Shown here: positions 1-64,000 of the stretch, piece after piece
How the letters are laid out: each line of letters begins with the position of its first letter
Position numbering within the stretch: position 1 is the stretch's first letter
From: a virus
Length of the DNA stretch: 64,000 bases
Virus record (IMG/VR): IMGVR_UViG_3300042560_001323
Location: 124,001 to 188,000 of that record
Strand: one strand, 5' to 3'
Notes under the pieces: generated by a model
What the model saw: the letters and a program-made list of their open reading frames with translations, nothing else
Told to the model about the DNA's origin: nothing
The model's database searches: none
Translations under genes and position numbers: made by a program

Positions 1-2264
1 GAAAGTTCTTGGAGAATGACCTGAAGCTCTTGTTCAGAGTTTTCCGTCACTTCATCCGTTTTATTATCAAAAGTGTTTTGATAATAACTTGTTTTCCAAC
101 CCACGGAATATGAGTAAAGCATGTCATGGGCCATTACGCTAACTGGAACTTCATTATCGGGATAGTTTTCCGGATTGTAAGACCAGTTCCCAGAAATTCC
201 CTGATCGATAAATTTCTGTAGAACTGCAACGGTATTAATATAACCTAAATTAGACTTCATATCCCAAAGAAGCGTATAATTATTCTTAAGAGTGTGATAT
301 TGTGGAACAATTTGCTTAAGTGGACCTTTTTTGGACTTTTTAATTGACAGCAGTTCACGAGGAGGTTCAATTCCATTAGTTGCATTAGAAACAACAGAAC
401 TACTCTCCGATGGCATCTGTGCAGATAGAGTTGAGTGCCTAAGGCCATTTTCAAGAATGGATTTTCGCAATTCTTCCCAATCATGTTGAAGAGGAACTGA
501 GGAAATTTCATCCACCTCTTTCTTGTAAGTATCTATGGGTAAAATTCCATCAGAATACTTAGTTCGCCCAAACCATTCACAGTGTCCTTTTTCTTTAGCG
601 AGTTGATTGGATGTCTTTAAAAGGTAGTATTGAAAAGATTCAGAAAGTTTATGCATCGCATCCCACGCCCCTTGTGAATCATAGTTAACTCCAAGTTTAG
701 CAAAATAGTGAGCAAGGCCAATAAAGCCAATTCCAAGCGATCTGCGACGCTTTGTAAAGTTTTCCGCCGCTTTGACGGGATACTTTTGATAATCAATAAT
801 TTCTTCTAGAGCACGAACTGCAAGATCACATAACTCTTCAATCTCTTCGTCTGGTTTTATTTTGCCAACATTAATAGCCGAAAGAATACAAGTGGCAATT
901 TCAGAAAAATTGTCATCATCAATATGTTGAATTGGGGTAGTGGGTTCCGTGATTTCTTGGCAGAGGTTCGACATCGTAATCTGGTCTTTATATGAACTAT
1001 GAGTGTTACAATGATCAATGTTCATAATATAAACCCTGCCAGTTTCAGCCCGTTCTTTAAGAAGATTTAGAATTAATTCTTGAGCTTTAACAGTCTTTTT
1101 AGGAATCGTCGGATCATTTTCATATTCAACGTAAATAGAATCAAATTCAGGCAGCCCAAAAGCATCATACAGCCTAGGTACATTATGTGGTGAGAAAAGG
1201 GTAATCTCTCCATTCTGAATGAATCTTTCGTAAAAAATTCTACTAAGTTGAATTGAATAATCGAGCCTGCGAACTCTATTGTCTTCAGTTCCCTTGTTAT
1301 TTTTTAATACTACGACATCCTCTATTTCTTGGTGCCAAATTGGAACATGAACCGTCGCAGAACCACCTCTAATGCCATTTTGCGTGCAACTTCTAACGGT
1401 TGCCTCAAATTTTTTAAAAAACGGAATAAGCCCAGTGTGTATGACCTCTCCTCCCCGGATTTTGCTGTTGATGCCGCGAATTCTTCCCCCGTTAATACCG
1501 ATTCCAGCGCGTTGAGCTACATATCTAAAAATCGCAGAATCGCTGGCCTCAATGCTATCAAGAGTATCGTCTACATCAACAAGAACACAACTTGCAAATT
1601 GACGAAGTGGAGTTCTAACCCCCGCCATAATAGGCGTAGGAATGTTAATTTTGTGTTTTGAAATTGCATCATAGTATTTTTTTACAAACGCCAGTCGGGT
1701 CTCTTTAGGATATTCAGAGAAGAGGGTTAGCGCAATCATAATATACATAAATTGCGGAGTTTCATATAATTTGCCGCTACTTCGGTCTTGTACCAAATAC
1801 TTGTCAACAACTTGACGAATACCGGCATAGGTAAAAATGAAATCCCTGTCGTGATTTATAAAATAATTTACCTTATCAATTTCTTCCTTTGAATACTTCT
1901 CATAAACTACGGGATCATAAAGATTCATTTGAACACAATGATTGATGTGCTCATCTAGATGGGGCAAATCAATTCTACCTCCATACACTTGCTTACGAAT
2001 AGAAAAAAGGAGCAATCTAGCCGCAACATATTGGTAATTTGGATGGTCCAAACTGATTAAATCTGAAGCAGACTTAACAAGAATCTGCTGAATCTCATCA
2101 GTTGTAATGCCAGCATAAAACTGAAGGCCAGAGTTCATCTCAATCTGCGAGGCAGATACATTGGCCAAACCAACGCAAGCACAATTAACCATATCGTGAA
2201 TTTTTTCTAGCATCAATGGCTCAATATTGCCATTGCGCTTAACTACAGTAATACCATTGCTCAT
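1..2264 (-). CDS. nrdA: Ribonucleotide reductase class I, large (alpha) subunit, C-terminus cut by window edge
   Basis: This subunit reduces ribonucleoside diphosphates to deoxy forms for phage DNA synthesis in the host cytoplasm, together with NrdB, which is not in this window. My translation starts MSNGITVVKRNG and gives an N-terminal ATP-cone-like region. It then shows the family core: FASCVLVDVDDTLDSI (active-site cysteine), a glycine-rich GIGINGGRIRG segment, and MSNLCQEI (N-x-C-x-E catalytic loop). Later come SLGIGFIGLAH and a C-terminal region with MPSESSS and NATNGIEPPR. The reading frame is open to base 1, so the terminal redox cysteines lie outside. The ATG overlaps the gp61 stop as ATGA, indicating translational coupling. 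No intron or intein interrupts the visible part. Confidence 0.96.
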   Translation of the reverse strand, partial: MSNGITVVKRNGNIEPLMLEKIHDMVNCACVGLANVSASQIEMNSGLQFYAGITTDEIQQILVKSASDLISLDHPNYQYVAARLLLFSIRKQVYGGRIDLPHLDEHINHCVQMNLYDPVVYEKYSKEEIDKVNYFINHDRDFIFTYAGIRQVVDKYLVQDRSSGKLYETPQFMYIMIALTLFSEYPKETRLAFVKKYYDAISKHKINIPTPIMAGVRTPLRQFASCVLVDVDDTLDSIEASDSAIFRYVAQRAGIGINGGRIRGINSKIRGGEVIHTGLIPFFKKFEATVRSCTQNGIRGGSATVHVPIWHQEIEDVVVLKNNKGTEDNRVRRLDYSIQLSRIFYERFIQNGEITLFSPHNVPRLYDAFGLPEFDSIYVEYENDPTIPKKTVKAQELILNLLKERAETGRVYIMNIDHCNTHSSYKDQITMSNLCQEITEPTTPIQHIDDDNFSEIATCILSAINVGKIKPDEEIEELCDLAVRALEEIIDYQKYPVKAAENFTKRRRSLGIGFIGLAHYFAKLGVNYDSQGAWDAMHKLSESFQYYLLKTSNQLAKEKGHCEWFGRTKYSDGILPIDTYKKEVDEISSVPLQHDWEELRKSILENGLRHSTLSAQMPSESSSVVSNATNGIEPPRELLSIKKSKKGPLKQIVPQYHTLKNNYTLLWDMKSNLGYINTVAVLQKFIDQGISGNWSYNPENYPDNEVPVSVMAHDMLYSYSVGWKTSYYQNTFDNKTDEVTENSEQELQVILQEL

Positions 2265-3235
2265 TTTTTCTTCCATTCGTTAAAGTTGAGATTTGCTAAA
2301 AGACCAGTATAGATGTTTTCTTTAATTATCTGGTTTACATCCAAACCAGAAAGAACCATTAGATTAACGTCCTTTTGTTTTACGTTTTTGGGCCAGATTA
2401 CTAATGGTAGATTTTTAACAATGGTTCTTTCCATTCTATCAACAATTTCTTTGTTTCTGGGTTCGTTATCGTAAATGTAAATTGGTTGTTTGATATTTAG
2501 TTTTGCTAGGTCTACATCCGCTCCACACATCGCAATGGAGTTATTGATAAAGTAAGAATCAAACGGACCCTCAAGAATGTAAACCGGTTCATTATTATCT
2601 ATGCTATCATAATTGTATACCTTTGGGGCATTTTCATCTAGCATAATCGTGATATATTTAATTGTAGATTTGCCTAGAGTTCTTCCCTGAATACCAATTA
2701 GCTCTTTATGGTAGTAAAGAGGAATGATTAGTCTTTCCTCCTCATAAAATAATGCCCGTCTATTAAACGTTGGCTTTAAGGTATTAACCCATTTTTTGAA
2801 CTCTTTAGCATAATAAAACTTTGTTGCATCTATGTTTCTAGATTCAAGATAAGACCTTGTTACTTCCTCTTCAGATGCTTTTGGTAGGTTTAGCCTTGCT
2901 CTAAAAACAGGCTTTGGATTTTCAAACTTAGGTGTAGTTGTTACAAAGTTCTTTCCAGTTAGACCCCTTTTGTATTTCTCTAGAATGAATTCTTCGTGAA
3001 GAGTTGGGTCTACTTGTTTTAGATAATTATTAAAAGAAACATTTATGCCACAGTTATGGCACTTATAGTTTGTGTTATTTCCTTTTTCATAAAAGTAACC
3101 ACGAGCTTTTGTTTTATTTTTCTGTGAATCTCCACAGATATTACATCTACAATTGTAGAGGCCGGGTTTTATCTTTTTAAATTTTTCTAAGCGTGATGAT
3201 AAGAGATTAATATAATAGTCGTCTATGGCATCCAT
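2261..3235 (-). CDS. 61: DNA primase, T4 gp61 type
   Basis: A 324-residue primase that makes RNA primers on the lagging strand with helicase gp41. The N-terminal zinc ribbon is visible as CNIC (residues 31-34) and CHNC (59-62). The TOPRIM-like half has EGPFDS near 222-227 and an acidic YDNEPRN near 255-261. Length is close to T4 gp61. It is coupled to nrdA by an ATGA overlap and abuts the stop of the preceding gene (TGA immediately followed by ATG). A consensus sigma70-like promoter sits just upstream, inside the end of that preceding gene, so gp61-nrdA can be expressed early on its own. Confidence 0.93.
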   Translation of the reverse strand: MDAIDDYYINLLSSRLEKFKKIKPGLYNCRCNICGDSQKNKTKARGYFYEKGNNTNYKCHNCGINVSFNNYLKQVDPTLHEEFILEKYKRGLTGKNFVTTTPKFENPKPVFRARLNLPKASEEEVTRSYLESRNIDATKFYYAKEFKKWVNTLKPTFNRRALFYEEERLIIPLYYHKELIGIQGRTLGKSTIKYITIMLDENAPKVYNYDSIDNNEPVYILEGPFDSYFINNSIAMCGADVDLAKLNIKQPIYIYDNEPRNKEIVDRMERTIVKNLPLVIWPKNVKQKDVNLMVLSGLDVNQIIKENIYTGLLANLNFNEWKKK

Positions 3236-3646
3236 TCATCCCTTGTCAAGGACCCTTATCATAGCACGTTCCGCCGGTTTTGTCAAGTCCCCCTTAAAAA
3301 GGCCAATGATTGGAGGAAGAGCAATGAATAGAAAATTCAGGGCCAAAACGATACCAATGCCAATATTGACCTTATCCTGCAGTCCTTTAATTACACCCAA
3401 AACTTCTTCTTTGTCGGTATTCATTTTTGTAGTGAGTCCCCTTATTCCCTCTTCTACCTTTCGGTTAATATCATCTCCTCTTTGTTGCTGCTGTTCGATT
3501 TTTACTTGATGGACCGCAAAAAGTTCACTGATTCTTACGTTTACCTTGCTAATTTCTGATATTGCTTCTCTTAGCGTTGCCATCTCTTTTTCACTATTTT
3601 CCTGACTCCTTTCAAGTAGAGCCAAACGAACAGATTCTTCTTGCAT
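3236..3646 (-). CDS. Coiled-coil protein with C-terminal membrane segment, unknown function
   Basis: A 136-residue protein I do not recognise. Residues 1-90 are charged and helical with heptad spacing, a likely coiled coil rich in Glu, Lys and Gln. Residues about 93-115 form one hydrophobic segment (IGIGIVLALNFLFIALPPIIGLF), so a C-tail-anchored membrane protein is likely. A GGAG ribosome site lies before the ATG, and a late-type TAAATA motif lies 53-59 bases upstream. The last 17 codons double as the gp61 promoter. Spanin-, holin- or tape-associated roles are possible but not shown. Confidence 0.72.
   Translation of the reverse strand: MQEESVRLALLERSQENSEKEMATLREAISEISKVNVRISELFAVHQVKIEQQQQRGDDINRKVEEGIRGLTTKMNTDKEEVLGVIKGLQDKVNIGIGIVLALNFLFIALPPIIGLFKGDLTKPAERAMIRVLDKG
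3258..3286 (-). promoter_or_regulatory. Early sigma70-type promoter for gp61-nrdA
   Basis: On the minus strand a perfect TTGACA (3281-3286) is followed after exactly 17 bases by TATGAT (3258-3263). The predicted start of transcription is about 16 bases before the gp61 ATG. The element lies within the last codons of the upstream 136-residue gene. The flank GGGGACTTGACAAAA resembles the two promoter cassettes at 25.5 and 28.9 kb. Confidence 0.8.
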
Positions 3647-3698
3647 TGTGTGCTCCGTGGAGATGTTTATCTCACAAAAATAACCATAAAGTTATAAC

Positions 3699-3705
3699 TA
3701 TTTAG
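3699..3705 (-). promoter_or_regulatory. Late promoter -10 motif (CTAAATA)
   Basis: CTAAATA on the minus strand, about 53 bases upstream of the gene starting at 3646. It resembles the T4 late -10 element TATAAATA recognised by gp55 and recurs before many late genes of this window. Confidence 0.5.
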
Positions 3706-3707
3706 TG

Positions 3708-3929
3708 TCAGAGTAACCCAGATGTGCGGAGCCATGCATCATAATGCCTCTTATAATTTTTACTTCTTCTATCAACTAAACCAGATTTTCTTTTCATTAA
3801 ACCCATTACTGGGTCATATCCGGCTCTTGGGTCTTTTGAGTCTGCCCCAAATCCACCACCTTCTCCAGCAGAGTTAGCGGTCATTAAATCTTCTCGTATA
3901 ATTACTATTACTCTATCTAGCGGTGTCAT
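3708..3929 (-). CDS. Small conserved phage protein, unknown function
   Basis: A 73-residue product starting MTPLDRVIVIIRED. The ATG at 3929 is preferred over an in-frame TTG further upstream. The N-terminus is hydrophobic and helical, the centre is glycine-rich (GEGGGFG), and the C-terminus is basic with aromatic residues (RRSKNYKRHYDAWLR). The start overlaps the end of the 129-residue gene upstream. The layout recalls short cyanophage virion-associated proteins that begin with a similar LDR-x-IIR helix, but that similarity is from memory and weak. Confidence 0.65.
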   Translation of the reverse strand: MTPLDRVIVIIREDLMTANSAGEGGGFGADSKDPRAGYDPVMGLMKRKSGLVDRRSKNYKRHYDAWLRTSGLL

Positions 3930-4302
3930 CTTCAATTCCAAGAAGTTCTCGTTTACAGTATTGGTCTTCTTCTAATTGATGAATGTAACCTTTTGGATAC
4001 TCTGGAAGACGGTTTAAAAATACAATAAATGTCTTAATCGTATTCCACATTTCAAAGTCGTTTTTAAATAATAACATTGGAGTCGTTGCCTCCCCAAAAA
4101 TGTTATAAAGTATCACAAAATGATTGAGTAGAAGATGAACTTTCAAATCCCCAGTCTTTTTATATTTTTTAAGAAGACGTTTAACATACTTAAAGTGATT
4201 TAAGTCTTTATCAAAGTCTTCTTTTGTTATTGCCTGGGGATTTTCATAATTTTTTATGGCAAAAAGAAGAAAGTTTTCTTCATTCAATTCATTAAATTGC
4301 AT
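3913..4302 (-). CDS. Conserved T4-like phage protein, DUF7207-like
   Basis: A 129-residue protein whose opening MQFNELNEENFLLFAIKNYE and the later block HLLLNHFVILYNIFGEA...MLLFK match a family found widely in marine T4-like phages, as I remember it. It is mostly helical, with no catalytic motif or membrane segment. It lies between two virion-related genes and overlaps the next gene by 17 bases. The function is unknown; a structural or assembly role is only suggested by position. Confidence 0.75.
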   Translation of the reverse strand: MQFNELNEENFLLFAIKNYENPQAITKEDFDKDLNHFKYVKRLLKKYKKTGDLKVHLLLNHFVILYNIFGEATTPMLLFKNDFEMWNTIKTFIVFLNRLPEYPKGYIHQLEEDQYCKRELLGIEDDTAR

Positions 4303-4309
4303 TTAGAGG

Positions 4310-5080
4310 TCAGGCAAAGATTGTAAGAGTTGTGGTGCCAATACCTACTCCAGAACCAAAAGCCCCCGCACCGCCAACATTGCGAATCATATCGGCAGTA
4401 AATGTGGAAGTTACTCCAACACCACCCGAGAAGTCTGTAATAACTCCAATAAAACCTCTACTGGTGTCAATCCTAAGAACTGAACCAATACCAGTTGCAG
4501 GAGCAGTGAATGCAAAGGCAACACGATTGGTAATTTGGCCATTATAACTCGTGAATGTTCTAAATGATTGACCATTAACAAAATTGGTTACGGTTGAACC
4601 GCTTGCAAATGAACGAGCAGTTGCAACAATTGGGGTGCCAGTTGGGGTGCCAGTAGCAGTAAATTGATTAATAAGCACCGTTGCACCAGCAGAAACGTTT
4701 ACAATTTCGTTAAAAACTAGATGCACAGAACCATTTCTACCGGTTCCAATACCAGAGGTGCCGCCAGCACCAATAGAAATAGGCGAGGATCGGTTTGGGT
4801 CTTCAAAAAATACCGCTACAGGAGTTGCGAGACCAAGGCCAGTAGTATTTGAACCAACACCAACGGTATTAAGACCTGCAACTGGTACTAGAACTTCATC
4901 ATAATAAGAAGTGGAAAGGCCAGATTGCTCGTTACTGCCATAGATACGATAAATCCACCCTCTTTCGTCCGCAAAACAGTTGTGTGGAGTTCTGTTTCTG
5001 TCTACATCGCGCAGAAACTTAGGAATACCATACCGGTTGTCAGCGGTTTCAGTAGTTGTTGAAATTCCCCAGAGAGCCAT
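4310..5080 (-). CDS. Putative virion structural protein (MALWG family)
   Basis: A 256-residue, beta-rich protein starting MALWGISTTTETADN, a start typical of cyanophage structural proteins encoded near baseplate genes. The N-terminal region mentions a conserved IPKFLRDVDRNRTPHNCFADERGWIYR block. The rest is Gly, Ser and Thr rich with repeated GIGT and GVG patterns, like the tail proteins in the second half of this window. A late -10 motif lies about 33 bases upstream. The exact virion location is not determined. Confidence 0.7.
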   Translation of the reverse strand: MALWGISTTTETADNRYGIPKFLRDVDRNRTPHNCFADERGWIYRIYGSNEQSGLSTSYYDEVLVPVAGLNTVGVGSNTTGLGLATPVAVFFEDPNRSSPISIGAGGTSGIGTGRNGSVHLVFNEIVNVSAGATVLINQFTATGTPTGTPIVATARSFASGSTVTNFVNGQSFRTFTSYNGQITNRVAFAFTAPATGIGSVLRIDTSRGFIGVITDFSGGVGVTSTFTADMIRNVGGAGAFGSGVGIGTTTLTIFA

Positions 5081-5112
5081 TAATATTACCTTAAATAGTA
5101 TTTGCTAAGAAT

Positions 5113-5119
5113 TATTTAT
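5113..5119 (-). promoter_or_regulatory. Late promoter -10 motif (ATAAATA)
   Basis: ATAAATA on the minus strand, 33 bases before the ATG at 5080. It lies directly after the terminator of the upstream small gene, so the MALWG gene appears to be its own late transcription unit. Confidence 0.55.
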
Positions 5120-5135
5120 GCGAATTTTTTATTAC

Positions 5136-5166
5136 AAAAAAGCGGAGAATTAATCTCCGCTTTTGT
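5136..5166 (-). terminator. Rho-independent terminator containing a stop codon in its loop
   Basis: Minus-strand AGCGGAGA / TCTCCGCT stem of 8 pairs with a 5-base loop, followed by TTTTTTGT. The TAA stop of the 57-residue gene falls at the loop, so the last codons are part of the hairpin. Confidence 0.85.
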
Positions 5167-5323
5167 TATTTTTAGTTGCTGCTATTAAAAAATTTCTGAC
5201 AAATTGATAGACATTGTTTGCCTTAATTTTCTTGTTCTGGCCAAGAAATTCGGAGAATGCAAAAAGCATCCCAAGAAGAATTGTAATACCAGAATTAAGA
5301 GCGAGACAAGCGGCTAATGACAT
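5150..5323 (-). CDS. 57-residue membrane protein, unknown function
   Basis: Starts MSLAACLALNSGITILLGML. One hydrophobic stretch covers residues 3-26 and is followed by a basic tail (QNKKIKAN ... KNNK). Its ATG overlaps the stop of the 52-residue gene as TGATG. The stop codon lies in the loop of a terminator hairpin. Size and single membrane span would suit a small holin-type or envelope protein, but nothing proves it. Confidence 0.68.
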   Translation of the reverse strand: MSLAACLALNSGITILLGMLFAFSEFLGQNKKIKANNVYQFVRNFLIAATKNNKSGD

Positions 5324-5481
5324 CAGATTTTGAGTTCGGAACGAACAAATTGAACTAGAGCGTTATCAATCTTGTTATCAGTAGAAGCAGCATAACGCTC
5401 AAGAAGAGCAACTACTAGGGCACGGGCTTCCTTGGAATCCCAGAACCACTTAACAACAACGCCTGCGAATTTAGTGAGCAT
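5323..5481 (-). CDS. 52-residue conserved small protein, unknown function
   Basis: Starts MLTKFAGVVVKWFWDSKEAR and continues as an amphipathic helix (ALVVALLERYAASTDNKIDNALVQFVRSELKI). A strong AAGGAG ribosome site precedes the ATG. It forms a two-gene unit with the following membrane protein through a one-base TGATG overlap. No known domain is visible. The hydrophobic N-terminus may associate with the membrane. Confidence 0.68.
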   Translation of the reverse strand: MLTKFAGVVVKWFWDSKEARALVVALLERYAASTDNKIDNALVQFVRSELKI

Positions 5482-5655
5482 AATTATATCTCCTTAGTTA
5501 GGGTATAAGTAGTAATAAAAACCAATAAAAGTAAAACCCTATTGATTTTCTAGACGCTTCATTGCAAATGCTAAATGATAATTTACATCATTTAGTCTTA
5601 ATTCCGCTCCACGCCGGTAATCGACGTACTCCGCCGATGAAACTATTTATGAAAG
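5482..5655 (-). other. Intergenic leader with late motif and an open frame lacking a start codon
   Basis: ATAAATA on the minus strand (5644-5650) lies at the upstream end. Between it and the 52-residue gene is a frame ending in the codons for AFAMKRLENQ and TAG (about 5540-5640). It has no ATG, GTG or TTG start that I can find. It may be a decayed small gene or an untranslated leader. Confidence 0.4.
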
Positions 5656-6105
5656 TTAGGTTCCACGAAGTCTAAGTTGTCTGGGTTTTGTTACTTTTGG
5701 TTTTGGCAACTTTGATGGTTTTGGTAATCTTTGAGCCTTAGGGATTAATTTTGAATCAAGAGATAATGGAATGTTTGGTTTTTTGGGTTGCATATATTTG
5801 AACTCAAGTTGTTTTGGTTCAATTCGTTTAGATGTTTGCTCTGGGGGTTTTGGTTTTGATGCTTCTCTTTCAGCCTCAACTTGCGCTCTTAAACGAGCCT
5901 GTAAACCAGCAGATACAGTTGTTGCTCCTTGAACTTTATTTCTATTAGTCTCTTCAGCTTCTCTACGTCTTTTTGCAACTGGATGCTCCGGTGGGGCCTT
6001 TTTTGATTCTGCACTTTGTAAATAACGTTCGGCATCTTTAATACCACGTTGACTCGCAAATGCTGGTCTAGGTGCCTCACCCAAAAACTGTTCAAATGTT
6101 TTCAT
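5656..6105 (-). CDS. Putative head-internal protein with capsid-targeting peptide
   Basis: A 149-residue, very basic and proline-rich protein. Its first ten residues, MKTFEQFLGE, followed by A, match the capsid-targeting peptide of T4 internal proteins (MKTYQEFIAE-A) and end in L-x-E, the gp21 prohead protease consensus. The remainder is low complexity and probably disordered (KPKPPEQ..., KPSKLPKPKVTKPRQLRLR), suited to packing with DNA. It overlaps the 415-residue gene upstream by ATGA. I infer that it is packaged in the prohead core and trimmed by gp21. Confidence 0.7.
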   Translation of the reverse strand: MKTFEQFLGEAPRPAFASQRGIKDAERYLQSAESKKAPPEHPVAKRRREAEETNRNKVQGATTVSAGLQARLRAQVEAEREASKPKPPEQTSKRIEPKQLEFKYMQPKKPNIPLSLDSKLIPKAQRLPKPSKLPKPKVTKPRQLRLRGT

Positions 6106-7349
6106 TCTTCTTTCTTATTAGGAAGACCTTTATGCTTAGTCGCGGCAAACTTACGAATTTCTGCCCCGGACATACCATCAACAATTTCTAAAACTTTATC
6201 GCTGACTTTTGAGCGGGAAACTTCTCCGCGCTTAACTGAAAGTGCCAAGCCAAAGATTTTTTGCTGCTGCTCGCTTGTTGCTTTTTCTACAAGAAAGTCA
6301 TATCTTTCAGTCAATTGGCCTAGAGTGCAATCAGAAAGGTCGTAGCCTTCATCCATTAACCGCTCAACCCATTCTCTAAATTCTGGCTTATAGAAAGCAG
6401 CCTTAAGAGCAGCCCCAATTTGTCCACCAAATCCTTTACCTGAGGCTTTTGCTTTTTTGCTAGCTTCTCTTGCCCTAATGTCTCTATCAATTCCTTCTCT
6501 TGCAGATTGGGCTAAAGTTGAAAATACTCCTCTTGTTACATTTTTAAGTTTCTCTTTATTTGCACCGAGAGTTTTCTTGGTTTCAGGTTGCTGGCTTACT
6601 GCAGCTTTAACGGCTTCATCCCCTTTACTTTGAGTCATCCTCTTAGCGAGGACTTCTTTATGTTTTTCCTTACTCTCAGCGTTTAGAGCTTTTCGTTTTG
6701 CCTCAAGAGCCTTAAGTTCAGCGGGAGTTCTTTTAGTCTTAGTTGCTTCAGTAAGAATACTATCTTCGGCAACATAGAGCACATACTCCAGAAACTTTTC
6801 TTCACCAAGATAATCAATAACCATTTCAAGGCCGTGCTCATTTAGACCTTTACTCACAAAATATTCAGCAGCAAAGTTTGAGGTTTCTACAATAAATTCT
6901 TCAGTTAATTCTTGAGTATCAATAATTGCGAACTTTTCAGTAACAGTGGGATTTATAGTAATCTTATTTTTAACTGGCTTTTCTGAAATTTGTTCCCGGC
7001 CAATATCTCTCACCTTCGGTTCTGGTTCAAGTTTTGAGATTACCTCATAGAGGTCATCTCTCCAGCTAGAAAATGACTCCGTTTTCATATCATCTTCTTT
7101 TTTACTCTTTTTCTTTTTATCTTCGTCTTCTGTTGCATCCTTAATTGCTCTATCTTTTACGCCAGCATATTCATCGGATTCATCTTCAACTTCACAGTCG
7201 CCGTCATAATCTTTGCTTTTTTTACCAGTCTTTTTATATTTCTTTTCAAACTTTTCACCGTAATCTTTATCTTCTTTTTCTTCATTAAGAATCTGAGTAA
7301 GATAAATATTTTTCATTTCAGAAAAACCTTGAATAATGCGGTCAGACAT
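6102..7349 (-). CDS. Putative head/core structural protein, 415 residues
   Basis: The N-terminal third is highly charged and repetitive (EKKYKKTGKKSKDYDGD, DEDKKKKSKKEDD). It is followed by a FSSWRDDLYEVI motif that I associate with cyanophage virion proteins, then a helical region with YDL-type capsid-protein sequence. Several L-x-E sites are visible (ILNE near residue 22; ILTE-A near 200), so gp21 processing is possible. It lies directly upstream of an MKTF-type internal protein and downstream of another. A late motif lies about 27 bases before the ATG. The exact role is unknown. Confidence 0.65.
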   Translation of the reverse strand: MSDRIIQGFSEMKNIYLTQILNEEKEDKDYGEKFEKKYKKTGKKSKDYDGDCEVEDESDEYAGVKDRAIKDATEDEDKKKKSKKEDDMKTESFSSWRDDLYEVISKLEPEPKVRDIGREQISEKPVKNKITINPTVTEKFAIIDTQELTEEFIVETSNFAAEYFVSKGLNEHGLEMVIDYLGEEKFLEYVLYVAEDSILTEATKTKRTPAELKALEAKRKALNAESKEKHKEVLAKRMTQSKGDEAVKAAVSQQPETKKTLGANKEKLKNVTRGVFSTLAQSAREGIDRDIRAREASKKAKASGKGFGGQIGAALKAAFYKPEFREWVERLMDEGYDLSDCTLGQLTERYDFLVEKATSEQQQKIFGLALSVKRGEVSRSKVSDKVLEIVDGMSGAEIRKFAATKHKGLPNKKEE

Positions 7350-7374
7350 ATTACGTTTATTAAGAACTTATGAA

Positions 7375-8604
7375 CTATTTAGACTTTTTCTTGCTCTTTC
7401 TATAATTAGTCAAGAAATTTTGAATTTCCTTTGTATTAGTCATCCTCATTGCATACTTACGAAGAGCATCCGTTCCAACTAAACGCTGATCAGAGGGAAC
7501 ACCAGAAACATCTGTCCATTCGGTAATGTCTTTAATCCAAGACTTAAACATCATATTATCTTCTGTGACACAGATAACATAATTTGGGCCGCGTCTTGTG
7601 ATTTTGCCAACTAAGCCGGTATTAAAATTTTCTACAATATCATCAACGTTAAAAATATTATTTTGGTAGTATTGTTCTTTCAAATTTTCGTAATCAAGTT
7701 TAGGGGCAATCCTCCACATTTCTGTAACTGCTCCTTTACTCTCTAGGCCACGTTGAACAGCGTGAAACAAATTCTCCACTTCCCTTTGCGGCATTGTTCT
7801 GGGAATACCGGCTCTAAACTCTGCAAAATCATCAGAAACTGCGGCTTTTCTTAGTTTGGCAGATGACATATTTGTTATATCATCAGTTGAATCTGGGTCT
7901 CTATTACCAGCAGAAACAACTTTAATTTCTGTAAACTTGTAGATATCTTTTTCCGTATTATTATGCTTATTTGCGAGTCGTTCAAACTCTGATACTCTGT
8001 CCGCCCCTACAATAATATTAACTTTTTTAAAGCCATCTTCATAGATGTTTCTCAGAACTTCAAAAATAGTTGTTAATGAACTATCATTAACAATTTTCTT
8101 TTTAAATTCGGGGAACATCTTCCGCATATATTTAATTTTCTGCGGAGGATTTAATGGGTCAGTTGTATTGTTCTGCTGCCTTGATGGATAGATTCTTAGT
8201 TCTCCACCGGATGCAACCTGTTTTGCCGTATCAAAAACTTTTTTGTGTCCAATTGTTGGTGGATTGAATCTTCCCAGGACGATCGTGATTACCTTTTCGG
8301 TTTCCACTTCTGGTGGGGCTTCTTGTTCTTTAGGGGCTGTAATGCCAGGGCGAATTCCGCCTTGAGCCGGTTTAACTTTCGGGGCTTCTCTTTCTGCTGC
8401 TGGATTTATTTTGGCTTCCGGCTTTTCAGGTAACGGAGACTTTTTCTGAATAAACTGAAGGTCACCGCTAACCGTTTGGGCAATAAGTTTTCCGGCGCGG
8501 TCAACCCAACCGCCGTGTTTGTTTGAAATTAGGCCGAGTCTGGAGGCTTTTTCGCTTGCTCGGCTTCCACGGTATTCTAGTAGAAATTCTAGAAATGTTT
8601 TCAT
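7375..8604 (-). CDS. Capsid-targeted nucleotidyltransferase-like protein
   Basis: A 409-residue, three-part protein. Residues 1-10 (MKTFLEFLLE) are a T4-type capsid-targeting and gp21 cleavage peptide. They are followed by a short RGSRASEKASRLGL block. Residues about 105-290 carry a cytidylyltransferase-like Rossmann fold with GRFNPPTIGH (T-x-G-H signature), a VGADR loop and MSSAKLRK, matching the I-S-S-T-x-x-R signature. The C-terminus has a beta-barrel-like segment (GLVGKITRRGPNYVICVTED) seen in cyanophage virion proteins. The substrate is unknown: NMN, CTP or tRNA-related chemistry are all possible. Packaging in the head, and perhaps injection, is inferred from the N-terminus. Confidence 0.78.
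   Translation of the reverse strand: MKTFLEFLLEYRGSRASEKASRLGLISNKHGGWVDRAGKLIAQTVSGDLQFIQKKSPLPEKPEAKINPAAEREAPKVKPAQGGIRPGITAPKEQEAPPEVETEKVITIVLGRFNPPTIGHKKVFDTAKQVASGGELRIYPSRQQNNTTDPLNPPQKIKYMRKMFPEFKKKIVNDSSLTTIFEVLRNIYEDGFKKVNIIVGADRVSEFERLANKHNNTEKDIYKFTEIKVVSAGNRDPDSTDDITNMSSAKLRKAAVSDDFAEFRAGIPRTMPQREVENLFHAVQRGLESKGAVTEMWRIAPKLDYENLKEQYYQNNIFNVDDIVENFNTGLVGKITRRGPNYVICVTEDNMMFKSWIKDITEWTDVSGVPSDQRLVGTDALRKYAMRMTNTKEIQNFLTNYRKSKKKSK
7376..7382 (-). promoter_or_regulatory. Late promoter -10 motif (CTAAATA)
   Basis: CTAAATA on the minus strand, about 27 bases upstream of the ATG at 7349. It overlaps the stop codon of the nucleotidyltransferase gene. Confidence 0.5.
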
Positions 8605-8623
8605 TATATCTGATATTTACTCC

Positions 8624-9379
8624 TTATTTATTAGGGCTTTTGGATTGAATACCAACAACTCTTTGTATCATATTGGTTCCCGTTCTTAGTTGTCTTTGAG
8701 TTACGTTTGCTTCAGTTCTTGATGGGTTTCTTCTGGGACTAATTGAACGTTGCGAGGATTGATTATCCGCTTGAGATGGTAAACGTCTTACAGGTTTTAC
8801 TGGGTTACCTGAGGCTGATTCTGGCGGTTTAGTTGCTTGTTTGGATTTTTTCTTTTCAGTTGGAGCAGAATCTCTTCTAGATAAATTATCAGACTCGTCT
8901 CTACTGTATCTCTGAGATGGGGTTCCACCCACTTTTGCACCAACATTAATAGTTGAACTAATGTTAGGATTGAAAACTTGTGAAGATTTTTGACCAGGCT
9001 TTATACCTTTAAAAGAAGTAGTTGTTGGGGAAAAATCAGATTGTGAAATGAGTGATGAACCTCTCCCAGTTGTAACTTTAGAGTGAGGTTTATTTGGATT
9101 TTCTCCAGCCCTTGCTAAGATTTGATTAGCCGCTGCAGTTCTCCCCCTTTGACCCAATGTTGATAGTTCTCCACCTCTAGGATTCGGTCTATCTTTTTGA
9201 GCACCAGAAGTTGACCGATAGGGATCAACCGCTCTATTTTGTGCTCGTCTTATTTCAATTTGTCCTCTGCGACTCGCTCGTTCTTCTGGAGATAGGGCCT
9301 CATTCAAAATATACTCAAAAAACCACCCTTGTTTTGCTGTGACCCCTGCTTCGGTTAAGAACTCGTCAAAAGTTTTCAT
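8624..9379 (-). CDS. Putative head-internal protein with capsid-targeting peptide, disordered
   Basis: A 251-residue basic protein. The first ten residues, MKTFDEFLTE, followed by A, match the T4 internal-protein targeting peptide and end in the ideal gp21 site L-T-E. A second possible site, L-N-E-A, occurs at about residue 27. The remainder is dominated by Ser, Arg, Gln, Asn and Pro without hydrophobic core blocks and is probably disordered. It is coupled to the preceding gene by ATGA. I infer a prohead-core or DNA-associated protein injected or retained in the head. Confidence 0.7.
   Translation of the reverse strand: MKTFDEFLTEAGVTAKQGWFFEYILNEALSPEERASRRGQIEIRRAQNRAVDPYRSTSGAQKDRPNPRGGELSTLGQRGRTAAANQILARAGENPNKPHSKVTTGRGSSLISQSDFSPTTTSFKGIKPGQKSSQVFNPNISSTINVGAKVGGTPSQRYSRDESDNLSRRDSAPTEKKKSKQATKPPESASGNPVKPVRRLPSQADNQSSQRSISPRRNPSRTEANVTQRQLRTGTNMIQRVVGIQSKSPNK
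8625..8631 (-). promoter_or_regulatory. Late promoter -10 motif (ATAAATA)
   Basis: AATAAATAAGGAG on the minus strand combines a late -10-like motif with a ribosome-site-like AAGGAG, about 21 bases before the nucleotidyltransferase ATG at 8604. Confidence 0.45.
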
Positions 9380-9780
9380 TTTTGTCTTTTAGTTTTTCCC
9401 TTTAATGCTGCACCAACCTTTGCTCGGGCGGAAGGCTGAATTTCGGCTAATCTCCGGGAAATAGACTGAATAGATGAATCATCACCTTTCTGCATTGCAG
9501 TTCGCATTTGCCCGCGAAGTCTCGCAAGTTCTCCTGCAACTTCACTATCTTCAGATGCTTCAACGATAGAATCAATCCATTGCTCGCTCATATTAGCCAT
9601 AAGAACCTGGGCATCTTCAATAGTATCGGCGAAACCTTCACCTAGTAGGTGTTCTAGAACTACGTCGTATAGGTCATATTCGTATGAGGTATTAAGTTCG
9701 CCCACTTCTTCACTAAGAACATCCTGGCGGTAAACATCACCATAAGATTGATATAGTTCCCAAAACTGACTGCCGTTCAT
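9376..9780 (-). CDS. Putative virion/prohead protein, 134 residues
   Basis: It contains YDLYDVVLEHLLGEGFADTIEDAQVLMANMSEQWIDSIVE, a helical block that recurs in marine T4-like virion proteins. A basic C-terminal tail (AKVGAALKGKTKRQK) follows. It is the first gene of the head-internal cluster, with a late motif about 24 bases upstream. It overlaps the next gene by ATGA. No enzymatic motif is present, and membership of the prohead core is inferred from context. Confidence 0.65.
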   Translation of the reverse strand: MNGSQFWELYQSYGDVYRQDVLSEEVGELNTSYEYDLYDVVLEHLLGEGFADTIEDAQVLMANMSEQWIDSIVEASEDSEVAGELARLRGQMRTAMQKGDDSSIQSISRRLAEIQPSARAKVGAALKGKTKRQK

Positions 9781-9803
9781 TTGATTAGTTAAAATAGTGT
9801 AAC

Positions 9804-9810
9804 TATTTAG
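9804..9810 (-). promoter_or_regulatory. Late promoter -10 motif (CTAAATA)
   Basis: CTAAATA on the minus strand, about 24 bases upstream of the ATG at 9780 and just after a terminator. It would start a late operon covering the head-internal proteins from 9780 down to about 5656. Confidence 0.55.
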
Positions 9811-9816
9811 AATATT

Positions 9817-9845
9817 AAAAAAGGACAGCGTTTTGCCGTCCTTTT
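9817..9845 (-). terminator. Rho-independent terminator
   Basis: Minus-strand AAAAGGAC / GTCCTTTT stem with a GC-closed inner loop, followed by a T run. It ends the early/middle transcription unit carrying gp41-mazG and separates it from the late head-protein operon. Confidence 0.85.
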
Positions 9846-9847
9846 GA

Positions 9848-9997
9848 TTATCTTTCCGTTACAAATATAAAAAGTCTTTCCGCGACTGTAAGAATATCAT
9901 TCAGTGTGGCTTCATTATCTCCGTTTCTACCTTTTGCGATTTCTCTAGCCGCGTAAATTATATCAAGTTTAAGTCTATAGCGTTGTAGTTCGTCCAT
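9848..9997 (-). CDS. 49-residue hypothetical protein
   Basis: Starts MDELQRYRLKLDIIYAAREI with an AGGT ribosome site seven bases upstream. It is helical and charged and has no known domain. The stop lies just before a terminator, so it is the last gene of the replication transcription unit. Confidence 0.6.
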   Translation of the reverse strand: MDELQRYRLKLDIIYAAREIAKGRNGDNEATLNDILTVAERLFIFVTER

Positions 9998-10004
9998 TTT
10001 TACC

Positions 10005-10160
10005 TCAAAGATTTGTAAGTTGGTCAATTACTTTACGAATCCGAACAATCCGTTCAGGAGTGTGCTCGGTTCCATAATCTCTTTGATGTTCAATAAGAAC
10101 ATCACGAATGTCTGTTGCTTCTTCAGTTGTTAGATTCAGTTTGTGTGTTTGAATTTTCAT
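10005..10160 (-). CDS. 51-residue hypothetical protein
   Basis: Starts MKIQTHKLNLTTEEATDIRD. It is a small helical, soluble protein. Its start lies inside the end of the 228-residue gene (38-base overlap in another frame), and it is followed seven bases later by the 49-residue gene. The function is not recognisable. Confidence 0.58.
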   Translation of the reverse strand: MKIQTHKLNLTTEEATDIRDVLIEHQRDYGTEHTPERIVRIRKVIDQLTNL

Positions 10161-10809
10161 CTTCTACCTGTCCATATCTTAGTTTATATCTATTGAATTT
10201 TTTATTTTTTAAAACACTGTATAGTACGCAATTTTTTAAATTTGAAAAATATTCTACCAATTCTTCCTTACTATCAAAAACAAAACTATTAACCATATAA
10301 GGTTTATGATTATAAGAAAATGTTGAAGATTTTGAGAACCCAATAAAATAATCTCTGATGGTATCAATAATTTCCAGTGATTCTTCTCTGGAATACATCT
10401 CTTGATCCATAGAAGTTAAATCGCTCAAAAAAACTTCTAAATATTCTTCAAAATTTCTTGTGAAGTTATACTCTTTTTCCGGTAGGGGTTCATCTTCCCA
10501 TTTACCGTCTAAAGTGGAATCAGTTTTAATCTTAAGTGCTCGCTGTTTAATCTCTTCAAACTCTTTAAGGTCATTTGAAATCTTATCATTAATGACACAC
10601 TGAATTTTGTAAACATTTGTAGAATAATCAATTGCAGTTTCATCCTCAAGAAGATGCTCAACAGTATTACCAATGTCACTAGCAAAATAGCTATAAGCAT
10701 CAAGAATAAGATTTGTAGTTAAACCATCTTTATTTTTTCTATCTAAAAATTCTTGTAGTCGTTTTTTAGACTCTTCTTCTATATGTTTTATGAATTCTTG
10801 AGCATTCAT
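10123..10809 (-). CDS. 228-residue hypothetical protein
   Basis: An acidic, helical and aromatic-rich protein starting MNAQEFIKHIEEESKKRLQE. No recognised domain, cysteine cluster or membrane segment is present. It is coupled to mazG by an ATGA overlap, which places it in the replication operon. The C-terminus is polar (EDENSNTQTESNN) and may be disordered. Confidence 0.6.
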   Translation of the reverse strand: MNAQEFIKHIEEESKKRLQEFLDRKNKDGLTTNLILDAYSYFASDIGNTVEHLLEDETAIDYSTNVYKIQCVINDKISNDLKEFEEIKQRALKIKTDSTLDGKWEDEPLPEKEYNFTRNFEEYLEVFLSDLTSMDQEMYSREESLEIIDTIRDYFIGFSKSSTFSYNHKPYMVNSFVFDSKEELVEYFSNLKNCVLYSVLKNKKFNRYKLRYGQVEDENSNTQTESNN

Positions 10810-11216
10810 ACATCACATTCCTTACGGTTTTCAGAACGGCTTGCGACAAATGTTCCCTCGGGATAACGAGCCGATAGTTTTTCAAAGTTCATCTGAATTA
10901 CCTCATCTAGAGATACATCTAATGCAGTACAGGCCATTTGAACGTAAAATTGCACATCTCCCAATTCTTTCTTCAATTTAGTAATATTCTCTTCGTTGTA
11001 TGGTTTAGATTGCCATAAAATCTTCTTTATAAGGTCTGTAAACTCCCCAGCCTCTGCAACAATACCATGAGATGCGGTAAGAAGTTGTGGGACGCTTACA
11101 CCCTGTCCATTAAGTTCGTCAATTCGGGCCTTAAGAACTTCAACATCGGAAGAAGTCTTTGAAGTTACTTGAGTAACAAAGTTTGCATATTCAGTTGTGG
11201 TGATTTGTTGTGTCAT
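10806..11216 (-). CDS. mazG: MazG-like nucleotide pyrophosphohydrolase
   Basis: A 136-residue protein of the all-alpha NTP pyrophosphatase family, which cleaves (d)NTPs to monophosphates. The metal-binding helices are visible as GIVAEAGEFTDLIKK and ELGDVQFYVQ, the E-x-x-E ... E-x-x-D arrangement, followed by MNFEKLSARYPEG. ATG at 11216 is chosen; an upstream in-frame TTG at 11231 would add five residues. MazG homologues are common in cyanophages, where roles in nucleotide recycling or alarmone control have been proposed. It lies directly after gp41. Confidence 0.85.
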   Translation of the reverse strand: MTQQITTTEYANFVTQVTSKTSSDVEVLKARIDELNGQGVSVPQLLTASHGIVAEAGEFTDLIKKILWQSKPYNEENITKLKKELGDVQFYVQMACTALDVSLDEVIQMNFEKLSARYPEGTFVASRSENRKECDV

Positions 11217-11223
11217 AATGTTT

Positions 11224-12594
11224 TCAGTCAAAGTTAAAGTTTTTGAATTTGGATTTAAAGTCTTTCTTTTCCGGTTCTAAATCTACTATTTCTACAAGTG
11301 TATCCTGGGCTTCCTGCTCTACATCATACAGCCTCATCTTTGCCCTATCTATGCCGACTGTAAACCGACGATACGGATCTAGTGCTCCGTAACGATTCTT
11401 GAGTTGTTTAATAAGAATCTGATTAAGACCTTCCAGTTCTTCAGTTGAAATAAGACCAAACATATAATCAACAGTATGTGTAATGCCAATACTTTCAGAT
11501 GTATCCGAGAGGTTTAAGTCTGAACTGGCCATCGAATTCCTATTACTTTGGGTTCCGCTAATTATTGGAACATTAAATTCAACCGCAAGAGAACGGAGTT
11601 CTTCGGCAATAGATTTTACGATTGTATAGCTATTTGCCTGGCCGTTACTCTTGAATCTGCTGGAAGCACAGATATTTAGATAGTCAACGATAATCACATC
11701 AGGAGTAAATGACTTCTTCAGTTTTAGTTCATTGATAAATGCCCTAAAGTGACCGGTGTGTGCCGATACAGGAGGATACTCTTTAACAATTAATTTGCCT
11801 TGGGTTTTGGAAGATAGGCGCTTAACCTTTGAATCAAAATCAGATTTTGCAATCTTTGTGAAATCTTTAATATCTACATCAAGAAGATTTGCATCAATTC
11901 TCTGAGCAATCTTTTTTTCCGACATTTCAAGAGTAATGTAAAGAACATTCTTACCTTGAAGAAGATATGATGCAGCAAAGTGGCACATTACCAAACTTTT
12001 TCCTATACCCGTAGAAGCAATGAGAACCGTAAGTGTTTTAGCTAAAAGACCACCATCAGTAATCCTATTAAAATAAGACAAGTCAAACGGTAGTTTTTCT
12101 TCTTTTAGAACATACGATTCATAACGAGCATCTGAATCTTCAAGATAATCGTGGCCAATATGACTATCAAAACTTACGGCAAGAGCATCACTAAGAATTG
12201 ATGGAATTGCTTCTTTTGTAAGTTTTGAGTCGCTACCATCCGCAATCTGAATACATTCACGAATAGCGAGATAAACTGCCCTATCTTTACACCATTGTTC
12301 AGTTGTTTTTAGTAGCCATTCTTTCTCTGCTGGTTCATCGGAGAGACCAGAAACAATCTCTACAATATTTGCAAACGACTCCTCGTTTAAGTCGGTTCTT
12401 TTTTCCAACTCAATATAAAGAGATTCTTGAGTTGGAAGTGCATTGTATTCAACAACGAATGATGAAATTTCATCATAAAGGACCTTTTGCAAGGAGTCAT
12501 TAAAGTATTCAGTTTTGATAAACGGAAGAACTTTTCTTGTGAAGTCTTCATTGTATATTAAGTTTCTAAGAATTAGTGCTTCAGTTGTTTCCAT
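11224..12594 (-). CDS. 41: Replicative DNA helicase, T4 gp41 (DnaB family)
   Basis: A 456-residue hexameric helicase that unwinds the fork 5'-3' and pairs with primase gp61. The N-terminal helical domain (1-160) is followed by the RecA-like core with Walker A IASTGIGKS, the adjacent ITLEMSEKKIAQRID block (DnaB motif 1a), Walker B VIIVDYLNI and the GTQSNRNS motif. The C-terminal tail is basic and aromatic (KKDFKSKFKNFNFD). It stands between uvsX and mazG with gaps of a few bases, as in other marine T4-like genomes. Confidence 0.96.
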   Translation of the reverse strand: METTEALILRNLIYNEDFTRKVLPFIKTEYFNDSLQKVLYDEISSFVVEYNALPTQESLYIELEKRTDLNEESFANIVEIVSGLSDEPAEKEWLLKTTEQWCKDRAVYLAIRECIQIADGSDSKLTKEAIPSILSDALAVSFDSHIGHDYLEDSDARYESYVLKEEKLPFDLSYFNRITDGGLLAKTLTVLIASTGIGKSLVMCHFAASYLLQGKNVLYITLEMSEKKIAQRIDANLLDVDIKDFTKIAKSDFDSKVKRLSSKTQGKLIVKEYPPVSAHTGHFRAFINELKLKKSFTPDVIIVDYLNICASSRFKSNGQANSYTIVKSIAEELRSLAVEFNVPIISGTQSNRNSMASSDLNLSDTSESIGITHTVDYMFGLISTEELEGLNQILIKQLKNRYGALDPYRRFTVGIDRAKMRLYDVEQEAQDTLVEIVDLEPEKKDFKSKFKNFNFD

Positions 12595-12600
12595 TCATTA

Positions 12601-13638
12601 TCATTCTTCGGTTTCTTCTTCGTCAATTTGGAACAGGTTTGATGCACCTGAACCATATTTAAATTTCAGTTGGGCAAAGGTATCAATTTGCTCTAGAACA
12701 TCTTGGGTGAAGAATGTTTCGGGGTTCTTCATAATCTCTTTTTCGTAGAACTTCTTCTCTCCAAAGACATAGCGGTTACCCACTCTTTCAACAACACCGC
12801 CTTCTACAGCAAGAGGCAATAAACCATAATATCGGTCAAGCCCACGTTCATCATAAAATAGCCTTACTTCTACATCACGATTTTCCCTTGAAAGGCGAGA
12901 TTTTACAGTCTTGAATTTAAGAATAACACCAACAACTTCGGTTCCTTCTTTTTCTTTTGACTTAGAAATATAAAGAATAGATGAGGCGGAATACTTCAAA
13001 CCTGAACCCGCCGCCATCTCTTTAGGTGAATACATTGACATAGAATCATAAAGATGATTATTCACAATCATTGGAATTCCTGCCTTTCCAAGTTTAAGAG
13101 TCAACATCCTGAAAGCGCCTTTTGTGAGTTGCGCTTTCGTCATATCTCTTGTATCTTTTTCGGCAAGAGTGTCAGTAATCTCCTTATTTGTTGACAGCAT
13201 TCCCAATGAATCTAAAACAAAAAAACAAGGCTTTCTTTTTTCTTCTTCAAGATTAAGATACATATCTACAGCCTTAAGAGCCTTTGAGCGGAACTCTTCA
13301 ATAGTCACAACATTGACAATAACAACCCTATTGACATCAACTCCCCTTTCTGAAAGCATTGCCATATTAACAGCATATTCAGTATCAAAATAAAGACAAT
13401 ATCCATCTGGGTTATTATCCAAAAAATTTCTTACTACGGAAAGTGCAACAAAGGTTTTACCGCAAGATTCTGGTGCAGCGAGTGCAGTAATCTTGTTTTG
13501 AGAGATGCCCCCAAAAATACTCCCCGAGACCAGGGCATTTAAGACATAAGAACCAGTGTCGACATATCTTTCTTTTTCATCAATTTTTGAGGCTAATTCT
13601 CCACCCGCTTCCTTGATTAATTCTTTTAAAAAATCCAT
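12601..13638 (-). CDS. uvsX: RecA-like recombinase UvsX
   Basis: A 345-residue strand-exchange protein for recombination-dependent replication and repair. Walker A is APESCGKTF (about 55-63), the YFDTE segment follows, and Walker B is CFFVLDSLGML. The loop after it (AQLTKGAFRMLTLKLGKAGIPMIVNNHLY) and AAGSGLKYSAS match UvsX. The C-terminus is acidic (QIDEEETEE), as in RecA-type regulatory tails. It works with UvsY and UvsW, which are encoded at 26-28 kb. Confidence 0.96.
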   Translation of the reverse strand: MDFLKELIKEAGGELASKIDEKERYVDTGSYVLNALVSGSIFGGISQNKITALAAPESCGKTFVALSVVRNFLDNNPDGYCLYFDTEYAVNMAMLSERGVDVNRVVIVNVVTIEEFRSKALKAVDMYLNLEEEKRKPCFFVLDSLGMLSTNKEITDTLAEKDTRDMTKAQLTKGAFRMLTLKLGKAGIPMIVNNHLYDSMSMYSPKEMAAGSGLKYSASSILYISKSKEKEGTEVVGVILKFKTVKSRLSRENRDVEVRLFYDERGLDRYYGLLPLAVEGGVVERVGNRYVFGEKKFYEKEIMKNPETFFTQDVLEQIDTFAQLKFKYGSGASNLFQIDEEETEE

Positions 13639-13645
13639 ACGTTAA

Positions 13646-16144
13646 TCATCCAAATAAAAAGTCTAGTGAACTTGTCTCTACTGTATTCCAACCTATAACA
13701 TCCAAAATTGCCTTAAGAGGTGAAATGAATGTCTTTTCAAACTGTGTATTATAGTCTACAAACTTATTTAAACCCAACTCGGTTGGAAATCTTTGAATGA
13801 ATGCAATTGCATTTTCATTGATTGGGTTTGGCATTTTAAGATAACAATACTTAATCTTTTCTCCGTCTTTAATCAAAGGGTATTTCATTTCTAGTTCCTT
13901 CTCTTTGATGTACCGATTGTAAATCAGTGAGGCCCTAGATTGAATGGGTGTTCCTGATATGTAAGAGTTATTATGCGCCGCATATTTATTAACGTTGCTG
14001 ACGCTTTTTGGAAATGATACTTCTTCAGGAGTAAGAGTAAAAAACTCTTTCTTGCAAACACTGATAAAATCAATAATGTCTTTATTGTCTCCATTAAGAA
14101 TCAGTTTAATTCCCTCGCGGATTTTATTTCTGCAATAGGCCGGAGTTGAAGACTTAATTGCAGAGATTCCAGAGATAACAATCTTTGGTTCTGCAAATCT
14201 TAATCCTTCATTGTCCCAGACGTTCATTATGTAGTTCTTCTTTGCAACCCAAAGTCCAGATGAGCAGAGTTTTTCTCTTTTCATACTGAGTTGTCTATCA
14301 AAAGATCCAAGGGTATCACAAATTTCATTAAATGAATTATCAATGCACTCTTGAACTTTAGTGGAGCAAACCTTATCCATAAAGTCAATGATTTTACTCA
14401 TATCAACTTCTTTATCACCAAAAATACGCTGAATTATCGGTTCAAAATTAACCATAATGGAATCGGTATCCATTGCAATGGCAAAGTCAAAGTCTTGGGT
14501 TCCGGCAATCTTATTAAGAAAGGCGTTCATCTTTTTCTCCAGCCAGCGGATAATTGCCTGACCAGTGTAAGTGATTGCCTCTGCGTTTCTTAGGTCATAA
14601 TATCTAAAATACTCACAACCTAGGGTGCCAAATGCCGAGTTAAGAACTGTTTTCTTTACGTTCTGATAATTATTGTAAACGGTGATTTTTTTCTTGATTT
14701 CTTCTGATGGATTATTTTCATATTCAGCTTTGGCTGCTAACATCATCTTTTTATAGATAACACGTTCATTATAGAGTTTTTCCATCAATTTTGGTAGAAA
14801 ACCTTGTTGAGACTTATCATACATTGAACCATTAGCACATACGCTATATTCTGTATCATTTGTAAACTCTTCGGAAAGAATAGTGTCTACAGAAATATCA
14901 GTATTTCGTTGTCTTGCAAGAGTCTCAGGACTGATGTTAAAGGTGCGGATAATTGAAGGATATAGAGAATGAACGTCATATGTTACAACGTAATTAAACT
15001 TACCAACCTGGGTTTGTTTTACATATGCTCCCTTGAACTTCTCGGTTTTTAGAGTTATCTCTTGCCTTTGTGGAATACATATATTTTCTTTTTTAAGGTA
15101 GTTGTAGATGATTGAATCCCACATTCTACTTTGAAAGAAAACATCTTCAAAGTTTACTCTTGTATCAAATGCCATTGCAAGCGATAATCCAATAAGACCC
15201 AAATGCTCTTCTAGTCTACTTACAAGTTCACAGTCTTTAATATTATAAAGCGTGAATGTTGTAAAGTCCTGAGTATAGAAATCCGCAAAAGTATCATACT
15301 GCGTGTGGTCTAATTTTGAATCACCTAGAATCTCTTGGGCAACCGTATCTAGTCTGTTATTCTCTAACTTAATTCCACTGAACTTTTTAAAGAGAGCAAG
15401 AAAGTCAAGGCAAGAAGTTCCAGAAATCTCATAGACATATTCTTCTCTATTTGAATTTTCAATTCTTACTTTTCGCTCTCTGATATACTTCCATACCGAT
15501 AGCCTTTTTGCATCAGCCTCAGATAAAGTAACTGCAATTCTACGAAGAAGATACGGAATATCAAAAAACTCACAGTTAAACCCAGAAACAATATCTGGAT
15601 AATCAGATTCCCAGAATTGGATGAACTGCTCTAGCAAGTCCATCTCATTTTTACACTCAAAGTAGATGTTATTTTCTACTTTTTCCGCAAATGGACGGCT
15701 ACCCCAAGTATAGGTTTTCTTTGTTGCAAAATCTTGAATCGTAATAAGAAGAACTTCTTCTCTTACTTGTTCAACGTTAGGAAAACCATAAGTTGAAGTC
15801 GTCTCAATGTCAATGATGTAAATTTTCATCTTCTTGACATCAAACTCAATATTCTCTTCTGGATAATTATCCGAAATATATTGATTTATTGGAGAAATAT
15901 CCCCATAGATTGAAAAGTTGTCAATGTCTTTATATTTGTTAATAAACTCTCTTGTATCCCTGATGGTTCCGGGCCAAACTGGTTTTAGATAATCACCTTG
16001 TAGAGTTTTATATTTTGAGGGTTCTGGGCTTTTTAAAAATAAGGTAGGCTGATATTCAATTCTATTTTTAAAGGAAACTCCATCTTCATAACCCCGAACA
16101 TAGATGTAGTTTCCTAGTTGCTTTACATTTGTATAAAATCTCAT
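13646..16144 (-). CDS. 43: DNA polymerase, family B, T4 gp43
   Basis: An 832-residue replicative polymerase with proofreading. Exonuclease motifs are IYIIDIETT (109-117), NCEFFDIPYLLRR (190-202) and YNIKDCELV (300-308). Polymerase motifs are YDVHSLYPS (389-397), NNYQNVKKTVLNSAFG (491-506) and the metal-binding MDTDSIMV (558-565). The C-terminus SSLDFLFG looks like the clamp-binding peptide used with gp45. It is intact, with no intron or intein, and coupled to the upstream gene by ATGA. Confidence 0.97.
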   Translation of the reverse strand: MRFYTNVKQLGNYIYVRGYEDGVSFKNRIEYQPTLFLKSPEPSKYKTLQGDYLKPVWPGTIRDTREFINKYKDIDNFSIYGDISPINQYISDNYPEENIEFDVKKMKIYIIDIETTSTYGFPNVEQVREEVLLITIQDFATKKTYTWGSRPFAEKVENNIYFECKNEMDLLEQFIQFWESDYPDIVSGFNCEFFDIPYLLRRIAVTLSEADAKRLSVWKYIRERKVRIENSNREEYVYEISGTSCLDFLALFKKFSGIKLENNRLDTVAQEILGDSKLDHTQYDTFADFYTQDFTTFTLYNIKDCELVSRLEEHLGLIGLSLAMAFDTRVNFEDVFFQSRMWDSIIYNYLKKENICIPQRQEITLKTEKFKGAYVKQTQVGKFNYVVTYDVHSLYPSIIRTFNISPETLARQRNTDISVDTILSEEFTNDTEYSVCANGSMYDKSQQGFLPKLMEKLYNERVIYKKMMLAAKAEYENNPSEEIKKKITVYNNYQNVKKTVLNSAFGTLGCEYFRYYDLRNAEAITYTGQAIIRWLEKKMNAFLNKIAGTQDFDFAIAMDTDSIMVNFEPIIQRIFGDKEVDMSKIIDFMDKVCSTKVQECIDNSFNEICDTLGSFDRQLSMKREKLCSSGLWVAKKNYIMNVWDNEGLRFAEPKIVISGISAIKSSTPAYCRNKIREGIKLILNGDNKDIIDFISVCKKEFFTLTPEEVSFPKSVSNVNKYAAHNNSYISGTPIQSRASLIYNRYIKEKELEMKYPLIKDGEKIKYCYLKMPNPINENAIAFIQRFPTELGLNKFVDYNTQFEKTFISPLKAILDVIGWNTVETSSLDFLFG

Positions 16145-16530
16145 CCGTTAAGTAGTGCTTCGTATTTTGACTGTAGCACTGCATTTGGCTTAGCTAGTGT
16201 TAACATCTTATCAGAATTAATGACAAATCTATTTGAATCAGTATATTCTAATAGATATGGAGAAAGTATAGAAAGATTTGCATCTTTTATAACAAATGGC
16301 TCAATCATAACCCATTCATTTTCTCCGTCTTCATCCACATTTTTAACTAGTTGAGTAATCAGTACAATATGTGAAAATACTACAATCCAAGCATCTACTT
16401 GTTTTTCTGTTGGTGGTAGTAATTTTGAGACGGATATTTTCTTTCTCGCTTTTGCTCTAGTTGCCTGCTGTGCCGGGGCGGCTTGTGGCATATTAACTTC
16501 AGTTAGCATTGTTTCAGTCATTTCATTCAT
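16141..16530 (-). CDS. Conserved cyanophage-type protein upstream of gp43
   Basis: A 129-residue protein starting MNEMTETMLTEVNMPQAAPA. The frame is open further upstream, but that stretch spans the hsp20 terminator, so the ATG at 16530 is chosen. A basic linker (RAKARKKISVSKLLPPTEKQ) precedes a domain with VDAWIVVFSHIVLITQLVKNVDEDGEN...VMIEPFVI. I remember similar proteins beside polymerase in cyanophages but know no function. Translational coupling to gp43 suggests a replication role. Confidence 0.7.
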   Translation of the reverse strand: MNEMTETMLTEVNMPQAAPAQQATRAKARKKISVSKLLPPTEKQVDAWIVVFSHIVLITQLVKNVDEDGENEWVMIEPFVIKDANLSILSPYLLEYTDSNRFVINSDKMLTLAKPNAVLQSKYEALLNG

Positions 16531-16540
16531 ATAAAATAGT

Positions 16541-16584
16541 AAAAAATAGCAGGGCTTTATCTGATATGTGCCAGATGCCCTGCT
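16541..16584 (-). terminator. Rho-independent terminator after hsp20
   Basis: Minus-strand AGCAGGGC / GCCCTGCT outer stem plus an inner ATCTG / CAGAT stem, followed by ATTTTTT. It isolates hsp20 from the polymerase operon. Confidence 0.85.
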
Positions 16585-16623
16585 TTTGATTGGCAACGAT
16601 AATTAGGGAGCAGCCCGTTCTAT

Positions 16624-17055
16624 TTAGAACCGATAATCCTGCCTCTTCTCGTGCTCAGGCACATAGCGATTGATGGTAACAGTCAGAAGACCGTTTGCAA
16701 AGGATACATTATCAACTCTCCAAGTTTCAGGTAGAACTCTTGCCCATTTGAAATTGCGGAAAGCAACTCCTCGTTCAATGTATGTATCCGTTGATTTTGT
16801 TTCCTTTGATCCTTCTACAATCAGATTTCCGTTTTCAGTGTATACTTTGAGTTCGGAACTATTGAAACCGGCTAGAGCCATTTCCACTCTACGACGGGTT
16901 TCCGATTCTTGGACAATATTTACTGGAGGGTAGGTTGTGTATGTCCCAGAAAGGGATGATACTCTATCAAAGAATGTATCAAAGCCTAGAGCATACCTTT
17001 CAATCTCATCAATAAGTTTTGGTAAATTAGCAGTAGTGTACCGCGAAATGGTCAT
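16624..17055 (-). CDS. hsp20: Small heat-shock protein Hsp20 (alpha-crystallin domain)
   Basis: A 143-residue ATP-independent chaperone. The start at 17055 (MTISRYTTANLPKLIDEIER) is set by an AAAGGAG ribosome site nine bases upstream. The alpha-crystallin domain runs from about 45 to 135, with PPVNIVQESETRRRVEMALAGF, an ELKVYTENGNLIVEGSKE strand pair, GVAFRNFKWARVLPE and NGLLTVTINR. Hsp20 is common in T4-like cyanophages. It stands alone between a late motif and a terminator, so it is probably a monocistronic late gene, perhaps for head or tail assembly. Confidence 0.93.
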   Translation of the reverse strand: MTISRYTTANLPKLIDEIERYALGFDTFFDRVSSLSGTYTTYPPVNIVQESETRRRVEMALAGFNSSELKVYTENGNLIVEGSKETKSTDTYIERGVAFRNFKWARVLPETWRVDNVSFANGLLTVTINRYVPEHEKRQDYRF

Positions 17056-17115
17056 TTTGTTTCTCCTTTTAAGCGAGTATATGAAAACAAGACCCATAAG
17101 GCATCTTGCTACGCA

Positions 17116-17122
17116 TATTTAG
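17116..17122 (-). promoter_or_regulatory. Late promoter -10 motif (CTAAATA) for hsp20
   Basis: CTAAATATG on the minus strand, about 61 bases before the hsp20 ATG at 17055. With the terminator at 16541-16584 it delimits a one-gene unit. Confidence 0.5.
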
Positions 17123-17160
17123 ATGAGGATTAACAAATGTTCAAGTAGGAAAAACCGAAC

Positions 17161-17613
17161 TCAGGTTGTTTGGTTTTCCGCCTTTGGAGTCTTCTTCTTG
17201 CCACCAATAGTGTACTTGGAAACCAATTCGTAATCCTGACGTTCCTTATAAGTAAGAACTTTAATAAGACTTAGAGGAGCCATATCTTCAATTTGTTCTG
17301 GTCTTACAATGTTGACAAGACCCCAATCACTTAGAAGTTTTGCAATTCTATTGCGTCTCCGAACATCATCTTCGGTTAAAGTACAATACTTACCATCAAG
17401 AGCAAAGAGTTCTTTATAAGAAATGATATAATATTTTCCTGATTTATGAAGAATGTGAGCACTCTGATATAGTTTCTTTTCGTGCTTACTTGAAATGCCT
17501 ACACGCTGCAGGGTTTCTTTAACAACTAGAAAAGTATCTGGTTCATCAAGTGTTACTTCAATCATCAGAGAGGGATTCCAATCAACATATCCCTCTTTAT
17601 TCAATTCACTCAT
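17161..17613 (-). CDS. regA: Translational repressor RegA
   Basis: A 150-residue RNA-binding repressor that in T4 blocks translation initiation of early mRNAs. Family sequence begins at residue 17 with MIEVTLDEPDTFLVVKETLQRVGI. It continues with KLYQSAHILHKSGKYYIISYKEL, RRNRIAKLLSDWGLVNIV and YELVSKYTIGGKKK. The start at 17613 overlaps the gp62 stop as ATGA and adds 16 residues relative to T4. An internal ATG at the family start is the alternative. Position after gp62 is canonical. Confidence 0.93.
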   Translation of the reverse strand: MSELNKEGYVDWNPSLMIEVTLDEPDTFLVVKETLQRVGISSKHEKKLYQSAHILHKSGKYYIISYKELFALDGKYCTLTEDDVRRRNRIAKLLSDWGLVNIVRPEQIEDMAPLSLIKVLTYKERQDYELVSKYTIGGKKKTPKAENQTT

Positions 17614-18002
17614 TTTCTCATTCCACCTTTATTCAATCTTTGTTTGATAAAATTTATCTCTTCTCTATTTAGAAGTCTTAGGGCTTCTAGTGCCCGTTTA
17701 TCATTGTAACCATAATATTCTTTAATTGTGGCTAGATTCTCTGCATCTTCTTTTTTAACCCAAGGGGTATATCTCTTTTTCTTTCTCAAAGAATGTAGAT
17801 AAAAGGCATATTGCATATCCTTAGAAATATAAGGATATTGATTAAGTTCATTGGCAAACAAAATCGTATCAAGATGCCCAGCAACACACTTATTGACAAT
17901 ATAAGGAGTATAGGAAGAAATATTTTCAGGAATCTCCTCAATAAGATTCTCTTTCGAGAAATTGATTGAAGTTAGCCACTGTCCTAAATCCGGTGCGGTC
18001 AT
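17610..18002 (-). CDS. 62: Clamp-loader small subunit gp62
   Basis: A 130-residue subunit that joins gp44 to load the gp45 clamp. Family signatures are YTPYIVNKCVAGHLDTILFANELN near residue 30 and FYLHSLRKKKRYTPWVKKED near 75. It is shorter than T4 gp62 but similar to cyanophage forms. It is coupled to regA by ATGA and directly follows the 83-residue gene. Confidence 0.9.
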   Translation of the reverse strand: MTAPDLGQWLTSINFSKENLIEEIPENISSYTPYIVNKCVAGHLDTILFANELNQYPYISKDMQYAFYLHSLRKKKRYTPWVKKEDAENLATIKEYYGYNDKRALEALRLLNREEINFIKQRLNKGGMRK

Positions 18003-18254
18003 TTATCCTAGGTCTTGTAGATAACCCGTTTCAAAAAATGCCTCTTGTTCCATATCAACAATAGGTGTTGCAAACTCAATAGGAGGATTTGCAGTTTCAA
18101 ACGTTTCAGTGCATAGACCAAAAAGTTCAATAAGGGTTAGCGTATCTGTTACATCAATTGCCTTTAGGTCTTTTTCAATGACCCACTCTTGAAATAGGTC
18201 AATCTCTTTCCAAGGGTCTTCGGAATAACCCCACGGCGGTTTAATGTCATTCAT
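18003..18254 (-). CDS. 83-residue hypothetical protein in clamp-loader operon
   Basis: An acidic protein starting MNDIKPPWGYSEDPWKEIDL. No known domain is present. It lies immediately before gp62 without a gap and 11 bases after the P-loop kinase gene, so it is co-transcribed with the clamp loader. Confidence 0.65.
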   Translation of the reverse strand: MNDIKPPWGYSEDPWKEIDLFQEWVIEKDLKAIDVTDTLTLIELFGLCTETFETANPPIEFATPIVDMEQEAFFETGYLQDLG

Positions 18255-18265
18255 TTATCATTTCC

Positions 18266-18802
18266 TCAAAGGTATTTTAAAATTTCTAAATCTCTTTCTT
18301 CATCCGGGCCGGTTATCATAATTGGAGAGTTGCCAGTAATTTTCATCAGAGTTGTAAAAACAAATTCATCAACCTCTCTTGCCTGTTCTTCGGTTTCGTA
18401 CCTTCCTCTGGGGTCAAATGGTTTATTCCTTTGCAGGAAAAAATTTTTGTAAGTGACTCCGTGTTTTTGTGCGTGACAAATGAATGAATTCGCTGCAACG
18501 CTAACATAGTTTTCTCTACCTTTTAAATTGTATTCCTGATAAACCCCGGCAAGGAGAACGGGGCTATCTGTAACAATATAGTCAACTTTACCATAAAGAA
18601 GACTCTCATAAGAACTCTGTTTTCCTAAAAAATACAGATGATCCCATTCACCGGGGCGGCGGTTGTTCCAAGCCCAATTTTTAACATACTCACGAACCAA
18701 CTCAACATTATTTCCCAAAAGTTTTAATCTGGCATATAAAAGTGCAGCAGTAGTTGATTTGCCACAACCCGAACCACCAAACAAGTTGATTACTAAAGTC
18801 AT
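18266..18802 (-). CDS. P-loop kinase-like ATPase
   Basis: A 178-residue P-loop protein with Walker A GGSGCGKST at residues 9-17. A VREYVKNWAWNNRRPGEWDH segment and Walker B-like YIVTDSPVLL follow, then an R-rich lid (NKPFDPRGRYETEEQAREVD). The pattern resembles AAA_28/NadR-like kinases found in phages, which phosphorylate nucleosides, nucleotides or nicotinamide riboside. The substrate is not evident. It is inserted between gp44 and gp62 with two other small genes. Confidence 0.78.
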   Translation of the reverse strand: MTLVINLFGGSGCGKSTTAALLYARLKLLGNNVELVREYVKNWAWNNRRPGEWDHLYFLGKQSSYESLLYGKVDYIVTDSPVLLAGVYQEYNLKGRENYVSVAANSFICHAQKHGVTYKNFFLQRNKPFDPRGRYETEEQAREVDEFVFTTLMKITGNSPIMITGPDEERDLEILKYL

Positions 18803-18808
18803 CTATTC

Positions 18809-19171
18809 TCAACCCCCTACTGTCGCGGGAGCAATACGAGTAGACATCGCATCACGGATAAACTTCGCGGCACCCCCCTCTGGTAGATTTGCCACATCAA
18901 TATAAAAAACATTCTTTCCAGTTGCTGTTTCGCGCAGATAATCTGGTAGACCCTTATAAAGGCTATAAGCATATTGCCGTTGCTCTTCGGTTAGTGAATC
19001 TTGATGTAGTTCACTAAACTCGCCAGCGGCCTCTTCTCCTAAAAGGTCCATAACAATGTTTGGTTTCCAGTTGTCATATGCAAAAGGATTCTGCCAAGTT
19101 GAGTCTTCGGTTAGATTGTCATAAAAAACTGTTGCAAGTGTAGCCAGGTCGTCGGTTTGATTTCGGTTCAT
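18809..19171 (-). CDS. Small protein with a portal-like FYIDVxNLP segment
   Basis: A 120-residue protein starting MNRNQTDDLATLATVFYDNL. The ATG at 19171 is preferred to an upstream GTG inside gp44. Residues about 88-110 (NVFYIDVANLPEGGAAKFIRDAM) strikingly resemble the gp20 portal segment RIFYIDVGNLPKPKAEQFLREQM of this phage. The first 85 residues are acidic and helical, with EEAAGEFSELHQDSLTEEQRQYAY. The function is unknown. It follows gp44 by two bases and belongs to the replication operon. Confidence 0.68.
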   Translation of the reverse strand: MNRNQTDDLATLATVFYDNLTEDSTWQNPFAYDNWKPNIVMDLLGEEAAGEFSELHQDSLTEEQRQYAYSLYKGLPDYLRETATGKNVFYIDVANLPEGGAAKFIRDAMSTRIAPATVGG

Positions 19172-19173
19172 AA

Positions 19174-20118
19174 TTAATTCCACTCGAGTTCATACATAAT
19201 TTCAGTTACACAAGACATCATATTGATTTCTTGGTCTGCAACTCTAGTTGCTAAATCCTGGTATTTTGCCAGAATTACAATACAAGGAGGAATCGTTGCT
19301 TTAACGATTTCTTCATTTTTCCATAACTCATCAAATATTTTTCTGATGGTGATGGATGGGTCGTTATCAATGTTCTGAACAACCCATTTTCGCACATTAG
19401 CATAGTTCTTGCTCTTAATGTGCTGAAATAATTCAATAACTGAAACATCGGATGTTGTTCCAAGAATACCAACATCAATGATGCCGTTTCTTGCATATCC
19501 CTGAAGTTCTAGAAGTGTTCTCCTAAAATCAGGATAATATTTACCAACATAAGACGCAACAACTTTTTTGTCAAACTCAATGTTCTCTGTTTCTAAAATC
19601 GTGCAAACACTCTTAAAGAATCTAGCAAGAATCTTTTGTTTTTCGTCAGACGGAAAGGTGAAGTCCTTATTAATACACCTTGAGCACAGGGCCTTGTCAA
19701 TTCGGTTCTTGTAATTACAAGTGAAGATGAAGACACAGTTTGATTGAAAGTCTTCAATAAATGCCCGAAGTGCAAGTTGTGCATCGTGAGTGAGATTGTC
19801 CGCCTCGTCAATCAGTAGGAACTTCTTTCCGGTTGATGAAAGTGAAATCGTAGAAGCATATGACTTGACCTTATTGCGAATCACATCAATACTTCTTTCT
19901 TCACTTCCATTAATCTTTATGAAGTCTCTACCTAGTTCATCAGCAAGTGCAAGTGTTACTGATGTTTTTCCAGTTCCAGACGGACCAGAAAGAAGAAGAT
20001 TTGGTACATTTCCTGAATCTCTCAGTTCAATAAAGTATGACTTTATTTGCTCTGGGAGAATACAGTCATCTACCGTTTTTGGCCTATATTTTTCGATGAA
20101 GAGGAACTCATTGTTCAT
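19174..20118 (-). CDS. 44: Clamp-loader large subunit gp44 (AAA+ ATPase)
   Basis: A 314-residue AAA+ protein that opens and loads the gp45 ring. Walker A is SGPSGTGKTS (about 43-52), Walker B is FLLIDEADNL, and sensor I lies in CVFIFTCNYKNRI. The arginine-finger region CSRCINKDF (family consensus SRC) follows. Length and order beside gp45 and gp62 match T4. The extra small gene between gp45 and gp44 is unusual. Confidence 0.96.
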   Translation of the reverse strand: MNNEFLFIEKYRPKTVDDCILPEQIKSYFIELRDSGNVPNLLLSGPSGTGKTSVTLALADELGRDFIKINGSEERSIDVIRNKVKSYASTISLSSTGKKFLLIDEADNLTHDAQLALRAFIEDFQSNCVFIFTCNYKNRIDKALCSRCINKDFTFPSDEKQKILARFFKSVCTILETENIEFDKKVVASYVGKYYPDFRRTLLELQGYARNGIIDVGILGTTSDVSVIELFQHIKSKNYANVRKWVVQNIDNDPSITIRKIFDELWKNEEIVKATIPPCIVILAKYQDLATRVADQEINMMSCVTEIMYELEWN

Positions 20119-20136
20119 TATATAAAATTTGCAGGT

Positions 20137-20727
20137 TTAATCAAATAGTTCAACGTCTTCAATAAAAGATTTTAAGTCTTCTTCTGTCACAGAGACACCA
20201 TTTTCCACCTTGACTTTAGGTCCAATAAAATCATTGATTCGTTGGATTCTCGTTTCAATGTCTTTTACATCAAGAGCGTGAAGTTCATAATGTCCAGTAA
20301 AGTCAAACAGCGGAACAAAGGTTAGAGAATCACCCCGTTCAAAGAGTTTGTGCATACCCATTAGTTCATAAGTGGCATACCAGGCGGCATTCCTGGCGGC
20401 ATACCCGGCGGCATACCCGGCGGCATACCCGGCGGCATCCCAGGCGGCATACCCGGCGGCATCCCAGGCGGCATTCCTGGCGGCATACCCGGCGGCAGAC
20501 CCGGCGGCATCCCTGGCGGCATCCCTGGCGGCATCCCTGGCGGCAGAGTCTAGGGCACGGTAGCGGCGGGCAACTTCATTCCATTGGTCGGCAGTAAGAC
20601 CATCCGTAAACCACCAGAAGTTAAGGACGGTTTCGTAGTTTGGTCCTAGAAAATTCTGTGGATTTTTTAGGGCTTCAGGGTTTTGAAGGTAGTTGGAGAA
20701 GTTTTGATGTGCTTTGGAGTAGTTCAT
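20137..20727 (-). CDS. Alanine-rich tetrapeptide-repeat protein between gp45 and gp44
   Basis: A 196-residue protein in three parts. The N-terminal block (1-60) has [24 protein letters not shown]. Residues 61-118 are about 14 tandem four-residue units of the form AA-x-x ([16 protein letters not shown]), and a C-terminal block (119-196) follows. The repeat probably forms a long alanine helix or stack. It is coupled to gp45 by ATGA. Similar Ala-repeat proteins occur in many phages and bacteria, without a known function that I can cite. Repeat number may vary between isolates. Confidence 0.75.
20374..20547 (-). repeat. 12-bp tandem repeat (about 14 copies) encoding AA-x-x units
   Basis: In the coding direction the unit is GCCGCC followed by six variable bases, consensus GCCGCCGGGTAT or GCCGCCAGGGAT. 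Base composition is far more GC-rich than the flanking DNA. It lies wholly within the coding frame, so changes in copy number keep the frame. Confidence 0.93.
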
Positions 20728-21416
20728 AAGTCATTAAAAGAACTGTCAGGTTCTAGGGCAATAACATATTCAAGTTCTTGGTTTGCATTGCTGAACTTGG
20801 AAGCAAATCTACCGCCAGGAAAACGGGCGATATCCAGTTGATAAGAGCCAGGAAGAATCATAATGTTCTTCTCTACGAAGTTAAGAGCGAACTCATTTTC
20901 AGTTGTTCCTAGAGTAATGTTGTAACTCTTTGATGTTGTTTCTTCTTTATTGTGAACAACAAGTTCTACTTGCCCTTCTGCACCAACAAGAGAAAGGTCA
21001 GTAAGAAAGTACATACTTGCAGCCTTACGAACACGTTCAATAACATCAGAATCAAGATTTACACTGAGAACAATATCTTCAAAAGGATAGTCTTGAGTAG
21101 GAATGTTAAGATTCTTAGTCAGTGAAAACAGGTCAGCATAATAAAACTTCATCTTAGTGTGACCTTGGCTGACAAGAATATAATGTTCATCTGAAAAGTC
21201 TACATCTGCATCTTTATGGAGCGAGAAAATATTCAGGAATTGGCGCAGTTCATAAATCGGAATATCACGGGGAAATGTTTCAGCAACAGTAGTCTTGGCA
21301 AAAACATTACGCTCAGAATTAATAGTTCGGATAACATTTCCAGGTGAAATAACAATAGAGTTATTAATTGCCGAAAAGTTTTTCAATAGTTCAATAGTTT
21401 CAGGAGAAAGTCTCAT
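20724..21416 (-). CDS. 45: Sliding clamp gp45
   Basis: A 230-residue processivity clamp that tethers gp43 and, in T4, also activates late transcription with gp55 and gp33. Recognisable blocks are MRLSPETIELLKNFSAINNS, IVISPGNVIRTIN and VFAKTTVAETFPRDIPIYEL. They continue with FSLHKDADVDFSDEHYILVS and PGSYQLDIARFPGGRFASKF. It overlaps the following Ala-repeat gene by ATGA and starts inside the end of the 104-residue gene. Confidence 0.95.
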   Translation of the reverse strand: MRLSPETIELLKNFSAINNSIVISPGNVIRTINSERNVFAKTTVAETFPRDIPIYELRQFLNIFSLHKDADVDFSDEHYILVSQGHTKMKFYYADLFSLTKNLNIPTQDYPFEDIVLSVNLDSDVIERVRKAASMYFLTDLSLVGAEGQVELVVHNKEETTSKSYNITLGTTENEFALNFVEKNIMILPGSYQLDIARFPGGRFASKFSNANQELEYVIALEPDSSFNDL

Positions 21417-21714
21417 ATTGTTCAGTAGTAGGTTTATCGTGATTTGAGAAATGGAATAGAAAGATGCCGAAGTGAATAATCTTTAGACAATCGGCCTTAG
21501 AAAGTCCGTTCTTCTTTCCATATCTGCTTGCATATTTGATAATGCTAGAGCGCGAAAATGGAATACCATCTCCAATCGCTGAAATTAGGTCCATTGCCTG
21601 AACTCCATTTTCTCCAACATAATGAGCACCATATGTGCTAATCAAATATTCTTCAATTTGTTTGAGGATTTCACCCTCGTTATATTTCCAAAAGTGCTGG
21701 TTTTTATCTGTCAT
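21400..21714 (-). CDS. DUF3310-like small protein
   Basis: A 104-residue protein. The block HYVGENGVQAMDLISAIGDG...SSIIKYASRYGKKNGLSKADCLKIIHFGIF follows the DUF3310 layout, a phage family annotated as nucleotide-kinase-like. A strong AAGGAGG ribosome site precedes its ATG. It overlaps gp45 by 17 bases. The family match is from memory of the pattern and is moderate. Confidence 0.7.
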   Translation of the reverse strand: MTDKNQHFWKYNEGEILKQIEEYLISTYGAHYVGENGVQAMDLISAIGDGIPFSRSSIIKYASRYGKKNGLSKADCLKIIHFGIFLFHFSNHDKPTTEQYETFS

Positions 21715-21771
21715 AAGTTTTCCTCCTTGTTTATTAAGGTATCACTAAAAACACATTAGCGGTGCTTATAT

Positions 21772-21793
21772 GTGCCAGTTCGTCAAGTGGCAC
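21772..21793 (-). other. Hairpin spanning the gp46 stop codon
   Basis: Minus-strand GTGCCA and TGGCAC arms separated by ten bases enclose the gp46 TGA. No T run follows, so it does not look like a terminator. It could be an RNA-processing or translational-control structure in the 68-base gap before the DUF3310-like gene. Confidence 0.4.
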
Positions 21794-23501
21794 GGGCAAT
21801 GCGGCTGAAGTTACCCTGCTTCTCAAATTCAATAACGTGCTCAAACTTTTCTGTCACTCCTTCTCGATGAGAAATAATGAACGTATTAGTATCAGTAAAG
21901 ACATACTTGATAATTTTAATGAATTCTTCCATACCAGATTCATCAAGTGAACTGTCTAAAATCTCATCAAAGATGAGCAGATTTGTATTAGTTGAGTTCT
22001 TGATTTTTACAAGTTCCCTAAACGTCCAAAGAATGCTAAGATTAATTCGTTGCTTCTGTCCTTCTGAGAATGAACCATAAGAGAAGTTATCGTATAATGG
22101 GGAGTTGATTGTTTCATTGAACTCTTCATCAAAGTTGAAGTTGATGAACATATCCATCGTATTGAGATACTTGTTAATCAGCTGATTGATTACTGGTAGA
22201 TACTTCCGAATAATTCTAGTCTTAACTCCGCCATCTTTAAGAAGACCACTCATATACTCATAATACTGCAGTGAATCCTTCTTCTTAATAAAGTCAGATT
22301 GAATTTGCAGTAAATCGGTCTCAAGTTGAGATAGCTTTTCATTTTCGCTATTGCGATTTTGAATACTTTCTTGAATAGATTCAATCTCCTGATTCAATTC
22401 AGAAATCTGCTTTTGAGCGTGAGTGATTTGAATATTATGAGACTGAATCCTCTGATTAAGTTGTATAATTTGTTGAGATAGTTTTGTGAAAGTTCCTTGT
22501 TTTTCATCTTCTTTTTCAATTGCATCAGTTAGTTCTTTAAATGCAACAGTTAATTCCTCTGATGATTTTTGATACTCCCCGATTTTGGAGTGTTTGAAAC
22601 CTTCGTCAATTTCTTGAGTGCAAGTTGGACAAACTGAATTTTCGGTAAAGAACTTAAGGTCTTTGTTGATTGTCCCGATTCTTTGAGATAGTTTACCTTT
22701 TAAGGTTCCAAGTTTCTTAAGTTTTTCTCCAGACGAAGAAACATCAACGATTGTTTGGTTAAGTTCTTCTACTTTCTCTTCAATCATTGTGTTATTTTCT
22801 AGGGTTTTATCAATGAAGTTTGATAACTCTTCAATTCGTGATTGCTTTTCGTTGATTCTGTTGTTGCCTTCTTTTTCAATTCCTTCAATGAAACTTCTCT
22901 GCATTACTGCCTTTTCGTGAAGATGAGTCTCTGAAATATTAAGTTGTTTCAGTTCATCTTTGATCGTCTTGAGTTTATCTTTAAGAATAACATTCATTGA
23001 AGAGAAAATACGAATATCTAACAAATCTTCAATAATTTCCCGTCTAGAAGCAAGGGGCAATTGCATAAATGGCACATAATTGCTACTACCAAGAATGACA
23101 ATCTGAATGAACGTCTTATAGTTCATCTTTAGAACATTTTGTTCAAACCACTTTTGTTGATCTACGGCAGAGGCATCTTGCTCAATTAATTGCCCATTTC
23201 TATACAGTTCAAAAATATTTGGTTTGAGTCCTCTTCTCACCATCCATTGTGTTTGGTTTGCTGAAAACTCTAGTTCAACAACGCAGTCTTTCTCATTAAT
23301 TGAGTTAATCAATTGTGGAAGATTAACTGGTCTATATGCTTTCTTGAATAGGGCGAAGGTAATAGATTCAATAACCGTTGACTTTGAACTTCCATTTTTA
23401 CCAATAAGAAGTGTTGTCGGGTTTTTATTCAGTTCAATCTCAACAAAATTATTACCAACGGAAAGGAGGTTCTTATAGCGTACTTTCTCTAAGGTTATCA
23501 T
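21783..23501 (-). CDS. 46: Recombination endonuclease subunit gp46 (Rad50/SbcC-like)
   Basis: A 572-residue ABC-type ATPase that with gp47 processes DNA ends and degrades host DNA. Walker A is LIGKNGSSKST (about 32-42). A coiled-coil region of about 170-400 holds the zinc hook CPTC near residue 292. Signature motif YGSFSEGQKQRINLS and Walker B LLIFDEILDSSLDESG follow, with the FIISHRE switch near the end. The ATG at 23501 is chosen over the preceding TTG. It overlaps the DUF3110 gene by 29 bases. Confidence 0.95.
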   Translation of the reverse strand: MITLEKVRYKNLLSVGNNFVEIELNKNPTTLLIGKNGSSKSTVIESITFALFKKAYRPVNLPQLINSINEKDCVVELEFSANQTQWMVRRGLKPNIFELYRNGQLIEQDASAVDQQKWFEQNVLKMNYKTFIQIVILGSSNYVPFMQLPLASRREIIEDLLDIRIFSSMNVILKDKLKTIKDELKQLNISETHLHEKAVMQRSFIEGIEKEGNNRINEKQSRIEELSNFIDKTLENNTMIEEKVEELNQTIVDVSSSGEKLKKLGTLKGKLSQRIGTINKDLKFFTENSVCPTCTQEIDEGFKHSKIGEYQKSSEELTVAFKELTDAIEKEDEKQGTFTKLSQQIIQLNQRIQSHNIQITHAQKQISELNQEIESIQESIQNRNSENEKLSQLETDLLQIQSDFIKKKDSLQYYEYMSGLLKDGGVKTRIIRKYLPVINQLINKYLNTMDMFINFNFDEEFNETINSPLYDNFSYGSFSEGQKQRINLSILWTFRELVKIKNSTNTNLLIFDEILDSSLDESGMEEFIKIIKYVFTDTNTFIISHREGVTEKFEHVIEFEKQGNFSRIARAT

Positions 23502-23760
23502 CAAAAATCACAGGAGGAACAACAATATCGTCTGGTCTAATAATCGTGTATTTTGTATTTGTTAATTCACAAGTTATAAGAAGTTGTTTATCTTCATATT
23601 CAAAAATTTCAGTTTTAGGGTATCCACTTTCTTCAAGTTGCATTGCAAATCTTGAAACATCATCCTCTTCTTGAAAAAAATAGATTACCTTTTCTCCCTT
23701 TTCATTGATAACAGAAAAGGCACCTTTTTCTTCAGAACCTCTCATTGAAATTAAAAACAT
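23473..23760 (-). CDS. DUF3110-like protein between genes 46 and 47
   Basis: A 95-residue protein starting MFLISMRGSEEKGAFSVINE. It has VIYFFQEEDDVSRFAMQLEESGYP and a closing RPDDIVVPP. This matches the DUF3110 pattern, a family I associate with cyanobacteria, plastid lineages and cyanophages. It lies inside the otherwise conserved gp47-gp46 pair, overlapping both. The function is unknown. Its presence is one of the stronger host hints in the window. Confidence 0.75.
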   Translation of the reverse strand: MFLISMRGSEEKGAFSVINEKGEKVIYFFQEEDDVSRFAMQLEESGYPKTEIFEYEDKQLLITCELTNTKYTIIRPDDIVVPPVIFDDNLRESTL

Positions 23761-24806
23761 TAGACTAATTCACAGGCTTCTTTATGTATTTCGGAAAGGA
23801 TGAATTTGAGTTTTTCTTTATTCAAATCAATTTCACTTTCCTCAACAAATCGTTGAATTAATGTAAAGGTATCCTCATTCTCTAACGAAACATCAAACTC
23901 TTTCTCTACTTCTTGAGAATAGTTCTCAATAATCTTTAAGTCTGCAACTCCAACTGAATAGAAGCCATTAATGAACTGATCAAATAAAACGTTATCAGAC
24001 TTTTTTCTTACGATGACTTTAATGATTTTACCAATATAAGAATCAAAGTCAAAATTTTCAATGTCAGTATCTTCGTAATAAACGTAATCAAACAGTGAAT
24101 ATGGATTATTCACATATGCGTGTTTAAGAGTTTCAGTATCAAAGACAACAAATCCTCTTTGGTCACCCGCATCATTGAAGAACATTTCGTAAGGGTTTCC
24201 GATATAGTAGACTGTTCCGTTATCTGAGCGAGTATGATAATGTCCAGTAAACACTTTTTTAAATCTTGAGAAAATATCTGGGTCTCGTCCATCTTCCATT
24301 GCGGTTCCACGATTGACATAGAATCCGTTAAGTTCAAGATGGCCCATTACAACTTTTGCCTTAGTTGTCTCAATAAGTTTTAGCGTTTCCGCCTCGTTTT
24401 CTTGATTAATCCAAGGAACAAAAAGAACCGGGAGTTTATCAAGATTTACAATAGTCGGAGACGAGTAAGTTTGAATGTTTGGATATTGATTGAGAAGTAG
24501 TTCAGGTGTATTAATCCTGTTTGTATTGCGGTAATAAGACGTATGATTTCCAACAATTGTATGAACCCGGCAGTTTAGGGCTTCTAGCCTATCATAAAAG
24601 TTAGTCTTTGCCCATTCAACCGTTGTAAGATCCAAGGTCTTTCGGTTATCAAATGTATCCCCCATATCAACAATGGTTGTGATATTGTGCTCTTCAATAA
24701 AGGGAAAGAAAACATCATTATAGAACTTTAAGAAGTAAGCGTGAAAGACTGTTGATTGTCTTTTGAAGCCGAAGTGCTGGTCTGAAATGATAACGACACG
24801 ACTCAT
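23760..24806 (-). CDS. 47: Recombination endonuclease subunit gp47 (Mre11/SbcD-like)
   Basis: A 348-residue metallophosphoesterase nuclease. Metal-binding motifs are ISDQHFGF (residues 7-14), VDMGDTFDNR (46-55), IVGNHTSYYR (about 90-99), MGHLELNG (about 154) and FTGHYHTRS (about 187). It partners gp46. Its ATG overlaps the gp55 stop by one base (TGATG), so late-sigma and nuclease synthesis are coupled. Confidence 0.95.
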   Translation of the reverse strand: MSRVVIISDQHFGFKRQSTVFHAYFLKFYNDVFFPFIEEHNITTIVDMGDTFDNRKTLDLTTVEWAKTNFYDRLEALNCRVHTIVGNHTSYYRNTNRINTPELLLNQYPNIQTYSSPTIVNLDKLPVLFVPWINQENEAETLKLIETTKAKVVMGHLELNGFYVNRGTAMEDGRDPDIFSRFKKVFTGHYHTRSDNGTVYYIGNPYEMFFNDAGDQRGFVVFDTETLKHAYVNNPYSLFDYVYYEDTDIENFDFDSYIGKIIKVIVRKKSDNVLFDQFINGFYSVGVADLKIIENYSQEVEKEFDVSLENEDTFTLIQRFVEESEIDLNKEKLKFILSEIHKEACELV

Positions 24807-25306
24807 CAGTAACGCATCCTTGAATGAACTGCATCTTTAATGCTATTGTAATCAGAATAGTTTGAATTATCTGAATTACCATTGTCTTCAGTGAAGACCT
24901 GCTCGTAACCATTTCGTTCAAGTAATCTATCATACAGTTCTAGATTTCTTTTCTCTTGCTTAATCCTACGAACAAATGCCCAGTAACAAATTTGTGTGAA
25001 GTATGCAAATGGATTTTTGGTTACGTCTGGATTAAAGTTTAGGACATACTTTACACAATCAGTATAGCCATCTGAAATCATTAAGTCTTTACTTGTATAG
25101 TTTACGAAGTTTGGCTTAAAACTCAAGTGAGTAGCAATCTTCAGGAAACACTCACCAATATAGTTTGGAATACGAGGCTTTGGTCGGTTTTCACTTTCTG
25201 CTTCCCTAACTTGATCTTTGTATATAATCAGGGCATCATAGAAGTCAGAGTTATTGACATAATGCACGACTCTCTTCTTTTTTCGCATTACTGATGTAGT
25301 AATCAT
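24806..25306 (-). CDS. 55: Late-transcription sigma factor gp55
   Basis: A 166-residue T4-type late sigma that directs host RNA polymerase to TAAATA promoters. The core IPNYIGECFLKIATHLSFKPNFVNYTSKDLMISDGYTDCV plus the region-2-like NPFAYFTQICYWAFVRRIKQEKR is diagnostic. The start at 25306 overlaps the small coiled-coil gene upstream (ATGA). An internal ATG six codons in (MRKKKRVVHYV) is an alternative. The many TAAATA motifs in this window are its probable targets. Confidence 0.95.
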   Translation of the reverse strand: MITTSVMRKKKRVVHYVNNSDFYDALIIYKDQVREAESENRPKPRIPNYIGECFLKIATHLSFKPNFVNYTSKDLMISDGYTDCVKYVLNFNPDVTKNPFAYFTQICYWAFVRRIKQEKRNLELYDRLLERNGYEQVFTEDNGNSDNSNYSDYNSIKDAVHSRMRY

Positions 25307-25506
25307 TCATTCCTCTTTCGTTTTCTAATATTTTCAAGTAGTTCTTCTAGAGCGCGGTTTTGTTCTTTCAATTCCTCTGTTTCTTCTCTTATCTTGATTT
25401 CTTCTTCTCTTAACCGTTTTGTTTCTTCTCTTAGCCTGATTTCTTCTTCTCTTAACGATAACGTCTTTTCTCTAAGAGCCCGTATGATTCTATTTGATTC
25501 AAACAT
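25303..25506 (-). CDS. 67-residue heptad-repeat coiled-coil protein
   Basis: Almost the whole protein is a charged coiled coil built from a 14-residue unit (LREEEIRLREETKR) repeated with small changes, ending in ENIRKRKRNE. The underlying DNA shows matching 42-base near-repeats. It is the first gene after the early promoter at 25531-25559 and is coupled to gp55 by ATGA. A role as a transcription or sigma partner is only a guess from position. Confidence 0.62.
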   Translation of the reverse strand: MFESNRIIRALREKTLSLREEEIRLREETKRLREEEIKIREETEELKEQNRALEELLENIRKRKRNE

Positions 25507-25530
25507 TTATACGTCTTTTTATCTCATAGG

Positions 25531-25559
25531 ATCTTAGCATACTATCTTGATTTTGTCAA
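25531..25559 (-). promoter_or_regulatory. Early sigma70-type promoter for the gp55-gp47-gp46 operon
   Basis: Minus-strand TTGACA (25554-25559), 17 bases, then TAAGAT (25531-25536). Transcription would begin about 18 bases before the 67-residue gene. The same element, in the opposite direction, is at 28930-28958. Confidence 0.82.
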
Positions 25560-25679
25560 GCCCCCTATGGTATTGTCAGCATTTACTCACGTAGTATTTC
25601 TACCTATTGACAAACTCTTTAAAGTCTGCTACGCTCCGCTTTGTCAAAAGTGATAAACCACTATTATTCAATAATATTA
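25546..25679. repeat. Inverted promoter repeat, arm A
   Basis: This stretch is closely similar to the reverse complement of 28809-28943. Shared blocks include CTTGATTTTGTCAAGCCCC, TAGTATTTCTAC, and TCTGCTACGCTCCGCTTTGT continuing into CAAAAGTGATA. The arm carries the leftward early promoter. It also carries an outward TTGACA (25607-25612), 17 bases, TACGCT (25630-25635) that points right, antisense to the 128-residue gene and uvsW. It contains no gene. Confidence 0.9.
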
Positions 25680-25695
25680 AAGATTATTAAAGACA

Positions 25696-26082
25696 TCAAG
25701 AACCATTGAAGATTCGTTCAAGTTTGTTCTTTGCCTCAGATACAGTGCCAACGTAACCCATAGTTGAACTAATCTTCTCCTCGTTATATCGGGTGTTCTC
25801 ACGAGAAGCAACATATTTATTGTGCATCTTAATAAGTTCAGTATCTTCCAATTCAGACATAGTAAGAACATCCTCTTTATTAATAACGAAAATACCCTCA
25901 TTACCAATCTTAATCCAAGGTTCTACTGAATATGCAGGACCACGTTTGGACTTAACATATGAAATAGTAACAGGATGGTATAAAAGGATAACTTCCTTAC
26001 CGTTTTCTTCTGTTGGACTTACTTGAGCAAAGAATTCTTCACCATTCTTTAACTTTACAACTGCATAAAATTCTTCTTCCAT
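25696..26082 (-). CDS. Conserved small protein downstream of uvsW
   Basis: A 128-residue, beta-rich N-terminus (FYAVVKLKNGEEFFAQVSPTEENGKEVILLYHPVTISYV ... VEPWIKIGNEGIFVINKEDVLT) is followed by helical residues. The N-terminal part looks like an Sm/LSM-like small barrel, common beside uvsW in cyanophages as far as I remember. The function is unknown. It starts immediately after the uvsW stop. Confidence 0.68.
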   Translation of the reverse strand: MEEEFYAVVKLKNGEEFFAQVSPTEENGKEVILLYHPVTISYVKSKRGPAYSVEPWIKIGNEGIFVINKEDVLTMSELEDTELIKMHNKYVASRENTRYNEEKISSTMGYVGTVSEAKNKLERIFNGS

Positions 26083-27555
26083 TTAATCTCCTAACTTGAT
26101 TGTTTTAATGTCATATTCAAATTCTTCTTCATTATAGTTTTTCACTCTATCCATAAAGTGTTTTAAGGTATAATTCGCTCTATTGTTAATGCTAATGTCA
26201 TCAGCAATATCATATACCTTTGCTATTTTCTTATTGTGATTAAGTCTCAAAAGTCGTCCAATGCTTTGCATATTGCGAATACGTGACTTAAATGGTGAGG
26301 CAAAAATTAGATTGTGAAGATTCTTAATTGAAATACCGGTACTAAAGACTCCGTAAGATGCAACAATAATAGCATTGTTTTCTCGCTCTGCGATGTTTCG
26401 GATTTCTTCTCTTTCGTCAGTATTCACTCCACCGTGAACAAAGAAAACTTCGTGGGTAGTTGTAGCACTATTTATGGAATCAAAAAGAATCTGCCCGTGA
26501 GTCTCTACTCTTGCAAAAAGAATCAAGGTATTACCCTTAAGGTCTAAGGCCAGGTTTTTGATGAAGTTATTTCTCTTATCGTGTGAGATAAGATACTTTA
26601 TTTCATCCTCGTAGGTTTCAAAATACTTTGGTTGATGTTTTAGAACAAGACATTGAATATCAAGTTGTGATGCCCGTCCTTTTTCAATAAGTTCCTTTGT
26701 TCCAACTGCCTTGTATGCTGGACCAAACAAACCAGAAATAACCCACTCGTGAGTCTTAGAGTCTTCTCCACCATTAGTTAGAGTGCCGGTAAAACCGTAG
26801 CGATACTTTGCCTGATGGCAATTTTTCATAATAGAAGTAAGACTTGTTGCCTTACAACCGTGACACTCATCAACAATAACACAATCAAAGTCTTCAAAGA
26901 AGGACTTATGACAATTAATTAGTGATTGCCAAGTTGAAAGAGTGACATCAGAATCATTACTCTTTTCAGCACCATCGTAAATCATATGGCAATGGTCATC
27001 GGTATTCCAGCCATAAGACTGCCAATCTGAATACATCTGTCTTACAAGACTGGTTGTTGGAAAGACAACAAGACACTTTCTTCCTTTACCAACGTGATAT
27101 CTAATGATGGAGTATATGATATAACTCTTACCAGAAGACGTTGCAGAGACGATAGTTTTCCTATTATACCTCAGACACTCATATACGGCATTGACTTGGT
27201 AATCATAGGGTTCTAGGGCCGTACAGACGGCACTCATAAAGCCTTTGACACCCTCTACCGTGATTGCCTCATTGACCTCAAAAGGGCTTCCATAGAACTT
27301 ACTATGTTCAAAATCGTAAGTGTAACCGAGTGCTTTTAGTTTGGCAATAACCCTATCCAAAAGACCAGCATAAACCTCACCAGTTGCAACACTGAGTAAT
27401 GTAACTTGACCATTCCATCCTTTACGATGCTTCTTCATAAACTTTGCACCACTTACTTCAAAGGTGAAATAGGGGTGAAGTTCATATAAAATATGAGGGT
27501 CACATTTTAATTTAATGTAAACTTCGTTTTTCTTGACTATTGTTACGTCGGCCAT
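26083..27555 (-). CDS. uvsW: DNA/RNA helicase UvsW (SF2)
   Basis: A 490-residue helicase that in T4 unwinds branched DNA and R-loops and shuts off origin replication late in infection. Walker A is SATSSGKS (137-144), the DEAH-type box is DECH (229-232), and motif III is GFTGTL (254-259). The C-terminal motifs are VASYGVFSTGISIKNLHN and QSIGRLLR. The start overlaps the uvsY stop by one base. The uvsY-uvsW pair is bracketed by inverted promoter repeats. Confidence 0.94.
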   Translation of the reverse strand: MADVTIVKKNEVYIKLKCDPHILYELHPYFTFEVSGAKFMKKHRKGWNGQVTLLSVATGEVYAGLLDRVIAKLKALGYTYDFEHSKFYGSPFEVNEAITVEGVKGFMSAVCTALEPYDYQVNAVYECLRYNRKTIVSATSSGKSYIIYSIIRYHVGKGRKCLVVFPTTSLVRQMYSDWQSYGWNTDDHCHMIYDGAEKSNDSDVTLSTWQSLINCHKSFFEDFDCVIVDECHGCKATSLTSIMKNCHQAKYRYGFTGTLTNGGEDSKTHEWVISGLFGPAYKAVGTKELIEKGRASQLDIQCLVLKHQPKYFETYEDEIKYLISHDKRNNFIKNLALDLKGNTLILFARVETHGQILFDSINSATTTHEVFFVHGGVNTDEREEIRNIAERENNAIIVASYGVFSTGISIKNLHNLIFASPFKSRIRNMQSIGRLLRLNHNKKIAKVYDIADDISINNRANYTLKHFMDRVKNYNEEEFEYDIKTIKLGD

Positions 27556-27992
27556 TATTGCCCACTCAGAAACTTTTGGTAGTCCAAACTGTTTTTAATT
27601 TGGTATGTTCTACTATGGAGCATTTTAATAATGTCCTGTAGAAAGGTAAGACTTACATCATAAATCTCACTCTTGATGTTGATTTTAGAAACCTCTTCAT
27701 CTGAATTGAGACAACTTACTAGGTGCTCTTTGTCCCTTACTTTTTTGTCTAAAGGATTTTCAATATAAACGTCTGGTTCTGCTTTTCCTGTGTAGTATTC
27801 ATATTTTCTATGCCTGATTTGTTTTTTATCCTCTTCACACTTTTTCTTCAGTAAAAGTAGATTTGAATAAATTTCGTAATACTTGGCGTGTAGTTCTGGA
27901 ATTCTCAGTGATTCGTTATGTAAATCATCTGGGTCAATTTTTGCATCTTCTTTCCACATTTCTTGAATCGCATAGATATCAAGAATTTTCAT
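27555..27992 (-). CDS. uvsY: Recombination mediator UvsY
   Basis: A 145-residue protein that loads UvsX onto gp32-coated single strands. Similarity is to the UvsY layout: an N-terminal IQEMWKEDAKIDPDDLHNESLRIPELHAKYYEIY block, RKYEYYTGK in the middle, and a C-terminal SRTYQIKNSLDYQKFLSGQ helix. Position next to uvsW and small size support the call. It is coupled to the upstream tube-like gene by ATGA. Confidence 0.88.
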   Translation of the reverse strand: MKILDIYAIQEMWKEDAKIDPDDLHNESLRIPELHAKYYEIYSNLLLLKKKCEEDKKQIRHRKYEYYTGKAEPDVYIENPLDKKVRDKEHLVSCLNSDEEVSKINIKSEIYDVSLTFLQDIIKMLHSRTYQIKNSLDYQKFLSGQ

Positions 27993-28543
27993 ATTAGTTC
28001 TCCCCTTGCATTTCTAATATCATAGTATGTATACTTCATTTTTACTTCGGCTGTGAAGTATTGTGAGTCACCACTAGTGGCATCAAAAAGCAAGGAAGTT
28101 AAATCATAAGGCCACATATCATAAAATCTGACCTGTATATTTAGTTTATTGTTACTTGAAAGAATAAATAAGGTTCCATCTGAAAATATGTTCAGTTGAT
28201 TGGTAATATTTGTTTTCAGTTCTGGTCTTTCTTTCTGTAGATCATAAATTTGTTGTAAACTATAAGGAAAACCTAGACCTCTTATCCAATTCTGAATTTC
28301 TGTATAGTTTGTCATATCCTCATCAACCATAAACTTGAATGAGAAGTCTTGAAAGTCAATCATATCTCCGGGCTGTTTTATTGCCTTCAAGTAGTTCGGT
28401 TGATTAGCAACTCCAAGTGTTAATGATGGAATATTTCCACTATTAGAGAAAAATGCTGCCTTTGGTGCTCGTTGTAATGTGAACTTAAATTGATTAGGTG
28501 ATAGAAAATTCCTATTTTCAATTGGGGAACAAGAGTCAGACAT
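27989..28543 (-). CDS. Tail-tube-fold virion protein (baseplate tube-like)
   Basis: A 184-residue protein with the layout of contractile-tail tube proteins. It reads LSPNQFKFTLQRAPKAAFF, SGNIPSLTLGVANQP, PGDMIDFQDFSFKFMVDEDMTNYTEIQNWIRGLG, and a C-terminal beta pair MKYTYYDIR. It differs from gp19 at 61.5 kb and is probably a baseplate tube component similar to gp48, gp54 or related proteins. A late motif lies about 22 bases upstream. Which T4 protein it equals is not clear. Confidence 0.7.
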   Translation of the reverse strand: MSDSCSPIENRNFLSPNQFKFTLQRAPKAAFFSNSGNIPSLTLGVANQPNYLKAIKQPGDMIDFQDFSFKFMVDEDMTNYTEIQNWIRGLGFPYSLQQIYDLQKERPELKTNITNQLNIFSDGTLFILSSNNKLNIQVRFYDMWPYDLTSLLFDATSGDSQYFTAEVKMKYTYYDIRNARGELI

Positions 28544-28564
28544 TTTAATGTGCTTATACTGATT

Positions 28565-28571
28565 TATTTAT
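28565..28571 (-). promoter_or_regulatory. Late promoter -10 motif (ATAAATA)
   Basis: AAATAAATAAATC on the minus strand, about 22 bases before the ATG at 28543. It overlaps the end of the 71-residue gene and gives the tube-like gene a late start inside an early-transcribed region. Confidence 0.5.
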
Positions 28572-28783
28572 TTTGTTTCTACAAATTCTTGATACTTATT
28601 CAATATTTCTTTATCAACTAATTCTAAATTACCTAGTGGTGGTAGCCAACTCGTTGAGGTAATGTAATCGGTAAATTCATAAATTCTCACGGTGAGTGTC
28701 ATCTTTTGTCTTGTAAATGAACTTAATATGAATGCTCTTTGCTTAAGTTTTTCTAGTGAATACTTCTTAGAGAGGTAGTCCAT
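28568..28783 (-). CDS. 71-residue hypothetical protein
   Basis: Starts MDYLSKKYSLEKLKQRAFIL and ends NKYQEFVETK. It has mixed charge and no known domain. The middle (FTRQKMTLTVRIYEFTDYITSTSWLPPLGNLELV) may be a small beta domain. It is the first leftward gene after inverted-repeat arm B and the candidate minus-strand promoter at 28854-28882. Confidence 0.5.
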   Translation of the reverse strand: MDYLSKKYSLEKLKQRAFILSSFTRQKMTLTVRIYEFTDYITSTSWLPPLGNLELVDKEILNKYQEFVETK

Positions 28784-28808
28784 CGTTTTGTTGCGTGTAT
28801 AATACTAT

Positions 28809-28943
28809 TTAATAATATTAGTTACTAGTGGTATATCACTTTTGACAAAGCGGAGCGTAGCAGACTTTGAACGTCTTGTCAATGAGTAGAAATACTAAGT
28901 CAGCAAACAGTGACAGAACCTTAAGGGGCTTGACAAAATCAAG
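28809..28943. repeat. Inverted promoter repeat, arm B
   Basis: The reverse-complement partner of 25546-25679 (see the shared blocks listed there). It lies at the divergence point between the leftward uvsY-uvsW genes and the rightward accessory operon. It carries a rightward early promoter at its right edge and a leftward TTGACA-N17-TACGCT element in its centre. Confidence 0.9.
28854..28882 (-). promoter_or_regulatory. Candidate leftward promoter for the uvsY-uvsW unit
   Basis: Minus-strand TTGACA (28877-28882), 17 bases, TACGCT (28854-28859). The -10 is weaker than in the other early promoters. Transcription would start about 64 bases before the 71-residue gene and proceed into the tube-like gene, uvsY and uvsW. 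Confidence 0.5.
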
Positions 28944-28958
28944 AAGGTGTGGTAAGGT
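28930..28958 (+). promoter_or_regulatory. Early sigma70-type promoter for the rightward accessory operon
   Basis: TTGACA (28930-28935), 17 bases, TAAGGT (28953-28958), preceded by GGGGC as in the gp55 promoter. An AGGAG follows the -10, and a nine-codon open frame (MIAYRGFCG) ends across the ATG at 29021. Confidence 0.78.
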
Positions 28959-29020
28959 TACAGGAGTTAAATTTCTTCTCTTAACTGATAAATTATGATT
29001 GCCTATAGGGGTTTTTGTGG

Positions 29021-29374
29021 ATGAACCTACAACATTTTTATCATTACCTAGCACCGAAAAAAGTTCTATCAGAGGATGCTTTCAATGGATATGCGTGGTT
29101 ATCCTCTGGCCAGGGAATTTTTTCTGTATCGTATAGTGATTATCTAAAGGCTTGGTCCGAACACGATTCTATTCATTACCTATTAAACCTTCCTTTTAAC
29201 TTGAACGGCGAAAGAAAAGTCGCCTTTGTTGAAGCACATTGCGGAGTTGGATGGGCTCCTTATGGTGATGAATGTAGTGCTAATGTGCGTAATAAAATAA
29301 ATTTTTTAATGCCAAAGGGGTTTGGTAGACTAAAAATTCTTGAAACCGCTGAACAATTACGAGAACACTATTAA
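29021..29374 (+). CDS. 117-residue hypothetical protein with SEHDxIHYL motif
   Basis: Starts MNLQHFYHYLAPKKVLSEDA; the ATG at 29021 is preferred over a TTG two codons earlier. It contains WSEHDSIHYLLNLPF and a second part with VEAHCGVGWAPYGDE and PKGFGRLKIL. The SEHDSIHYL block is shared with the gene at 30245-30592, so the two are paralogues flanking the ligase. The function is unknown. It is the first gene of the rightward operon. Confidence 0.68.
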   Translation: MNLQHFYHYLAPKKVLSEDAFNGYAWLSSGQGIFSVSYSDYLKAWSEHDSIHYLLNLPFNLNGERKVAFVEAHCGVGWAPYGDECSANVRNKINFLMPKGFGRLKILETAEQLREHY

Positions 29375-29375
29375 A

Positions 29376-30248
29376 ATGACACAAATTCAAAAGCCAATGC
29401 TTGCCGGGAACTATGATGCCACCAAGGCTAAGTTTCCTTATATTGCCACACCTAAGATTGATGGTATTCGTTTTCTTATGGTTAATGGTGTTGCAGTCTC
29501 TCGCACATTTAAGCCTATTCGGAACAATTATCTGCAACAAGTCTTAAGCGAAACTCTTCCCGATGGAGTGGATGGAGAAATCACAGTTGGAGATACCTTT
29601 CAATCTTCTACTAGTGGTGTAATGAGTATTGAAGGTGAGCCAGATTTTAAGGTTTGGCTTTTTGATTACCTTGACCCCAATCAAGATGAGATTCTTCCGT
29701 ATTACTTAAGGATTCTTAACTTTCCAACATTTCCCAATAATGGGCAGTATATTTTCTTATCTGGAACAACAATTAATAGTCAAGAAGAACTTGATGATTA
29801 CGAAGGAATTTGTCTTGAAGAGGGCTATGAAGGAATAATGCTCAGAGACCCAATGGGAACTTATAAGTTTGGTCGTTCTACTGTAAGGGATAATATTCTT
29901 CTTAAAGTTAAACGGTTTCTAGACGATGAGGCAGTTGTTATTGATATTGAAGAAAAGATGCACAATGAAAATGAGGCTCAAAAAGATGCCTTTGGTAGAT
30001 CGAAAAGGTCTTCTTCAATTCTTGGCCTGATTGGAGCAAACACAACGGGAACCCTTATTGTAGAAAATAAAGAGGGGCAAGTGTTTGGTATTGGTTCGGG
30101 TTTAAATGATCTAATGCGTGATGAAATTTGGAACAATAGAGAGAACTACCTAGGCCGTCTTGTTAAGTATAAGTATTTTCCCCAAGGGGTTAAAGAATTA
30201 CCAAGGCATCCCGTTTTTCTTGGCTTTCGTGACGAAGATGATTTATGA
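29376..30248 (+). CDS. ATP-dependent DNA ligase
   Basis: A 290-residue ligase sealing nicks during phage replication. From the ATG at 29376, motif I is PKIDGIR with adenylation lysine K27. Motif III lies around FKVWLFDYLD, motif IV is YEGIMLRDP, and motif V is LLKVKRF. The C-terminal OB-fold-like domain has LGLIGANTTGTLIVEN. It is much shorter than T4 gp30 and belongs to the minimal phage/bacterial type. An upstream ATG at 29340 overlaps the previous gene and is less likely. Confidence 0.92.
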   Translation: MTQIQKPMLAGNYDATKAKFPYIATPKIDGIRFLMVNGVAVSRTFKPIRNNYLQQVLSETLPDGVDGEITVGDTFQSSTSGVMSIEGEPDFKVWLFDYLDPNQDEILPYYLRILNFPTFPNNGQYIFLSGTTINSQEELDDYEGICLEEGYEGIMLRDPMGTYKFGRSTVRDNILLKVKRFLDDEAVVIDIEEKMHNENEAQKDAFGRSKRSSSILGLIGANTTGTLIVENKEGQVFGIGSGLNDLMRDEIWNNRENYLGRLVKYKYFPQGVKELPRHPVFLGFRDEDDL

Positions 30249-30592
30249 ACTTTTATGATTTTGTTGTTAACTTACCACCATCTATAGGGCATTTAAAAAT
30301 TATTTTAGATAATAGAAAGCGTGGGATAAACAGAAAAGACTTTCAATACTTTATTGCTTTTAGTGAACACGATGCGATTCATTACTTATGTGATCTTGGA
30401 TTTAGTAAAGATGAAGAACTTATTGTGGCTAGGATTGAAGATGTTCTAGAGTGTGGATTTGGAATTTGGAGAAACAATACAGTTAAAGAAAGTTTGAGAG
30501 AAGTTGAATATAAAATTCCAGATTGGTTGACACATTCTATAATAAATGAAGTTTCCAATAAAATTAGGAGATATTACTATGAAAAAGCCTAA
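30245..30592 (+). CDS. 115-residue hypothetical protein, paralogue with SEHDxIHYL motif
   Basis: Starts MNFYDFVVNLPPSIGHLKII and contains FIAFSEHDAIHYLCDLGFSKDEELIVARIEDVLECGFGIW, matching the layout of the gene at 29021. Its ATG overlaps the ligase stop (ATGA). The conserved His and Asp could be catalytic or metal-binding, which is speculative. Confidence 0.66.
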   Translation: MNFYDFVVNLPPSIGHLKIILDNRKRGINRKDFQYFIAFSEHDAIHYLCDLGFSKDEELIVARIEDVLECGFGIWRNNTVKESLREVEYKIPDWLTHSIINEVSNKIRRYYYEKA

Positions 30593-30965
30593 AGAAAAAA
30601 TCAAAGTCCAAAAGTCTCAAATTTATTATCTACACACTGAATTTTATAAACTTGAAGATCTTAAATCTACTATTGAAACTTTGCTTTATGAAGGGTGGTA
30701 TGGTTTAACAATTGGAAAAGACTATCACGATGACCCCGAAAATTTTGATCCTTATGTTACCATTTATTGTGATAGGGATGAAACGGAACAAGAGTTCAAC
30801 CAAAGAGTTAAACTTTATGAGATTCATAGAGATAATTTAAAAAAAAGTAAAATAAAAAGAGAAAGAGAAAAAGTTGAGCTAGAAAAAAGAGAACGGCAAC
30901 TTTTAGAAAAATTAAAATTAAAATACGAACCTATAAATAGCGTTAAAAATGACTATGACCTTTAA
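30579..30965 (+). CDS. 128-residue charged hypothetical protein
   Basis: The start MKKPKEKIKVQKSQIYYLHT is chosen because an AGGAG site lies eight bases upstream. The N-terminal half has alternating beta and helix (YEGWYGLTIGKDYHDDPENFDPYVTIYCDRDE). The C-terminal half is a Lys/Glu coiled coil (RVKLYEIHRDNLKKSKIKREREKVELEKRE). It overlaps both neighbours. The function is unknown. Confidence 0.62.
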   Translation: MKKPKEKIKVQKSQIYYLHTEFYKLEDLKSTIETLLYEGWYGLTIGKDYHDDPENFDPYVTIYCDRDETEQEFNQRVKLYEIHRDNLKKSKIKREREKVELEKRERQLLEKLKLKYEPINSVKNDYDL

Positions 30966-31263
30966 CGGTACTATTAATTTTGATGAAGAATTTGAACTAC
31001 CAGATTATTCCTATTGTGGTCTCACTTTAAAGAACACTTGCGAGGCTTGCCCCGAGTCTTATAATGTATATTTGGGTGACACTCTATGTGGTTATATGAG
31101 ACTTCGCCACGGTTGGTTTAGAACTGAATACTATAAGACTCCAGATGACGGAGAGATTGTCTATGAGTGTTATCCGAAAGGTGATGGTATCTTTGAATAT
31201 AATGAAAGAGAAGAGCATCTAAAGAAAGGTGCCGAGGCAATTAAAAAACAAATGATGTGGTGA
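30949..31263 (+). CDS. 104-residue conserved small protein, Cys-containing
   Basis: Starts MTMTFNGTINFDEEFELPDY. The block LKNTCEACPESYNVYLGDTLCGYMRLRHGWFRTEYY belongs to a small protein type I recall from cyanophages and aquatic phages (CPE-x-Y-D/N-V ... G-x-x-R-L-R-x-G). It has three cysteines and is soluble. It overlaps the preceding gene by 17 bases. The function is unknown. Confidence 0.7.
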   Translation: MTMTFNGTINFDEEFELPDYSYCGLTLKNTCEACPESYNVYLGDTLCGYMRLRHGWFRTEYYKTPDDGEIVYECYPKGDGIFEYNEREEHLKKGAEAIKKQMMW

Positions 31264-31302
31264 GAAATTGCTTAGGACACTTCAACAACTGGCACAACGG
31301 CC

Positions 31303-31331
31303 TTGACAGAACCGGTTGAGTGGTGTAGTGT
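31303..31331 (+). promoter_or_regulatory. Possible secondary promoter in the accessory operon
   Basis: TTGACA (31303-31308), 17 bases, TAGTGT (31326-31331), in the one gap of this part of the operon and before the ATG at 31354. The -10 is poor. The TTGACA alternatively encodes the first codons of an extended frame. Confidence 0.3.
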
Positions 31332-31353
31332 AAAGTCAAATCGCACATACCTT

Positions 31354-31692
31354 ATGATGACTCCAGAACAACATCCGATTACCTTACCAGACGAAATATG
31401 CGCTAAACTTCTTGGCAGCGGCAAACCATTCTACGAGCAACTTAAGGAAGCCGCACGCTGGGGCGCAGATCAAGAGTTGGAAGCTTGCTGTGAGTGGTTC
31501 CGAGAGTTCTACAAAACCGAGTCTTGGGGTAAGTGTGACTTGGAGCACTTCCGCGCTGCCCGCCGCCCCAAACCGCCTTCACTAAAAGAACGGGCACTCT
31601 CTGAAACTGCCGCTGCCGTAGCGGGGGGAAACATCACACCTGAGCGTGGAGCAATTATCCGTCTAGCACTGGAGGAACTTCCCAATGACTAA
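31354..31692 (+). CDS. 112-residue cyanophage-type hypothetical protein
   Basis: Starts MMTPEQHPITLPDEICAKLL; the frame is open back to a TTG at 31303. It contains QLKEAARWGADQELEACCEWFREFY and FRAARRPKPPSLKERALSETAA, a pattern familiar from cyanophage and marine metagenome proteins. It is noticeably GC-richer than adjacent genes, which suggests separate acquisition. The function is unknown. Confidence 0.68.
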   Translation: MMTPEQHPITLPDEICAKLLGSGKPFYEQLKEAARWGADQELEACCEWFREFYKTESWGKCDLEHFRAARRPKPPSLKERALSETAAAVAGGNITPERGAIIRLALEELPND

Positions 31693-31891
31693 ACTTTCTC
31701 CTGCACAGAAAATATTGAATGCCGCCAATGGGGCTAGCTCCTGGGGTCCAGATGATTGCCTTAATGATGCCCCGTTTATTGCAATCGCTCTTTTACGGGC
31801 TCTAGTAGAACAAGCTGGGTCATCTAAACACTGGCACATAGACCAACTTAATGCAATGGCCACCGAATTAGAGACACTTGCCAATGACTGA
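31685..31891 (+). CDS. 68-residue hypothetical protein
   Basis: Starts MTKLSPAQKILNAANGASSW. It is a helical protein with FIAIALLRALVEQAG and a C-terminal LNAMATELETLAND. It is similar in style and length to the gene at 32045 (ALRAL...; IAKELE), and both may derive from one family. It overlaps the genes on either side. Confidence 0.6.
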   Translation: MTKLSPAQKILNAANGASSWGPDDCLNDAPFIAIALLRALVEQAGSSKHWHIDQLNAMATELETLAND

Positions 31892-32048
31892 CTATTCCAC
31901 GGATGAAAAATTTGACAAATGCTCCACTGAGCAACAATCCTGGGAATGCCCGCAAATGTTGGAGACTGGTTCGGACTTTGACTGCGTGTATCATAAGTGC
32001 AAATTATGCAATCGCACAATGACCCTTTATTATGATGATATGAAATGA
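31884..32048 (+). CDS. 54-residue Cys-rich protein
   Basis: Starts MTDYSTDEKFDKCSTEQQSW. Four cysteines, with a terminal CVYHKCKLCNR, suggest zinc binding. It overlaps the preceding gene by eight bases and the next gene as ATGA, consistent with a real coupled gene. Confidence 0.58.
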   Translation: MTDYSTDEKFDKCSTEQQSWECPQMLETGSDFDCVYHKCKLCNRTMTLYYDDMK

Positions 32049-32260
32049 AACCTACAATAGCTGACCTTTCTTCAAATACTCTTGAAGTTTATTTGGCTGC
32101 TGATTCCGTATTTGAACAAAATAACACCCCCGAGTTTATTGTCCGCCGGGGAGTTGCTTACGCTCTCCGAGCATTGGCGCATAATGTTGATTGGAAATCT
32201 GGAGACCCCAAGTTTCTAGTTATAGATATTGCTAAAGAATTAGAGGGGACTTACCAATGA
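32045..32260 (+). CDS. 71-residue hypothetical protein
   Basis: Starts MKPTIADLSSNTLEVYLAAD. It is helical with RRGVAYALRALAHNVDWKSGD and IAKELEGTYQ. It is coupled on both sides by ATGA. No domain was recognised. Confidence 0.6.
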   Translation: MKPTIADLSSNTLEVYLAADSVFEQNNTPEFIVRRGVAYALRALAHNVDWKSGDPKFLVIDIAKELEGTYQ

Positions 32261-32514
32261 CTAAAGAACTTTCTCTTGCCTTAGATATTCTAAAAGACGC
32301 ACAAAGTAAATCGCCTTACATTATTCCTAGTGTAAACAAAAGAATTGTTGTCGCTACTCTTCGTTCTGCAGCTAAGCAACTTGTAGAAATTCCAGTAAAC
32401 GATGCTTGCCTAAAAAATAGAAACGATAAACTTATCTATGAATTGGCTTTAAATGAATGTGCATTACATCTCCAAAGTATTGCTATTGAATTAATTAATT
32501 ATGAACAACCTTAA
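32257..32514 (+). CDS. 85-residue hypothetical protein
   Basis: Starts MTKELSLALDILKDAQSKSP and includes VVATLRSAAKQLVEIP and ALHLQSIAIELINYEQP. It is helical and perhaps related to the two preceding LRAL/AIELE small proteins. It overlaps the next gene by 14 bases. Confidence 0.6.
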   Translation: MTKELSLALDILKDAQSKSPYIIPSVNKRIVVATLRSAAKQLVEIPVNDACLKNRNDKLIYELALNECALHLQSIAIELINYEQP

Positions 32515-32860
32515 ATTATTTAAAGTTAATGTTACACAAGAATGGTCTGCAGAAGCAGAAGTATTTGTATGGGCAACTTCAGAAGTTATAGCAAAGGAAG
32601 TTGCGTATAAAAACGTTGACCTTGATTCATACGATTCTGATATTGGAAGTAAAGATGTAAGAGCCATAGAATCATCTTATGAAACTCTTGATAAATTAAA
32701 TGATGATAATTACTTCTTTGCTCCTAGTCTTACTGGACAATATCGCGATGTTGACTATGAAACTTTCAAATCTTATATTACTCCAGAAGATCTTGAAAGA
32801 ATAAGAATTGAAAAAATTGAAAAAGACAATGGCCAACTTTCCCTGCTATTAAAACAATGA
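32501..32860 (+). CDS. 119-residue hypothetical protein
   Basis: Starts MNNLKLFKVNVTQEWSAEAE. The N-terminal KVNVTQEWSAEAEVFVWATSEVIAKEVAYKNV looks like a small beta-alpha-beta domain of the type found in phage DpnD/PcfM-like proteins. The rest is acidic and helical. Its stop is overlapped by the next ATG (ATGA). Confidence 0.6.
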   Translation: MNNLKLFKVNVTQEWSAEAEVFVWATSEVIAKEVAYKNVDLDSYDSDIGSKDVRAIESSYETLDKLNDDNYFFAPSLTGQYRDVDYETFKSYITPEDLERIRIEKIEKDNGQLSLLLKQ

Positions 32861-33033
32861 CTTTTATTTTAAGACTTCTACTACAGATACCTTTGACTAT
32901 CGTTCTTTTTTCGGGAGTTCAAGATGTTTTAGGAAGGACCGAATGGTGGATAACTTTTCCGATTGGTATGGTTCTTTTATTTCTTTATGATTCTGGTGAA
33001 TTTATTAAAAACGAGGAAAAAAATGAAGACTGA
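32857..33033 (+). CDS. 58-residue membrane protein
   Basis: Starts MTFILRLLLQIPLTIVLFSG. Two hydrophobic segments (about 3-20 and 31-45) are separated by DVLGRTEW, followed by an acidic tail. This is a small inner-membrane hairpin. It is coupled to the previous gene by ATGA and overlaps the next by 11 bases. No function is evident. Confidence 0.6.
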   Translation: MTFILRLLLQIPLTIVLFSGVQDVLGRTEWWITFPIGMVLLFLYDSGEFIKNEEKNED

Positions 33034-33187
33034 TTATCGCGCTCTGTGCGAAGAGCTTATTAAGGCCTGGGATGAACACGGTGGCTGTGCAATTCCTTAT
33101 CACGAGGCTTGTTGGAGTCTAGCTATAGACCGTGTGTGTAAAGTCCTTATTGATAAGGATGCTGCATCAGGAGAAGTAAAACCGTGA
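33023..33187 (+). CDS. 54-residue protein with DYRALCEEL motif
   Basis: Starts MKTDYRALCEELIKAWDEHG, with GAGG upstream. The opening is nearly identical to that of the 33-residue product at 34356 (MKPDYRALCEELLKHLE), so the two are duplicates with different tails. Similar short proteins are frequent in cyanophages. Cys and His residues (CAIPYHEACW) might bind metal. Confidence 0.62.
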   Translation: MKTDYRALCEELIKAWDEHGGCAIPYHEACWSLAIDRVCKVLIDKDAASGEVKP

Positions 33188-33591
33188 ATCTTCCACCGTG
33201 GATTGAGTATAAAAAATTGGTTCTTAGTCGCTTTGATTTCCGCCAGCGAGAAGCTATATCCAGAAAAATTATTTCCGACAGTATAGAAAGTAAAGCCGAG
33301 TTTCGGGAATACGTTGATCATATAAAAGACTGTATGGTATACGATCTTAGTTCTTATCTATATGGCAGGGTTGTAGATGGCTTTATTGTTCAGAGACCCG
33401 CTTCTTGGTTTGAAGCCTGGAAAGAAAATGCTTACAAACGTGGATATCTAGGTCCGTGGGCAAAGAGGTTATGGCCCGTCAGTTATGAACGCGAAGAAAT
33501 TAAAGTTATTGAGGCATTTCCAGATATTATACAGAACGAAAAATATAAGACTGTAGTAATGTGTTACACTGAACCTCATCCATTTTATTAA
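33184..33591 (+). CDS. 135-residue hypothetical protein, GTG start
   Basis: Begins with GTG overlapping the previous stop (GTGA): MNLPPWIEYKKLVLSRFDFR. It is basic and aromatic with YGRVVDGFIVQRPASWFEAWKENAYKRGYLG. No domain was recognised. The coupled arrangement supports expression. Confidence 0.6.
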   Translation: MNLPPWIEYKKLVLSRFDFRQREAISRKIISDSIESKAEFREYVDHIKDCMVYDLSSYLYGRVVDGFIVQRPASWFEAWKENAYKRGYLGPWAKRLWPVSYEREEIKVIEAFPDIIQNEKYKTVVMCYTEPHPFY

Positions 33592-33592
33592 T

Positions 33593-34366
33593 ATGAATAA
33601 CAACCGCGTCCATACATTAAAGCCCGAATGTTCAATTCCCATTGCGAATAGGGGAGGGGTTCCACACTATCCAAAAAGTGAAGGTTTACAAGAGCGTCTA
33701 GCCCGTTGCATTGAACACGAACTATATTATGGTGGCAATCACGAGGCAGCCGCTGCTGCAATTATCAGAGATGTTAATTTGGGGTATATAGATCAACTCA
33801 CTTCTTCTGACAATGCAACACCAGCAGTAGGAGAGAAGGCTGAGTTGGTAGCTTGGCTGAGAGAAAATGCAAACGATGAACGAGATATTGATAACGGTGG
33901 TACGATTGCTGCTGCCATTATTCTTGACCGCATTGCTGATATTCTTGAAAACATTAACGATTACTATTTCCTACCAAAACCAACAGATGAAGAGTTGGAA
34001 GATTGTGCATACATCCACGGTGGAGGATATTTTAACTGCGACTGTCAAGAGGAGGCTGATGCTCTTACTAAAAAACACGTTTCTTTTGCCCGTGCTATTC
34101 TTGCTAGATTCTGCCACTTTTGTATTCCGTCTCCGATATCACTAAAGGATAGACATCCTGGACCCGAAGACTGTAGCAAACAAAATAAAGTCTGGGTCTA
34201 TGAAGGTAAGTATTGTCCCTCATATTACACAGAACCTTGGAAACTTACTGAACTTCCCCGGAAAGAGTTAGGGGAGGACTTTTCTAATGCTTATTTCTGG
34301 AGAAACGTTACACACTGGCTTCCTTACAATGCTATCCCAATTCCAAAAACAACCGATGAAACCTGA
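33593..34366 (+). CDS. 257-residue protein with C-terminal DUF551-like domain
   Basis: The first part is helical (RLARCIEHELYYGGNHEAAAAAIIRDV). A middle segment holds Cys/His residues (CAYIHGGGYFNCDC). The C-terminal 90 residues follow the DUF551 plan: ISLKDRHPGPEDC at the start and FWRNVTHWLPYNAIPIP at the end. DUF551 proteins are common in phages and have no assigned function. The next small gene starts inside its end. Confidence 0.7.
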   Translation: MNNNRVHTLKPECSIPIANRGGVPHYPKSEGLQERLARCIEHELYYGGNHEAAAAAIIRDVNLGYIDQLTSSDNATPAVGEKAELVAWLRENANDERDIDNGGTIAAAIILDRIADILENINDYYFLPKPTDEELEDCAYIHGGGYFNCDCQEEADALTKKHVSFARAILARFCHFCIPSPISLKDRHPGPEDCSKQNKVWVYEGKYCPSYYTEPWKLTELPRKELGEDFSNAYFWRNVTHWLPYNAIPIPKTTDET

Positions 34367-34457
34367 TTATCGCGCTCTGTGTGAAGAACTTCTCAAACAT
34401 CTTGAATGGTATATTGAAGAGGATGAAACTAATGAAAATGAAGAAAATGCTTATTGA
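34356..34457 (+). CDS. 33-residue protein, truncated DYRALCEEL paralogue
   Basis: MKPDYRALCEELLKHLEWYI plus an acidic tail. The first 13 residues repeat those of the gene at 33023 almost exactly, as does the DNA (GATTATCGCGCTCTGTG). It overlaps the DUF551 gene by 11 bases. It could be a live short gene or a remnant. Confidence 0.5.
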   Translation: MKPDYRALCEELLKHLEWYIEEDETNENEENAY

Positions 34458-34478
34458 TTAAAGGGTAAGCAGGATGCA

Positions 34479-34736
34479 ATGAAAGTTGTTTCTAAAGCCA
34501 AAAAAGTTATAGAAGAAAAACCAGAAGTAGGAACTGGAATAGATCGTTTTAATGCTGTTATGAACTCCATTCACCCTTCTCATAGGTATCGCTGGTGTAA
34601 TGCTGGGGCGTGTTTTTGTATGGGATGTGCAAATCTGCAGGTTTTAAAAGCGGGATTTACTCAAACAGACCATCAAGAATGGGTGAGACGTACGCCACCT
34701 ACTAATACTATAGATAATTATTGGGGAGTAATGTAA
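34479..34736 (+). CDS. 85-residue Cys-containing hypothetical protein
   Basis: Starts MKVVSKAKKVIEEKPEVGTG. It contains RYRWCNAGACFCMGCANLQVLKAG, four closely spaced cysteines that suggest a metal site, and TQTDHQEWVRR. I recall a similar RWC-x5-CxCxGC-x-N motif from other phage small proteins but know no function. Its stop overlaps the next ATG. Confidence 0.62.
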   Translation: MKVVSKAKKVIEEKPEVGTGIDRFNAVMNSIHPSHRYRWCNAGACFCMGCANLQVLKAGFTQTDHQEWVRRTPPTNTIDNYWGVM

Positions 34737-34912
34737 TGGACACACAAGAAGAGTTTTTTGATTGTCTTATTGATTATATTGATGCTGCTATTGATGAAAA
34801 AGTTGGCAGTTCTTACTATCCAGAGCACGATATAGCAAAGAAAGAGTGGACTAAGAAAGATTTAAAAGAATCTTTATTAAAATTTTCTACAGAGTTACTT
34901 CACGGACGTTAA
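34736..34912 (+). CDS. 58-residue acidic hypothetical protein
   Basis: Starts MDTQEEFFDCLIDYIDAAID after a GGGGAG site, with its ATG overlapping the previous TAA (TAATG). It is helical and acidic. No domain was recognised. Confidence 0.58.
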   Translation: MDTQEEFFDCLIDYIDAAIDEKVGSSYYPEHDIAKKEWTKKDLKESLLKFSTELLHGR

Positions 34913-34917
34913 AAATT

Positions 34918-35202
34918 ATGACTAAATTTTCGCCTTGCATCATTGAAGTTCTACTTCATTGTTATTATTCACCAGAAGCCCACCCAAGAGAAGACACACC
35001 AGCAGTGCAAAACTCTTATAAACTTTTAAAGTGTTATGGTCTTATTGAATCACAATGTTATATGATCGGTACTGATACAACAAATTTAAGTAAATACAAA
35101 ACAACTGAAAGAGGAAGAGCGCACATTCAACAATTGTGTAATCTTCCTTTACCGATTTCTGTCTGGGTTGATAGTAATGGTAAAGTTATTGAGTTGAACT
35201 GA
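34918..35202 (+). CDS. 94-residue winged-helix-like phage protein
   Basis: Starts MTKFSPCIIEVLLHCYYSPE. The pattern IIEVLLHCYY ... YKLLKCYGLIES ... YKTTERGRAHIQQLCNLPLPI is a small phage family resembling a winged helix with a C-terminal wing. It could bind DNA, which is inferred from the fold pattern only. It is followed two bases later by the next gene. Confidence 0.68.
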   Translation: MTKFSPCIIEVLLHCYYSPEAHPREDTPAVQNSYKLLKCYGLIESQCYMIGTDTTNLSKYKTTERGRAHIQQLCNLPLPISVWVDSNGKVIELN

Positions 35203-35204
35203 TT

Positions 35205-35618
35205 ATGGATAAATTAGATAGATGGGAGTTCTTATTGCAAAAATGGGGATATGAAAATGGCCCGGCTCCTGGGTCTTATTGGTCAAGAGTTGAAAGAGTT
35301 ATTAAAAAGAGGCGGAAACAAAAGCAAAAATCTATAGATGATATCAAACTAGAACTCAATGAAAAGTTTGACCAGATTGAAAAGAATTATAAAGAAAAGT
35401 GTATTTTATTTAAGGCGCGAGCAGACAGAGAGTTTGAACGGTTTTGTAAACAACAGAACCAAGATTTTGAAACGGCAAAGACTACTGGAAGGTTTCCACA
35501 AAAAATAAATTATGTTGGTAAAACTAATCAAATTTTAATAAGTTCCGGTAGTGGTGCCACTTGGCAAATTGATAGTAATTTTGTTCTTAATAAAACGAAT
35601 AAATCAAAAGGATATTAG
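35205..35618 (+). CDS. 137-residue basic hypothetical protein
   Basis: Starts MDKLDRWEFLLQKWGYENGP. A lysine/arginine-rich helix (RVERVIKKRRKQKQKSIDD) is followed by a coiled coil (KLELNEKFDQIEKNYKEKC) and a polar tail. It may bind nucleic acid through the basic stretch. The family is unknown. The 92 bases after it hold only a weak AAACCAA/TTGGTTT hairpin. Confidence 0.58.
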   Translation: MDKLDRWEFLLQKWGYENGPAPGSYWSRVERVIKKRRKQKQKSIDDIKLELNEKFDQIEKNYKEKCILFKARADREFERFCKQQNQDFETAKTTGRFPQKINYVGKTNQILISSGSGATWQIDSNFVLNKTNKSKGY

Positions 35619-35710
35619 TTGTTTAAACTAGAATTGAAAGTTTATTCCGAAAAAAAAACCAAATGTTCTGATTCGTTGGTTTGCTAAACTATTTGATTTG
35701 GAATGGGTCA

Positions 35711-35890
35711 ATGGATGAGCAAACTTTTTGCAAACAATGTGGCTCTGAAATTGACCCGGACTGTTGTTGGTGTGGTAATTTAATTGAAGGCCATCATTGG
35801 TCTGATGGCCATTTTCCAGTTCCTTGGGGCTGCACCTGTTATTATGTTAATCTGAGCGATTCTTTTGATATTGATTTAAATGACACTTAA
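35711..35890 (+). CDS. 59-residue zinc-ribbon-like protein
   Basis: The start MDEQTFCKQCGSEIDPDCCW is chosen over an ATG ten codons upstream. CxxCG ... CCWCG ... GHHW ... CTC provides enough ligands for one or two zinc ions. Similar treble-clef mini-proteins are common in cyanophage early regions. It overlaps the start of the endonuclease gene by 11 bases. Confidence 0.6.
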   Translation: MDEQTFCKQCGSEIDPDCCWCGNLIEGHHWSDGHFPVPWGCTCYYVNLSDSFDIDLNDT

Positions 35891-37379
35891 AGAAGTAATT
35901 CAAGATAATTGGAGCGGAAGACAATTTATTAGAATTGCCACAAATGCCGGTCTTAAAACTCAGATTGAACAACGAACTTCTTTTCTTGATCTGCATTATC
36001 CAAATATAAAACTAAAACAACGGGCATTTGTTCTTCTGAATGATTTAACAGAGGAACAACTGCCTTATTGTCGTTGTGGTTGTGGTAAAAGGGCCAGTCT
36101 TAATAGAGAACCCGATAAGGGGTTCAGTAAGTATTTTAACGAGGACTGTCATAGAAGATCACCAAAGATTTCTGATGATGCCCTTGAGAAACTTTCTAAC
36201 AAAGAATGGTTATTTGAGCAGCGGGTGATACTTAAAAAAGCCATTGAAACGATTGGCGATGAACTGGGTGTTTCACACGTTTCAGTTGATAAGTGGTTAA
36301 AAAAGCACGGGATTAAACAACTTAAAATTTCAAGAATACGCAATTTAGAAGGTTATAGTGTTATTGATGATAAAGAAAAACTTGTAAATCTTTACGATTC
36401 TGGTTTAACGTGTCAACAAATAGCCGAGCCTTTAAATGTAACAAGGGGCGCTATTGCCAGAACTTTAAAAAGTTATGGGGTTAAATTGAGACCCTCAAAC
36501 TCTTACGAAAGAACTGTTAAGAAAGTCAGTGGAGAAGAGCAAGAACTTATTGATTTTATTGGTGAAATATACAAAGATAAAATCTTAACTTCCAATCGTT
36601 CTGTTCTTAATGGACGAGAACTTGATATTTATTTACCCAAACATAATCTGGCAATTGAGTACAATGGCCTCTATAGTCATTCTTATAAACCTTGGGAAGA
36701 ACGTGAAAGTCTTATTAAGGGACCAAACTACCACTTATCAAAAACCGTTGATTGTGAAAAATTAGGTATTCAACTAATTCACATTTTTAGCGATGAGTGG
36801 AACTACCGGCAGGCAGTTGTTAAGTCTATTTTAAAAAGTAAGTTGGGTATCAATGAACGGATTTATGCTCGTAAATGTTCTATTGTTGAAGTTGATATTG
36901 ATAGCAAGAATAAATTCTTAAATGATAATCATATTCAAGGTGAAGATAAATCCAGTATTAAACTTGGCCTGGAATATGAAGGAGTTCTGATGTGTTTAAT
37001 GACTTTTAATAAGTCAAGATTTAATAAAAAATATGAGTGGGAATTGGTGAGATTTTGTAATGCTGGCGGTATTAATGTTGTTGGTGGGTTCAGTAGATTA
37101 CTGTCTTATTTTAGAAGTAATTTTGGGGGTTCTATTATTTCTTATGCTGATAGACGTTATTCTGATGGTGGGGTGTATTTTAAGAATGGATTTGAGTTGA
37201 TACGTGTTAATAAGCCTGGGTATTATTACGTTGATAAGAACTATTTGATTCGTCATAATAGAATGAAGTTTCAGAAGAAACTTATTGGGGCTTATGATTG
37301 TACTGAGTATGAGAAAGCCAGGGAGATGGGATTTAATAAGATATTTGATTGTGGTAGTTTGAGTTTTGGGATGAATTAA
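35880..37379 (+). CDS. Vsr-like (EDxHD) homing endonuclease
   Basis: A 499-residue mobile nuclease. An N-terminal zinc site (CRCGCG about 64-69, C90 H91) is followed by two helix-turn-helix repeats (IGDELGVSHVSVDKWLKKHGI; IAEPLNVTRGAIARTLKSYGV). The catalytic Vsr-like fold starts at about 220 and includes GRELDIYLPKHNLAIEYNGLY (E247, D249) and GIQLIHIFSDEW. A C-terminal region has ARKCSIVEV, WELVRFCNAGG and SYADRRYSDGG. This matches the I-Bth0305I/EDxHD homing endonucleases. It is free-standing, not in an intron, and abuts an oppositely directed GIY-YIG gene. Confidence 0.88.
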   Translation: MTLKEVIQDNWSGRQFIRIATNAGLKTQIEQRTSFLDLHYPNIKLKQRAFVLLNDLTEEQLPYCRCGCGKRASLNREPDKGFSKYFNEDCHRRSPKISDDALEKLSNKEWLFEQRVILKKAIETIGDELGVSHVSVDKWLKKHGIKQLKISRIRNLEGYSVIDDKEKLVNLYDSGLTCQQIAEPLNVTRGAIARTLKSYGVKLRPSNSYERTVKKVSGEEQELIDFIGEIYKDKILTSNRSVLNGRELDIYLPKHNLAIEYNGLYSHSYKPWEERESLIKGPNYHLSKTVDCEKLGIQLIHIFSDEWNYRQAVVKSILKSKLGINERIYARKCSIVEVDIDSKNKFLNDNHIQGEDKSSIKLGLEYEGVLMCLMTFNKSRFNKKYEWELVRFCNAGGINVVGGFSRLLSYFRSNFGGSIISYADRRYSDGGVYFKNGFELIRVNKPGYYYVDKNYLIRHNRMKFQKKLIGAYDCTEYEKAREMGFNKIFDCGSLSFGMN

Positions 37380-38140
37380 TCTTCTACCTTGAAGACCTTA
37401 TAGCCCTTATATTGCCGCAATTTACCGTGTGCAACATTCGTCATATTACCTTGATCTAGGCCATTTTCCCTGCAGTATTTTGTCAAATTAATTACAATTT
37501 CTTCTTTTCCTTCTGGAGTTATAACTAACCATTTTTTCTGATTTGCCTCTCTAGCCCGTTGTTTTTGAAAATCTGTTTGTGGTCTTCCTAAACTTAACTG
37601 TCTTGTTTTTTCTATTACCTCTTTTGTACGCTTTTTCCCGGTATTAGATTTACTTATTTTTGCCTTTGTTTCATCTGATAATGGTTTTCCTTTTTGGGGG
37701 TGTACGAACATTTCTGAGGCATACATTTTCTTTTTGGTTTCACTCATTTTCTTTTTAGATTCTTCTGAGTGTTTTTTCCCCCACCAATGATGGTCTTCAC
37801 CTTTAAATGATGGTGGCCGCCCTGATTCTAAAATATTTAATAAAATTCCGTTCTCATCAAAGCCGACTCTTCCATATTTTTTTATTTGACTTTCTTCTAA
37901 TAAGTATGCTTCTTCTTCGTTTAAATTTTCTGCAACTTTTGTGATAATTGGTATATTATTATCGTCAATTAAATTTCTAATATATCCATTTAGTCTCTTA
38001 TTAAAAGCATATTCTTTTTTGTCCGTCAGGTGTTGTTTACATCTAGAACCACAACCCTTTCCGATGTAAAATATTCTATTTGTGATTGGATTTATAATGT
38101 GGTAAACATAATATTTGGCTTTGTCTTCGTCTGGCTTCAT
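37376..38140 (-). CDS. GIY-YIG homing endonuclease with NUMOD3 repeats
   Basis: A 254-residue free-standing endonuclease of the Seg type. The catalytic domain has YYVYHIINP and FYIGKG (residues 10-29) and a glutamate helix AYLLEESQIKKYG (about 78-90). Residues 117-190 hold NUMOD3-type DNA-binding repeats (WGKKHSEESKKKMSE; GKPLSDETKAKIS; GKKRTKEVIEKTR). The C-terminal part (NLTKYCRENGLDQGNMTNVAHGKLRQYKGYKV) resembles an IENR1/NUMOD1 helix-turn-helix. It lies beside gp23 and converges with the Vsr-like gene with a four-base overlap. Confidence 0.9.
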   Translation of the reverse strand: MKPDEDKAKYYVYHIINPITNRIFYIGKGCGSRCKQHLTDKKEYAFNKRLNGYIRNLIDDNNIPIITKVAENLNEEEAYLLEESQIKKYGRVGFDENGILLNILESGRPPSFKGEDHHWWGKKHSEESKKKMSETKKKMYASEMFVHPQKGKPLSDETKAKISKSNTGKKRTKEVIEKTRQLSLGRPQTDFQKQRAREANQKKWLVITPEGKEEIVINLTKYCRENGLDQGNMTNVAHGKLRQYKGYKVFKVED

Positions 38141-38184
38141 GGCTAAGAACTTAATGTGGCGTACTATATAGGTCTGCCGCCAAT

Positions 38185-38212
38185 AAAAAAGAGGGTCTTA
38201 AAGACCCTCTTA
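38185..38212 (-). terminator. Rho-independent terminator after gp23
   Basis: Minus-strand AAGAGGGTCTT / AAGACCCTCTT near-perfect stem followed by TTTTT. It lies 21 bases after the gp23 stop and shields the endonuclease genes from late transcription. Confidence 0.92.
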
Positions 38213-38232
38213 GGATAAATGTCAGCGTTTGC

Positions 38233-39639
38233 TCACATCAAATTTTGGACGCGAACCCGGCGGTAGTAACGATTAGAGTTAATCAGTAGTCTACCTAGAC
38301 CTTGGTTAGTACCCTCGGCAAATGGGTTAGCAACTAGACCGTAGCGCGTCTTAAAGCCGATCCTCGGGACAAAATTATCCTGACCAACGGCGCGAACCAT
38401 TTGGAGAGGCACATATGGAGCATAAAAAATTCCTGCGTCGTAAGGAGAAGTACCCTTATAACCAACCACATAATACTGGTTGGAATCTACGTTAGCAGAA
38501 TAAGGGTCAATATAAACGCGGAACTTACCCATTAGAACACCAGCAAAAGTATTACCGGTATCATCAACGTTAAGGTTAGCGTTTAGGGCAGGAGTGTAAT
38601 CAAGTACACCAGCCATAGTTAGCGCAGAGGCTACGTCGGCTGAGCACATAATCACGTTACCCTTCCCACGACGAGTACGCTGAGCGATAGCGTTAGCATC
38701 ACGCTCAATCTGGAATAGAAGACCTTTGAACTTCTCAACGGACCAACGGCCATTTGAGTCAACATCAAGGTCAAAAATACCTTGCGTAGCAACGTTAGTT
38801 GCAGCACCCTGTTCAGCCACCTTATAGATGGTGCGGATTACTTCGCGGTTGATTTCAGATAGAATCTCAGTAGAGAGAATATTAGCAAGTTCGGCTTCGG
38901 CACTTAGACCGTGAATAGCCTTAAGGTCTTGAGCAAGTTCAAGAGTGTATTCAGCCTTTAGAGCGCGGCTCTTGGCTTCTACTAGAACTTTCTCAATAGA
39001 GAAGCTCATCTCGTTGAATTGGTCACCGGTGGCATAGCCTAGGGCTTCTGCATCACCAGTTCGCATAGCTTGACCGGTCTGATATGCGAGTGAAGAAGCA
39101 GTACCAACAGGGTTAAGTAGACCAGGGTTAGAACCACTGTTACGATTGTTGGTAGTACCCATACCAACGTTACCATCGGTGAAACCGGCATTAACGTTGA
39201 AGCCGCTATCTTGGCCAGAGAAGGTGGTGTCTACTTCATCAAAGAAGGTTTCAGCACCGCGCTGGTCAGTATAACGTGAGCGCATTGCAAAGATTAGTCC
39301 GGTAGGACCAGTCAGAGGTTGTACGCCAGCGAGGTCATAGGCAACCAGATTAGGCATTGATCGACGAATCAGTGAGATTAGTACAGGGTCAAAACCGGCA
39401 ACTGGGCCGCCAGCAGAGGCGCTGCCGCTGAAACCGCCACTAGTACCGGCAGCATTGCCAATAGTGGGGGCTTCAAATAGCATACCACGAGAAAAGTCTT
39501 GCTCTTCGCGGAGGTAGCGTTCTTGGTTTTCTAGCAGTTGAGCGGTTACATTTCTGCGGTGAGAATCCTTGATTGGATCAAGGCCATCATAGTTGAGAAG
39601 GGGTGACCACTTTTCCTGCAATTGTTCGTTTAGAAACAT
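38233..39639 (-). CDS. 23: Major capsid protein gp23
   Basis: A 468-residue HK97-fold capsid protein. The N-terminal arm (LLENQERYLREE) ends at about residue 56 in the gp21 cleavage site L-F-E followed by A (GMLFEAPTIGN). Family blocks include FDPVLISLIRRSMPNLVAYDLAGVQPLTGPTGLIFAMRSRY, AEYTLELAQDLKAIHGLSAEAELANIL and NVIMCSADVASAL. The end reads YGLVANPF. An AAAGG site precedes the ATG. The gene is followed by a strong terminator. Confidence 0.98.
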   Translation of the reverse strand: MFLNEQLQEKWSPLLNYDGLDPIKDSHRRNVTAQLLENQERYLREEQDFSRGMLFEAPTIGNAAGTSGGFSGSASAGGPVAGFDPVLISLIRRSMPNLVAYDLAGVQPLTGPTGLIFAMRSRYTDQRGAETFFDEVDTTFSGQDSGFNVNAGFTDGNVGMGTTNNRNSGSNPGLLNPVGTASSLAYQTGQAMRTGDAEALGYATGDQFNEMSFSIEKVLVEAKSRALKAEYTLELAQDLKAIHGLSAEAELANILSTEILSEINREVIRTIYKVAEQGAATNVATQGIFDLDVDSNGRWSVEKFKGLLFQIERDANAIAQRTRRGKGNVIMCSADVASALTMAGVLDYTPALNANLNVDDTGNTFAGVLMGKFRVYIDPYSANVDSNQYYVVGYKGTSPYDAGIFYAPYVPLQMVRAVGQDNFVPRIGFKTRYGLVANPFAEGTNQGLGRLLINSNRYYRRVRVQNLM

Positions 39640-39682
39640 TTGCTTTTACCTTTTGTAGTTTTGAATTTGATTAATGTTAAAA

Positions 39683-40828
39683 TCAGTTTTTGCGGAACAT
39701 ATCAGCCGCTCTGAGATATTGTGACATTGAATCTGAGACTGACTCAGGTGAATAGTCATAACCTTCAGAAAGGGTTTCAGTTACCACATGCTGGGATACT
39801 CTACGAGTGGGAAAATAAGATTCCCTTAGAGTTTCCAACTTACCTCTATAAGTTTGCTCACCTTCAAACTCAACACTTTCAGCAAGTGTGGCGAGCTTCT
39901 CTTTCTGAGTGGCCGCTAGACCTTCAGATACTTCATCAAGGATTCTATCCGCAACCGACTCGGAGAGTCTTTGGTTTAGGCGGATATTCTTCTCAATTTG
40001 CTCGTTGAGTTTTTCTTCCATTTCATCTAGTTTTTCTACCATGCCTTCCAGCACATCATACTTTTCTTCAGGCATTTGCACATAATGTTGTTCACAAAGT
40101 CCCTTAAGACCTTCCAGGAAGGACTCGGTAACCTTAACTTTAATACCAGTCTCAACTTGGAGACGGTTTTCTTCTAGCCACTCTTCGGCTACATACTCTA
40201 GATAAGCATCTACACGCTCTTCTAGTTCTTCTTTGATCGTTTCTACTTCTTCAAGAAGTGCCTGCTCGTATTGGACTTCCAGGGCTTCCTTAAGTTGAGC
40301 AGCGCGGGTTTTAAGAGCGGCTTCAAAGATGGTGCGAGCTTTTTCTTGGAACTCTTCAGAAAGTTCTTCGCCTTCCATAAGGGCGTTTACGTCCTCATCA
40401 ACGTTGAACTCTTCTTCATAGACTTCCTCTTCTTCGTCATCTTCATCGTCTTCTAGGTCTTCATCTTCGTCTTCATTTTCCTCTATGTCTTCGTCTTCTA
40501 GAAGTTCTTCATCTTCGTCATCTAGTGATTCCTTAACTGCACCGGATGCAAGATGAGGAGTAGGTTCAGCAGGCTTTGCTCCACGAGTAACTACATCGCT
40601 GACTTTAGAAATACGACCAGCTGGGTCTTTAAACTTTGCCGAATCGTCGTCGTTTTTATAGTTTTCTGGGGTGGGACCACCTAAATCTTCCCAACCTGCG
40701 GTTTGTCCATCTGGAATACCAGTGGTTAGTTTGGGCATAGGTTCAGCAGGCTTTGCTCCACTGTTTACTGCAGTTCTTGACTGAGGATTCTTTGCGTCCA
40801 TTTCTTGTAGATTCTTACCACGAGGCAT
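39683..40828 (-). CDS. 22: Prohead core scaffold gp22
   Basis: A 381-residue scaffold. The N-terminal linker carries two copies of a GAKPAEPxPxL motif (about 24 and 84), followed by a strongly acidic run of Glu and Asp (about 110-150) and then long coiled coils. The C-terminus (YSPESVSDSMSQYLRAADMFRKN) is typical of cyanophage gp22. It is degraded by gp21 during maturation. A late -10 motif and AGGAG precede the ATG. Confidence 0.93.
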   Translation of the reverse strand: MPRGKNLQEMDAKNPQSRTAVNSGAKPAEPMPKLTTGIPDGQTAGWEDLGGPTPENYKNDDDSAKFKDPAGRISKVSDVVTRGAKPAEPTPHLASGAVKESLDDEDEELLEDEDIEENEDEDEDLEDDEDDEEEEVYEEEFNVDEDVNALMEGEELSEEFQEKARTIFEAALKTRAAQLKEALEVQYEQALLEEVETIKEELEERVDAYLEYVAEEWLEENRLQVETGIKVKVTESFLEGLKGLCEQHYVQMPEEKYDVLEGMVEKLDEMEEKLNEQIEKNIRLNQRLSESVADRILDEVSEGLAATQKEKLATLAESVEFEGEQTYRGKLETLRESYFPTRRVSQHVVTETLSEGYDYSPESVSDSMSQYLRAADMFRKN

Positions 40829-40873
40829 TTTAATCTCTCCTTTTGAAACCTTGTAATTTGTTTATTCTATACT

Positions 40874-40880
40874 TATTTAG
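40874..40880 (-). promoter_or_regulatory. Late promoter -10 motif (CTAAATA) for gp22-gp23
   Basis: ACTAAATAAGTATAG on the minus strand, about 46 bases upstream of the gp22 ATG. It is followed by an AGGAG ribosome site. Confidence 0.6.
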
Positions 40881-40903
40881 TAAAGTAATGCTTTTCAGCC
40901 CAC

Positions 40904-41551
40904 TCAAATACTATTTAGAAAACTATTAAATAGCTCTAGTTTTTTCTCTTCAAGTTGACGAGATTCTACTAGTTTGTTAATATTTTTCCTGGTATCTTCA
41001 ATAAGCCATTCATTTTTAGTCACATCGTAATACCATTCTCTACCTTCCATAATACCTTCTACAAATGCAGAAGTACAAGAAGGATCGTGAACAATATCTG
41101 CAACAGTTGAGAACATTAGATCGTCTCCTACAATATTTACACCCTCATTGGTTGCTCTTAATGAACCTACCGCTCTTGAAGAAACACCAAAAACGACGCC
41201 TTCTTCGTGAAGGTTTTTTACAATATTACCCATTGGGGTATTAGTGATAGACGCTCTACCATAAAAATCGTTTCCCTTTCTCGTGATAGATTCAATGATA
41301 TGGGACACTCTATCATAGTTAATAGTTGGGGTTGCACTATGACCAAGTTCACCCACTGCTCGTCTTTTATTAACAAAGTTCTCAATATAAAAATTTACGG
41401 CATTATTGAGAACTTGAAAGGGATAAACTCTACCATTTCTATTTTTATTTTCCGCTTGACAAAATACTCCTTCAATATAAAGTTTTTTCTTACCGTTTAC
41501 ACTTTCGGTGAGCATTTTCACATTTTGAGCTTCTTCCGTAAAAAGTTTCAT
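40904..41551 (-). CDS. 21: Prohead maturation protease gp21
   Basis: A 215-residue serine protease (U9/S77 family) that cleaves gp22, gp23 and internal proteins after L/I-x-E. The fold blocks YIEGVFCQAENKNRNGRVYP, AVGELGH (catalytic His) and GVSSRAVGS (catalytic Ser) are visible, followed by VADIVHDPSC. Its presence supports the reading of MKTFxxFLxE termini elsewhere in the window as cleavage peptides. A late motif lies about 24 bases upstream. Confidence 0.95.
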   Translation of the reverse strand: MKLFTEEAQNVKMLTESVNGKKKLYIEGVFCQAENKNRNGRVYPFQVLNNAVNFYIENFVNKRRAVGELGHSATPTINYDRVSHIIESITRKGNDFYGRASITNTPMGNIVKNLHEEGVVFGVSSRAVGSLRATNEGVNIVGDDLMFSTVADIVHDPSCTSAFVEGIMEGREWYYDVTKNEWLIEDTRKNINKLVESRQLEEKKLELFNSFLNSI

Positions 41552-41574
41552 TAATTGTTCTTACTAGTATGAAT

Positions 41575-41581
41575 TATTTAG
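41575..41581 (-). promoter_or_regulatory. Late promoter -10 motif (CTAAATA) for gp21
   Basis: CTAAATAATTC on the minus strand, about 24 bases before the gp21 ATG at 41551. Confidence 0.5.
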
Positions 41582-41584
41582 TTT

Positions 41585-41938
41585 TCAACAATGTTTGAAT
41601 TTAAAAAACTTATAAATTCTTACTATTTCTAATGCACAATAACAAATGTATGCCTTATAGAGTTCAATTTTATCTAATTCAATGGAGTTTTTAAAAAAAT
41701 TTTTATTTCCATCTAAAAAACTATATTTACCTAAATCCGCCATTTCCCATTCATAATCGTGAATGATGCTAGAATATGTAATATCATTTGGTTGTAGAAA
41801 CCACCAAAAAGACCTCGGAACGCTTCCAAGGTCTGATTCGTAACCACAAGGAATTACTAAACCTTTGCTTATTTGCCAATCTTTTAACAAACGAACCTTA
41901 TTATTTGGCAATATTTGAAAGACTGGCAGTTCTGACAT
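41585..41938 (-). CDS. DUF1353-like protein
   Basis: A 117-residue protein with the DUF1353 layout: a beta pair (NNKVRLLKDWQISKGLVIPCGYESDLGSVPRSFWWFLQ) and a SIIHDYEWEMADLG helix, followed by a helical C-terminus (LYKAYICYCALEIVRIYK). The family is common in phages and prophages next to tail or lysis genes, with unknown activity. It overlaps the previous gene's stop by one base. Confidence 0.75.
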   Translation of the reverse strand: MSELPVFQILPNNKVRLLKDWQISKGLVIPCGYESDLGSVPRSFWWFLQPNDITYSSIIHDYEWEMADLGKYSFLDGNKNFFKNSIELDKIELYKAYICYCALEIVRIYKFFKFKHC

Positions 41939-42561
41939 TAATCTGGTCTAGGTAAATAATCTGCAATAATACTAATAAACTCCTGTGGGAGATGACAACC
42001 TATTGCGAGACCGACTGTATCTTCTACTACGCTAGGATAAACTTCAACATAACGCATCAGTTCTCTCCAAATAAGTCTAAAACTACCAAAATCGCCTATT
42101 TTAGTCATATAAAATGATGCAGGAAATGCCGATGCAACCAAAGGATTTATTTGCGCGGCATTAACAAGCAGATTAATAATAGCAGTATTTCTTAAAACAA
42201 CCTTCTCAAAAAGTTCCCATTTAGGTTCTGGAATTGGAGGAGGTTCGGGGGCAGGAGGGGTCCGTAGTGACTGTAAATATGCAATTTCATCTTCATCCAT
42301 ATCAATGATATGGAACTCGAGTTCTACTCTATCCCAAATATACTTTTGAATTTCTGAGTCATAATCAAAGGGTTGAGTTGGATCTTCAGGATTTTTAGCA
42401 ACCGGATATATATAAGGCCCCGTCCACCCCAGATCATTAATCTGACTTGTATTCAGATTTTTCATATCAGTGCGAACTGAACCGTCAGCAAATTTCCAAT
42501 AATCTGGAAGACCTTGCGGGAAATCGCCATCAGGAGGGCTATAAAGTTGGTTATTTTGCAT
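41938..42561 (-). CDS. Cyanophage-type virion-associated protein, possible fibre-assembly type
   Basis: A 207-residue protein starting MQNNQLYSPPDGDFPQGLPD. The N-terminal half resembles tail-fibre-assembly-type domains (GWTGPYIYP ... YDSEIQKYIWDRVELEFHIID). A Pro-rich linker (PPAPEPPPIPEP) leads to a helical C-terminal domain that may bind another protein. A late motif lies about 24 bases upstream. The function is uncertain. Confidence 0.6.
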   Translation of the reverse strand: MQNNQLYSPPDGDFPQGLPDYWKFADGSVRTDMKNLNTSQINDLGWTGPYIYPVAKNPEDPTQPFDYDSEIQKYIWDRVELEFHIIDMDEDEIAYLQSLRTPPAPEPPPIPEPKWELFEKVVLRNTAIINLLVNAAQINPLVASAFPASFYMTKIGDFGSFRLIWRELMRYVEVYPSVVEDTVGLAIGCHLPQEFISIIADYLPRPD

Positions 42562-42584
42562 ATTAATTTATTTCTTTATGTGAC

Positions 42585-42591
42585 TATTTAG
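42585..42591 (-). promoter_or_regulatory. Late promoter -10 motif (CTAAATA)
   Basis: CTAAATAGTC on the minus strand, about 24 bases before the ATG at 42561. Confidence 0.5.
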
Positions 42592-42594
42592 CAA

Positions 42595-43575
42595 TTAAGA
42601 ATAGCATAACCCCTTACCGGTTTTTTGTGGAACAAAAGTCTCTAGAGATTTCTTTGTATTTTTCTCTATTCTTTCAATAATTTCATTGCAGGCAGTTTTA
42701 ATTTCTTCTTCTGTAAACTTAACTCTTGGTTCATTCAGACGAGTTGCCAGTTGTGAATCCATTCCACAGATTCTCATTGGAGAAGGATAGAAAGGCACAT
42801 CTCTTTCAATCATATGAAACACATCAGGATAAGAAATGTTAACTTTATGAGTTCCGGTAACAAAGACTGATGCATCTTGATTAACTGCTCTTGCAATATG
42901 CTGACCACAACTATCACAACCAATAAAGTAATCCGCTGCCTTAATGACCCCTGCCCATTCTCTTAGATTTGGGTCTGGCAATGGAATGAATGTCTTACCA
43001 TCATAGAAATCTTTTTCTCCCATAAAGATGATGTTATAATCTTTTGAAAGAATTGATACAATCTGCTCAAATGACTTATCGGAAAGTGAGCGATAAGTCG
43101 GGTCAAAGACACCCATCGGGCATCTATTGGCGCTTCTACCGTAAGGTTGAATCACAATTGTTTTTGACTTCTTCTGTTGCTCTTTTGCCTGAAATACAAC
43201 CTGATGTCCCTTCACAATCTCCAAATCAGATAGATTCAGAGTCAGTTCTGGGAGGTCTGAATGGTCGGTTGTATTATTAATTTCTTGGTCAAATGCTTCT
43301 ACCAGAGAGATTTCCTGACGGTAGTATGCAGGAATTTTATATGGTTCTGGAGTAATAATATTTGTTGCATTCCAGAAATAATTTTGAAAGGTTCCCTTTG
43401 TCTCTGGATTAAAAGTTCTCGTTTGTAGTTCTGGAATACCCCAGGTCATAAAGTCCCAACCGTTAATCATTACATACCATTCTTCGCTTTGGTGAAGTTG
43501 ATGATATTTTAGTAAGGCAGGAATTGATGTGATTGCTCTTCCTAATCCACCGTCAATGTTGATGATTGTGCTCAT
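42595..43575 (-). CDS. GT9-like glycosyltransferase (heptosyltransferase family)
   Basis: A 326-residue protein with an N-terminal INIDGGLGRAITSIPALLKYHQ, like the nucleotide-sugar heptosyltransferase start. The C-terminal Rossmann domain has TIVIQPYGRSANR, YNIIFMGEKDF and ADYFIGCDSCGQHIARAV, the GT9 D-S-x-x-x-H-x-A region. It would transfer a sugar to an unknown acceptor. It is coupled to the carbamoyltransferase by ATGA, so both may act on the same glycan or nucleoside. Confidence 0.78.
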   Translation of the reverse strand: MSTIINIDGGLGRAITSIPALLKYHQLHQSEEWYVMINGWDFMTWGIPELQTRTFNPETKGTFQNYFWNATNIITPEPYKIPAYYRQEISLVEAFDQEINNTTDHSDLPELTLNLSDLEIVKGHQVVFQAKEQQKKSKTIVIQPYGRSANRCPMGVFDPTYRSLSDKSFEQIVSILSKDYNIIFMGEKDFYDGKTFIPLPDPNLREWAGVIKAADYFIGCDSCGQHIARAVNQDASVFVTGTHKVNISYPDVFHMIERDVPFYPSPMRICGMDSQLATRLNEPRVKFTEEEIKTACNEIIERIEKNTKKSLETFVPQKTGKGLCYS

Positions 43576-45290
43576 TGATATTGAACTCCAAGTGATTTTT
43601 TAATTTTTTGCTTTTGAACGATATAGTTTCCAATTACGAGATAGTCAATATCTAGATTTAAAAATGACTCAACAGCGTGTTTTGGTGATTCAACAATAGG
43701 TTCACCATTATCATTGAATGATGTATTTAGAACGACTGGAATACCCGTTTTTTCTTTAAGTTTTTGAAGTAAAAGAGTTGTTTGGGGATGAAGTTCTTGA
43801 TTGACGGTTTGAATCCTACAAGTATAATCAACGTGTGTAATTGCCGGAATGATATGCGCCTTGTCTTCTTTTACTGTTAGTGAATACAACATATAAGGAG
43901 ACTTATAATCTTCATAGAAGTATTCATTGAGATGTTCCTCTAGAATAATACCAGCAAAGGGTCTCCAATATTCTCTGTGCTTCACTCTTGAATTGAGAAT
44001 GTCTTTGTTTTCTTTTCGGGTTGGACTCATTAAGATAGAACGAGAACCCAGTGCTCTTGGGCCAAATTCAGAACGATTTTGAAACCAGGCGATGATTTTG
44101 TTTTGTGCAATATAATCAGCAGTTAAAGAACAAAGTTCTTCAAAGTCCTCATACTTCGTGTATGTGACTTTATGTTGTGGCAGTTCTTTTTCTATCTCCT
44201 CATTAGAGTAGATTTTTCCTAGAAGTGCAATGTTTTCTGGAAGTTCAATGGTCTCTTTATTTTGAAATGCCCCAAAAAGAGCAGCACCATAATGAAGTCC
44301 GGTATCATTCGGGCAAGACGGAACGTGTATATTTTGCACGAGTTGATTATTACGAATTGCACTATTTCCTAGAACATTCAAAAATGACCCACCGGCAAGA
44401 CATAAATTATCATCAAGATAAGATTTAGTCTTGAGTTCACCGATATAATCAACAAGAGCAGTTTCAAAGTTTTTTTGAAGAATATATGCTTGCTCGTCTG
44501 CCGTTTTTAAAATTGAATGCGACTTGGAATCAAATACAACATAAGGAACCTCATTGTAATGAAGGTCTGATGAAAGTTGATATTCTTTATACTCTTCTTT
44601 GTATGGAAGATTTCCATAGGCGGAAAGACCCATTATCTTGCCGTCCCAACTTTCTCTGTATTTCTCATTAAAAGCATCAATATGATTTCTGACTTTCTTG
44701 CAGTAGATTTTATGTGCTGCAGTATGATAATAAGAACCAAAGTTATTGGTTCCTGGTATTCCATTGAAGAATCGGAAGATTCCTTTTTCTTTGTTGAAGT
44801 AACCAATTGAGTTGGTTTCTGCTGCTAGAGAATCTTCTTGATTATAAGAATAGATTACCGAACCCGCACCATCTAGTGTGATGAATGTTCCTTCATTAAA
44901 ATCAGATGAAAACACTGATGAGGCAGCATGACTCAAATGATGAGAAATGATTTTGAAGGTGGCATTAGGAAACAGTGATTTTATTTTTTCCTCAATGATT
45001 CCGTCTTTGAGTTGACGATAAAAGTATTCCAGGCACATTGATGGAATACAAATCAGATTAACATCCTCTGCCGTGATATTGCCATCTTGAAGGCAGTAAT
45101 CAATAGAGTTGATGGGGAAGTTGCCATCATGTTTGATGCGCGTTAAACGCTCTTCAGAGATGCTACAGATGTGTTTCCCATTGATTAAAAGCGTTGCCCC
45201 AGCATCGTGAACCCACGTTAGATTTTGATGGTCGTCATATGATTGGTTTGCATCCCAATCAAAGGCACCATAAAGACCAAGAATATTCAT
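43572..45290 (-). CDS. Carbamoyltransferase (NodU/CmcH family)
   Basis: A 572-residue two-domain enzyme that carbamoylates hydroxyls of sugars or antibiotics using carbamoyl phosphate and ATP. The N-terminal Kae1-like domain has WVHDAGATLLINGK, ISEERLTRIKHDG and ISHHLSHAASSVF. The C-terminal domain has FQNRSEFGPRALGSRSIL and HREYWRPFAGIILEEH. NTSFNDNGEPIVESPKHAVESF lies near the end. It sits in a three-gene cassette with a glycosyltransferase and an oxygenase, as found in cyanophages. Confidence 0.9.
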   Translation of the reverse strand: MNILGLYGAFDWDANQSYDDHQNLTWVHDAGATLLINGKHICSISEERLTRIKHDGNFPINSIDYCLQDGNITAEDVNLICIPSMCLEYFYRQLKDGIIEEKIKSLFPNATFKIISHHLSHAASSVFSSDFNEGTFITLDGAGSVIYSYNQEDSLAAETNSIGYFNKEKGIFRFFNGIPGTNNFGSYYHTAAHKIYCKKVRNHIDAFNEKYRESWDGKIMGLSAYGNLPYKEEYKEYQLSSDLHYNEVPYVVFDSKSHSILKTADEQAYILQKNFETALVDYIGELKTKSYLDDNLCLAGGSFLNVLGNSAIRNNQLVQNIHVPSCPNDTGLHYGAALFGAFQNKETIELPENIALLGKIYSNEEIEKELPQHKVTYTKYEDFEELCSLTADYIAQNKIIAWFQNRSEFGPRALGSRSILMSPTRKENKDILNSRVKHREYWRPFAGIILEEHLNEYFYEDYKSPYMLYSLTVKEDKAHIIPAITHVDYTCRIQTVNQELHPQTTLLLQKLKEKTGIPVVLNTSFNDNGEPIVESPKHAVESFLNLDIDYLVIGNYIVQKQKIKKSLGVQYQ

Positions 45291-45898
45291 AGAGTTGGGA
45301 AATTCATCTTTCCTTTTGGAAGAGCAATAAGATTAAAGGATATTGAGATTCGTTCTTCGTCGTGATTATTGGTTTCTACGGAATGTGGAAGGTATGCTGG
45401 CCACATAAGAATATTTCCTTCTTGTGGTTCAATTCTGAGCATATCACCTGTAAATTCATTCTTAGATTGAGTGAGACCACAACCACTCCAAAGGCGATTT
45501 AGACCTGGATTAAAGACTACCAGACGACCACTTTCGGGTGGTGCAGAAAGATAGAAGACGCCAGAGAATGTTTGGTCGTGAATGTGCTCATTATTCATTG
45601 CCTGGCGAGTATTATTAAAGTTTACCCAGGCAGAAGTAAGAAATACATCACACTCAATGAAATTGAGGTCTTCTACTGCCTGAAGAGCCATTGAGCAGAT
45701 AAACTCTAATAGCGGGCGAAGTTCTGGAACTCCTTGAAGTGTATCAGGGGAGTGGTAACCCGCAATATTTGATTTTGCGACGGATGGATTATTTTCTTTG
45801 AAAGCTCTTACTGCTTGGAGAAAGGCTTCTTTTTGCTCATCAAAGTCGGGTAGTTCAGAACTCCAAAAAGGAGTTGAATAAATTGGCAACACTGTCAT
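45287..45898 (-). CDS. 2OG-Fe(II) oxygenase (cyanophage type)
   Basis: A 203-residue dioxygenase starting MTVLPIYSTPFWSSELPDFD. The double-stranded beta-helix has the facial triad in NEHIHDQTFSGVFYLSAP (H-x-D) and LPHSVETNN (distal His). An arginine in ERISISFNL binds 2-oxoglutarate. The family is abundant in cyanophages and proposed to hydroxylate proteins or small molecules. It is coupled to the carbamoyltransferase by ATGA. A late motif lies about 25 bases upstream. Confidence 0.85.
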   Translation of the reverse strand: MTVLPIYSTPFWSSELPDFDEQKEAFLQAVRAFKENNPSVAKSNIAGYHSPDTLQGVPELRPLLEFICSMALQAVEDLNFIECDVFLTSAWVNFNNTRQAMNNEHIHDQTFSGVFYLSAPPESGRLVVFNPGLNRLWSGCGLTQSKNEFTGDMLRIEPQEGNILMWPAYLPHSVETNNHDEERISISFNLIALPKGKMNFPTL

Positions 45899-45922
45899 AA
45901 TATGGATTTTGTAAAGACGTTT

Positions 45923-45929
45923 TATTTAG
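45923..45929 (-). promoter_or_regulatory. Late promoter -10 motif (CTAAATA)
   Basis: CTAAATAAAAC on the minus strand, about 25 bases upstream of the oxygenase ATG at 45898. It probably drives the oxygenase-carbamoyltransferase-glycosyltransferase operon. Confidence 0.55.
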
Positions 45930-46149
45930 GGATGATTATTGAAGTGTCTTTATGTTTAGAGCAAAGCAGCACAATCTAAACAAACATTTTGAATTCTTGT
46001 TCCTAAAGTGAATTTGTATTCTCTAGGAAAATTTTTAACTATTATAAAAACTTTTTGTTTAATTCCGAAATATCTCTGTAGATTTGCAAACTTTCAATCA
46101 TTTTAAAAACTCCAGCAAAATACAAATTTCAAAATTCAAAATTCAAAAT
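45930..46149. other. AT-rich non-coding stretch with AAAATTC direct repeats
   Basis: No convincing gene on either strand. Near 46125-46155 the sequence repeats TTCAAAATTCAAAATTCAAA. It marks the boundary between the tail-fibre operon and the surface-modification cassette. I found no terminator with a T run here. Confidence 0.5.
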
Positions 46150-46647
46150 TCAAAGAAAAACACACCGGACGGAACGCACACAGAATGTGAAGCCCTTGCC
46201 GAAGTTGTTCTGGCTACCATTATTGAACTTGACGCTACTAGCGAGAGACGCAAGGTTCTCGCTAGAACTCCAATAGTCCGCAGACGAAAAAGTATCCCAA
46301 AAGGCGCGATTATTATATGCGGTAAACAATATATTCAGATCCGGTATAAACCAGTCGCAAGGATTAAACCCACAACAAATCAAAGTATTACACACGTTAG
46401 GCCAACTGGAAATGCAACACAGTGAGTTCCCTCCGCCAACAATTAAAGTGTTATTCCAACACCCACTTGCCCATTGGTCGCCTATTTGAGTAGAAGCGGG
46501 AGCAACAATCCACGCTTGTCCACCCGCACGACGATAAACCGCTGAACCGTCGCCCAAAATGGTCCCCAAAGGACAGATACGAGCATAATAATCTGCCGCT
46601 TCTTTAGAACGTAGCCACCAAGATGTTGGTCCGATTGTTACTGACAT
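46150..46647 (-). CDS. Putative tail adhesin with C-type-lectin/DUF1566-like fold
   Basis: A 165-residue protein starting MSVTIGPTSWWLRSKEAADY. It has GGQAWIVAPASTQIGDQW and CGFNPCDWFIPDLNILF. The typical end is RAFWDTFSSADYWSSSENLAS ... FNNGSQNNFGKGFTFCVRSVRCV. The FW-x-S/T-FSS-x-x-YWSSxE and C-VR-x-VR patterns are those of Lcl/DUF1566-type domains used as receptor-binding tips and as hypervariable scaffolds. It follows the long fibre gene with AAGGAG upstream. It is probably displayed at the end of a fibre. Confidence 0.72.
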   Translation of the reverse strand: MSVTIGPTSWWLRSKEAADYYARICPLGTILGDGSAVYRRAGGQAWIVAPASTQIGDQWASGCWNNTLIVGGGNSLCCISSWPNVCNTLICCGFNPCDWFIPDLNILFTAYNNRAFWDTFSSADYWSSSENLASLASSVKFNNGSQNNFGKGFTFCVRSVRCVFL

Positions 46648-46661
46648 AATTGTTATTCTCC

Positions 46662-49600
46662 TTAAGGTACAAGTGCGATAGTTCCGGTTCTTACTGTTCC
46701 GTCTGTTCCTTTTACTCTAACAGTAAGAGTGTTGTTGTTTGTAAGTTCAAAACTCATTGTACTATTTATAGTTGGAGAAGAAGATGAACTCAATCCGAGG
46801 GTTGTAATACCCGTAATCAATGTATTACCTTGAACGTGAAGGGTTGAGTTGGGAACAGGAGTACCAACTCCAACATTACCATTACTGTTAACTTCAAAAA
46901 TAGCAGTAAATGTTTGACCGATGGATAGATTAGTTGCAGATGAAAAGCCGACAGTCGGATTATTAACTCTAAAAATACTACCGGCAACATTATTAGTAAG
47001 ACTTAAAATCTGGTCAGGAATGCGCGTAGTGCTTGATGTTCCAACAAAGAAGTTTAAAGAACCAGTATCCCCTGTTGTTGGGGACATTACAATATGGTTT
47101 GTAGTTGGAGAGTTTGATAAATCACTAAATTGTTGCCTTGGTCTAATCTGACCGAAGATAGTTGTATCTCCATTAATTCTGTGTGGAGGTTTCGCTAGGG
47201 GAGTTATCTGTGGGGTAGTGGAAGTATGTGCAACCCCTAAAATAACACTACCTCTTACATCAAGTTTTGCACCAATTAACGTACCCATACCGACAATAGT
47301 ATTTCCGGCTCGGTCTATTCTGAATGCCTGTTCTATAAAATCTGTAGGTGTGAATAGGCCACTTGATATAAAAGAATATGGTTTTGGAATATAGTTTGAA
47401 ACTACAAATGCCTCGGTATCAAAGTTATCATTTAGAGTTAAAATTTGATTACCATAACCATTGAAACTTAAGGTTCCATTGTCTCTTGCGTATGCTTTTA
47501 TTTCTACTGCATTAGTGTTTGCAACACCCGCATAATTAAATTGGGTAGCAAGTCCAATAAAAGTTAGAGATGGACTAGCACTTGAAGTAGTACCTACTCC
47601 TGCAGCAGAATCCGCAGAAATTCTTACATTGCCAGATACATCAAGTCCAGATTTTGGATTTGTGGTTCCAATACCCAAGTATCCACGAGATGGAATAAAA
47701 ACTAGTGCATCCACACCAGTAGTAAGAATTCCAACTGAACTTACGCCTGGATTATTTGCTAAAACCGGATATACTGGAGATGAGACTAAATCTTGAGTGA
47801 CAACTCTAACGCCGGGGACGTTAATAAGATTGGCGCCATCTCCATAATAAGTTATAATACCAGTGGCTGCAGTAATAATACCCGAAGAAATCCGAACTGT
47901 TCCTAAAGTGGAGATTCCCGAAACACTTAAAGAAGTTACGGATGCAATTCCCCCAATAACATTTGTAGAAATACCCGCATTAGTTGATACACCGGCATTA
48001 GAAACATAATCCGCCACGGTAATTGTTGCAATACCATTAGCACCACTTGTACCAACAACAGAAATTCTGGGTCCAACGAAGTTAAGAGTAGAAATACTAG
48101 ATGCAGTTCCTACAAGATTACTTTCATCTTGAACTGTAATACCACCAAATGAACCACTGGCGGCACTTACTGGTCCCCAATATGGGTCTTGTCCACTACC
48201 TTTTGTAATGAGAACAAGTCCGGTGAGGTCCGGTGGGAGAAATGAAGTTATACCTGAACTTTTTTGGAAAGGAATAGAACCTTGGACGCCGCCAGTTAAA
48301 TTCGTAGAACTTGTTGCGGTTCCACTTAGATTTCCAATAAAAGTGGTTGCAGTAACAATACCACCAGAAAACTGAACACTTCCAATTGTTGAAGGACCAG
48401 TTACATTTAGATTTCTTACTGATGCAATGCCGCCGATTACGCTTGTTGAAACTCCCGCGATAGAAACATAATCGTCAATCGTGATTGTTGCAATTCCAGT
48501 TGAGGTGAGATTTGCAGTTGCCCTTACATTTGGGCCAACAAAATCTATTATTGAAATCTGGGAAGTAATACCAACAACGCTACCTTCATCTTGAATTGTG
48601 ATACCACTAAATGCTCCAGCAGCAGAAGGTGCTACACCCCAATAAGGGGGTGAACTCGGGCCACCGGAAAGAAGAATATAGTTTGTTTGTCCTGCTGTTA
48701 GGAGGGAAGTGTTTCCTGGTGAATCTTGATATGGAATAGAGCCTCTTGCCCCACCAGAAAGATTGGTGGAAGTTGTTGCGGTTGAAGCATTTCCTTGTAG
48801 GGCGCCAACAAAAAGTCCAGAACTTACTATTGTATCTGTTACGTTGAGAGCCCCGGCAGCAAAACGAACACCATTTTCTAGTTGATTTGTTCCAACACCA
48901 ACTGCATAGTTGAATAGAAATGCATCCGTGCCAAGCCCCGAAAATGCTCCAGACCTTACCCACATCATTTGCTTATATGTATCTGGCAGTGAACTTATTC
49001 CAGATAATGCAAGTGAAAATAAAGGACTACCAACCGTGCTAGCAATTGCAATACCACCGTGATTAGCGGTTATATCTGAAGATATATCATTACTAGATGC
49101 ATCTGTTGTAATACCAAGAATAATGTCTCTATCTTGAATTTGTAAAGATTGAGCATTGAGTACAACAGATGTACCACCAACACTTAAACTACCACTAATA
49201 TAAAGGCTTCCAAAAACATTAAAATCATTTGAACTAAACAAACGAGCAGCGGGAACAAACCCCGCATTTAGATTGCTTGCGTTAGTATAATAGGAGCTTG
49301 AATTATTATTTAAATATTGAACATTAAGACTGCTTACTAGAGTTGAAGATGCAACAGATATGGGAGAATTTCCTTGAGCAGCAGTAGAAATAAATTGCGT
49401 TGCGGTAATAACTCCGCTTACTGAAGTATTACCTCGAACCTGCAGATTTGTTGTTGGATTTGTGGTTCCAATGCCTAAATTGCCCGAAATATAAGAATTT
49501 CCAGTTATTTGAAGTGGATATGCCGAACCAAGTTCTGGTATACTATTACTAAATCCTCCGCCAATAAGCCAAGAATTTCCAGGTGCTTTATAACTTGAAT

Positions 49601-50459
49601 CGGAAACAAAATTCCATGTTCCCTTAATACCACCGGGGTTGCTGTCATCATGCCAAATATGGTCAACATTATTAGATGTTGTGGGATTCGTCCATGGTAG
49701 ACTTACATCATTAAAACTTGTAAGTACAAGAGCACCATTTCTAGATATAATTGGGCCGTCTACATCTAATTTACTTACCGGATTTGTGGTTCCAATACCA
49801 AAGTTACCACTAGAGGTAAGGGACATTTTAGTTGAAAGTGAAGCCGAAGAACCTACTTGGTCAAATGTGCCACTAACTCCAATACCTGAACTTGTATCAA
49901 ATACAATACCACCAGTTGCGGCTAAACGAATTCTATCTGGTCCTAATGGGGAACTAACATCAGTACCTTTAAATAATAAAAGTTCAGATTGTTCCGTTCC
50001 AAGGTTATAAATTCTTTCACCGACAAATGTATTCCGATATGGCGTCTGGCCAGGTCCCACTCCATCATTATTGGTTCCCCCAAAAGCAATATAGTTTATT
50101 GTACTAGAACTGCCAACTCTTATATTACCATCAACTTGTAATGATTCACCTGGATTTGTAGTTCCAATACCAAGTCTTCCAGAAATGTATGCCCCACTAT
50201 TTACTTGAAGTAATTGATTTGGATTGTCAATATAAGTTCCGGTGCCAATTAATATTGGACCACTAGTGGTAAGTTGGGATAATGAGGTTACCCCAAGAGT
50301 GGAAATTCCAGAAACATCTAAAGAATGGGAAGTTAAGTTAGTGGTCGTGGTTACCCCTAAAACCGTTTTACCAATTACTTCTAATACTGTACTAGATTCA
50401 GTGTAACTAGTAATCCCAATTTTTAAATTTAGTTCTCTCCCGCTAAGATAATCTGACAT
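46662..50459 (-). CDS. Long tail-fibre-like structural protein, 1265 residues
   Basis: A beta-rich, Gly/Ser/Thr/Val-dominated protein. The motif GIGTTNPxxxLxVxGN (or close variants) occurs five times. Two tandem modules of about 145 residues occur in the middle, each with STNLxGGxxGSIP, PYWG, GITxQDE, FVGP and GIATITxxDYVS. Such repeats are typical of cyanophage fibre shafts. The C-terminus (ELTNNNTLTVRVKGTDGTVRTGTIAL) is a conserved ending in these proteins. It is followed by the lectin-like gene and preceded by a 113-residue structural gene. Confidence 0.82.
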   Translation of the reverse strand: MSDYLSGRELNLKIGITSYTESSTVLEVIGKTVLGVTTTTNLTSHSLDVSGISTLGVTSLSQLTTSGPILIGTGTYIDNPNQLLQVNSGAYISGRLGIGTTNPGESLQVDGNIRVGSSSTINYIAFGGTNNDGVGPGQTPYRNTFVGERIYNLGTEQSELLLFKGTDVSSPLGPDRIRLAATGGIVFDTSSGIGVSGTFDQVGSSASLSTKMSLTSSGNFGIGTTNPVSKLDVDGPIISRNGALVLTSFNDVSLPWTNPTTSNNVDHIWHDDSNPGGIKGTWNFVSDSSYKAPGNSWLIGGGFSNSIPELGSAYPLQITGNSYISGNLGIGTTNPTTNLQVRGNTSVSGVITATQFISTAAQGNSPISVASSTLVSSLNVQYLNNNSSSYYTNASNLNAGFVPAARLFSSNDFNVFGSLYISGSLSVGGTSVVLNAQSLQIQDRDIILGITTDASSNDISSDITANHGGIAIASTVGSPLFSLALSGISSLPDTYKQMMWVRSGAFSGLGTDAFLFNYAVGVGTNQLENGVRFAAGALNVTDTIVSSGLFVGALQGNASTATTSTNLSGGARGSIPYQDSPGNTSLLTAGQTNYILLSGGPSSPPYWGVAPSAAGAFSGITIQDEGSVVGITSQISIIDFVGPNVRATANLTSTGIATITIDDYVSIAGVSTSVIGGIASVRNLNVTGPSTIGSVQFSGGIVTATTFIGNLSGTATSSTNLTGGVQGSIPFQKSSGITSFLPPDLTGLVLITKGSGQDPYWGPVSAASGSFGGITVQDESNLVGTASSISTLNFVGPRISVVGTSGANGIATITVADYVSNAGVSTNAGISTNVIGGIASVTSLSVSGISTLGTVRISSGIITAATGIITYYGDGANLINVPGVRVVTQDLVSSPVYPVLANNPGVSSVGILTTGVDALVFIPSRGYLGIGTTNPKSGLDVSGNVRISADSAAGVGTTSSASPSLTFIGLATQFNYAGVANTNAVEIKAYARDNGTLSFNGYGNQILTLNDNFDTEAFVVSNYIPKPYSFISSGLFTPTDFIEQAFRIDRAGNTIVGMGTLIGAKLDVRGSVILGVAHTSTTPQITPLAKPPHRINGDTTIFGQIRPRQQFSDLSNSPTTNHIVMSPTTGDTGSLNFFVGTSSTTRIPDQILSLTNNVAGSIFRVNNPTVGFSSATNLSIGQTFTAIFEVNSNGNVGVGTPVPNSTLHVQGNTLITGITTLGLSSSSSPTINSTMSFELTNNNTLTVRVKGTDGTVRTGTIALVP

Positions 50460-50460
50460 A

Positions 50461-50802
50461 TTAGTTGAGGGTATTGAGTATGCTAGCGATTAGTTTTAAT
50501 TCTGTTCCGTTGCTACCATATGCAACCAAAGAATCCCCGCTTTCAAGAACAAATTTACCATAAAATGGCTTAAAACTATCTTTAGATGGAACTGGTCTTT
50601 GAATATGAATAGGAGTTGTTACTGCGATGCCAGAAACGGACCTTTCGTGTGAAATTGAGACATCATAAGTGACGTTTCCGCTGTTTACAATGTTACAAAA
50701 AAGAGCAACTCCTGTATAACCAATGGGAGCGGTATATACTTTTTCTGGAGTAGTACCTAAAACTTTTGTAATAGTTTTAAAGACGTTAAGTGCTAGAGCC
50801 AT
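50461..50802 (-). CDS. Small cyanophage virion protein
   Basis: A 113-residue beta-rich protein starting MALALNVFKTITKVLGTTPE. It includes VYTAPIGYTGVALFCNIVNSGNVTYDVSISH and FVLESGDSLVAYGS, a layout common in short tail or neck-fibre proteins. A late motif lies about 29 bases upstream. It abuts the long fibre gene with one base between. Confidence 0.7.
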   Translation of the reverse strand: MALALNVFKTITKVLGTTPEKVYTAPIGYTGVALFCNIVNSGNVTYDVSISHERSVSGIAVTTPIHIQRPVPSKDSFKPFYGKFVLESGDSLVAYGSNGTELKLIASILNTLN

Positions 50803-50829
50803 TCTATTACAATACTTCCGTTAATATGT

Positions 50830-51189
50830 CTATTTATAAAATTTATACTCGGTAATTTCCGATCCGTAAAATTTATTAATTTCTTTTTTTATTTTAGAAC
50901 GCATGTCATTAGTCTTATAGACACTTCTCGCCAAATCTATAAATTCCTCCGAAAACTCATTCTCTTTCTCTAATTCTCTTAAAGCATCTTCAATATTCCA
51001 AAGGATTAAATTAACATAATAAAGAACTTGAACAAACTCATCATTTAAGACATTAAACTCTTTTGCAATGATGGAGAGTTTATCAAGTTCTTTGCCTACT
51101 TCAATATTTTTAGAGTGCTCATACTTTAGCATTAAGATGGTGATTTTATCTAAAAGTTCACCAACTGACACTGGAATTGTTATCAACAT
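50830..51189 (-). CDS. DUF6165-like helical protein
   Basis: A 119-residue protein starting MLITIPVSVGELLDKITILM. It contains NLILWNIEDALRELEKENEF, FIDLARSVYKTNDMRSKIKKEIN and a closing GSEITEYKFY. This is the DUF6165 pattern as I know it, a family seen in cyanophages and beside glycosyltransferases in bacteria. Its presence inside a tail-fibre operon is unusual and unexplained. Confidence 0.72.
   Translation of the reverse strand: MLITIPVSVGELLDKITILMLKYEHSKNIEVGKELDKLSIIAKEFNVLNDEFVQVLYYVNLILWNIEDALRELEKENEFSEEFIDLARSVYKTNDMRSKIKKEINKFYGSEITEYKFYK
50831..50837 (-). promoter_or_regulatory. Late promoter -10 motif (ATAAATA)
   Basis: TATAAATAGAC on the minus strand, the closest match in the window to the T4 consensus TATAAATA, about 29 bases before the ATG at 50802. 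Confidence 0.65.
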
Positions 51190-51191
51190 AA

Positions 51192-54100
51192 TTAATCACC
51201 ACCTAGGGCTAGAATAAAGGGAGTTAGAGTTGAAAATAAGCTCTTGGTATAAGATGAACCGGAAACAGTACCAGTATTTTGGTTGACAATTACACCGTTG
51301 CCAATTCTAAAGTTACCAGATTGGTCGGTACTCGTGTAAACAACAAGACCACCATTTTTAGATACCGCTTCATTTTCCTGAATTGGTAGACCTCCAAGCC
51401 ATGGGAGTGCATTATCAATATAATCTCCTGCACCTATGTATTGGAAAGAATGCCCAGATGCAAGAATACGACTCTGTTTGTAGAATGGAACTTCGGTTCC
51501 GATGCCAATAAATGCTGGAACGTTTTCATTAAAAAATACTCGGTATTTATCATTTCCAAGTGGTTCTGCCCTTGCAACAGAATAATAAGTTGGCCTAACT
51601 GATGCAATAAGTCTTGCAGTATTGAATCCAACACTTGGACCTTCTATCGTAATTCTTGGGGCTCTGGTGTAACCACGACCCGAAGACACAATTTCAATAG
51701 TAGAAACGGAGCCATTTGAAATTTCTGCCACCGCTTGTGCTGCAACACCCCATGATGAATCGGGGTCTTCAATTGTAATGCTTGGAGCAAATGTATAACC
51801 GGTCCCACCGGCTCCAACGGTAATGGTATCAATGTCATAAGTGAGGTCGCCAAAATAAACAACTTGACCATCAAACGGTCTAATTGTGCTGCATTTTGTG
51901 ATGCCACCTGAGTTATAATAATGCTTCTGGGTTGCGATACCCACATTGACGCTGAATACTGTGCTAGCAAGAGAAACACTTGGAAGTGAATTTAGATTGC
52001 CATTACCCAAATTGACTGTTAAAATGCCAGCAAGATTGTCAATCATTGTAAGAACATTTGCACAAGAATTTGGACTCGTATTAAACCCAGTTAATGGGTC
52101 TGGTGCAAGTGTATAATTCTTATTGTTTAATTGATTATTGACTGCAAGTTTAGCATAATCTCTTGCAGCAATAAATGCCGTAATAGATTCGGAGACTTCA
52201 CCGACGAGACCATTAGAAATAGGAGTACCATTTCTATTGAAATATGATTTAGTGGACTTAATGATTTCTCTATTAGTATAGTTTACGAGGTCTGAAGCAA
52301 TTGCATCTACAATGTAACCGATGTCTCTTGCACACTTTGAACCTCCTTCCGTGAAGGTATTTGAACTAAGATTAGGGAGACCTGTAAGATTTCCAGACCC
52401 AAGAACTGTAGTGACAATGCCGGAAAGGTTATCAATGTTGCTCTGAACATTGAAACACGCTCCAGTATCCGTATTCGGAATAGTTGAACCAATTCCAACG
52501 GTGTTTGCATAACCGGCAGTAACTGTAAGGTCTTTAACGTTTAAATTATTTGTAATAGCAAGTTTCATAAAATCTCTTGCCTTCATAAATGCGGCAATAG
52601 ATTCCGATTCTTCGCCCACTAGACCATTTGAAATTGGTTGTCCAGAATTATTAAAATACTGCCTTACAAACTCTCTTGCATAATTATTCCCTCCGGTAAA
52701 TACATCAATAGAAACTGCATCTACAAAATAACCCAAATCTCTATAACACTTTGAACCGCCAGTCGTAAATGTTCCAACATTAACGGCGGGCAACCCCACT
52801 AGACTCCCTGCTCCTATAACGGTTGTAATAATTCCAACAAGATTATCAACGTTTGATTGAACATCCGCACAGGCATTTGGATTAGTATTGGGAATACTTC
52901 CGCCAACCCCGGCAAAGGCCGAAGGACCAACGGAAACCGTTAAATCCTTGATAGATAGATTATTAGTGATAGCAAGTTTTACTAGTTCTCTTGCCTCTTG
53001 AAAAGTAAAAATAGATTGAGTTTCTTCGCCAACAAGGCCATTGGAAATCGGAACGCCAGCACCAGTAAAATATTGCTTGACAAACTCTCTTGAATAGTTG
53101 TTTCCACCCGTGAATACATCTGTTGAAACTGCATCAACAAAATAGCCCAAATCTCTTTTACATTTTGTCGCAGTTGTAGAAATGCCTGGGTATTGAGTTA
53201 GGGCATTATTCCAGGCCGTGTTTACAATTTCGGTCTTATTTTGTTGAATTAGTCTATATGCATCATAATACCGAGAACGACCGTTGGTTTGAGAATCTCC
53301 GGGAAAGTAAAAGTCTGAATTAAAAATAGCAATAGATGCAAGTGACTTTTCTACAATTTCTTGCTTGTTCTGTTGAATGAGCCTATATGCATCATAATAC
53401 CGAGAACGTGAATTAGTTTGAGAGTCAAATGGAAAATAAAAGTCTGGATGATTAATAGCAATGGCAGCAAGAGACTTATCTACAATCTCCTGCTTATTAA
53501 GTTTAATCATATTAGATGCATCAATAAAGCGTCCAGGTGCAACGGTCTTTACTTCAAAAGTATAACCTTTGCTCCCGCTAGGGTAAGTTAGAATTCCGGC
53601 TGATGTAGGACAAGTGAAACCCAAACCCGAAATTGTAACTGACATCCCCACATTAAACCTGTGCGGAGCATTTGTGTAAATGGTTGCAATACCAGAAACG
53701 TTATCATAAAGAGCATTGACAACATTAAATGTTGGGGTGGACAAATCAATATCAAATCTATCACTATCGGCACCAGCCGTTGCAGTAACGATGCCAAGAA
53801 ACTTCATAGGGCTGACACCATCAGCAATCATACCATAGGTGCCAAATGAGGAGTTAGAGTTTGTGAGGTCACAAGCACCACCGGAACCGCAGTAAATTGC
53901 AATATTATCGCAAATTGTAAAAATAGATACCAACTGTGCATAGGCACTATTGGTAATAGAAACTCCAATACCACCTTGATTATACTGGGTGTAAGAGTCA
54001 ACTACCATACTCTTAAGCGGTCCAATTACAATGTCACCATCAATTTGCATTCCAATACTTCCCGGAATGAAGTTGGTGCAGTTTCTTACATATGGTGACT

Positions 54101-54614
54101 GATTAATATACCGTTGCTCTTTTGGGTCAAAAGAGAAAATTGCCTTACCGGGCATAGCGCCATAGAAAGAAGCGTTTTCAAACTCATTACCGGCCCCCCA
54201 ATAGAATAAATCTTTATCCGAATTGAGTGGTAAAATGCTAACTTCTCTCAGGTTAGTTCCGGTTACGCTTACTTGGTCTGGAATAGTAATAGGATTATCT
54301 TCTTGATAGTCACCCGCCGAGATTTGAATTGTTGTTCCGGCTTTTGCAATGGCAACTGCTGCCTTGATTGTAGCCTTTGCATCACCTAATTTTAAACCAG
54401 TATTTGTATCTTTTCCGTCCTTTGTCACATAAACTGTATTTTTTACTGAAGAACCTACTGATACACTTACAATATCAGTACCAATTCCCGGCCTCTCGCG
54501 TTTAATATAAAGTTCTGCATCATATGTGTTTAGGGCAAGCTGTCCCAACTCTAGATTAGTGGGTTTCCTTCCTTGAACTGACGAACGCTTAATGCGAATA
54601 CGTGGGGCGGCCAT
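51192..54614 (-). CDS. Large tail/fibre structural protein with tandem repeats, 1140 residues
   Basis: The N-terminus RIRIKRSSVQGRKPTNLELGQLALNTYDAELYIKRER is a common cyanophage fibre anchor. Residues about 58-300 look like a right-handed beta-helix (YVTKDGKDTNTGLKLGDAKATIKAAV ... GDYQEDNPITIP). Two 45-residue repeats (NKQEIVxKSLAxIAI ... RSRYYDAYRLIQQ) lie at 371-460. Three repeats of about 137 residues lie at 485-895 (KCxRDLGYFVDAV ... PISNGLVGE). A C-terminal beta domain ends SLFSTLTPFILALGGD. A late motif lies about 26 bases upstream. Confidence 0.83.
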   Translation of the reverse strand: MAAPRIRIKRSSVQGRKPTNLELGQLALNTYDAELYIKRERPGIGTDIVSVSVGSSVKNTVYVTKDGKDTNTGLKLGDAKATIKAAVAIAKAGTTIQISAGDYQEDNPITIPDQVSVTGTNLREVSILPLNSDKDLFYWGAGNEFENASFYGAMPGKAIFSFDPKEQRYINQSPYVRNCTNFIPGSIGMQIDGDIVIGPLKSMVVDSYTQYNQGGIGVSITNSAYAQLVSIFTICDNIAIYCGSGGACDLTNSNSSFGTYGMIADGVSPMKFLGIVTATAGADSDRFDIDLSTPTFNVVNALYDNVSGIATIYTNAPHRFNVGMSVTISGLGFTCPTSAGILTYPSGSKGYTFEVKTVAPGRFIDASNMIKLNKQEIVDKSLAAIAINHPDFYFPFDSQTNSRSRYYDAYRLIQQNKQEIVEKSLASIAIFNSDFYFPGDSQTNGRSRYYDAYRLIQQNKTEIVNTAWNNALTQYPGISTTATKCKRDLGYFVDAVSTDVFTGGNNYSREFVKQYFTGAGVPISNGLVGEETQSIFTFQEARELVKLAITNNLSIKDLTVSVGPSAFAGVGGSIPNTNPNACADVQSNVDNLVGIITTVIGAGSLVGLPAVNVGTFTTGGSKCYRDLGYFVDAVSIDVFTGGNNYAREFVRQYFNNSGQPISNGLVGEESESIAAFMKARDFMKLAITNNLNVKDLTVTAGYANTVGIGSTIPNTDTGACFNVQSNIDNLSGIVTTVLGSGNLTGLPNLSSNTFTEGGSKCARDIGYIVDAIASDLVNYTNREIIKSTKSYFNRNGTPISNGLVGEVSESITAFIAARDYAKLAVNNQLNNKNYTLAPDPLTGFNTSPNSCANVLTMIDNLAGILTVNLGNGNLNSLPSVSLASTVFSVNVGIATQKHYYNSGGITKCSTIRPFDGQVVYFGDLTYDIDTITVGAGGTGYTFAPSITIEDPDSSWGVAAQAVAEISNGSVSTIEIVSSGRGYTRAPRITIEGPSVGFNTARLIASVRPTYYSVARAEPLGNDKYRVFFNENVPAFIGIGTEVPFYKQSRILASGHSFQYIGAGDYIDNALPWLGGLPIQENEAVSKNGGLVVYTSTDQSGNFRIGNGVIVNQNTGTVSGSSYTKSLFSTLTPFILALGGD
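51930..53162 (-). repeat. Three tandem ~137-codon repeats within the 1140-residue fibre gene
   Basis: Each unit encodes KCxRD(L/I)GYxVDA, an REF/REI-type helix, (V/Q/T)PISNGLVGE, an ARD helix with KLA, and an NxxNL-GI-T closing block. Units one and two are closer to each other than to unit three, which is the usual pattern of stepwise duplication. Confidence 0.85.
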
Positions 54615-54639
54615 TTATTCTGCTAGAATCATTATTCAT

Positions 54640-54646
54640 TATTTAT
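54640..54646 (-). promoter_or_regulatory. Late promoter -10 motif (ATAAATA)
   Basis: AATAAATAATG on the minus strand, about 26 bases before the ATG at 54614, just after the stop of the 49-residue gene. Confidence 0.5.
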
Positions 54647-54651
54647 TGGCC

Positions 54652-54801
54652 TTAATATTCTTCATCTGAAGAAGATTGAAGTTCTTGAACCTGTTTTTGT
54701 AAACTTATAATCTGGGCTTCCAGTGCAACATTTCTATTGAATAAATCAAATGTCTTTTGCTGATAAACTTCAATGATTTGTTTTAGTGCTTCTTCATTCA
54801 T
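54652..54801 (-). CDS. 49-residue coiled-coil protein
   Basis: Starts MNEEALKQIIEVYQQKTFDL and continues as a heptad coil (LFNRNVALEAQIISLQKQVQELQ) with an acidic tail. The ATG overlaps the previous TAA (TAATG), which supports a real coupled gene. It is probably a small trimerisation or chaperone factor of the fibre operon, inferred from the coil and context. Confidence 0.62.
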   Translation of the reverse strand: MNEEALKQIIEVYQQKTFDLFNRNVALEAQIISLQKQVQELQSSSDEEY

Positions 54802-55592
54802 TAATAAGTACCCTCATCAATAACAATATTTTGTAGTTGTAGTTCTCCGTCATTGCAGCCAATTACAACTTGGGAACCCCCCGAACACGCACTATTTACC
54901 CAAAGACTATCAACTTCAATTGGAGCAAAAGAAGTTACTGACAATTGAGGGCTACTATATTGGTCTCCAGTATTCGTTGAAATGAAGCTATTGGAGAATT
55001 GGAATCTTTTTGTTGAATATTCCCATATAAGGGCTGTTTTCTTTCTGGTATTTGATTCATTATAGTTAAAAACTAGACCCAAATCCCAAGTAGTATTGCT
55101 GGCAATACCAACCCCACCATTCAAAAGGCCAATGTCAAGAAGACGGCCCTCTATAGATAGTGAAGGGACATTACTAATGAAAGAACCATTAACTACTAGA
55201 TTATTGTTGACTAGAACATTATTAGGAAATGTTACATCAGATCCACCGAAACCAACTGCGGTCTGTCCCGTTGATGAAAGAATTTCATCACCGCTTACCC
55301 TAATCTTGCCTAGAAATGATGTAATACCTGGGGTTGAAGTATTACCAATAGTGAGTGTTGTTGTTGCATAAGAAATTATGCTTCTATAAGGATTAAAACT
55401 TAGCCCCGAACTTGTAAAAACCTGACTAGTTGAAGGTGTCGTTGAATTAACTCCAACGAAAGTCAGATAATAAAGAGCATCATTCTCTTTCTTTTGTGTG
55501 TAAATCCTAAAGGCGGAATCTGCAATCGGGTCTTGAATCGTGCTTACTTTATAGACTCCCGCCCCTAGTCTTACCGAATACTGGTCACTCAT
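54801..55592 (-). CDS. Virion structural protein, fibre-like, 263 residues
   Basis: Starts MSDQYSVRLGAGVYKVSTIQ. It is beta-rich, with a shaft-like centre (GGSDVTFPNNVLVNNNLVVNGSFISNVPSLSIEGR) and LIWEYSTKRFQFSNSFIST near the end. This is typical of phage fibre shafts that present short strand-turn repeats. It is coupled to the preceding 110-residue gene by ATGA. Confidence 0.7.
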   Translation of the reverse strand: MSDQYSVRLGAGVYKVSTIQDPIADSAFRIYTQKKENDALYYLTFVGVNSTTPSTSQVFTSSGLSFNPYRSIISYATTTLTIGNTSTPGITSFLGKIRVSGDEILSSTGQTAVGFGGSDVTFPNNVLVNNNLVVNGSFISNVPSLSIEGRLLDIGLLNGGVGIASNTTWDLGLVFNYNESNTRKKTALIWEYSTKRFQFSNSFISTNTGDQYSSPQLSVTSFAPIEVDSLWVNSACSGGSQVVIGCNDGELQLQNIVIDEGTY

Positions 55593-55921
55593 CGTGCTGC
55601 GGTCTCCTCTACCATAATTGTACCTCTAACTGCCTTGATTGTCTCAAACTCATTTATAAGAAGAACATCAAAGTAGTTTCTTCCGGTTTTCAGGTTTTGG
55701 GTGTCGGCTTTACCCATTTGGAGTGAAATATACCCGATTGCTCCTAGAGTTGCTGCGATAAACGTTGCATAAGAAGGAGAACTGGGATACTTTCTTATTT
55801 TAGCAATAGGTGTATAACTTGATAAATCAAGGGGATTACCATCAAATGCGCTAATTAAAAAGGACACGGAAAAATCCGTTCCCTTATCAATTATAATACT
55901 AGTAATCTCTTGAACGGCCAT
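55589..55921 (-). CDS. Virion structural protein, 110 residues
   Basis: Starts MAVQEITSIIIDKGTDFSVS. A small beta-sandwich-like protein with DLSSYTPIAKIRKYPSSPSYATF and TGRNYFDVLLI, a pattern of baseplate or fibre connector domains in cyanophages. It overlaps the preceding stop by one base (TAATG) and the next gene by ATGA. Confidence 0.68.
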   Translation of the reverse strand: MAVQEITSIIIDKGTDFSVSFLISAFDGNPLDLSSYTPIAKIRKYPSSPSYATFIAATLGAIGYISLQMGKADTQNLKTGRNYFDVLLINEFETIKAVRGTIMVEETAAR

Positions 55922-56187
55922 TAGTTAGTAAATCCTACTTTATTTGCTTTAATTGCTGAATTGGTGAAAATAACATCCGTTGGATTTTTTTGTAAAAATT
56001 CAACAGAATTTGCAGGAATTGTAAATACAAATGTTGCGGATGCACCAACAGAAGTTGAAATGCTGACTTGAATCGCTCCAGCGGTACTGTTACAGAGCCT
56101 AACGCAGGTTGCAGAGTTAAGGCTAGTAGCAGCCCCGGCAGATGTGGCGGTTGTAATTTCAGTCTCAATGAGTTTAGTGATTTGCAT
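55921..56187 (-). CDS. Small virion structural protein, 88 residues
   Basis: Starts MQITKLIETEITTATSAGAA. It is beta-rich with VRLCNSTAGAIQVSIST and VFTIPANSVEFLQKNPTDVIF. It resembles short jelly-roll-like phage decoration or fibre-linker proteins. A late motif lies about 24 bases upstream. Confidence 0.67.
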   Translation of the reverse strand: MQITKLIETEITTATSAGAATSLNSATCVRLCNSTAGAIQVSISTSVGASATFVFTIPANSVEFLQKNPTDVIFTNSAIKANKVGFTN

Positions 56188-56210
56188 TAGTAAAAATAGT
56201 CCATAATTAT

Positions 56211-56217
56211 TATTTAT
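56211..56217 (-). promoter_or_regulatory. Late promoter -10 motif (ATAAATA)
   Basis: TATAAATAATAATT on the minus strand (full T4-like TATAAATA), about 24 bases before the ATG at 56187. Confidence 0.62.
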
Positions 56218-56221
56218 ATTC

Positions 56222-57451
56222 TTAACGACTAATCTCTTCCCAATCTATGGAAGCGTGAATTTTGGAGTCATTGGAATTAGCTGCAGCCGCCAGGGTTATT
56301 TCAAACGGTGTTTTAGTCAGACTATTTCTTTCTAATTGGAATTTGAAAAGGGCTTCTTTCAAAATGTCTACGTTTGAATTATTCTGATTGGATGCACTAA
56401 AATACCCAGATGCGAGTGTTTTACCGCCGGTAATAGAACCGCCATTAATTTTATACTCAACTGCGGAATCTATTCCAGCGTCAATCCAAGTGCCGCCAGC
56501 CGTAGTTCCACTTGCAATAACTTTCCAATTATAGTTTGAGTTATTAGTAGTGCCCATCATAGAGATAGCGGTCAAAATAACAATGGCATCCAATCTATCT
56601 GGAATAGTTTTTAATCTAAGTGACAATACGGGATACATCATTCCCGCTGTTGGCAGATTAACAGGAACAGTAATTGGAGTTCCAATGGCTTGCTGTAAAC
56701 CTCTTAATTCGTAACCACCTTCTGAGATAACGGTTGAACAAACCTGTTTTAATGTGCTTGAACTTGTAGTTACACCAGTATTGGTAATTTCATATCTAAG
56801 AGGGAGAGATGCTGTTGTCATATAAGTTGCTTCAATCGCATTTGCATGATGAAACGAATGTGCGTGTATTGTTTTTCCGTCTATAATAAATCCTGCTCTA
56901 ACAGTTCCTTCACCTAACCATTCAATGTCGGTCCAGAAAATTTGGGCTTTAGTAATGTCTAACTTTATTCCAGTTGGATTAGATGAACCTACACCAGTTA
57001 AGGTATCAACATTCCAAGCAGATTGTGGAACTCTATTTTCTGAGAGAATTCCAGTAACGATACTGCGTTCTACAATGTTTACTATATCTCCATTCAATTC
57101 AAAGTAAATTCCATTATCTACCCCAAAATAACCAATTCTTTGCCTAAGATTTTCCTTTGGATGATTCATAACGCCAGTATTGTCTATAGTCAAACCTTTT
57201 CCGGGTTGATACGAAAATACTTTCGTTGTTTCTCGGATAATCTGACAGGTAGAGCCGACACCAACTGTAAGCTCAATTAAACCCTGATTTTGATTAAATG
57301 AGTATGTGGTTCCTGCTCCAGTTGCAAGAGTTGACCAGAGATTATTGTCTCTATAACGATAGCTAGAATCAAATAAAGTTAAAGGATTAGAAACTTTTAG
57401 TCGTCCAAAAGCATCGTATAAATTTTGACTAGGAGTAAATAAATATGACAT
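56222..57451 (-). CDS. Virion structural protein, 409 residues
   Basis: The start MSYLFTPSQNLYDAFGRLKV is chosen because it overlaps the previous stop as TAATG; an ATG five codons earlier is less likely. The opening NLYDAFGRLKVSNPLTLFDSS is characteristic of cyanophage structural proteins. The rest is beta-rich with FIIDGKTIHAHSFHHAN and PLRYEITNTG, like carbohydrate-binding or fibre head domains. Probably a tail-fibre or neck protein. Confidence 0.75.
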   Translation of the reverse strand: MSYLFTPSQNLYDAFGRLKVSNPLTLFDSSYRYRDNNLWSTLATGAGTTYSFNQNQGLIELTVGVGSTCQIIRETTKVFSYQPGKGLTIDNTGVMNHPKENLRQRIGYFGVDNGIYFELNGDIVNIVERSIVTGILSENRVPQSAWNVDTLTGVGSSNPTGIKLDITKAQIFWTDIEWLGEGTVRAGFIIDGKTIHAHSFHHANAIEATYMTTASLPLRYEITNTGVTTSSSTLKQVCSTVISEGGYELRGLQQAIGTPITVPVNLPTAGMMYPVLSLRLKTIPDRLDAIVILTAISMMGTTNNSNYNWKVIASGTTAGGTWIDAGIDSAVEYKINGGSITGGKTLASGYFSASNQNNSNVDILKEALFKFQLERNSLTKTPFEITLAAAANSNDSKIHASIDWEEISR

Positions 57452-58227
57452 TAAACTATTCTCCAACCATTATTGTAAATAAATGTAAGCGAACCATAGT
57501 CAAAACCGATAACCGCTTTATCTTTTCCATCAACTGTATCTGCGCTTGTGGGAATTACTGTAATGTAACGATTTGCTCCTTTAGATGCTTGGCCTAGCTC
57601 ATCCTTGACAACATAACAAGTTCCATTTTCAACATTACCCGGAAGCGTTATCGTTACCGCTCCGGGATAGTTTACTCCAATATAGTAATCAGTTAACTGA
57701 ACCACGTGTGCTGCAGATGTTACAGAAACGGTTGCATAACGAATTCCACTGCTTCCTGGATCGGCACCCTCCCATTTTTTTGTTGTATCGTTGTAACGAA
57801 GAAACTTATTATTGACTTTAACTGAGTTTCTATCAACATCATCTAAAAATTCTAGGCGAGTTTCCCCGCCGCCACCTATAGTTGAAAGTTGCTGTTGTAT
57901 TCTTGCCAAAAATGACTGATAATGCTTTTGAAAAGCCTCAACAGTCATAAAGTTCTGATTAAGAGGAGTTAAAGGATCCTCATTTTTTGTATTAGTTGGC
58001 TCAGCGAGAAGTCCTAATGATTTCTCTATTAAAGATACTTCTTCTTTAATTGGCTCAATCTTTGGTTTCGATTTTATTGTTTTAGTCTTTCTTTTTGGTT
58101 TGGCTTCCTCCAGTAAAGGCTTAACAAAAAAATCATCAAAAGAAGTGGAAACTAATTCTTCTACTTCTTTTTGTTGTATTTTTTTTTCTTTACTTACAGC
58201 CTCAAAGAAATCTTTGAGTTCGCTCAT
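57451..58227 (-). CDS. Virion structural protein with helical N-terminus and beta tip, 258 residues
   Basis: Starts MSELKDFFEAVSKEKKIQQK. Residues 1-95 are charged and helical, with a Lys-rich linker (KPKRKTKTIKSKPKIEPIKEE), and a short coiled coil lies at 95-120. The C-terminal part has LDDVDRNSVKVNNKFLRYNDTTKKWEG, a short motif repeated in many phage fibres. GAVTITLPGNVENGTCYVVKDE and a DTVDGK loop follow, typical of fibre tips. It overlaps the 53-residue gene by ATGA. Confidence 0.72.
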   Translation of the reverse strand: MSELKDFFEAVSKEKKIQQKEVEELVSTSFDDFFVKPLLEEAKPKRKTKTIKSKPKIEPIKEEVSLIEKSLGLLAEPTNTKNEDPLTPLNQNFMTVEAFQKHYQSFLARIQQQLSTIGGGGETRLEFLDDVDRNSVKVNNKFLRYNDTTKKWEGADPGSSGIRYATVSVTSAAHVVQLTDYYIGVNYPGAVTITLPGNVENGTCYVVKDELGQASKGANRYITVIPTSADTVDGKDKAVIGFDYGSLTFIYNNGWRIV

Positions 58228-58385
58228 TCATCCTCTGAACCATTAAAGAGTGAAGTAGAAACTTCGGGAACTAGTGCATCAACTTTTTCCATTGCCTTAT
58301 CCTTAATGATATCCTTGATAAGGTCACTAATTTGTGCCGGTGATTCGTCTGCTGCAATCAAATCAAGTAGGTCTTGGTCTTCCAT
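58224..58385 (-). CDS. 53-residue prohead-core-like protein (gp67-like position)
   Basis: Starts MEDQDLLDLIAADESPAQIS and is acidic and helical: DLIKDIIKDKAMEKVDALVP ... TSLFNGSEDE. It lies directly after the portal gene, where T4 encodes prohead core gp67, and similar short proteins are found there in cyanophages. The gp67 link is by position and composition only. A late motif lies about 23 bases upstream. Confidence 0.65.
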   Translation of the reverse strand: MEDQDLLDLIAADESPAQISDLIKDIIKDKAMEKVDALVPEVSTSLFNGSEDE

Positions 58386-58407
58386 TTTGTTATAAATTAA
58401 CTAAGTC

Positions 58408-58414
58408 TATTTAG
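58408..58414 (-). promoter_or_regulatory. Late promoter -10 motif (CTAAATA)
   Basis: CTAAATAGAC on the minus strand, about 23 bases before the ATG at 58385. It overlaps the end of the portal gene. Confidence 0.5.
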
Positions 58415-61400
58415 ATTTCCCCGCCCTTAGGCATTTTGGGTTCTTTGGGTTTAATATCCGGTTCTACGGGAACTTTACCAGATTGACCTTTTATGTTGTT
58501 ACCCGCGCTAGAGGCTGCTGTGGGGCTCTGTGGGGTGGCTGCAGTGCCTTCTGGTGGGACCATACCCACTTCTATGGGTAAACCAGTTCGTGGGTCAACT
58601 GGTGCATTTGGGTCGGGAATAATACCGTCTTCAATCTCCTTTGCCATAATTTCATCTTGCTCAATAATCTCCTCATCAGTCTGACGAAGAATCTTGCGGC
58701 GCAAATAATCTTGTGAGAAATATCTTCCAACATAAGGCTCTGCCATAGATGCCATATTGAGCCTTTCGGTGAAGAGTTCAGATTCCTTAAGTTCAGCAAA
58801 GTGATTATCATATAGAAAGTCAAACTGAATATGTTCAGCCATTTTTTTCCAGTCTTCTGGCGTTACGATATTCTTCAGTAAAAGTTGGGTTCTTAGGAGA
58901 TCAATAAAAAGTTGAGAGAAGCGTTTGCGGAGTCTTCCCACAAATTTTGTGAACTTAACTTCATCTCTGAGGATTTCAGTTGAACGGCCAAGGTTAAATC
59001 CACTATCTCCGCCGATGCGAGTCTCTGGCACATTTAGTGCCTTATATAGATTACGTTTGAAGTAATCTAAATCGGACAATTCGCCAAGACTGCTATTTTT
59101 AGTATAAATGCCACAGGAAAGAGCAAAGGTGTGATAGTTATGAATAGACTCGTCTGAATCAATAGTTAATGTTCCAACTTCAATTTCATCAGTTAGATAT
59201 TCAATATTTGTAATAGTATGGTTATAAAATTTAGTTTCCATTCTAAAATGATGCCAGTTTTTGTAACCAAAATCTTTAACCATATTCCTAACAATATTTA
59301 CTGTAAACCCATTGGAGACGTTTACATTTGGGATAGACTTGTTAGCATTAAGTTCGCTGAAAAGATTCCGCATTGAAATATTTTCATTGAGCATATTGCA
59401 TACGTCAATTGCCTTAACTTGATGTGTGGTTTTTCCAATAACTATATTTTTTACGAACTCGAAATGTGAACGGGAAACTGCAACTTTTTGTCGCTCTTGA
59501 TGATTCTCTTTATATTGTCTTGCATAAACTGGGTCACTAAAGCGCATCTGCGAAGACTCTCTACTTCTGTTTGCAGCTTCTTCCTTCATTTCTTCAGTCC
59601 AACTATTTCGTATTTGTTGTCTGAACCATTCATTGTAATCTGGGTCTTTTAATTTCTCCTGAAGGGATTCTGATGCACCCTCAAGATTTTTTATAGAGGT
59701 TTCAATCTTCTTCTCTTTTTCATCCTCTGTGAGATTTTTAAAATGATTAATCTGACTGTTTTTTATGTTTAAACACCATTCTTCTCGTTTTTCGGGAGTA
59801 ATTGTTTCCCAGGTTCTTTTTCTTGCTTCAGAAGCCCGCTTCTTATATTCAAGGTAGAGTTCTGGATTAGTTTCTTTTAAGGATTCAAGAAACAGTTTCT
59901 TGATTTTATTGATTTCTTTTGAATGATAATGAATATGGTCAAAATGACCCATAAAGCATAGATTATCTGGGTTATTATTAAAACGGTTTAAATCAATGTG
60001 ATGAATGGTTTGTTTTGGTTCATTTTTGTCCTCATAGATGAAATCATTACAGTAAGAGCCTTTACAGCGATTTGCAATTAATCTATGGGTGAATTTCCAA
60101 GTTTTATCAACATTATCATAAATCATTTCATAATCTGAAGAACTCTTGCTGATTTTTTCCTTCTTCCTATGAAGAGGGATCATACTTTGTCCTACAGTCA
60201 AATCCTTTGCCTCAACAAAACCCAGGTCATAAATTGGGAACTTGTGGTCGTAAGTGCATACAAAGCTCTCATCGTTATCAAGAGTAATCTTTATAACCTT
60301 TGCACTCTTTTGTGTTACTCCGGCCCAAGAAATCAAACCCGGCGCAAACTCACCAGTTGAAGGATGACAAGAGTAAGTCCAAAGTTGCTCACCATTTTTC
60401 ATTTCGGACTCAATCTCTGAAATTGTCAATTCTCTTCCATCTAGTAGAGACACTTTTGTATCCATTGATAGACAGCCCGCCGGTAAGGTGGTAACCTCAG
60501 TTCCGCGACCACCTTCTCTACGGGGGAACCAAAAGTCTTCCATAAGACTCATAAACTTACGAGAAGTATCTACCTCACCGGTAAGGCTATTGTAGTTCAT
60601 CTTATTACGATACTTCATCATCTGCTCACGAAGGAACTGCTCAGCCTTGGGTTTTGGTAGATTACCTACGTCAATATAGAAAATTCTTTTTTCTGAACTT
60701 CTACTGAGACGATAAATGACTACACTATCTTCAATCATTCTAAGTTGATTGAGAACTTTGATTGCTTTATTAAGATATGAAAGGGATGTCCCCTTATTTC
60801 TATCAACCAAGCCCGAGGTACAATATGCGATGGATTCTTTTGTAAATTTGATTCCCTTTTCCGCACCAGCGGTCATACCTGCTGCACCTACTGGATATGT
60901 TTGTTTGGGACTATAAACAAAATATTCCTCAAGTTCTGGGAAAACTTGTTCATTTGGCCCTTGATCTCCATACATTTTTGGACCAAGAATATCTTTCTTT
61001 TGCTTTTTCGCTTGACGAACATAGCGAATTTTCATTGCATCCACATACCGAATATCTTGAATTCCAGCGTGTGGGTCTTTAATGTCAATTAGTTTATGAT
61101 AATAAAGCCGCCCATCAATATACCAGTTCCTAAAAATTTCGTGAGACTTTTTATCAAAATCGAGCATTTCAAGAATTGCTTTAAATTCCTGACGAATCGC
61201 ATTTTTAATTCCATCACTTGCATTAAGATTAGAAAGTTCAATCTCAATTGGAGAATCGTTTGTATCCGATACAATTGCCTCGTTTACAATATCTTCAATG
61301 GCGCTATCAACTTCGTGATGAAGCGCCATTTCCCGATAACGTTTGATTAAATCAAACTCTGTTCTATAAACACCTTCAACATCAACATAAGAACCAAAAA

Positions 61401-61518
61401 AGCCGGTTGTCAAATAATGATCGGAACCATCATCATTATTAGGGGGGACCGGCGAAATTATATTTTTAGATAATTTTTTATCGTTATCTTCAATAGAAAA
61501 TCCAAATAATCTAGCCAT
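58411..61518 (-). CDS. 20: Portal vertex protein gp20, interrupted by an in-frame intein
   Basis: A 1035-residue precursor. The extein portions (1-348 and 809-1035) make a 575-residue portal that forms the dodecameric DNA channel and nucleates the prohead. Markers are YRTEFDLIKRYREMALHHEVDSAIEDIVNEAI, RIFYIDVGNLPKPKAEQFLREQM and PRREGGRGTEVTTLPAG. After the insert come LGELSDLDYFKRNLYKALNVPETR and VGRLRKRFSQLFIDLL. The intein lies exactly between TTLPAG and SSLGEL, where other gp20 proteins read on without a gap. A late motif lies about 26 bases upstream. Confidence 0.97.
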   Translation of the reverse strand: MARLFGFSIEDNDKKLSKNIISPVPPNNDDGSDHYLTTGFFGSYVDVEGVYRTEFDLIKRYREMALHHEVDSAIEDIVNEAIVSDTNDSPIEIELSNLNASDGIKNAIRQEFKAILEMLDFDKKSHEIFRNWYIDGRLYYHKLIDIKDPHAGIQDIRYVDAMKIRYVRQAKKQKKDILGPKMYGDQGPNEQVFPELEEYFVYSPKQTYPVGAAGMTAGAEKGIKFTKESIAYCTSGLVDRNKGTSLSYLNKAIKVLNQLRMIEDSVVIYRLSRSSEKRIFYIDVGNLPKPKAEQFLREQMMKYRNKMNYNSLTGEVDTSRKFMSLMEDFWFPRREGGRGTEVTTLPAGCLSMDTKVSLLDGRELTISEIESEMKNGEQLWTYSCHPSTGEFAPGLISWAGVTQKSAKVIKITLDNDESFVCTYDHKFPIYDLGFVEAKDLTVGQSMIPLHRKKEKISKSSSDYEMIYDNVDKTWKFTHRLIANRCKGSYCNDFIYEDKNEPKQTIHHIDLNRFNNNPDNLCFMGHFDHIHYHSKEINKIKKLFLESLKETNPELYLEYKKRASEARKRTWETITPEKREEWCLNIKNSQINHFKNLTEDEKEKKIETSIKNLEGASESLQEKLKDPDYNEWFRQQIRNSWTEEMKEEAANRSRESSQMRFSDPVYARQYKENHQERQKVAVSRSHFEFVKNIVIGKTTHQVKAIDVCNMLNENISMRNLFSELNANKSIPNVNVSNGFTVNIVRNMVKDFGYKNWHHFRMETKFYNHTITNIEYLTDEIEVGTLTIDSDESIHNYHTFALSCGIYTKNSSLGELSDLDYFKRNLYKALNVPETRIGGDSGFNLGRSTEILRDEVKFTKFVGRLRKRFSQLFIDLLRTQLLLKNIVTPEDWKKMAEHIQFDFLYDNHFAELKESELFTERLNMASMAEPYVGRYFSQDYLRRKILRQTDEEIIEQDEIMAKEIEDGIIPDPNAPVDPRTGLPIEVGMVPPEGTAATPQSPTAASSAGNNIKGQSGKVPVEPDIKPKEPKMPKGGEI
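59095..60474 (-). mobile_element. Intein with HNH homing endonuclease inside gp20
   Basis: 460 codons. Block A begins with Cys1 (CLSMDTKVSLLDGRELTISE). Block B is CTYDHKFPIYDLGFVEAKDL, with the T-x-x-H motif. The central HNH endonuclease has HHIDLNRFNNNPDNLCFMGHFDHIHYH and is followed by repeated basic helices (NUMOD-like: RKRTWETITPEKREEW ...). Block F/G is VGTLTIDSDESIHNYHTFALSCGIYTKN, ending in Asn before Ser+1. The penultimate residue is Lys instead of the usual His. Protein splicing is predicted to restore the portal. Confidence 0.93.
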
Positions 61519-61543
61519 TAATAAAGTTTACCTTTGTTTGACT

Positions 61544-61550
61544 TATTTAG
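61544..61550 (-). promoter_or_regulatory. Late promoter -10 motif (CTAAATA) for gp20
   Basis: CTAAATAAGTC on the minus strand, about 26 bases before the gp20 ATG at 61518. Confidence 0.52.
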
Positions 61551-61551
61551 A

Positions 61552-62178
61552 TTAGAAAATTGGGGCGTTTACTTGGTCAGTAATACCGTTAGCGTTACCA
61601 GCAGTCCAATGTGTCATTTGGAACTCTACAGTAAAGGTCTGAATTTGGTCAGTTGAATCCCAGTTGAGGTCAATAGAGCTGACATTGGTTGGCCAGATAT
61701 TATGAATAATATAAGTGCGAATTGGGTTTACAGTGGTGCCATTTGTTGCATTTGAAACTTGAGTAGATTCAATTCCACTATCATAACCTCGGCCGAGTTG
61801 GTGAACATATGCAAGGTTCGCCATAACAGATTCTGGCCTTGTCACACCAGTACCAGTCTCCATACGATTAATGGAATTTGACCACGATTCAAAAGCGGTA
61901 CGGATCTTAAAGTTTTCATCATTAATAACGGTAATAGACCAAGGATCATAAGTTCTATCTCCAGGAACTCTTAGAATACGACCTCTGAAACTTACGTCTA
62001 CTGGGTTAATATTAGATGCGGGAATTGGGGCACCTTTACACATAAATGTAAATGTATCGTTATCCCAGCCGGGAACAATATTAGGAAATGCTGGAATACT
62101 TACCTCAAATAGATTAGAGCGAGCGCCGCCGCCTGCTAGTCTAGATTTAAAGCCGGTGATTGTTTTTAATGATGCCAT
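61552..62178 (-). CDS. 19: Tail tube protein gp19
   Basis: A 208-residue tube subunit. It starts MASLKTITGFKSRLAGGGARSNLFEVSIPAFPN. It includes FMCKGAPIPASNINPVDVSFRGRILRVPGDRTYDPWSITVINDENF, which is highly conserved in T4-like gp19, and ends TFTVEFQMTHW. A GGAGGT ribosome site is upstream. It stands between sheath gp18 and portal gp20, as in T4. Confidence 0.96.
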   Translation of the reverse strand: MASLKTITGFKSRLAGGGARSNLFEVSIPAFPNIVPGWDNDTFTFMCKGAPIPASNINPVDVSFRGRILRVPGDRTYDPWSITVINDENFKIRTAFESWSNSINRMETGTGVTRPESVMANLAYVHQLGRGYDSGIESTQVSNATNGTTVNPIRTYIIHNIWPTNVSSIDLNWDSTDQIQTFTVEFQMTHWTAGNANGITDQVNAPIF

Positions 62179-62218
62179 TTTAGTTTTGAGACCTCCGTTT
62201 TTATTAGTTAGTTATAAA

Positions 62219-64000
62219 TCAAGCGCGACCAGTTACTTCTTCAAAACTTACACCCGTGCGGGTAGCAACGAAAGTAAGAGTTACAAAGTTAATTGCCTTA
62301 ACTGGCTTGAGATAAATGTCGGCTCTAAACTCATTGTTATCAACAACATCATCTGTGTTATTTGATTTATCACAAATAACTCGGAAATCGTAAATGCCAC
62401 CCTTTGCTTGAATATCCCGAAGATACGGCTCAACAATGTTAATAAAGTTAGAGCGAGTTTGTTCGGTGTTGTTTTCAAATAATGTTGAATTTGCAGTTGA
62501 ACTAATAGCCTGCTCTACAGTTAGGAACAACCTACGAACGTTAATCCGGTCAAATGCTGATGCATAACCCAGAGCAGTTTTATCACCCCAAAGGGTTGGA
62601 CCAAATCCCGGAACATTTACAATGGCATTAATGCGAGAAGGATATAGACGATCTCTCTGGCTCTTATCCGGGCTATATGCAAGATTAATTGCACCATTGA
62701 GAACACCTCTTTGTTGGCCAGCAGGAGAATTCCAGGGATATGCAACAATATTAGTGCGAATCATTAGGCCGGCAATATCGGGGTTACAAGGAATGTAGCG
62801 GTAACTATTATTAAATCTATCAAACGTATATTTATAACCGGTATCAAATACTGCGTATGAACTACTAGAGAGACTGGTATAGAACTCAATAACGTTATTT
62901 GTCTGGGTTTCAGTATTTGTTAAACCTACAACATCAGGGCGATGTGGTGAAATGGTTGCGATACAATCTTTTCTTTGGTTTGCGATAGAAATAAGTTGAT
63001 TTGCTTTTGCCTGTGAATCAATCTTATTGGTATAACCTGGACCCATAATAAGGTAATCTAGGGGATAATTATCCGCATCGGCAAAAAATTGATAAGAGGT
63101 AATAATATCGGCAAGAGTTGGCAGCATTCCACCATTATTGCCGTAATCTTTACCGCCTCTAAGTGAAAATACCGAATTGCCGATTGCACCAAATGTTACG
63201 CTTTGAGTGGGATTATTCCATAGACCTTGACCCAGCGTGAACGGGGTGAAACCACTACTAAATCCGGTTGAATAAACAACTTCATTGTTACTATTATCTG
63301 ATGGATTATCTCCAACGTAAATATAATTAGAATACTCTGCAATATAACTTTTCCAGAAAATATTTTGAGGAACATTTACGGTTGAGCGGGCATCTGTCGC
63401 TTTAGAAAGATTAACAAACTTCTCAAGAAGATTTCCTTGAATGCCGGTAATAGTTCCGGTATCATCAATTACAACAATGTGAATTGCATCAGTTTTGCTA
63501 TTGCGCTCCAGTGAATATTGATTAGATACGGGTTTAGGTGCGATTGATTTCCAATAAATGTTGCTATTAGTAAGAGGAATTACTTGCTCGTTATACCAAT
63601 CTTTTACTACTGAAGCAGTTGTAGTAGCAATACCGACACCATTATTATTGATTATAGAAATATTATTGCTCGTTAGGAATGAACTAAGCTGTGAACGCTC
63701 AGCATAGGTTACGTCAGTTTCAACTCTATTTGAATCTACAACTGAAGTAATCTTTACATCAATGGTGCTATTGCCAACACCAGTGATAATTGCTTTTAGG
63801 TAACCATTGAAAAGAGATGTGGCACCGATACCAGCAGCGGGCTGATTGACTAATGGAGTAGTAACAGCAAAACCAACAATGCCTGAGGTTGCAGCGGCTC
63901 CTACGGTAAGAATTTGGTCTGCTTTGTCATCAATGATGGCGACTTTTAGATTATTTGCCCACTCACCTGGAGTTTTGGCTGCGAAGATATAAGTTTGAGT
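62219..64000 (-). CDS. 18: Tail sheath protein gp18, N-terminus cut by window edge
   Basis: 593 C-terminal residues of the contractile sheath. Reading on the minus strand from base 64000 gives TYIFAAKTPGEWANNLKVAIID at the start, the sheath domain in which the family reads P-G-x-W-G/A-N-x-L. Further on, it contains VFSLRGGKDYGNNGG and the C-terminal module AYPWNSPAGQQRGVLNGAINLAYSPDKSQRD...YPSRINAIVNVPGFGPTLWGDKTAL...FDRINVRRLFLTVEQAI, typical of phage sheath handshake domains. It ends FVATRTGVSFEEVTGRA. Confidence 0.95.
   Translation of the reverse strand, partial: TQTYIFAAKTPGEWANNLKVAIIDDKADQILTVGAAATSGIVGFAVTTPLVNQPAAGIGATSLFNGYLKAIITGVGNSTIDVKITSVVDSNRVETDVTYAERSQLSSFLTSNNISIINNNGVGIATTTASVVKDWYNEQVIPLTNSNIYWKSIAPKPVSNQYSLERNSKTDAIHIVVIDDTGTITGIQGNLLEKFVNLSKATDARSTVNVPQNIFWKSYIAEYSNYIYVGDNPSDNSNNEVVYSTGFSSGFTPFTLGQGLWNNPTQSVTFGAIGNSVFSLRGGKDYGNNGGMLPTLADIITSYQFFADADNYPLDYLIMGPGYTNKIDSQAKANQLISIANQRKDCIATISPHRPDVVGLTNTETQTNNVIEFYTSLSSSSYAVFDTGYKYTFDRFNNSYRYIPCNPDIAGLMIRTNIVAYPWNSPAGQQRGVLNGAINLAYSPDKSQRDRLYPSRINAIVNVPGFGPTLWGDKTALGYASAFDRINVRRLFLTVEQAISSTANSTLFENNTEQTRSNFINIVEPYLRDIQAKGGIYDFRVICDKSNNTDDVVDNNEFRADIYLKPVKAINFVTLTFVATRTGVSFEEVTGRA

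Follow-up and report, generated by a model that had tools for sequence, protein, structure and literature searches.

Otherwise unrelated proteins of a probable cyanophage, one of them a probable NMNAT-like enzyme, share a leader that resembles the capsid-targeting sequence of T4

Three genes lying close together in a viral genome encode proteins that begin with nearly the same ten residues and have little else in common, and the question is what such a leader is for. The genes lie in a 64,000-nucleotide stretch (the window), which corresponds to bases 124001-188000 of a virus record of 243,166 bases (G000). The first-pass annotation had read 5656-9780 as a cluster of proteins probably carried inside the capsid, each with a T4-type targeting and cleavage peptide. 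The three leader genes that it placed at 5656, 7375 and 8624 were confirmed as open reading frames of the minus strand. The cluster itself was only partly as described: it does hold the three leader genes, but two leaderless genes, 6102-7349 and 9376-9780, also lie inside it. The features of this region are as follows, with the putative capsid-targeting sequence abbreviated as CTS:

5656..6105, minus strand: 149-aa leader protein, start 6105, MKTFEQFLGE-A; basic, pI 10.8; sole match phrog_2280, weak
6076..6105, minus strand: putative CTS leader MKTFEQFLGE of the 149-aa protein; predicted cut E10-A11
6102..7349, minus strand: 415-aa neighbour, leaderless; DUF3008 domain at the C-terminus
7375..8604, minus strand: 409-aa leader protein, start 8604, MKTFLEFLLE-Y; NMNAT/cytidylyltransferase-type domain at residues ~105-285
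8575..8604, minus strand: putative CTS leader MKTFLEFLLE of the 409-aa protein; predicted cut E10-Y11
8624..9379, minus strand: 251-aa leader protein, start 9379, MKTFDEFLTE-A; basic, pI 11.4 after residue 10; without family match
9350..9379, minus strand: putative CTS leader MKTFDEFLTE of the 251-aa protein; predicted gp21 cut E10-A11
9376..9780, minus strand: 134-aa neighbour, leaderless; bears a 43-aa helical module

The gene order is 134-aa module protein, 251-aa and 409-aa leader proteins, 415-aa protein with the DUF3008 end, and 149-aa leader protein, and the cluster sits between MazG/gp41 and the gp61 primase, both flanks being named by synteny. The nearest annotated relatives include phages B23 and S-SRM01 (Kyanoviridae); a nucleotide search of phage records found no near relatives. 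With Synechococcus phages as the nearest relatives, the host is probably a cyanobacterium. In phage S-SCSM1, gp280 is the positional counterpart of the 415-aa gene, and both gp280 and the DUF3008-like gp279 are annotated as virion proteins. A CTS-like C-terminus on DUF3008 proteins, suggested by S-SCSM1 and S-SM2, was seen in just two of 13 distinct tails and was dropped as a candidate. Elsewhere in the window, a minus-strand gene at 4310-5080 belongs to a family starting MALWG that occupies the same place in S-SM1, S-SM2, S-SCSM1, B23 and S-SRM01 (MSLWG in the last); its S-SCSM1 member is annotated as a tail fibre and virion protein. At 20137-20727 (minus strand), a 196-aa protein contains a run of near-repeats.

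A relaxed regular expression for the leader, applied to all ORFs of the window, matched the three genes and no others. In G000, of which 98.7% was covered, ATG frames 45 aa or longer number 1573; the strict and the loose expression alike found the leader on six of them, against 0.005 expected when residues 2-13 were shuffled. Reversed-pattern controls gave 0 matches in every genome searched. Leader aside, the six proteins showed no significant mutual similarity (best E 0.04), as the first-pass annotation had claimed for the three it knew. All six are basic, with pI values of 9.6-11.4 in the window and 10.2-10.8 among the other three, which form a second cluster on the plus strand (223706, 223936 and 224574). 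This second array (G000:C1:223200-225330; L011 1200-3327) consists of a module protein, overlapping leader genes of 77, 213 and 45 aa, and a further module protein. The shortest of the three leader ORFs is possibly a broken gene, since the end of the next ORF resembles the leader protein B23_252.

What the leader resembles was indicated by T4. There, residues 1-10 of IPIII are enough for packaging; residues 4 and 7 are the main determinants of targeting, and residues 8 and 10 govern processing (PMC9026906). F4, F7, L8 and E10 are present in each of the window leaders; the residue after the predicted cut (P1') is Ala in two of them and Tyr, not Ala, in the 409-aa protein. The decapeptide MKTYQEFIAE had been ascribed to T4 IPI and IPIII. 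When the T4 record was searched with the same pattern, three matches were obtained (none with the reversed pattern), namely ipIII (66386), an ORF at 65689 and gp61.1. The ascription therefore stood for ipIII, but the second ORF is by position ipII and not the gene for IPI; the propeptides of IPII and IPIII are reported as identical and that of IPI as merely similar (PMC9026906). The third match, gp61.1 (L236 2467-2631, minus strand), is a 54-aa protein with the CTS-like leader MKTFKEFIKE-D, encoded between genes 41 and 61, which is also the genomic place of the cyanophage cluster. It is possible that gp61.1 is an overlooked T4 internal protein.

The search was extended to viral contigs, as the first-pass annotation had proposed for related phages. 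An exact-pattern scan returned at least 118 complete leader ORFs in at least 61 cargo clusters, one of them GroES-like. The five GroES-like co-chaperonins that match (MKTFNLFVVE) are likely a class of false positives, so the leader pattern alone is no proof. Two positions outside the search pattern were also skewed in the way expected of a CTS and gp21 site: residue 11 was Ala or Ser in 33 of 60 clusters (background 15.6%, p=2.6e-11), and residue 6 was Gln or Glu in 45 of 60 (11%, p=1.4e-27). Pfam families among the leader proteins listed included S-adenosylmethionine (SAM) lyase (11), CTP_transf_like (11), DUF6267 (5), Zeta toxin/AAA_33 (4) and DPBB (2), with HicA, HD_4, GNAT and HNH found once each; the cargo names denote predicted family membership. 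Cargo resembling ADP-ribosyltransferases, picked by eye from YHGT or HYTS starts in L113, L147 and G001, had no Pfam support and was set aside. One stretch (L203 6502-9422) holds four leader genes, an unusually long array.

Among T4-like phages with gp21, KVP40, Aeh1 and RB49 had no match to the leader DNA pattern, which indicates that the leader in its present form is not universal in this group. The leader was not found in phiKZ, SPO1 and phage G, which lack S77 (910 kb searched). A recognisable S77 protease was present in six of 14 large leader-bearing contigs, and the other eight are perhaps fragments. A gp23 family search of these eight gave no match; the same search returned nothing anywhere, and the contigs may be incomplete.

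The most informative cargo was the 409-aa protein, which matched PHROG 395 (E 9.7e-87) and Pfam CTP_transf_like (E 6.3e-6) and is a full-length member of T4-GC190, a family (T4-GC190/PHROG 395) that is core in cyanophages. It carries the motifs GRFNPPTIGH and MSSAKLR, and GRFNPPT..H was invariant in 20 aligned homologues. A structure model built from 20 homologues (mean pLDDT 65) had a confident core at residues 105-285, most of it at pLDDT 70-93, and the Foldseek hits of the model were NadM, NadD and PPAT (phosphopantetheine adenylyltransferase), with E between 1e-5 and 1e-4. A phmmer search of the protein against the PDB returned nothing significant. Judging from the family matches, the motif and the model, the protein is probably an NMNAT-like nucleotidyltransferase, with a fold that fits an NMN, pantetheine-phosphate or CTP-type substrate alike.

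The leader was strongly retained on this enzyme. Among its relatives in viral contigs, found with probes that excluded the leader, 68 of 68 kept it, and in one group it was one residue shorter (MKTFSLFLE-S). M1, F4, F7 and E10 were invariant in the 20 aligned homologues, whose adjoining stretch of ~85 residues diverges and is missing in some. Isolates carry it as well: S-SM1 (MKKFSAFLNE-A), Syn9 (MKKFSAFLSE), P-SSM2 (MKSFSQFLTE), S-SCSM1 (MKSFLQFLKE-A) and B23 (MKKYLEFIIE). The exceptions were HTVC008M (MKTLKELLRK) and S-PM2, the orthologue of which has no leader.

Published virion proteomes bear on the same family. T4-GC190 was detected by mass spectrometry in the S-SM1 virion (PMC3037559), and the S-SM1 gene is tagged GC 190. 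An NMNAT was detected in the S-SCSM1 virion, where the authors could not exclude carry-over (PMC9602691), and the S-CBWM1 virion is also reported, as cited within the virion reports, to contain an NMNAT orthologue. The GC190 orthologue of S-PM2 is listed as undetected in the virion (PMC3037559); that a leaderless orthologue is also the undetected one fits packaging by the leader, as a single case studied by differing methods. Virion orthologues are thus known for one of the three window leader proteins, the 409-aa NMNAT. Near the NMNAT gene of S-SCSM1, gp089 (which bears the 43-aa module), gp282, gp280 and gp279 are annotated as virion proteins, and its leader gene gp030 has no such annotation.

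Taken together, the key T4 residues, the 68 retained NMNAT leaders and some 60 cargo clusters support the modular delivery of unrelated cargo that the first-pass annotation had advanced. We consider it very probable that the decapeptide is a T4-type capsid-targeting sequence, which would load its cargo into the head, be cut by gp21 and allow ejection of the cargo with the DNA. A different reading would be that the leader is a structural tag, which directs its bearers elsewhere in the virion, for example to the tail or baseplate, or docks them uncut on the core, and does not serve delivery. The published virion mass spectrometry did not separate heads from tails and so leaves room for this, and the Tyr at P1' of the 409-aa protein points the same way. 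However, the residues at all four functional positions of the T4 CTS are identical, the excess of Ala and Ser at residue 11 suits a protease site, and the leader is found on soluble enzymes, not on tail families. On this balance the structural tag appears improbable.

It could also be argued that the common start is a nucleic-acid signal (for ribosome binding, translational coupling or a transcript element), to which the peptide is incidental, given that the genes follow one another closely, head to tail, and that their starts and stops overlap. Yet synonymous codons at K2, T3, F4, F7 and E10 vary at about background rates and codon choice within the leader is close to the choice made further along each gene, which places the constraint on the peptide; position 8 is conserved by amino-acid properties, and the conservation extends to codons 10-11. 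A count of ATGA overlaps was discarded as meaningless, since ATGA is part of every ATG-AAR start. We regard a nucleic-acid signal as highly unlikely. Just as little credit is given to chance, or to a leader left over from common ancestry: duplication can indeed produce neighbouring genes, but the excess of matches in G000, the lack of significant similarity among the six cargos and the roughly 60 unrelated cargo clusters elsewhere all speak against it.

For the capsid-targeting sequence, the window also encodes the expected partners, including the gp21 protease that had been placed at 40904 and is now borne out by its Peptidase_S77 match (E 1.8e-34):

38233..39639, minus strand: gp23 major capsid protein; LFE56-A57 is a candidate gp21 site of its own
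39683..40828, minus strand: gp22 scaffold/core protein (T4_CASP), on which the leaders are proposed to dock
40904..41551, minus strand: gp21 prohead protease (Peptidase_S77); proposed cutter of the leaders

Residues 54-57 of gp23 (LFE-A), a candidate gp21 site, match the leader sites in form. By analogy with T4, the amphipathic leader (F4, F7) would dock the protein onto the gp22-based prohead core late in infection, and the docked cargo would be enclosed once gp23 builds the shell. Cleavage by gp21 after E10 would then free the mature protein, which would remain in the head beside the DNA until it is ejected into the host. Turnover of cargo would amount to an exchange of the sequence downstream of the leader. 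For the phage of the window we infer the docking partner, the cleavage and the ejection from this analogy.

Other features of the head genes were observed. Homing-endonuclease-like ORFs adjoin gp23 at 35880-37379 (plus strand) and 37376-38140 (minus strand), one of them GIY-YIG-like (YYVYHIINPITNRIFYIGKG). The gp20 portal gene (58411-61518, minus strand) encodes 1035 aa with an apparent intein-like insertion (CLSMDTKVSLLDGRELTI ... NYHTFALSCGIYTKNS) and a homing-type sequence within it.

The 134-aa neighbour and the 251-aa protein share a further element, which may be a second targeting module:

9553..9681, minus strand: 43-aa module (YDLYDVVLEHLLGEGFADTIEDAQVLMANMSEQWIDSIVE-A) in the 134-aa protein; candidate second targeting module
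9296..9322, minus strand: within the 251-aa protein, what is left of the module's final helix (FFEYILNE-A); possible second cut site

This module is helical, with a consensus near YDxVLEYLxxEGFAxSxExAxxxxxxMSxxWxxxIxE-A, and its end, like that of the leader, is often [IL]xE-A or -G. It lay within 2 kb of leader genes in eight of 17 matches against 0.6 expected, a modest result because five of the eight were seeds of the profile (three of 12 with the seeds removed). It was also present in several leader-bearing contigs that had been picked regardless of it. The arrangement of leader, module and cargo differs between loci, most revealingly for the 251-aa gene. In the window, its leader runs straight into the final helix of the module, followed by the cargo. 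The relative L018 has that cargo (83% identity across 230 residues) behind the module, in place of the leader, in an ORF of its own, with the leader on a separate 63-aa gene, and in L017 a single ORF combines leader, module and a partly related cargo. Searching the viral contigs with the module alignment failed, the module being too variable, and a single-protein search gave five close loci. As far as sequence comparison goes, these arrangements tentatively suggest that the module is a second loading signal; its internal or C-terminal position in some proteins argues against a simple propeptide. A wider proposal, which we offer as a possibility that is more doubtful than probable, is that in marine and freshwater T4-like phages the CTS and an interchangeable 43-residue module load the head with a broad and quickly changing array of enzymes for injection (among them NMNAT, SAM lyase, Zeta-like kinase and HicA), which would act as preloaded metabolic and anti-defence effectors.

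The window proteins resemble T4 IPI, IPII and IPIII in their ten-residue N-terminal leader, with aromatic residues at 4 and 7, Ile or Leu at 8 and Glu at 10 (P1' being small in two of the three), and also in their basic cargo, dissimilar beyond the leader, their small gene arrays and the presence of gp21 and gp22. In T-even phages at least ten internal-protein genes identified by their leader have been reported, and T4 Ip1-3 are inhibitors of Type IV restriction enzymes (PMC12373910). Since identification of genes by the leader is already established there, the window genes belong to a known CTS class, and what is new is the conserved enzyme cargo and its breadth. Whereas the T4 internal proteins are of 8-20 kDa and poorly conserved, several of them being Type IV restriction inhibitors, one cargo here is an enzyme of 45 kDa that is conserved among cyanophages. 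T4 Alt, an injected ADP-ribosyltransferase, is likewise packaged in the head and has a propeptide cut by gp21, but the Alt propeptide has seven residues and is accompanied by C-terminal processing (PMC9026906), and Alt has no sequence relation to the window cargo. In the open-access literature searched, no paper on an MKTF leader of phages and no description of the leader in cyanophages was found; a single paper there mentions both cyanophages and capsid targeting, and it is a review on T4.

Reports on the cyanophage NMNAT (T4-GC190, PHROG 395) noted its presence in virions without an N-terminal packaging signal. Cyanophage virions have repeatedly yielded this NMNAT-like enzyme, and the authors of those reports could not decide between cargo and carry-over; the leader on the NMNAT supplies a mechanism for its presence there. 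The leader also offers an easy way to predict, from sequence, injected proteins in abundant uncultured T4-like phages. An NMNAT-like cargo would likely serve to form or replenish NAD, or a related dinucleotide, immediately on entry, and could restore NAD against NAD-depleting defences. The predicted SAM lyases could counter SAM-dependent restriction ahead of any phage gene expression.

Follow-up and report, generated by a model that had tools for sequence, protein, structure and literature searches.

A probable internal head protein of a T4-like cyanophage, with a nucleotidylyltransferase domain behind a T4-type capsid-targeting sequence

The first ten residues of the bacteriophage T4 internal protein IPIII suffice for packaging, and in such a capsid-targeting sequence (CTS) positions 4 and 7 act mainly in targeting and positions 8 and 10 mainly in the control of processing (PMC9026906). 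In the T4 record, ipII and ipIII both start with MKTYQEFIAEA. A 'cytidyltransferase' is a core gene of very abundant ocean phages and recurs in virion proteomes, where authors have guessed between cargo and contamination. S-SM1 virions contain T4-GC190 (PMC3037559), S-SCSM1 virions contain the nucleotidyltransferase (NT) homologue ORF91 (PMC9602691; also a GenBank note) and S-CREM2 virions the NT homologue ORF154 (PMC10665884). The S-PM2 homologue was undetected in the S-PM2 virion (PMC3037559). The authors of the S-SCSM1 study have pointed out that mass spectrometry alone cannot tell a packaged protein from a carried-over one, and have suggested that the enzyme may enter the host, proposing it to be an NMNAT (PMC9602691). 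This injection idea came with no targeting-tag mechanism. Neither the S-SCSM1 paper (PMC9602691) nor the S-CREM2 paper (PMC10665884) mentions a targeting sequence, and the terms 'cyanophage' and 'capsid targeting sequence' occur together, in the literature available, only in a T4 history (PMC9026906). No evidence of injection for any cyanophage was found in that literature. Both the protein family and its presence in virions were known before; what appears to be new, in the literature available, is the targeting tag described here, together with its conservation and its use for prediction. The tag offers a mechanism, predicts a cleavage site and gives an easily applied rule by which more injected enzymes can be sought; it also makes it directly testable what cyanophages inject besides DNA.

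The DNA analysed here (the window, 64,000 nucleotides) runs from base 124001 to base 188000 of a viral contig of 243,166 bp, and the rest of the genome was screened by pattern and by region. T4-like core genes are present, including those for a DNA polymerase, UvsX, MazG, a DnaB-type helicase at the gp41 position and proteins of the gp20, gp21, gp22 and gp23 types. Because its closest matches are to myoviruses of Synechococcus (B23, S-SM2 and S-SCSM1 among them), the phage is classified by sequence as a marine T4-like cyanomyovirus. The first-pass annotation had described a nucleotidyltransferase domain fused to a capsid-targeting peptide, with the strand unstated. An open frame occupies exactly the coordinates that it gave and lies on the minus strand; AGGAG precedes its ATG, and the plus-strand reading contains stops throughout. 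The frame and its parts are as follows.

7375..8604, minus strand: CTS-tagged nucleotidyltransferase gene, encoding a basic protein of 409 aa (pI 9.5)
8575..8604, minus strand: capsid-targeting sequence MKTFLEFLLE, residues 1-10, with a predicted gp21 cut after E10 (LLE/Y)
8449..8574, minus strand: small module LGLxSxxHGGWxD..G, residues 11-52 (model pLDDT 81-94)
8299..8448, minus strand: linker, residues 53-102, of low confidence in the model (pN/pS 0.95)
7732..8298, minus strand: nucleotidylyltransferase (NT) domain, residues 103-291, from PF01467, phrog_395, the model and fold matches
8245..8274, minus strand: GRFNPPTIGH, the (H/T)xGH motif, residues 111-120
7846..7869, minus strand: MSSAKLRK, the SxxxxR motif, residues 246-253
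7507..7716, minus strand: C-terminal small beta-barrel module, residues 297-366, from a phrog_4808 match and the model

The word 'fused' is a fair one, as tag, small module, linker, NT domain and C-terminal domain share a single open frame. Alignment shows that the small module is missing from short marine homologues. In the genomes searched, phrog_3561, considered as a second gene sharing this N-terminal module, finds just the NT gene itself. The linker is probably disordered, judging from the model. From residue 297, the model places a small five-stranded barrel followed by a basic tail. Because the barrel is a separate small gene in S-PM2 and S-CAM4, and because in DSL-LC03 the CTS is joined straight to the barrel without an NT domain, it is, by gene arrangement, an independent unit. 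Foldseek returned weak small beta-barrel/KOW/Tudor-like matches for it, none at E <= 0.001. The stand-alone barrel genes S-PM2p144 (L004 7327-7602), S-CAM4 gp096 (L177 3034-3291) and their relatives are annotated as 'ribonucleotide reductase alpha subunit/NrdB', a label that looks wrong.

The protein begins with MKTFLEFLLEY, which matches the N-terminus of T4 ipII and ipIII and has the makings of a CTS, namely about ten N-terminal residues in which positions 4 and 7 serve targeting and positions 8 and 10 processing. A degenerate DNA pattern encoding M-K-x-[aromatic]-x-x-F-[hydrophobic]-x-E was fixed before the T4 sequence was fetched. It has 3 matches in the window, where 0.00 are expected (0 in 100 shuffles). 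The 243-kb genome has 6 matches and a set of 15 phage genomes has 29, and the reversed control gives 0 in each case. In two stretches of T4 (32 kb, including ipI-III and head genes) it picks only ipII and ipIII. The shuffles and reversed controls rule out a chance match of the tag, and the pattern match together with these counts confirms the earlier view that the first ten residues look like a prohead delivery and cleavage tag.

The tag is conserved across the family. At the T4-relevant positions (4, 7, 8 and 10) it is present in 141 of 146 sampled homologues from viral contigs, a rate partly biased by selection on homology, and in 23 of the 3958 other open frames of those contigs; 5 of the 146 homologues miss the strict pattern. 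M1, K2, F4, F7 and E10 are near invariant. When 54 sequences are aligned by codon, F7 and E10 are unchanging (one sequence is gapped at E10) and F4 is rarely replaced (by L), while their codons vary. The pN/pS ratio is 0.31 for the tag and 0.41 for the NT domain, and the linker value marks its variation as neutral. These patterns indicate that the tag is selected at the protein level. It is retained in homologues without the linker and small module, and is also found in distant cluster-C proteins of S-B68, S-N03 and S-CREM2. A motif so short could be an accidental N-terminal resemblance on an ordinary cytosolic cytidylyltransferase, but the control counts, the conservation in the family, the specificity in T4 and the virion proteomes discussed below make this very improbable.

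The NT gene belongs to a cassette with two further tagged genes, and the phage encodes a head-maturation machinery of T4 type.

9804..9810, minus strand: CTAAATA late-promoter-like box, 23 nt ahead of the first cassette gene
9376..9780, minus strand: first cassette ORF, 134 aa
8624..9379, minus strand: second CTS-tagged ORF, 251 aa, pI 11.1, MKTFDEFLTE/AG
6102..7349, minus strand: cassette ORF of 415 aa with a C-terminal DUF3008 and its own CTAAATA box at 7376-7382
5656..6105, minus strand: third CTS-tagged ORF, 149 aa, pI 10.6, MKTFEQFLGE/AP
40904..41551, minus strand: gp21-type prohead protease (PF03420 E 1.7e-35; phrog_207)
39683..40828, minus strand: gp22-type scaffold with 11 [ILV]xE/[AGS] cleavage-like sites
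38233..39639, minus strand: gp23-type major capsid protein with a candidate cut LFE/APT at residue 56 (LTE/AEI in T4 gp23)

The second tagged ORF has no homologue in the phage collection. A terminator-like hairpin at about 9817-9846 directly precedes the first CTAAATA box. On the minus strand, 11 of the 17 CTAAATA copies lie 15-60 nt before ORF starts (at actual distances of 18-52 nt), against 0.65 expected and with 0 of 2000 shifts reaching this number; the raw count is not above chance, and it is position alone that is. The box also stands before gp21, gp22 and portal, and reads as a T4-type late promoter of this phage. The prohead protease on which a CTS system depends is encoded by the same phage, and it can be aligned with T4 gp21, with the GEL.H and GVSSR blocks conserved. 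It would be expected to cut the tagged protein after Glu10. The residue following Glu10 is Ala in 101 of the 141 tagged homologues and Tyr in the window ORF, so that the predicted clipping may be poor in this copy because the position holds Tyr rather than Ala, Gly or Ser. As separate observations on the head-gene region, two homing/HNH endonuclease genes adjoin the major capsid gene (35880-37379, plus strand; 37376-38140, minus strand), and the portal (gp20) gene (58411-61518, minus strand) is interrupted by an intein-like insertion, about 460 residues long and spanning residues 349-808 of the protein, with C...KN/S ends and an HNH endonuclease match.

The tag also agrees with the contents of virions. 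The NT homologues of S-SM1, S-SCSM1 and S-CREM2 carry the CTS in 3 of 3 cases. In S-CREM2 the pattern marks two genes only, the NT gene and the SAM lyase ORF6 (PF23780 E 2e-19), and ORF6 was also detected in the virion (PMC10665884). This second enzyme cargo shares the CTS with the window protein but is an unrelated enzyme. S-SCSM1 has one further tagged gene, ORF30, which is not annotated as a virion protein. In these three phages, 4 of the 5 tagged genes are thus detected in virions, with a chance of 0.0055 at genome-wide detection rates; the sample is small, and the calculation takes no account of how large or abundant the proteins are. The S-PM2 homologue, undetected in its virion, is untagged. 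Detection in virions could partly reflect abundance. The earlier proposal that the phage packages the enzyme is strongly supported by the conservation of the tag, the late-type promoter box and the virion proteomes of tagged homologues, and packaging of the window protein is very likely.

The enzyme is untagged in S-PM2, P-HM1, S-CAM4 and jumbo phages. Because S-PM2, P-HM1 and S-CAM4 keep it without the tag, it can also act within the cell that produces it. An auxiliary metabolic role there, with packaging as a side effect of tag or abundance, would suit these untagged members and the status of the family as a cyanophage core gene that often lies near gp41 and MazG. Such a role is unlikely to be the main one, as selection acts on the tag at the protein level, only a minority of members have lost it, and a late-type box precedes the cassette.

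We consider it probable that the gene encodes an internal head protein of a T4-like cyanophage, with a nucleotidylyltransferase cargo that is injected and active in the host. The tagged protein would be made late in infection and, as with T4 IPII and IPIII, be anchored in the prohead core by its first ten residues. Clipping by gp21 after Glu10 would free the basic enzyme, which would remain with the packaged DNA and accompany the genome into the next host. Before phage gene expression begins there, the NT domain would attach a nucleotidyl group to a small molecule; by analogy with the structural neighbours of the domain, this group is probably AMP and its donor ATP. The ten-residue N-terminal logic is that of T4 IPII/IPIII and Alt (MKTYQEFIAE and MKTFLEFLLE), and a basic protein, a gp21 protease in the genome and a late-type promoter box are common to the IPII/IPIII system and this locus. 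In contrast, the cargo here is a nucleotidyltransferase-fold enzyme and that of the T4 IPs and Alt an inhibitor or an ADP-ribosyltransferase, the P1' residue of the window copy is Tyr, and injection is plausible here by analogy with the T4 internal proteins. Since the tag matches that of T4 and relatives sit inside virus particles, delivery into the host together with the DNA is probable.

The signatures GRFNPPTIGH and MSSAKLRK, read previously as those of a nucleotidyltransferase, are intact. The protein matches PF01467 (CTP_transf_like) with 26.9 bits against a curated cut-off of 21 bits (E 6e-6) and phrog_395 'cytidyltransferase' with E 1e-86. The profile score, the (H/T)xGH and SxxxxR motifs and the matching fold place it in the HxGH nucleotidylyltransferase superfamily. 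The full-length profile match and the synteny near gp41-MazG place it in T4-GC190/phrog_395, of which S-SCSM1 ORF91 is also a member; identity is about 36-49% in records covering nearly the whole protein, and nothing major distinguishes the window protein from the family. G111, R112, F113, N114, P116, T117 and H120 are invariant in a 26-sequence alignment, and the active-site positions H120, S247 and R252 do not vary among 65 divergent sequences. Most of the NT region is modelled with pLDDT above 90, and nucleotidyl transfer by this domain is probable. The protein could instead be packaged for a structural or DNA-organising purpose, its NT domain a passive basic filler or head component whose chemistry is irrelevant after entry. 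It is basic like the T4 IPs, with a basic tail and a small beta-barrel module that recurs alone. The invariance of H120, S247 and R252 and the pN/pS of the NT domain argue against this purpose, which we regard as quite unlikely.

The substrate of the enzyme delivered in this way is a separate matter. Foldseek gives Synechocystis NadM (2qjo) as the top PDB match, with NadD, PPAT and archaeal NMNAT also among the best. The fold does not pick a substrate, because VIA-align of residues 103-291 gives Z of about 13 for NadM, NadD, NMNAT and PPAT alike, with PPAT and NadD tying or leading. Thus, the comparison with NadD/NMNAT structures suggested in the first-pass annotation bears out the NT fold, but NMNAT, NadD and PPAT are inseparable by it. 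The family profile found no convincing match among PDB sequences, the best being a UPF0348 protein (E 0.05) and an NMNAT (E 0.46). Membership of the true NMNAT families was rejected, as NCBIfam TIGR01526 scores 15.5 against a cut-off of 341 bits and TIGR00482 16.6 against 112 bits. No family of the PADLOC anti-phage defence profiles matched at E 1.

A more specific form of the favoured explanation is a virion-delivered, NadM-like NMN adenylyltransferase that tops up NAD+ at entry, either to counter immunity that depletes NAD or to supply phage enzymes that use it. It would agree with the top Foldseek match and with the NMNAT proposal of the S-SCSM1 authors (PMC9602691). The window protein has the fold of NadM-type NMNAT (PDB 2qjo) and archaeal NMNAT, shares the motif blocks GRFxP..H, NP[FL] and SA..xR with the phage's own NadM, and comes from a genome that also has NAMPT, NADAR and macro-like genes. 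However, it lacks a Nudix domain, falls below both NMNAT cut-offs and has its own mid-domain signature, VGxDRxxEF..., with a family-specific SAGxRDxD at the place of NadM's FPQW. NadD and PPAT score equally well, an NMNAT-Nudix gene of NadM type is already present separately in the genome, and NAMPT is present in 3 of the 10 genomes searched and missing from 7, so that an NAD salvage partner is not the rule. Given the failed cut-offs, the separate NadM and the lack of NAMPT in most genomes with the tagged enzyme, NMN is a candidate and not a conclusion. NMN or another NAD-type mononucleotide is a possible but doubtful substrate, and NAD+ supply at entry is correspondingly a tentative reading. 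The earlier interpretation therefore stands for the NT fold, the tag and the packaging, and its suggestion of action on host nucleotides, NAD or tRNA is unproven.

Several observations concern the surroundings of these genes. An NAD/ADP-ribose locus at 56000-63500 of the genome, outside the window, carries the NadM-type NMNAT-Nudix, NADAR, macro-like, DUF1937 and NAMPT genes, and an intein-like insertion, about 320 residues long, breaks its NAMPT frame. In several relatives (L003, L006, L072), a DUF6267 gene (T4-GC71) lies directly upstream of the NT gene; its KWDGAP motif, read in S-CAM1 and L072, is reminiscent of KxDG ligases, and in S-PM2 part of DUF6267 is fused to the NT domain. DUF6267 is missing from the source genome and is thus not an obligate partner.

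More broadly, the T4-type CTS might be a general delivery code in marine cyanophages, preloading virions with enzymes that reset host NAD, SAM or nucleotide pools at entry, which we offer as a speculative possibility. The cargo would then comprise the nucleotidyltransferase, the SAM lyase and possibly ADP-ribosyltransferase-like proteins, and the pools would be reset before host immunity or restriction acts.

Other tagged frames were also seen. Three more CTS-tagged ORFs (77, 213 and 45 aa) lie in a row at 223.7-224.7 kb of the same genome (L076 3706-4711); the 77-aa ORF, the only one of the three searched, has no homologue in the phage collection. The same genome has an IS605-type OrfB/TnpB-like transposase ORF (L076 801-1997, minus strand), judged by eye from its translation. 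CTS-tagged small proteins of related phages (L202 288-752; L206 1616-2083 and 2080-2625) weakly resemble ADP-ribosyltransferase/PARP or RNA 2'-phosphotransferase (PF00644 E 0.13, phrog_5470 E 0.003) and may parallel T4 Alt. A CTS-tagged family of 106-109 aa is conserved in L201, L203, L205 and L209; the L201 copy matches phrog_1742, and in S-SCSM1 the family (ORF30) lies in the structural-gene region.

What the first reader, a model, noticed from the sequence alone, without database searches (positions are those of the whole stretch)
59095..60474. HNH-containing intein in the portal protein gp20
The portal frame is interrupted by 460 codons with Cys1, a T-x-x-H block B, an HNH nuclease and an Asn-Ser C-terminal junction, at the conserved TTLPAG/LGEL site. 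gp20 is a popular cyanophage marker gene, so an intein here would break marker PCR designs. The penultimate residue is Lys, not His, which is known in some inteins but may alter splicing speed. The splice junction leaves SS where other gp20 proteins usually have QN.
Basis: partly seen in the sequence, partly recalled or inferred. Interest (0 to 1): 0.87.

Follow-up and report, generated by a model that had tools for sequence, protein, structure and literature searches.

The report
Self-splicing intein in cyanophage portal protein
The portal gene (g20) of this uncultured T4-like cyanophage carries a genuine intein, a mobile protein segment that cuts itself out after translation; it belongs to a widespread, apparently undescribed intein family that keeps invading one domain of this gene and lies inside the standard g20 PCR marker.

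Summary
ORF 58411-61518(-) is a T4-type portal gp20 (1035 aa) interrupted by 460 codons (59095-60474). The insert has Cys1, block B TxxH, an HNH endonuclease, block F His and terminal Asn followed by Ser; removal leaves a 575-aa portal. AlphaFold gives a HINT fold matching solved inteins. The closest relatives (97% identical) have the site empty; others of the same lineage carry ~148-aa mini-inteins lacking the nuclease. The splicing domain is under purifying selection (dN/dS about 0.05-0.12). Relatives are numerous in IMG/VR: 279 loci; all 80 retrieved, plus one genome contig, are portal genes. I catalogued 87 distinct complete inteins at eight junctions, all in the portal clip domain, up to three per gene. 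Penultimate Lys is the family norm (58/87; His 3/87), not a defect. The window's site falls in the T4 channel loop, so an unspliced dodecamer should be unable to package DNA. The intein lengthens the CPS1.1/CPS8.1 marker amplicon from 591 to 1971 bp. No GenBank gp20 surveyed carries this family at this site; portal inteins as such are known in mycobacteriophages. Splicing and homing are inferred, not shown. New member of a known kind, in an unusually rich family.

The parts
60475..61518 (-). gp20 N-extein, aa 1-348, ending TTLPAG
   Evidence: Portal_T4 match; 100% aa identity to the empty-site relatives L242/L243 over aa 1-323
59095..60474 (-). intein, 460 aa, Cys1 to Asn460
60181..60474 (-). 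N-terminal splicing half (blocks A and B), intein residues 1-98; T74 60253-60255, H77 60244-60246
   Evidence: TIGR01445 over cut-off; AlphaFold strands at pLDDT about 90; invariant C1, T74, H77
59923..60006 (-). HNH motif HH...N...H, intein residues 157-184
   Evidence: HNH_3; the two His of HH and H180 invariant in 13 of 13 full-length members
59221..60180 (-). homing endonuclease region, intein residues 99-418 (HNH plus helical, probably DNA-binding, part); absent from the mini-inteins
   Evidence: alignment with mini-inteins L008, L016, L034, L036; largely helical in the model
59095..59220 (-). C-terminal splicing half (blocks F and G), residues 419-460; H448 59131-59133, K459 59098-59100, N460 59095-59097
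59092..59094 (-). +1 Ser of the C-extein
   Evidence: Ser, Thr or Cys at +1 in 87 of 87 distinct portal inteins
58411..59094 (-). gp20 C-extein, aa 809-1035, and stop codon
   Evidence: T4 portal second piece, aa 810-971
60665..60689 (-). CPS1.1 marker primer site, 2 mismatches
   Evidence: primer from PMC2657995
58719..58740 (+). CPS8.1 marker primer site, 2 mismatches; amplicon 1971 bp with intein, 591 bp without
   Evidence: primer from PMC2657995

Best explanation
It is a class 1 cis-splicing intein with an embedded HNH homing endonuclease, inserted in the channel loop of gp20 between residues equivalent to T4 A353 and D354. Inferred splicing steps: the 1035-aa precursor folds its HINT domain; Cys1, assisted by T74-x-x-H77, makes an N-to-S acyl shift; Ser+1 takes over the N-extein by transesterification; Asn460 cyclises, with Lys459 in place of the usual His and with H448 of block F; an O-to-N shift leaves TTLPAG-SSLGEL, a 575-aa portal able to form the packaging dodecamer. 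Inferred spread: the HNH enzyme cuts intein-less g20 in mixed infection and repair copies the intein in; loss of the nuclease yields mini-inteins. Shown here: anatomy, predicted fold, conservation, purifying selection, and empty, mini and full alleles within one phage lineage. Not shown: splicing, nuclease activity, homing.
For: Catalytic residues invariant in the 19-member alignment (C1, T74, H77, H448, N460); 87 of 87 distinct portal inteins begin with C, end with N and are followed by S, T or C (the start and end were located with profiles made from A1). HINT fold: Foldseek to Ssp DnaB intein 1mi8, prob 1.00, E 3e-5, 101 columns, rmsd 2.5 A, and about 30 further intein entries at E below 1e-3. 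Empty site in L242/L243, 97% identical gp20; second pair L250 (mini) and L252/L253 (empty), extein dS about 0.04-0.07. Splice-domain dN/dS 0.05-0.12 against L016, L034, L036 and L247; HEN region 0.06-0.22 in most other informative pairs of the family. HNH residues conserved in 13 of 13. Site in the T4 channel loop 350-359, a constriction of about 28 A (PMC4493910; mapping).
Against: No biochemical or proteomic data. Pfam Intein_splicing and HNH_3 are below their gathering scores. The model has pTM 0.50 and a poor stretch at residues 132-155. The window intein is the only HEN-bearing member in a small clade of mini-inteins, so its endonuclease may be in decline, and no strong co-conversion gradient is visible at its flanks.
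Confidence: 0.93

Rival explanations
1. Splicing-competent intein whose HNH nuclease is already inactive; persistence is vertical, with occasional transfer by recombination of flanks, and it is on the way to the mini-inteins of its sisters. (A variant of the main explanation that differs in the spread step only; its confidence is not exclusive of the main one.)
For: All of its closest intein relatives are mini-inteins. Window versus L244/L245/L246 extein and intein dS are alike (0.52-0.75 vs 0.44-0.86), as expected for co-inheritance. L019 shows a partial HEN deletion that keeps HNH.
Against: HNH residues intact in the window; HEN-region dN/dS well below 1 in most other family pairs; window versus L247 intein dS 0.70 is about half the extein dS 1.3-1.4, hinting at horizontal movement.
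Confidence: 0.4
2. Adapted, conditional intein: splicing of 12 portal copies gates head assembly or packaging, and the family is retained for a regulatory benefit.
For: Eight junctions all in the clip domain and channel loop; conserved non-His penultimate residue; in this genome gp17, the portal's packaging partner, also appears to be broken by a split intein.
Against: Near-identical phages lack the intein; sporadic presence fits a selfish element; no conditional feature was identified.
Confidence: 0.1
3. Non-splicing HINT domain retained in the portal, or a dead intein that breaks gp20.
For: No splicing assay exists; penultimate residue is Lys.
Against: Invariant splice residues, purifying selection, and the position in a channel loop where 12 retained 460-aa domains would obstruct DNA; Lys typical of the family.
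Confidence: 0.04
4. Assembly chimera.
For: The record is a metagenomic contig.
Against: 30 other contigs carry in-frame inteins at the same codon, three with 94-97% identical exteins.
Confidence: 0.01

Closest known systems
Mycobacteriophage cluster C1 portal intein (PORT; PMC5050341)
   Same: Intein in a phage portal gene
   Different: Reported there in cluster C1 mycobacteriophages, not in T4-type gp20; residue-level site comparison not made here
Mycobacteriophage terminase inteins (PMC5050341)
   Same: Several insertion sites in one DNA-packaging function
   Different: Seven unique sites in the terminase ATPase domain; here eight junctions in the portal clip domain, occupied by one recognisable homologous family
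Haloarchaeal MCM inteins a-d (PMC10643990)
   Same: Four neighbouring insertion sites in one gene
   Different: Cellular replicative helicase; here up to three inteins in one viral structural gene, 12-13 residues apart
NrdJ-1 intein (PDB 8ubs) and Ssp DnaB intein (1mi8)
   Same: Closest solved structures by sequence profile (E 2.5e-7) and by fold
   Different: Different hosts; 8ubs is a split-intein fusion of 151 residues and 1mi8 a 141-residue chain, both too short to hold an endonuclease of this size
NCBIfam NF052663 intein-containing RtcB family protein
   Same: Best curated match over the intein part (E 9.6e-23)
   Different: 80.8 bits against a cut-off of 1050; host protein is RtcB-like, not a portal
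Huge phage LR756508.1 portal-like ORF
   Same: Nearest GenBank relative (45% over 195 aa to family member L213) lies in a portal-like ORF that appears to hold three inteins
   Different: Distant jumbo-phage portal, insertion further downstream, unannotated record

Membership tests
Intein (class 1) | In-frame insertion in a conserved host protein with intein-free homologues | tested here: met
   L242/L243 97% identical without it; 64 of 80 nearest gp20 empty
Intein (class 1) | Cys/Ser/Thr at position 1 | tested here: met
   C1 here and in 87 of 87 family members
Intein (class 1) | Block B TxxH | tested here: met
   T74 and H77 invariant
Intein (class 1) | C-terminal Asn followed by Ser/Thr/Cys | tested here: met
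   87 of 87; +1 S 83, T 3, C 1
Intein (class 1) | Penultimate His (common, not obligatory) | tested here: not met
   Lys here; family K 58, C 11, F 5, H 3 of 87. Not a defining requirement: non-His penultimate residues are known in active inteins such as the cyanobacterial DnaE ones (general knowledge, not tested)
Intein (class 1) | HINT fold | tested here: met
   predicted model; Foldseek to 1mi8 and other inteins, prob 1.00
Intein (class 1) | Protein splicing activity | not testable with these tools
   needs expression
HNH homing endonuclease | HNH catalytic motif inside the intein | tested here: met
   HNH_3 E 3e-4 (below gathering score); motif His conserved in 13 of 13 full-length members
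HNH homing endonuclease | Cleaves the intein-less allele and promotes homing | not testable with these tools
   needs cleavage and co-infection assays
T4-type portal gp20 | Portal_T4 homology on both sides of the insert | tested here: met
Mycobacteriophage C1 portal intein | Homologous host protein and same insertion site | not tested
   sequence not fetched; the tblastn search of phages with the window intein returned no mycobacteriophage

The most novel reading that the evidence does not exclude
A portal-specialised lineage of inteins has radiated within one gene: one homologous family occupies at least eight neighbouring junctions in the gp20 clip domain and channel loop, with up to three per gene separated by 12-13-residue extein pieces, by occasional jumps between adjacent sites; its mostly non-His penultimate residue and its placement in the packaging motor would make splicing a natural timer for portal maturation.
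Probability: 0.25. Interest if true: 0.75.

Novelty: new member of a known kind. Interest (0 to 1): 0.55.

Why it matters
gp20 (g20) is the classic diversity marker for cyanomyophages. The intein sits between the standard primers, and all eight family junctions lie in the same stretch, so amplicon surveys that expect about 592 bp should tend to miss intein-bearing phages. The portal is also an unusual, essential, dodecameric host for protein splicing, which gives natural mini-inteins, empty alleles and multi-intein genes for testing splicing and homing in a virion motor. A compact family of natural 142-160-aa mini-inteins, most with Lys before the terminal Asn, is also of interest to intein engineers.

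Tried and rejected
A single-sequence search of viral contigs with the window intein found nothing, because its peptide patterns were too specific; a site-specific DNA pattern and an alignment-based search worked. Chimera or assembly error: rejected. Co-conversion tract at the junction judged from L242: 3 and 6 mismatches in the first 60 bases on either side, no clear gradient. Recurrence of TnpB inside broken gp17: only the window genome shows it; one relative (L417) has TnpB beside gp17. psbA as proof of cyanophage identity: only a first-exon fragment was found, though the best portal hits are cyanophages. My dS values are simple Nei-Gojobori estimates and near saturation above about 1.

Full report
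What is there. The minus-strand ORF 58411-61518 encodes 1035 aa in one open frame. Its two ends are a T4-type portal protein (PF07230 1.1e-168; PHROG 213; T4 gp20 structures 6uzc and 3ja7), best matched by Synechococcus phages B23, S-SCSM1 and S-SM2 at about 70% identity. The two pieces are separated by residues 349-808, which match the NCBIfam intein N-terminal model over its cut-off, Pfam Intein_splicing (sub-threshold) and HNH families. The record is a 243-kb IMG/VR virus contig.

Allelic evidence. A pattern for E[VI]TTLP[AG]GC in IMG/VR found 31 contigs; 30 are gp20 genes with an in-frame intein at this codon. Querying with the N-extein alone returned the 80 nearest portals: 64 have an empty site, 14 an intein, 2 end too early. 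The very nearest, L242 and L243, are 97% identical over the whole gp20 (N-extein dN 0.001, dS 0.12) and read TTLPAG-TALGEL with nothing inserted. L244-L246, of the same lineage (94-98% over the query), carry 148-150-aa mini-inteins that are 84-87% identical to the window's splicing domain. L250 (mini) and L252/L253 (empty) form a second near-identical pair. The element is therefore polymorphic within one phage lineage.

Selection and inheritance. Nei-Gojobori dN/dS of the splicing domain is 0.049-0.121 between the window and L034, L036, L016 and L247. Between the window and L244-L246, intein and extein dS are similar (co-inheritance); between the window and L247 the intein dS (0.70) is about half the extein dS (1.27-1.44), which suggests movement between lineages. 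The estimates rest on about 140 codons and are rough.

Family. With the 19-member alignment A1, 279 of 300 pattern stretches in IMG/VR encode relatives; the best 80 were kept and all are in portal ORFs, as is the single genome-contig hit. From these and the other loci I extracted 128 complete inteins, 87 distinct. Mapped on the window's spliced gp20, junctions fall after residues 311, 312 (one case, mapping uncertain), 323, 332, 334, 336, 348 and 349. With the ungapped offset of 5 to T4 gp20 these are T4 316-354, all in the clip domain (279-358) and, for the last two, the channel loop (350-359), a constriction of about 28 A (PMC4493910). L021 has three inteins separated by extein pieces of 13 and 12 residues; L171, L187, L220, L222, L227, L235, L238 and L239 have two complete ones. 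All 87 start with Cys, end with Asn and have Ser, Thr or Cys at +1; the penultimate residue is Lys in 58 and His in 3. Sizes run from 142 to 525 aa. On a quick tree of the splicing domain (142 columns, many weak forks), site labels need 9 changes against a minimum of 6 and 28.7 in shuffles: each site mostly keeps its own lineage, with a few possible jumps. The window intein groups with eleven mini-inteins as the only one there with an endonuclease; its HEN aligns with other full-length members (51% identity overall to L022), so retention with repeated loss in its sisters is at least as likely as regain.

Structure. AlphaFold (mean pLDDT 80.6, pTM 0.50; splice halves mostly 85-95) gives a beta-rich core with a long helical insertion. 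Foldseek against the PDB returns inteins for nearly all top matches (1mi8, 2imz, 6frg, 1zde and others); against predicted viral proteins it returns intein-bearing terminases, polymerases and the SP-15 Hint protein, and no named portal among the 50 listed.

Mechanism. I take the standard class 1 pathway as most likely. Because the junction lies in the channel loop of a dodecamer, an unspliced precursor should block DNA passage, so efficient splicing is probably essential; this is inference. The HNH motif is intact, so homing into empty alleles is plausible but untested, and a decayed nuclease is a serious rival.

Marker claim. The published primers CPS1.1 and CPS8.1 (PMC2657995) match the window with two mismatches each at 60665-60689 and 58719-58740: 1971 bp with the intein, 591 without, against the nominal ~592 bp for CPS1/CPS8. 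That paper scored the absence of a product of the expected size as negative.

Known or new. Portal inteins are recorded for mycobacteriophage cluster C1 (PMC5050341). Searching held papers for intein with gp20/cyanophage, portal/myovirus and portal vertex/cyanomyovirus terms found no description of a gp20 intein; the library is open-access only. In 50,697 phage records, none of the 2,506 with a match covered 80% of the intein-bearing query, and intein queries hit six records or fewer. The nearest is huge phage LR756508.1, whose matched ORF also looks like a portal and appears to hold three inteins. I therefore file this as a new member of a known kind, from a family that seems undescribed.

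Noticed in passing
L162 (G000:C1:186000-197000): 5706-6080(-), 4308-5504(-), 2447-4213(-); just outside the window: gp17 terminase appears fractured at its Walker A motif by a split intein (CPRQVGK|CFDIN... and ...IVSHN|STAVV) with a TnpB (OrfB_IS605 plus Cas12f1-like TNB) gene between the halves. In relative L327 the ORF before the same C-half looks like a Vsr-like endonuclease (judged by eye), the known fractured-gene layout; L325 (97% gp17) has a contiguous intein starting with Pro at the same site. An RNA-guided nuclease in the place of a homing endonuclease may be new.
   Followed up: partly
L040 / G000:C1 about 57500-58314(-): A nicotinamide phosphoribosyltransferase-like ORF (771 aa) seems to carry an intein (CLDSKSQILTPSGWKF ... 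IMVTGN|SGHPPQ).
   Followed up: no
L323 (G000:C1:225500-229500), 1821-2354(-): psbA first exon (about 62 aa) preceded by a PhotoRC-II RNA and followed by a group I intron; no further psbA match was found in the contig.
   Followed up: partly
L004 (LR756508.1:144734-151477), ORF from 1026: Huge-phage portal-like ORF of 1387 aa that appears to contain three inteins, two short and one HNH-bearing, in an unannotated GenBank record.
   Followed up: partly
L019 (L031 and L032 hold the same intein): 354-aa intein with HNH intact but the C-terminal part of the endonuclease region deleted: an apparent intermediate of HEN decay.
   Followed up: no
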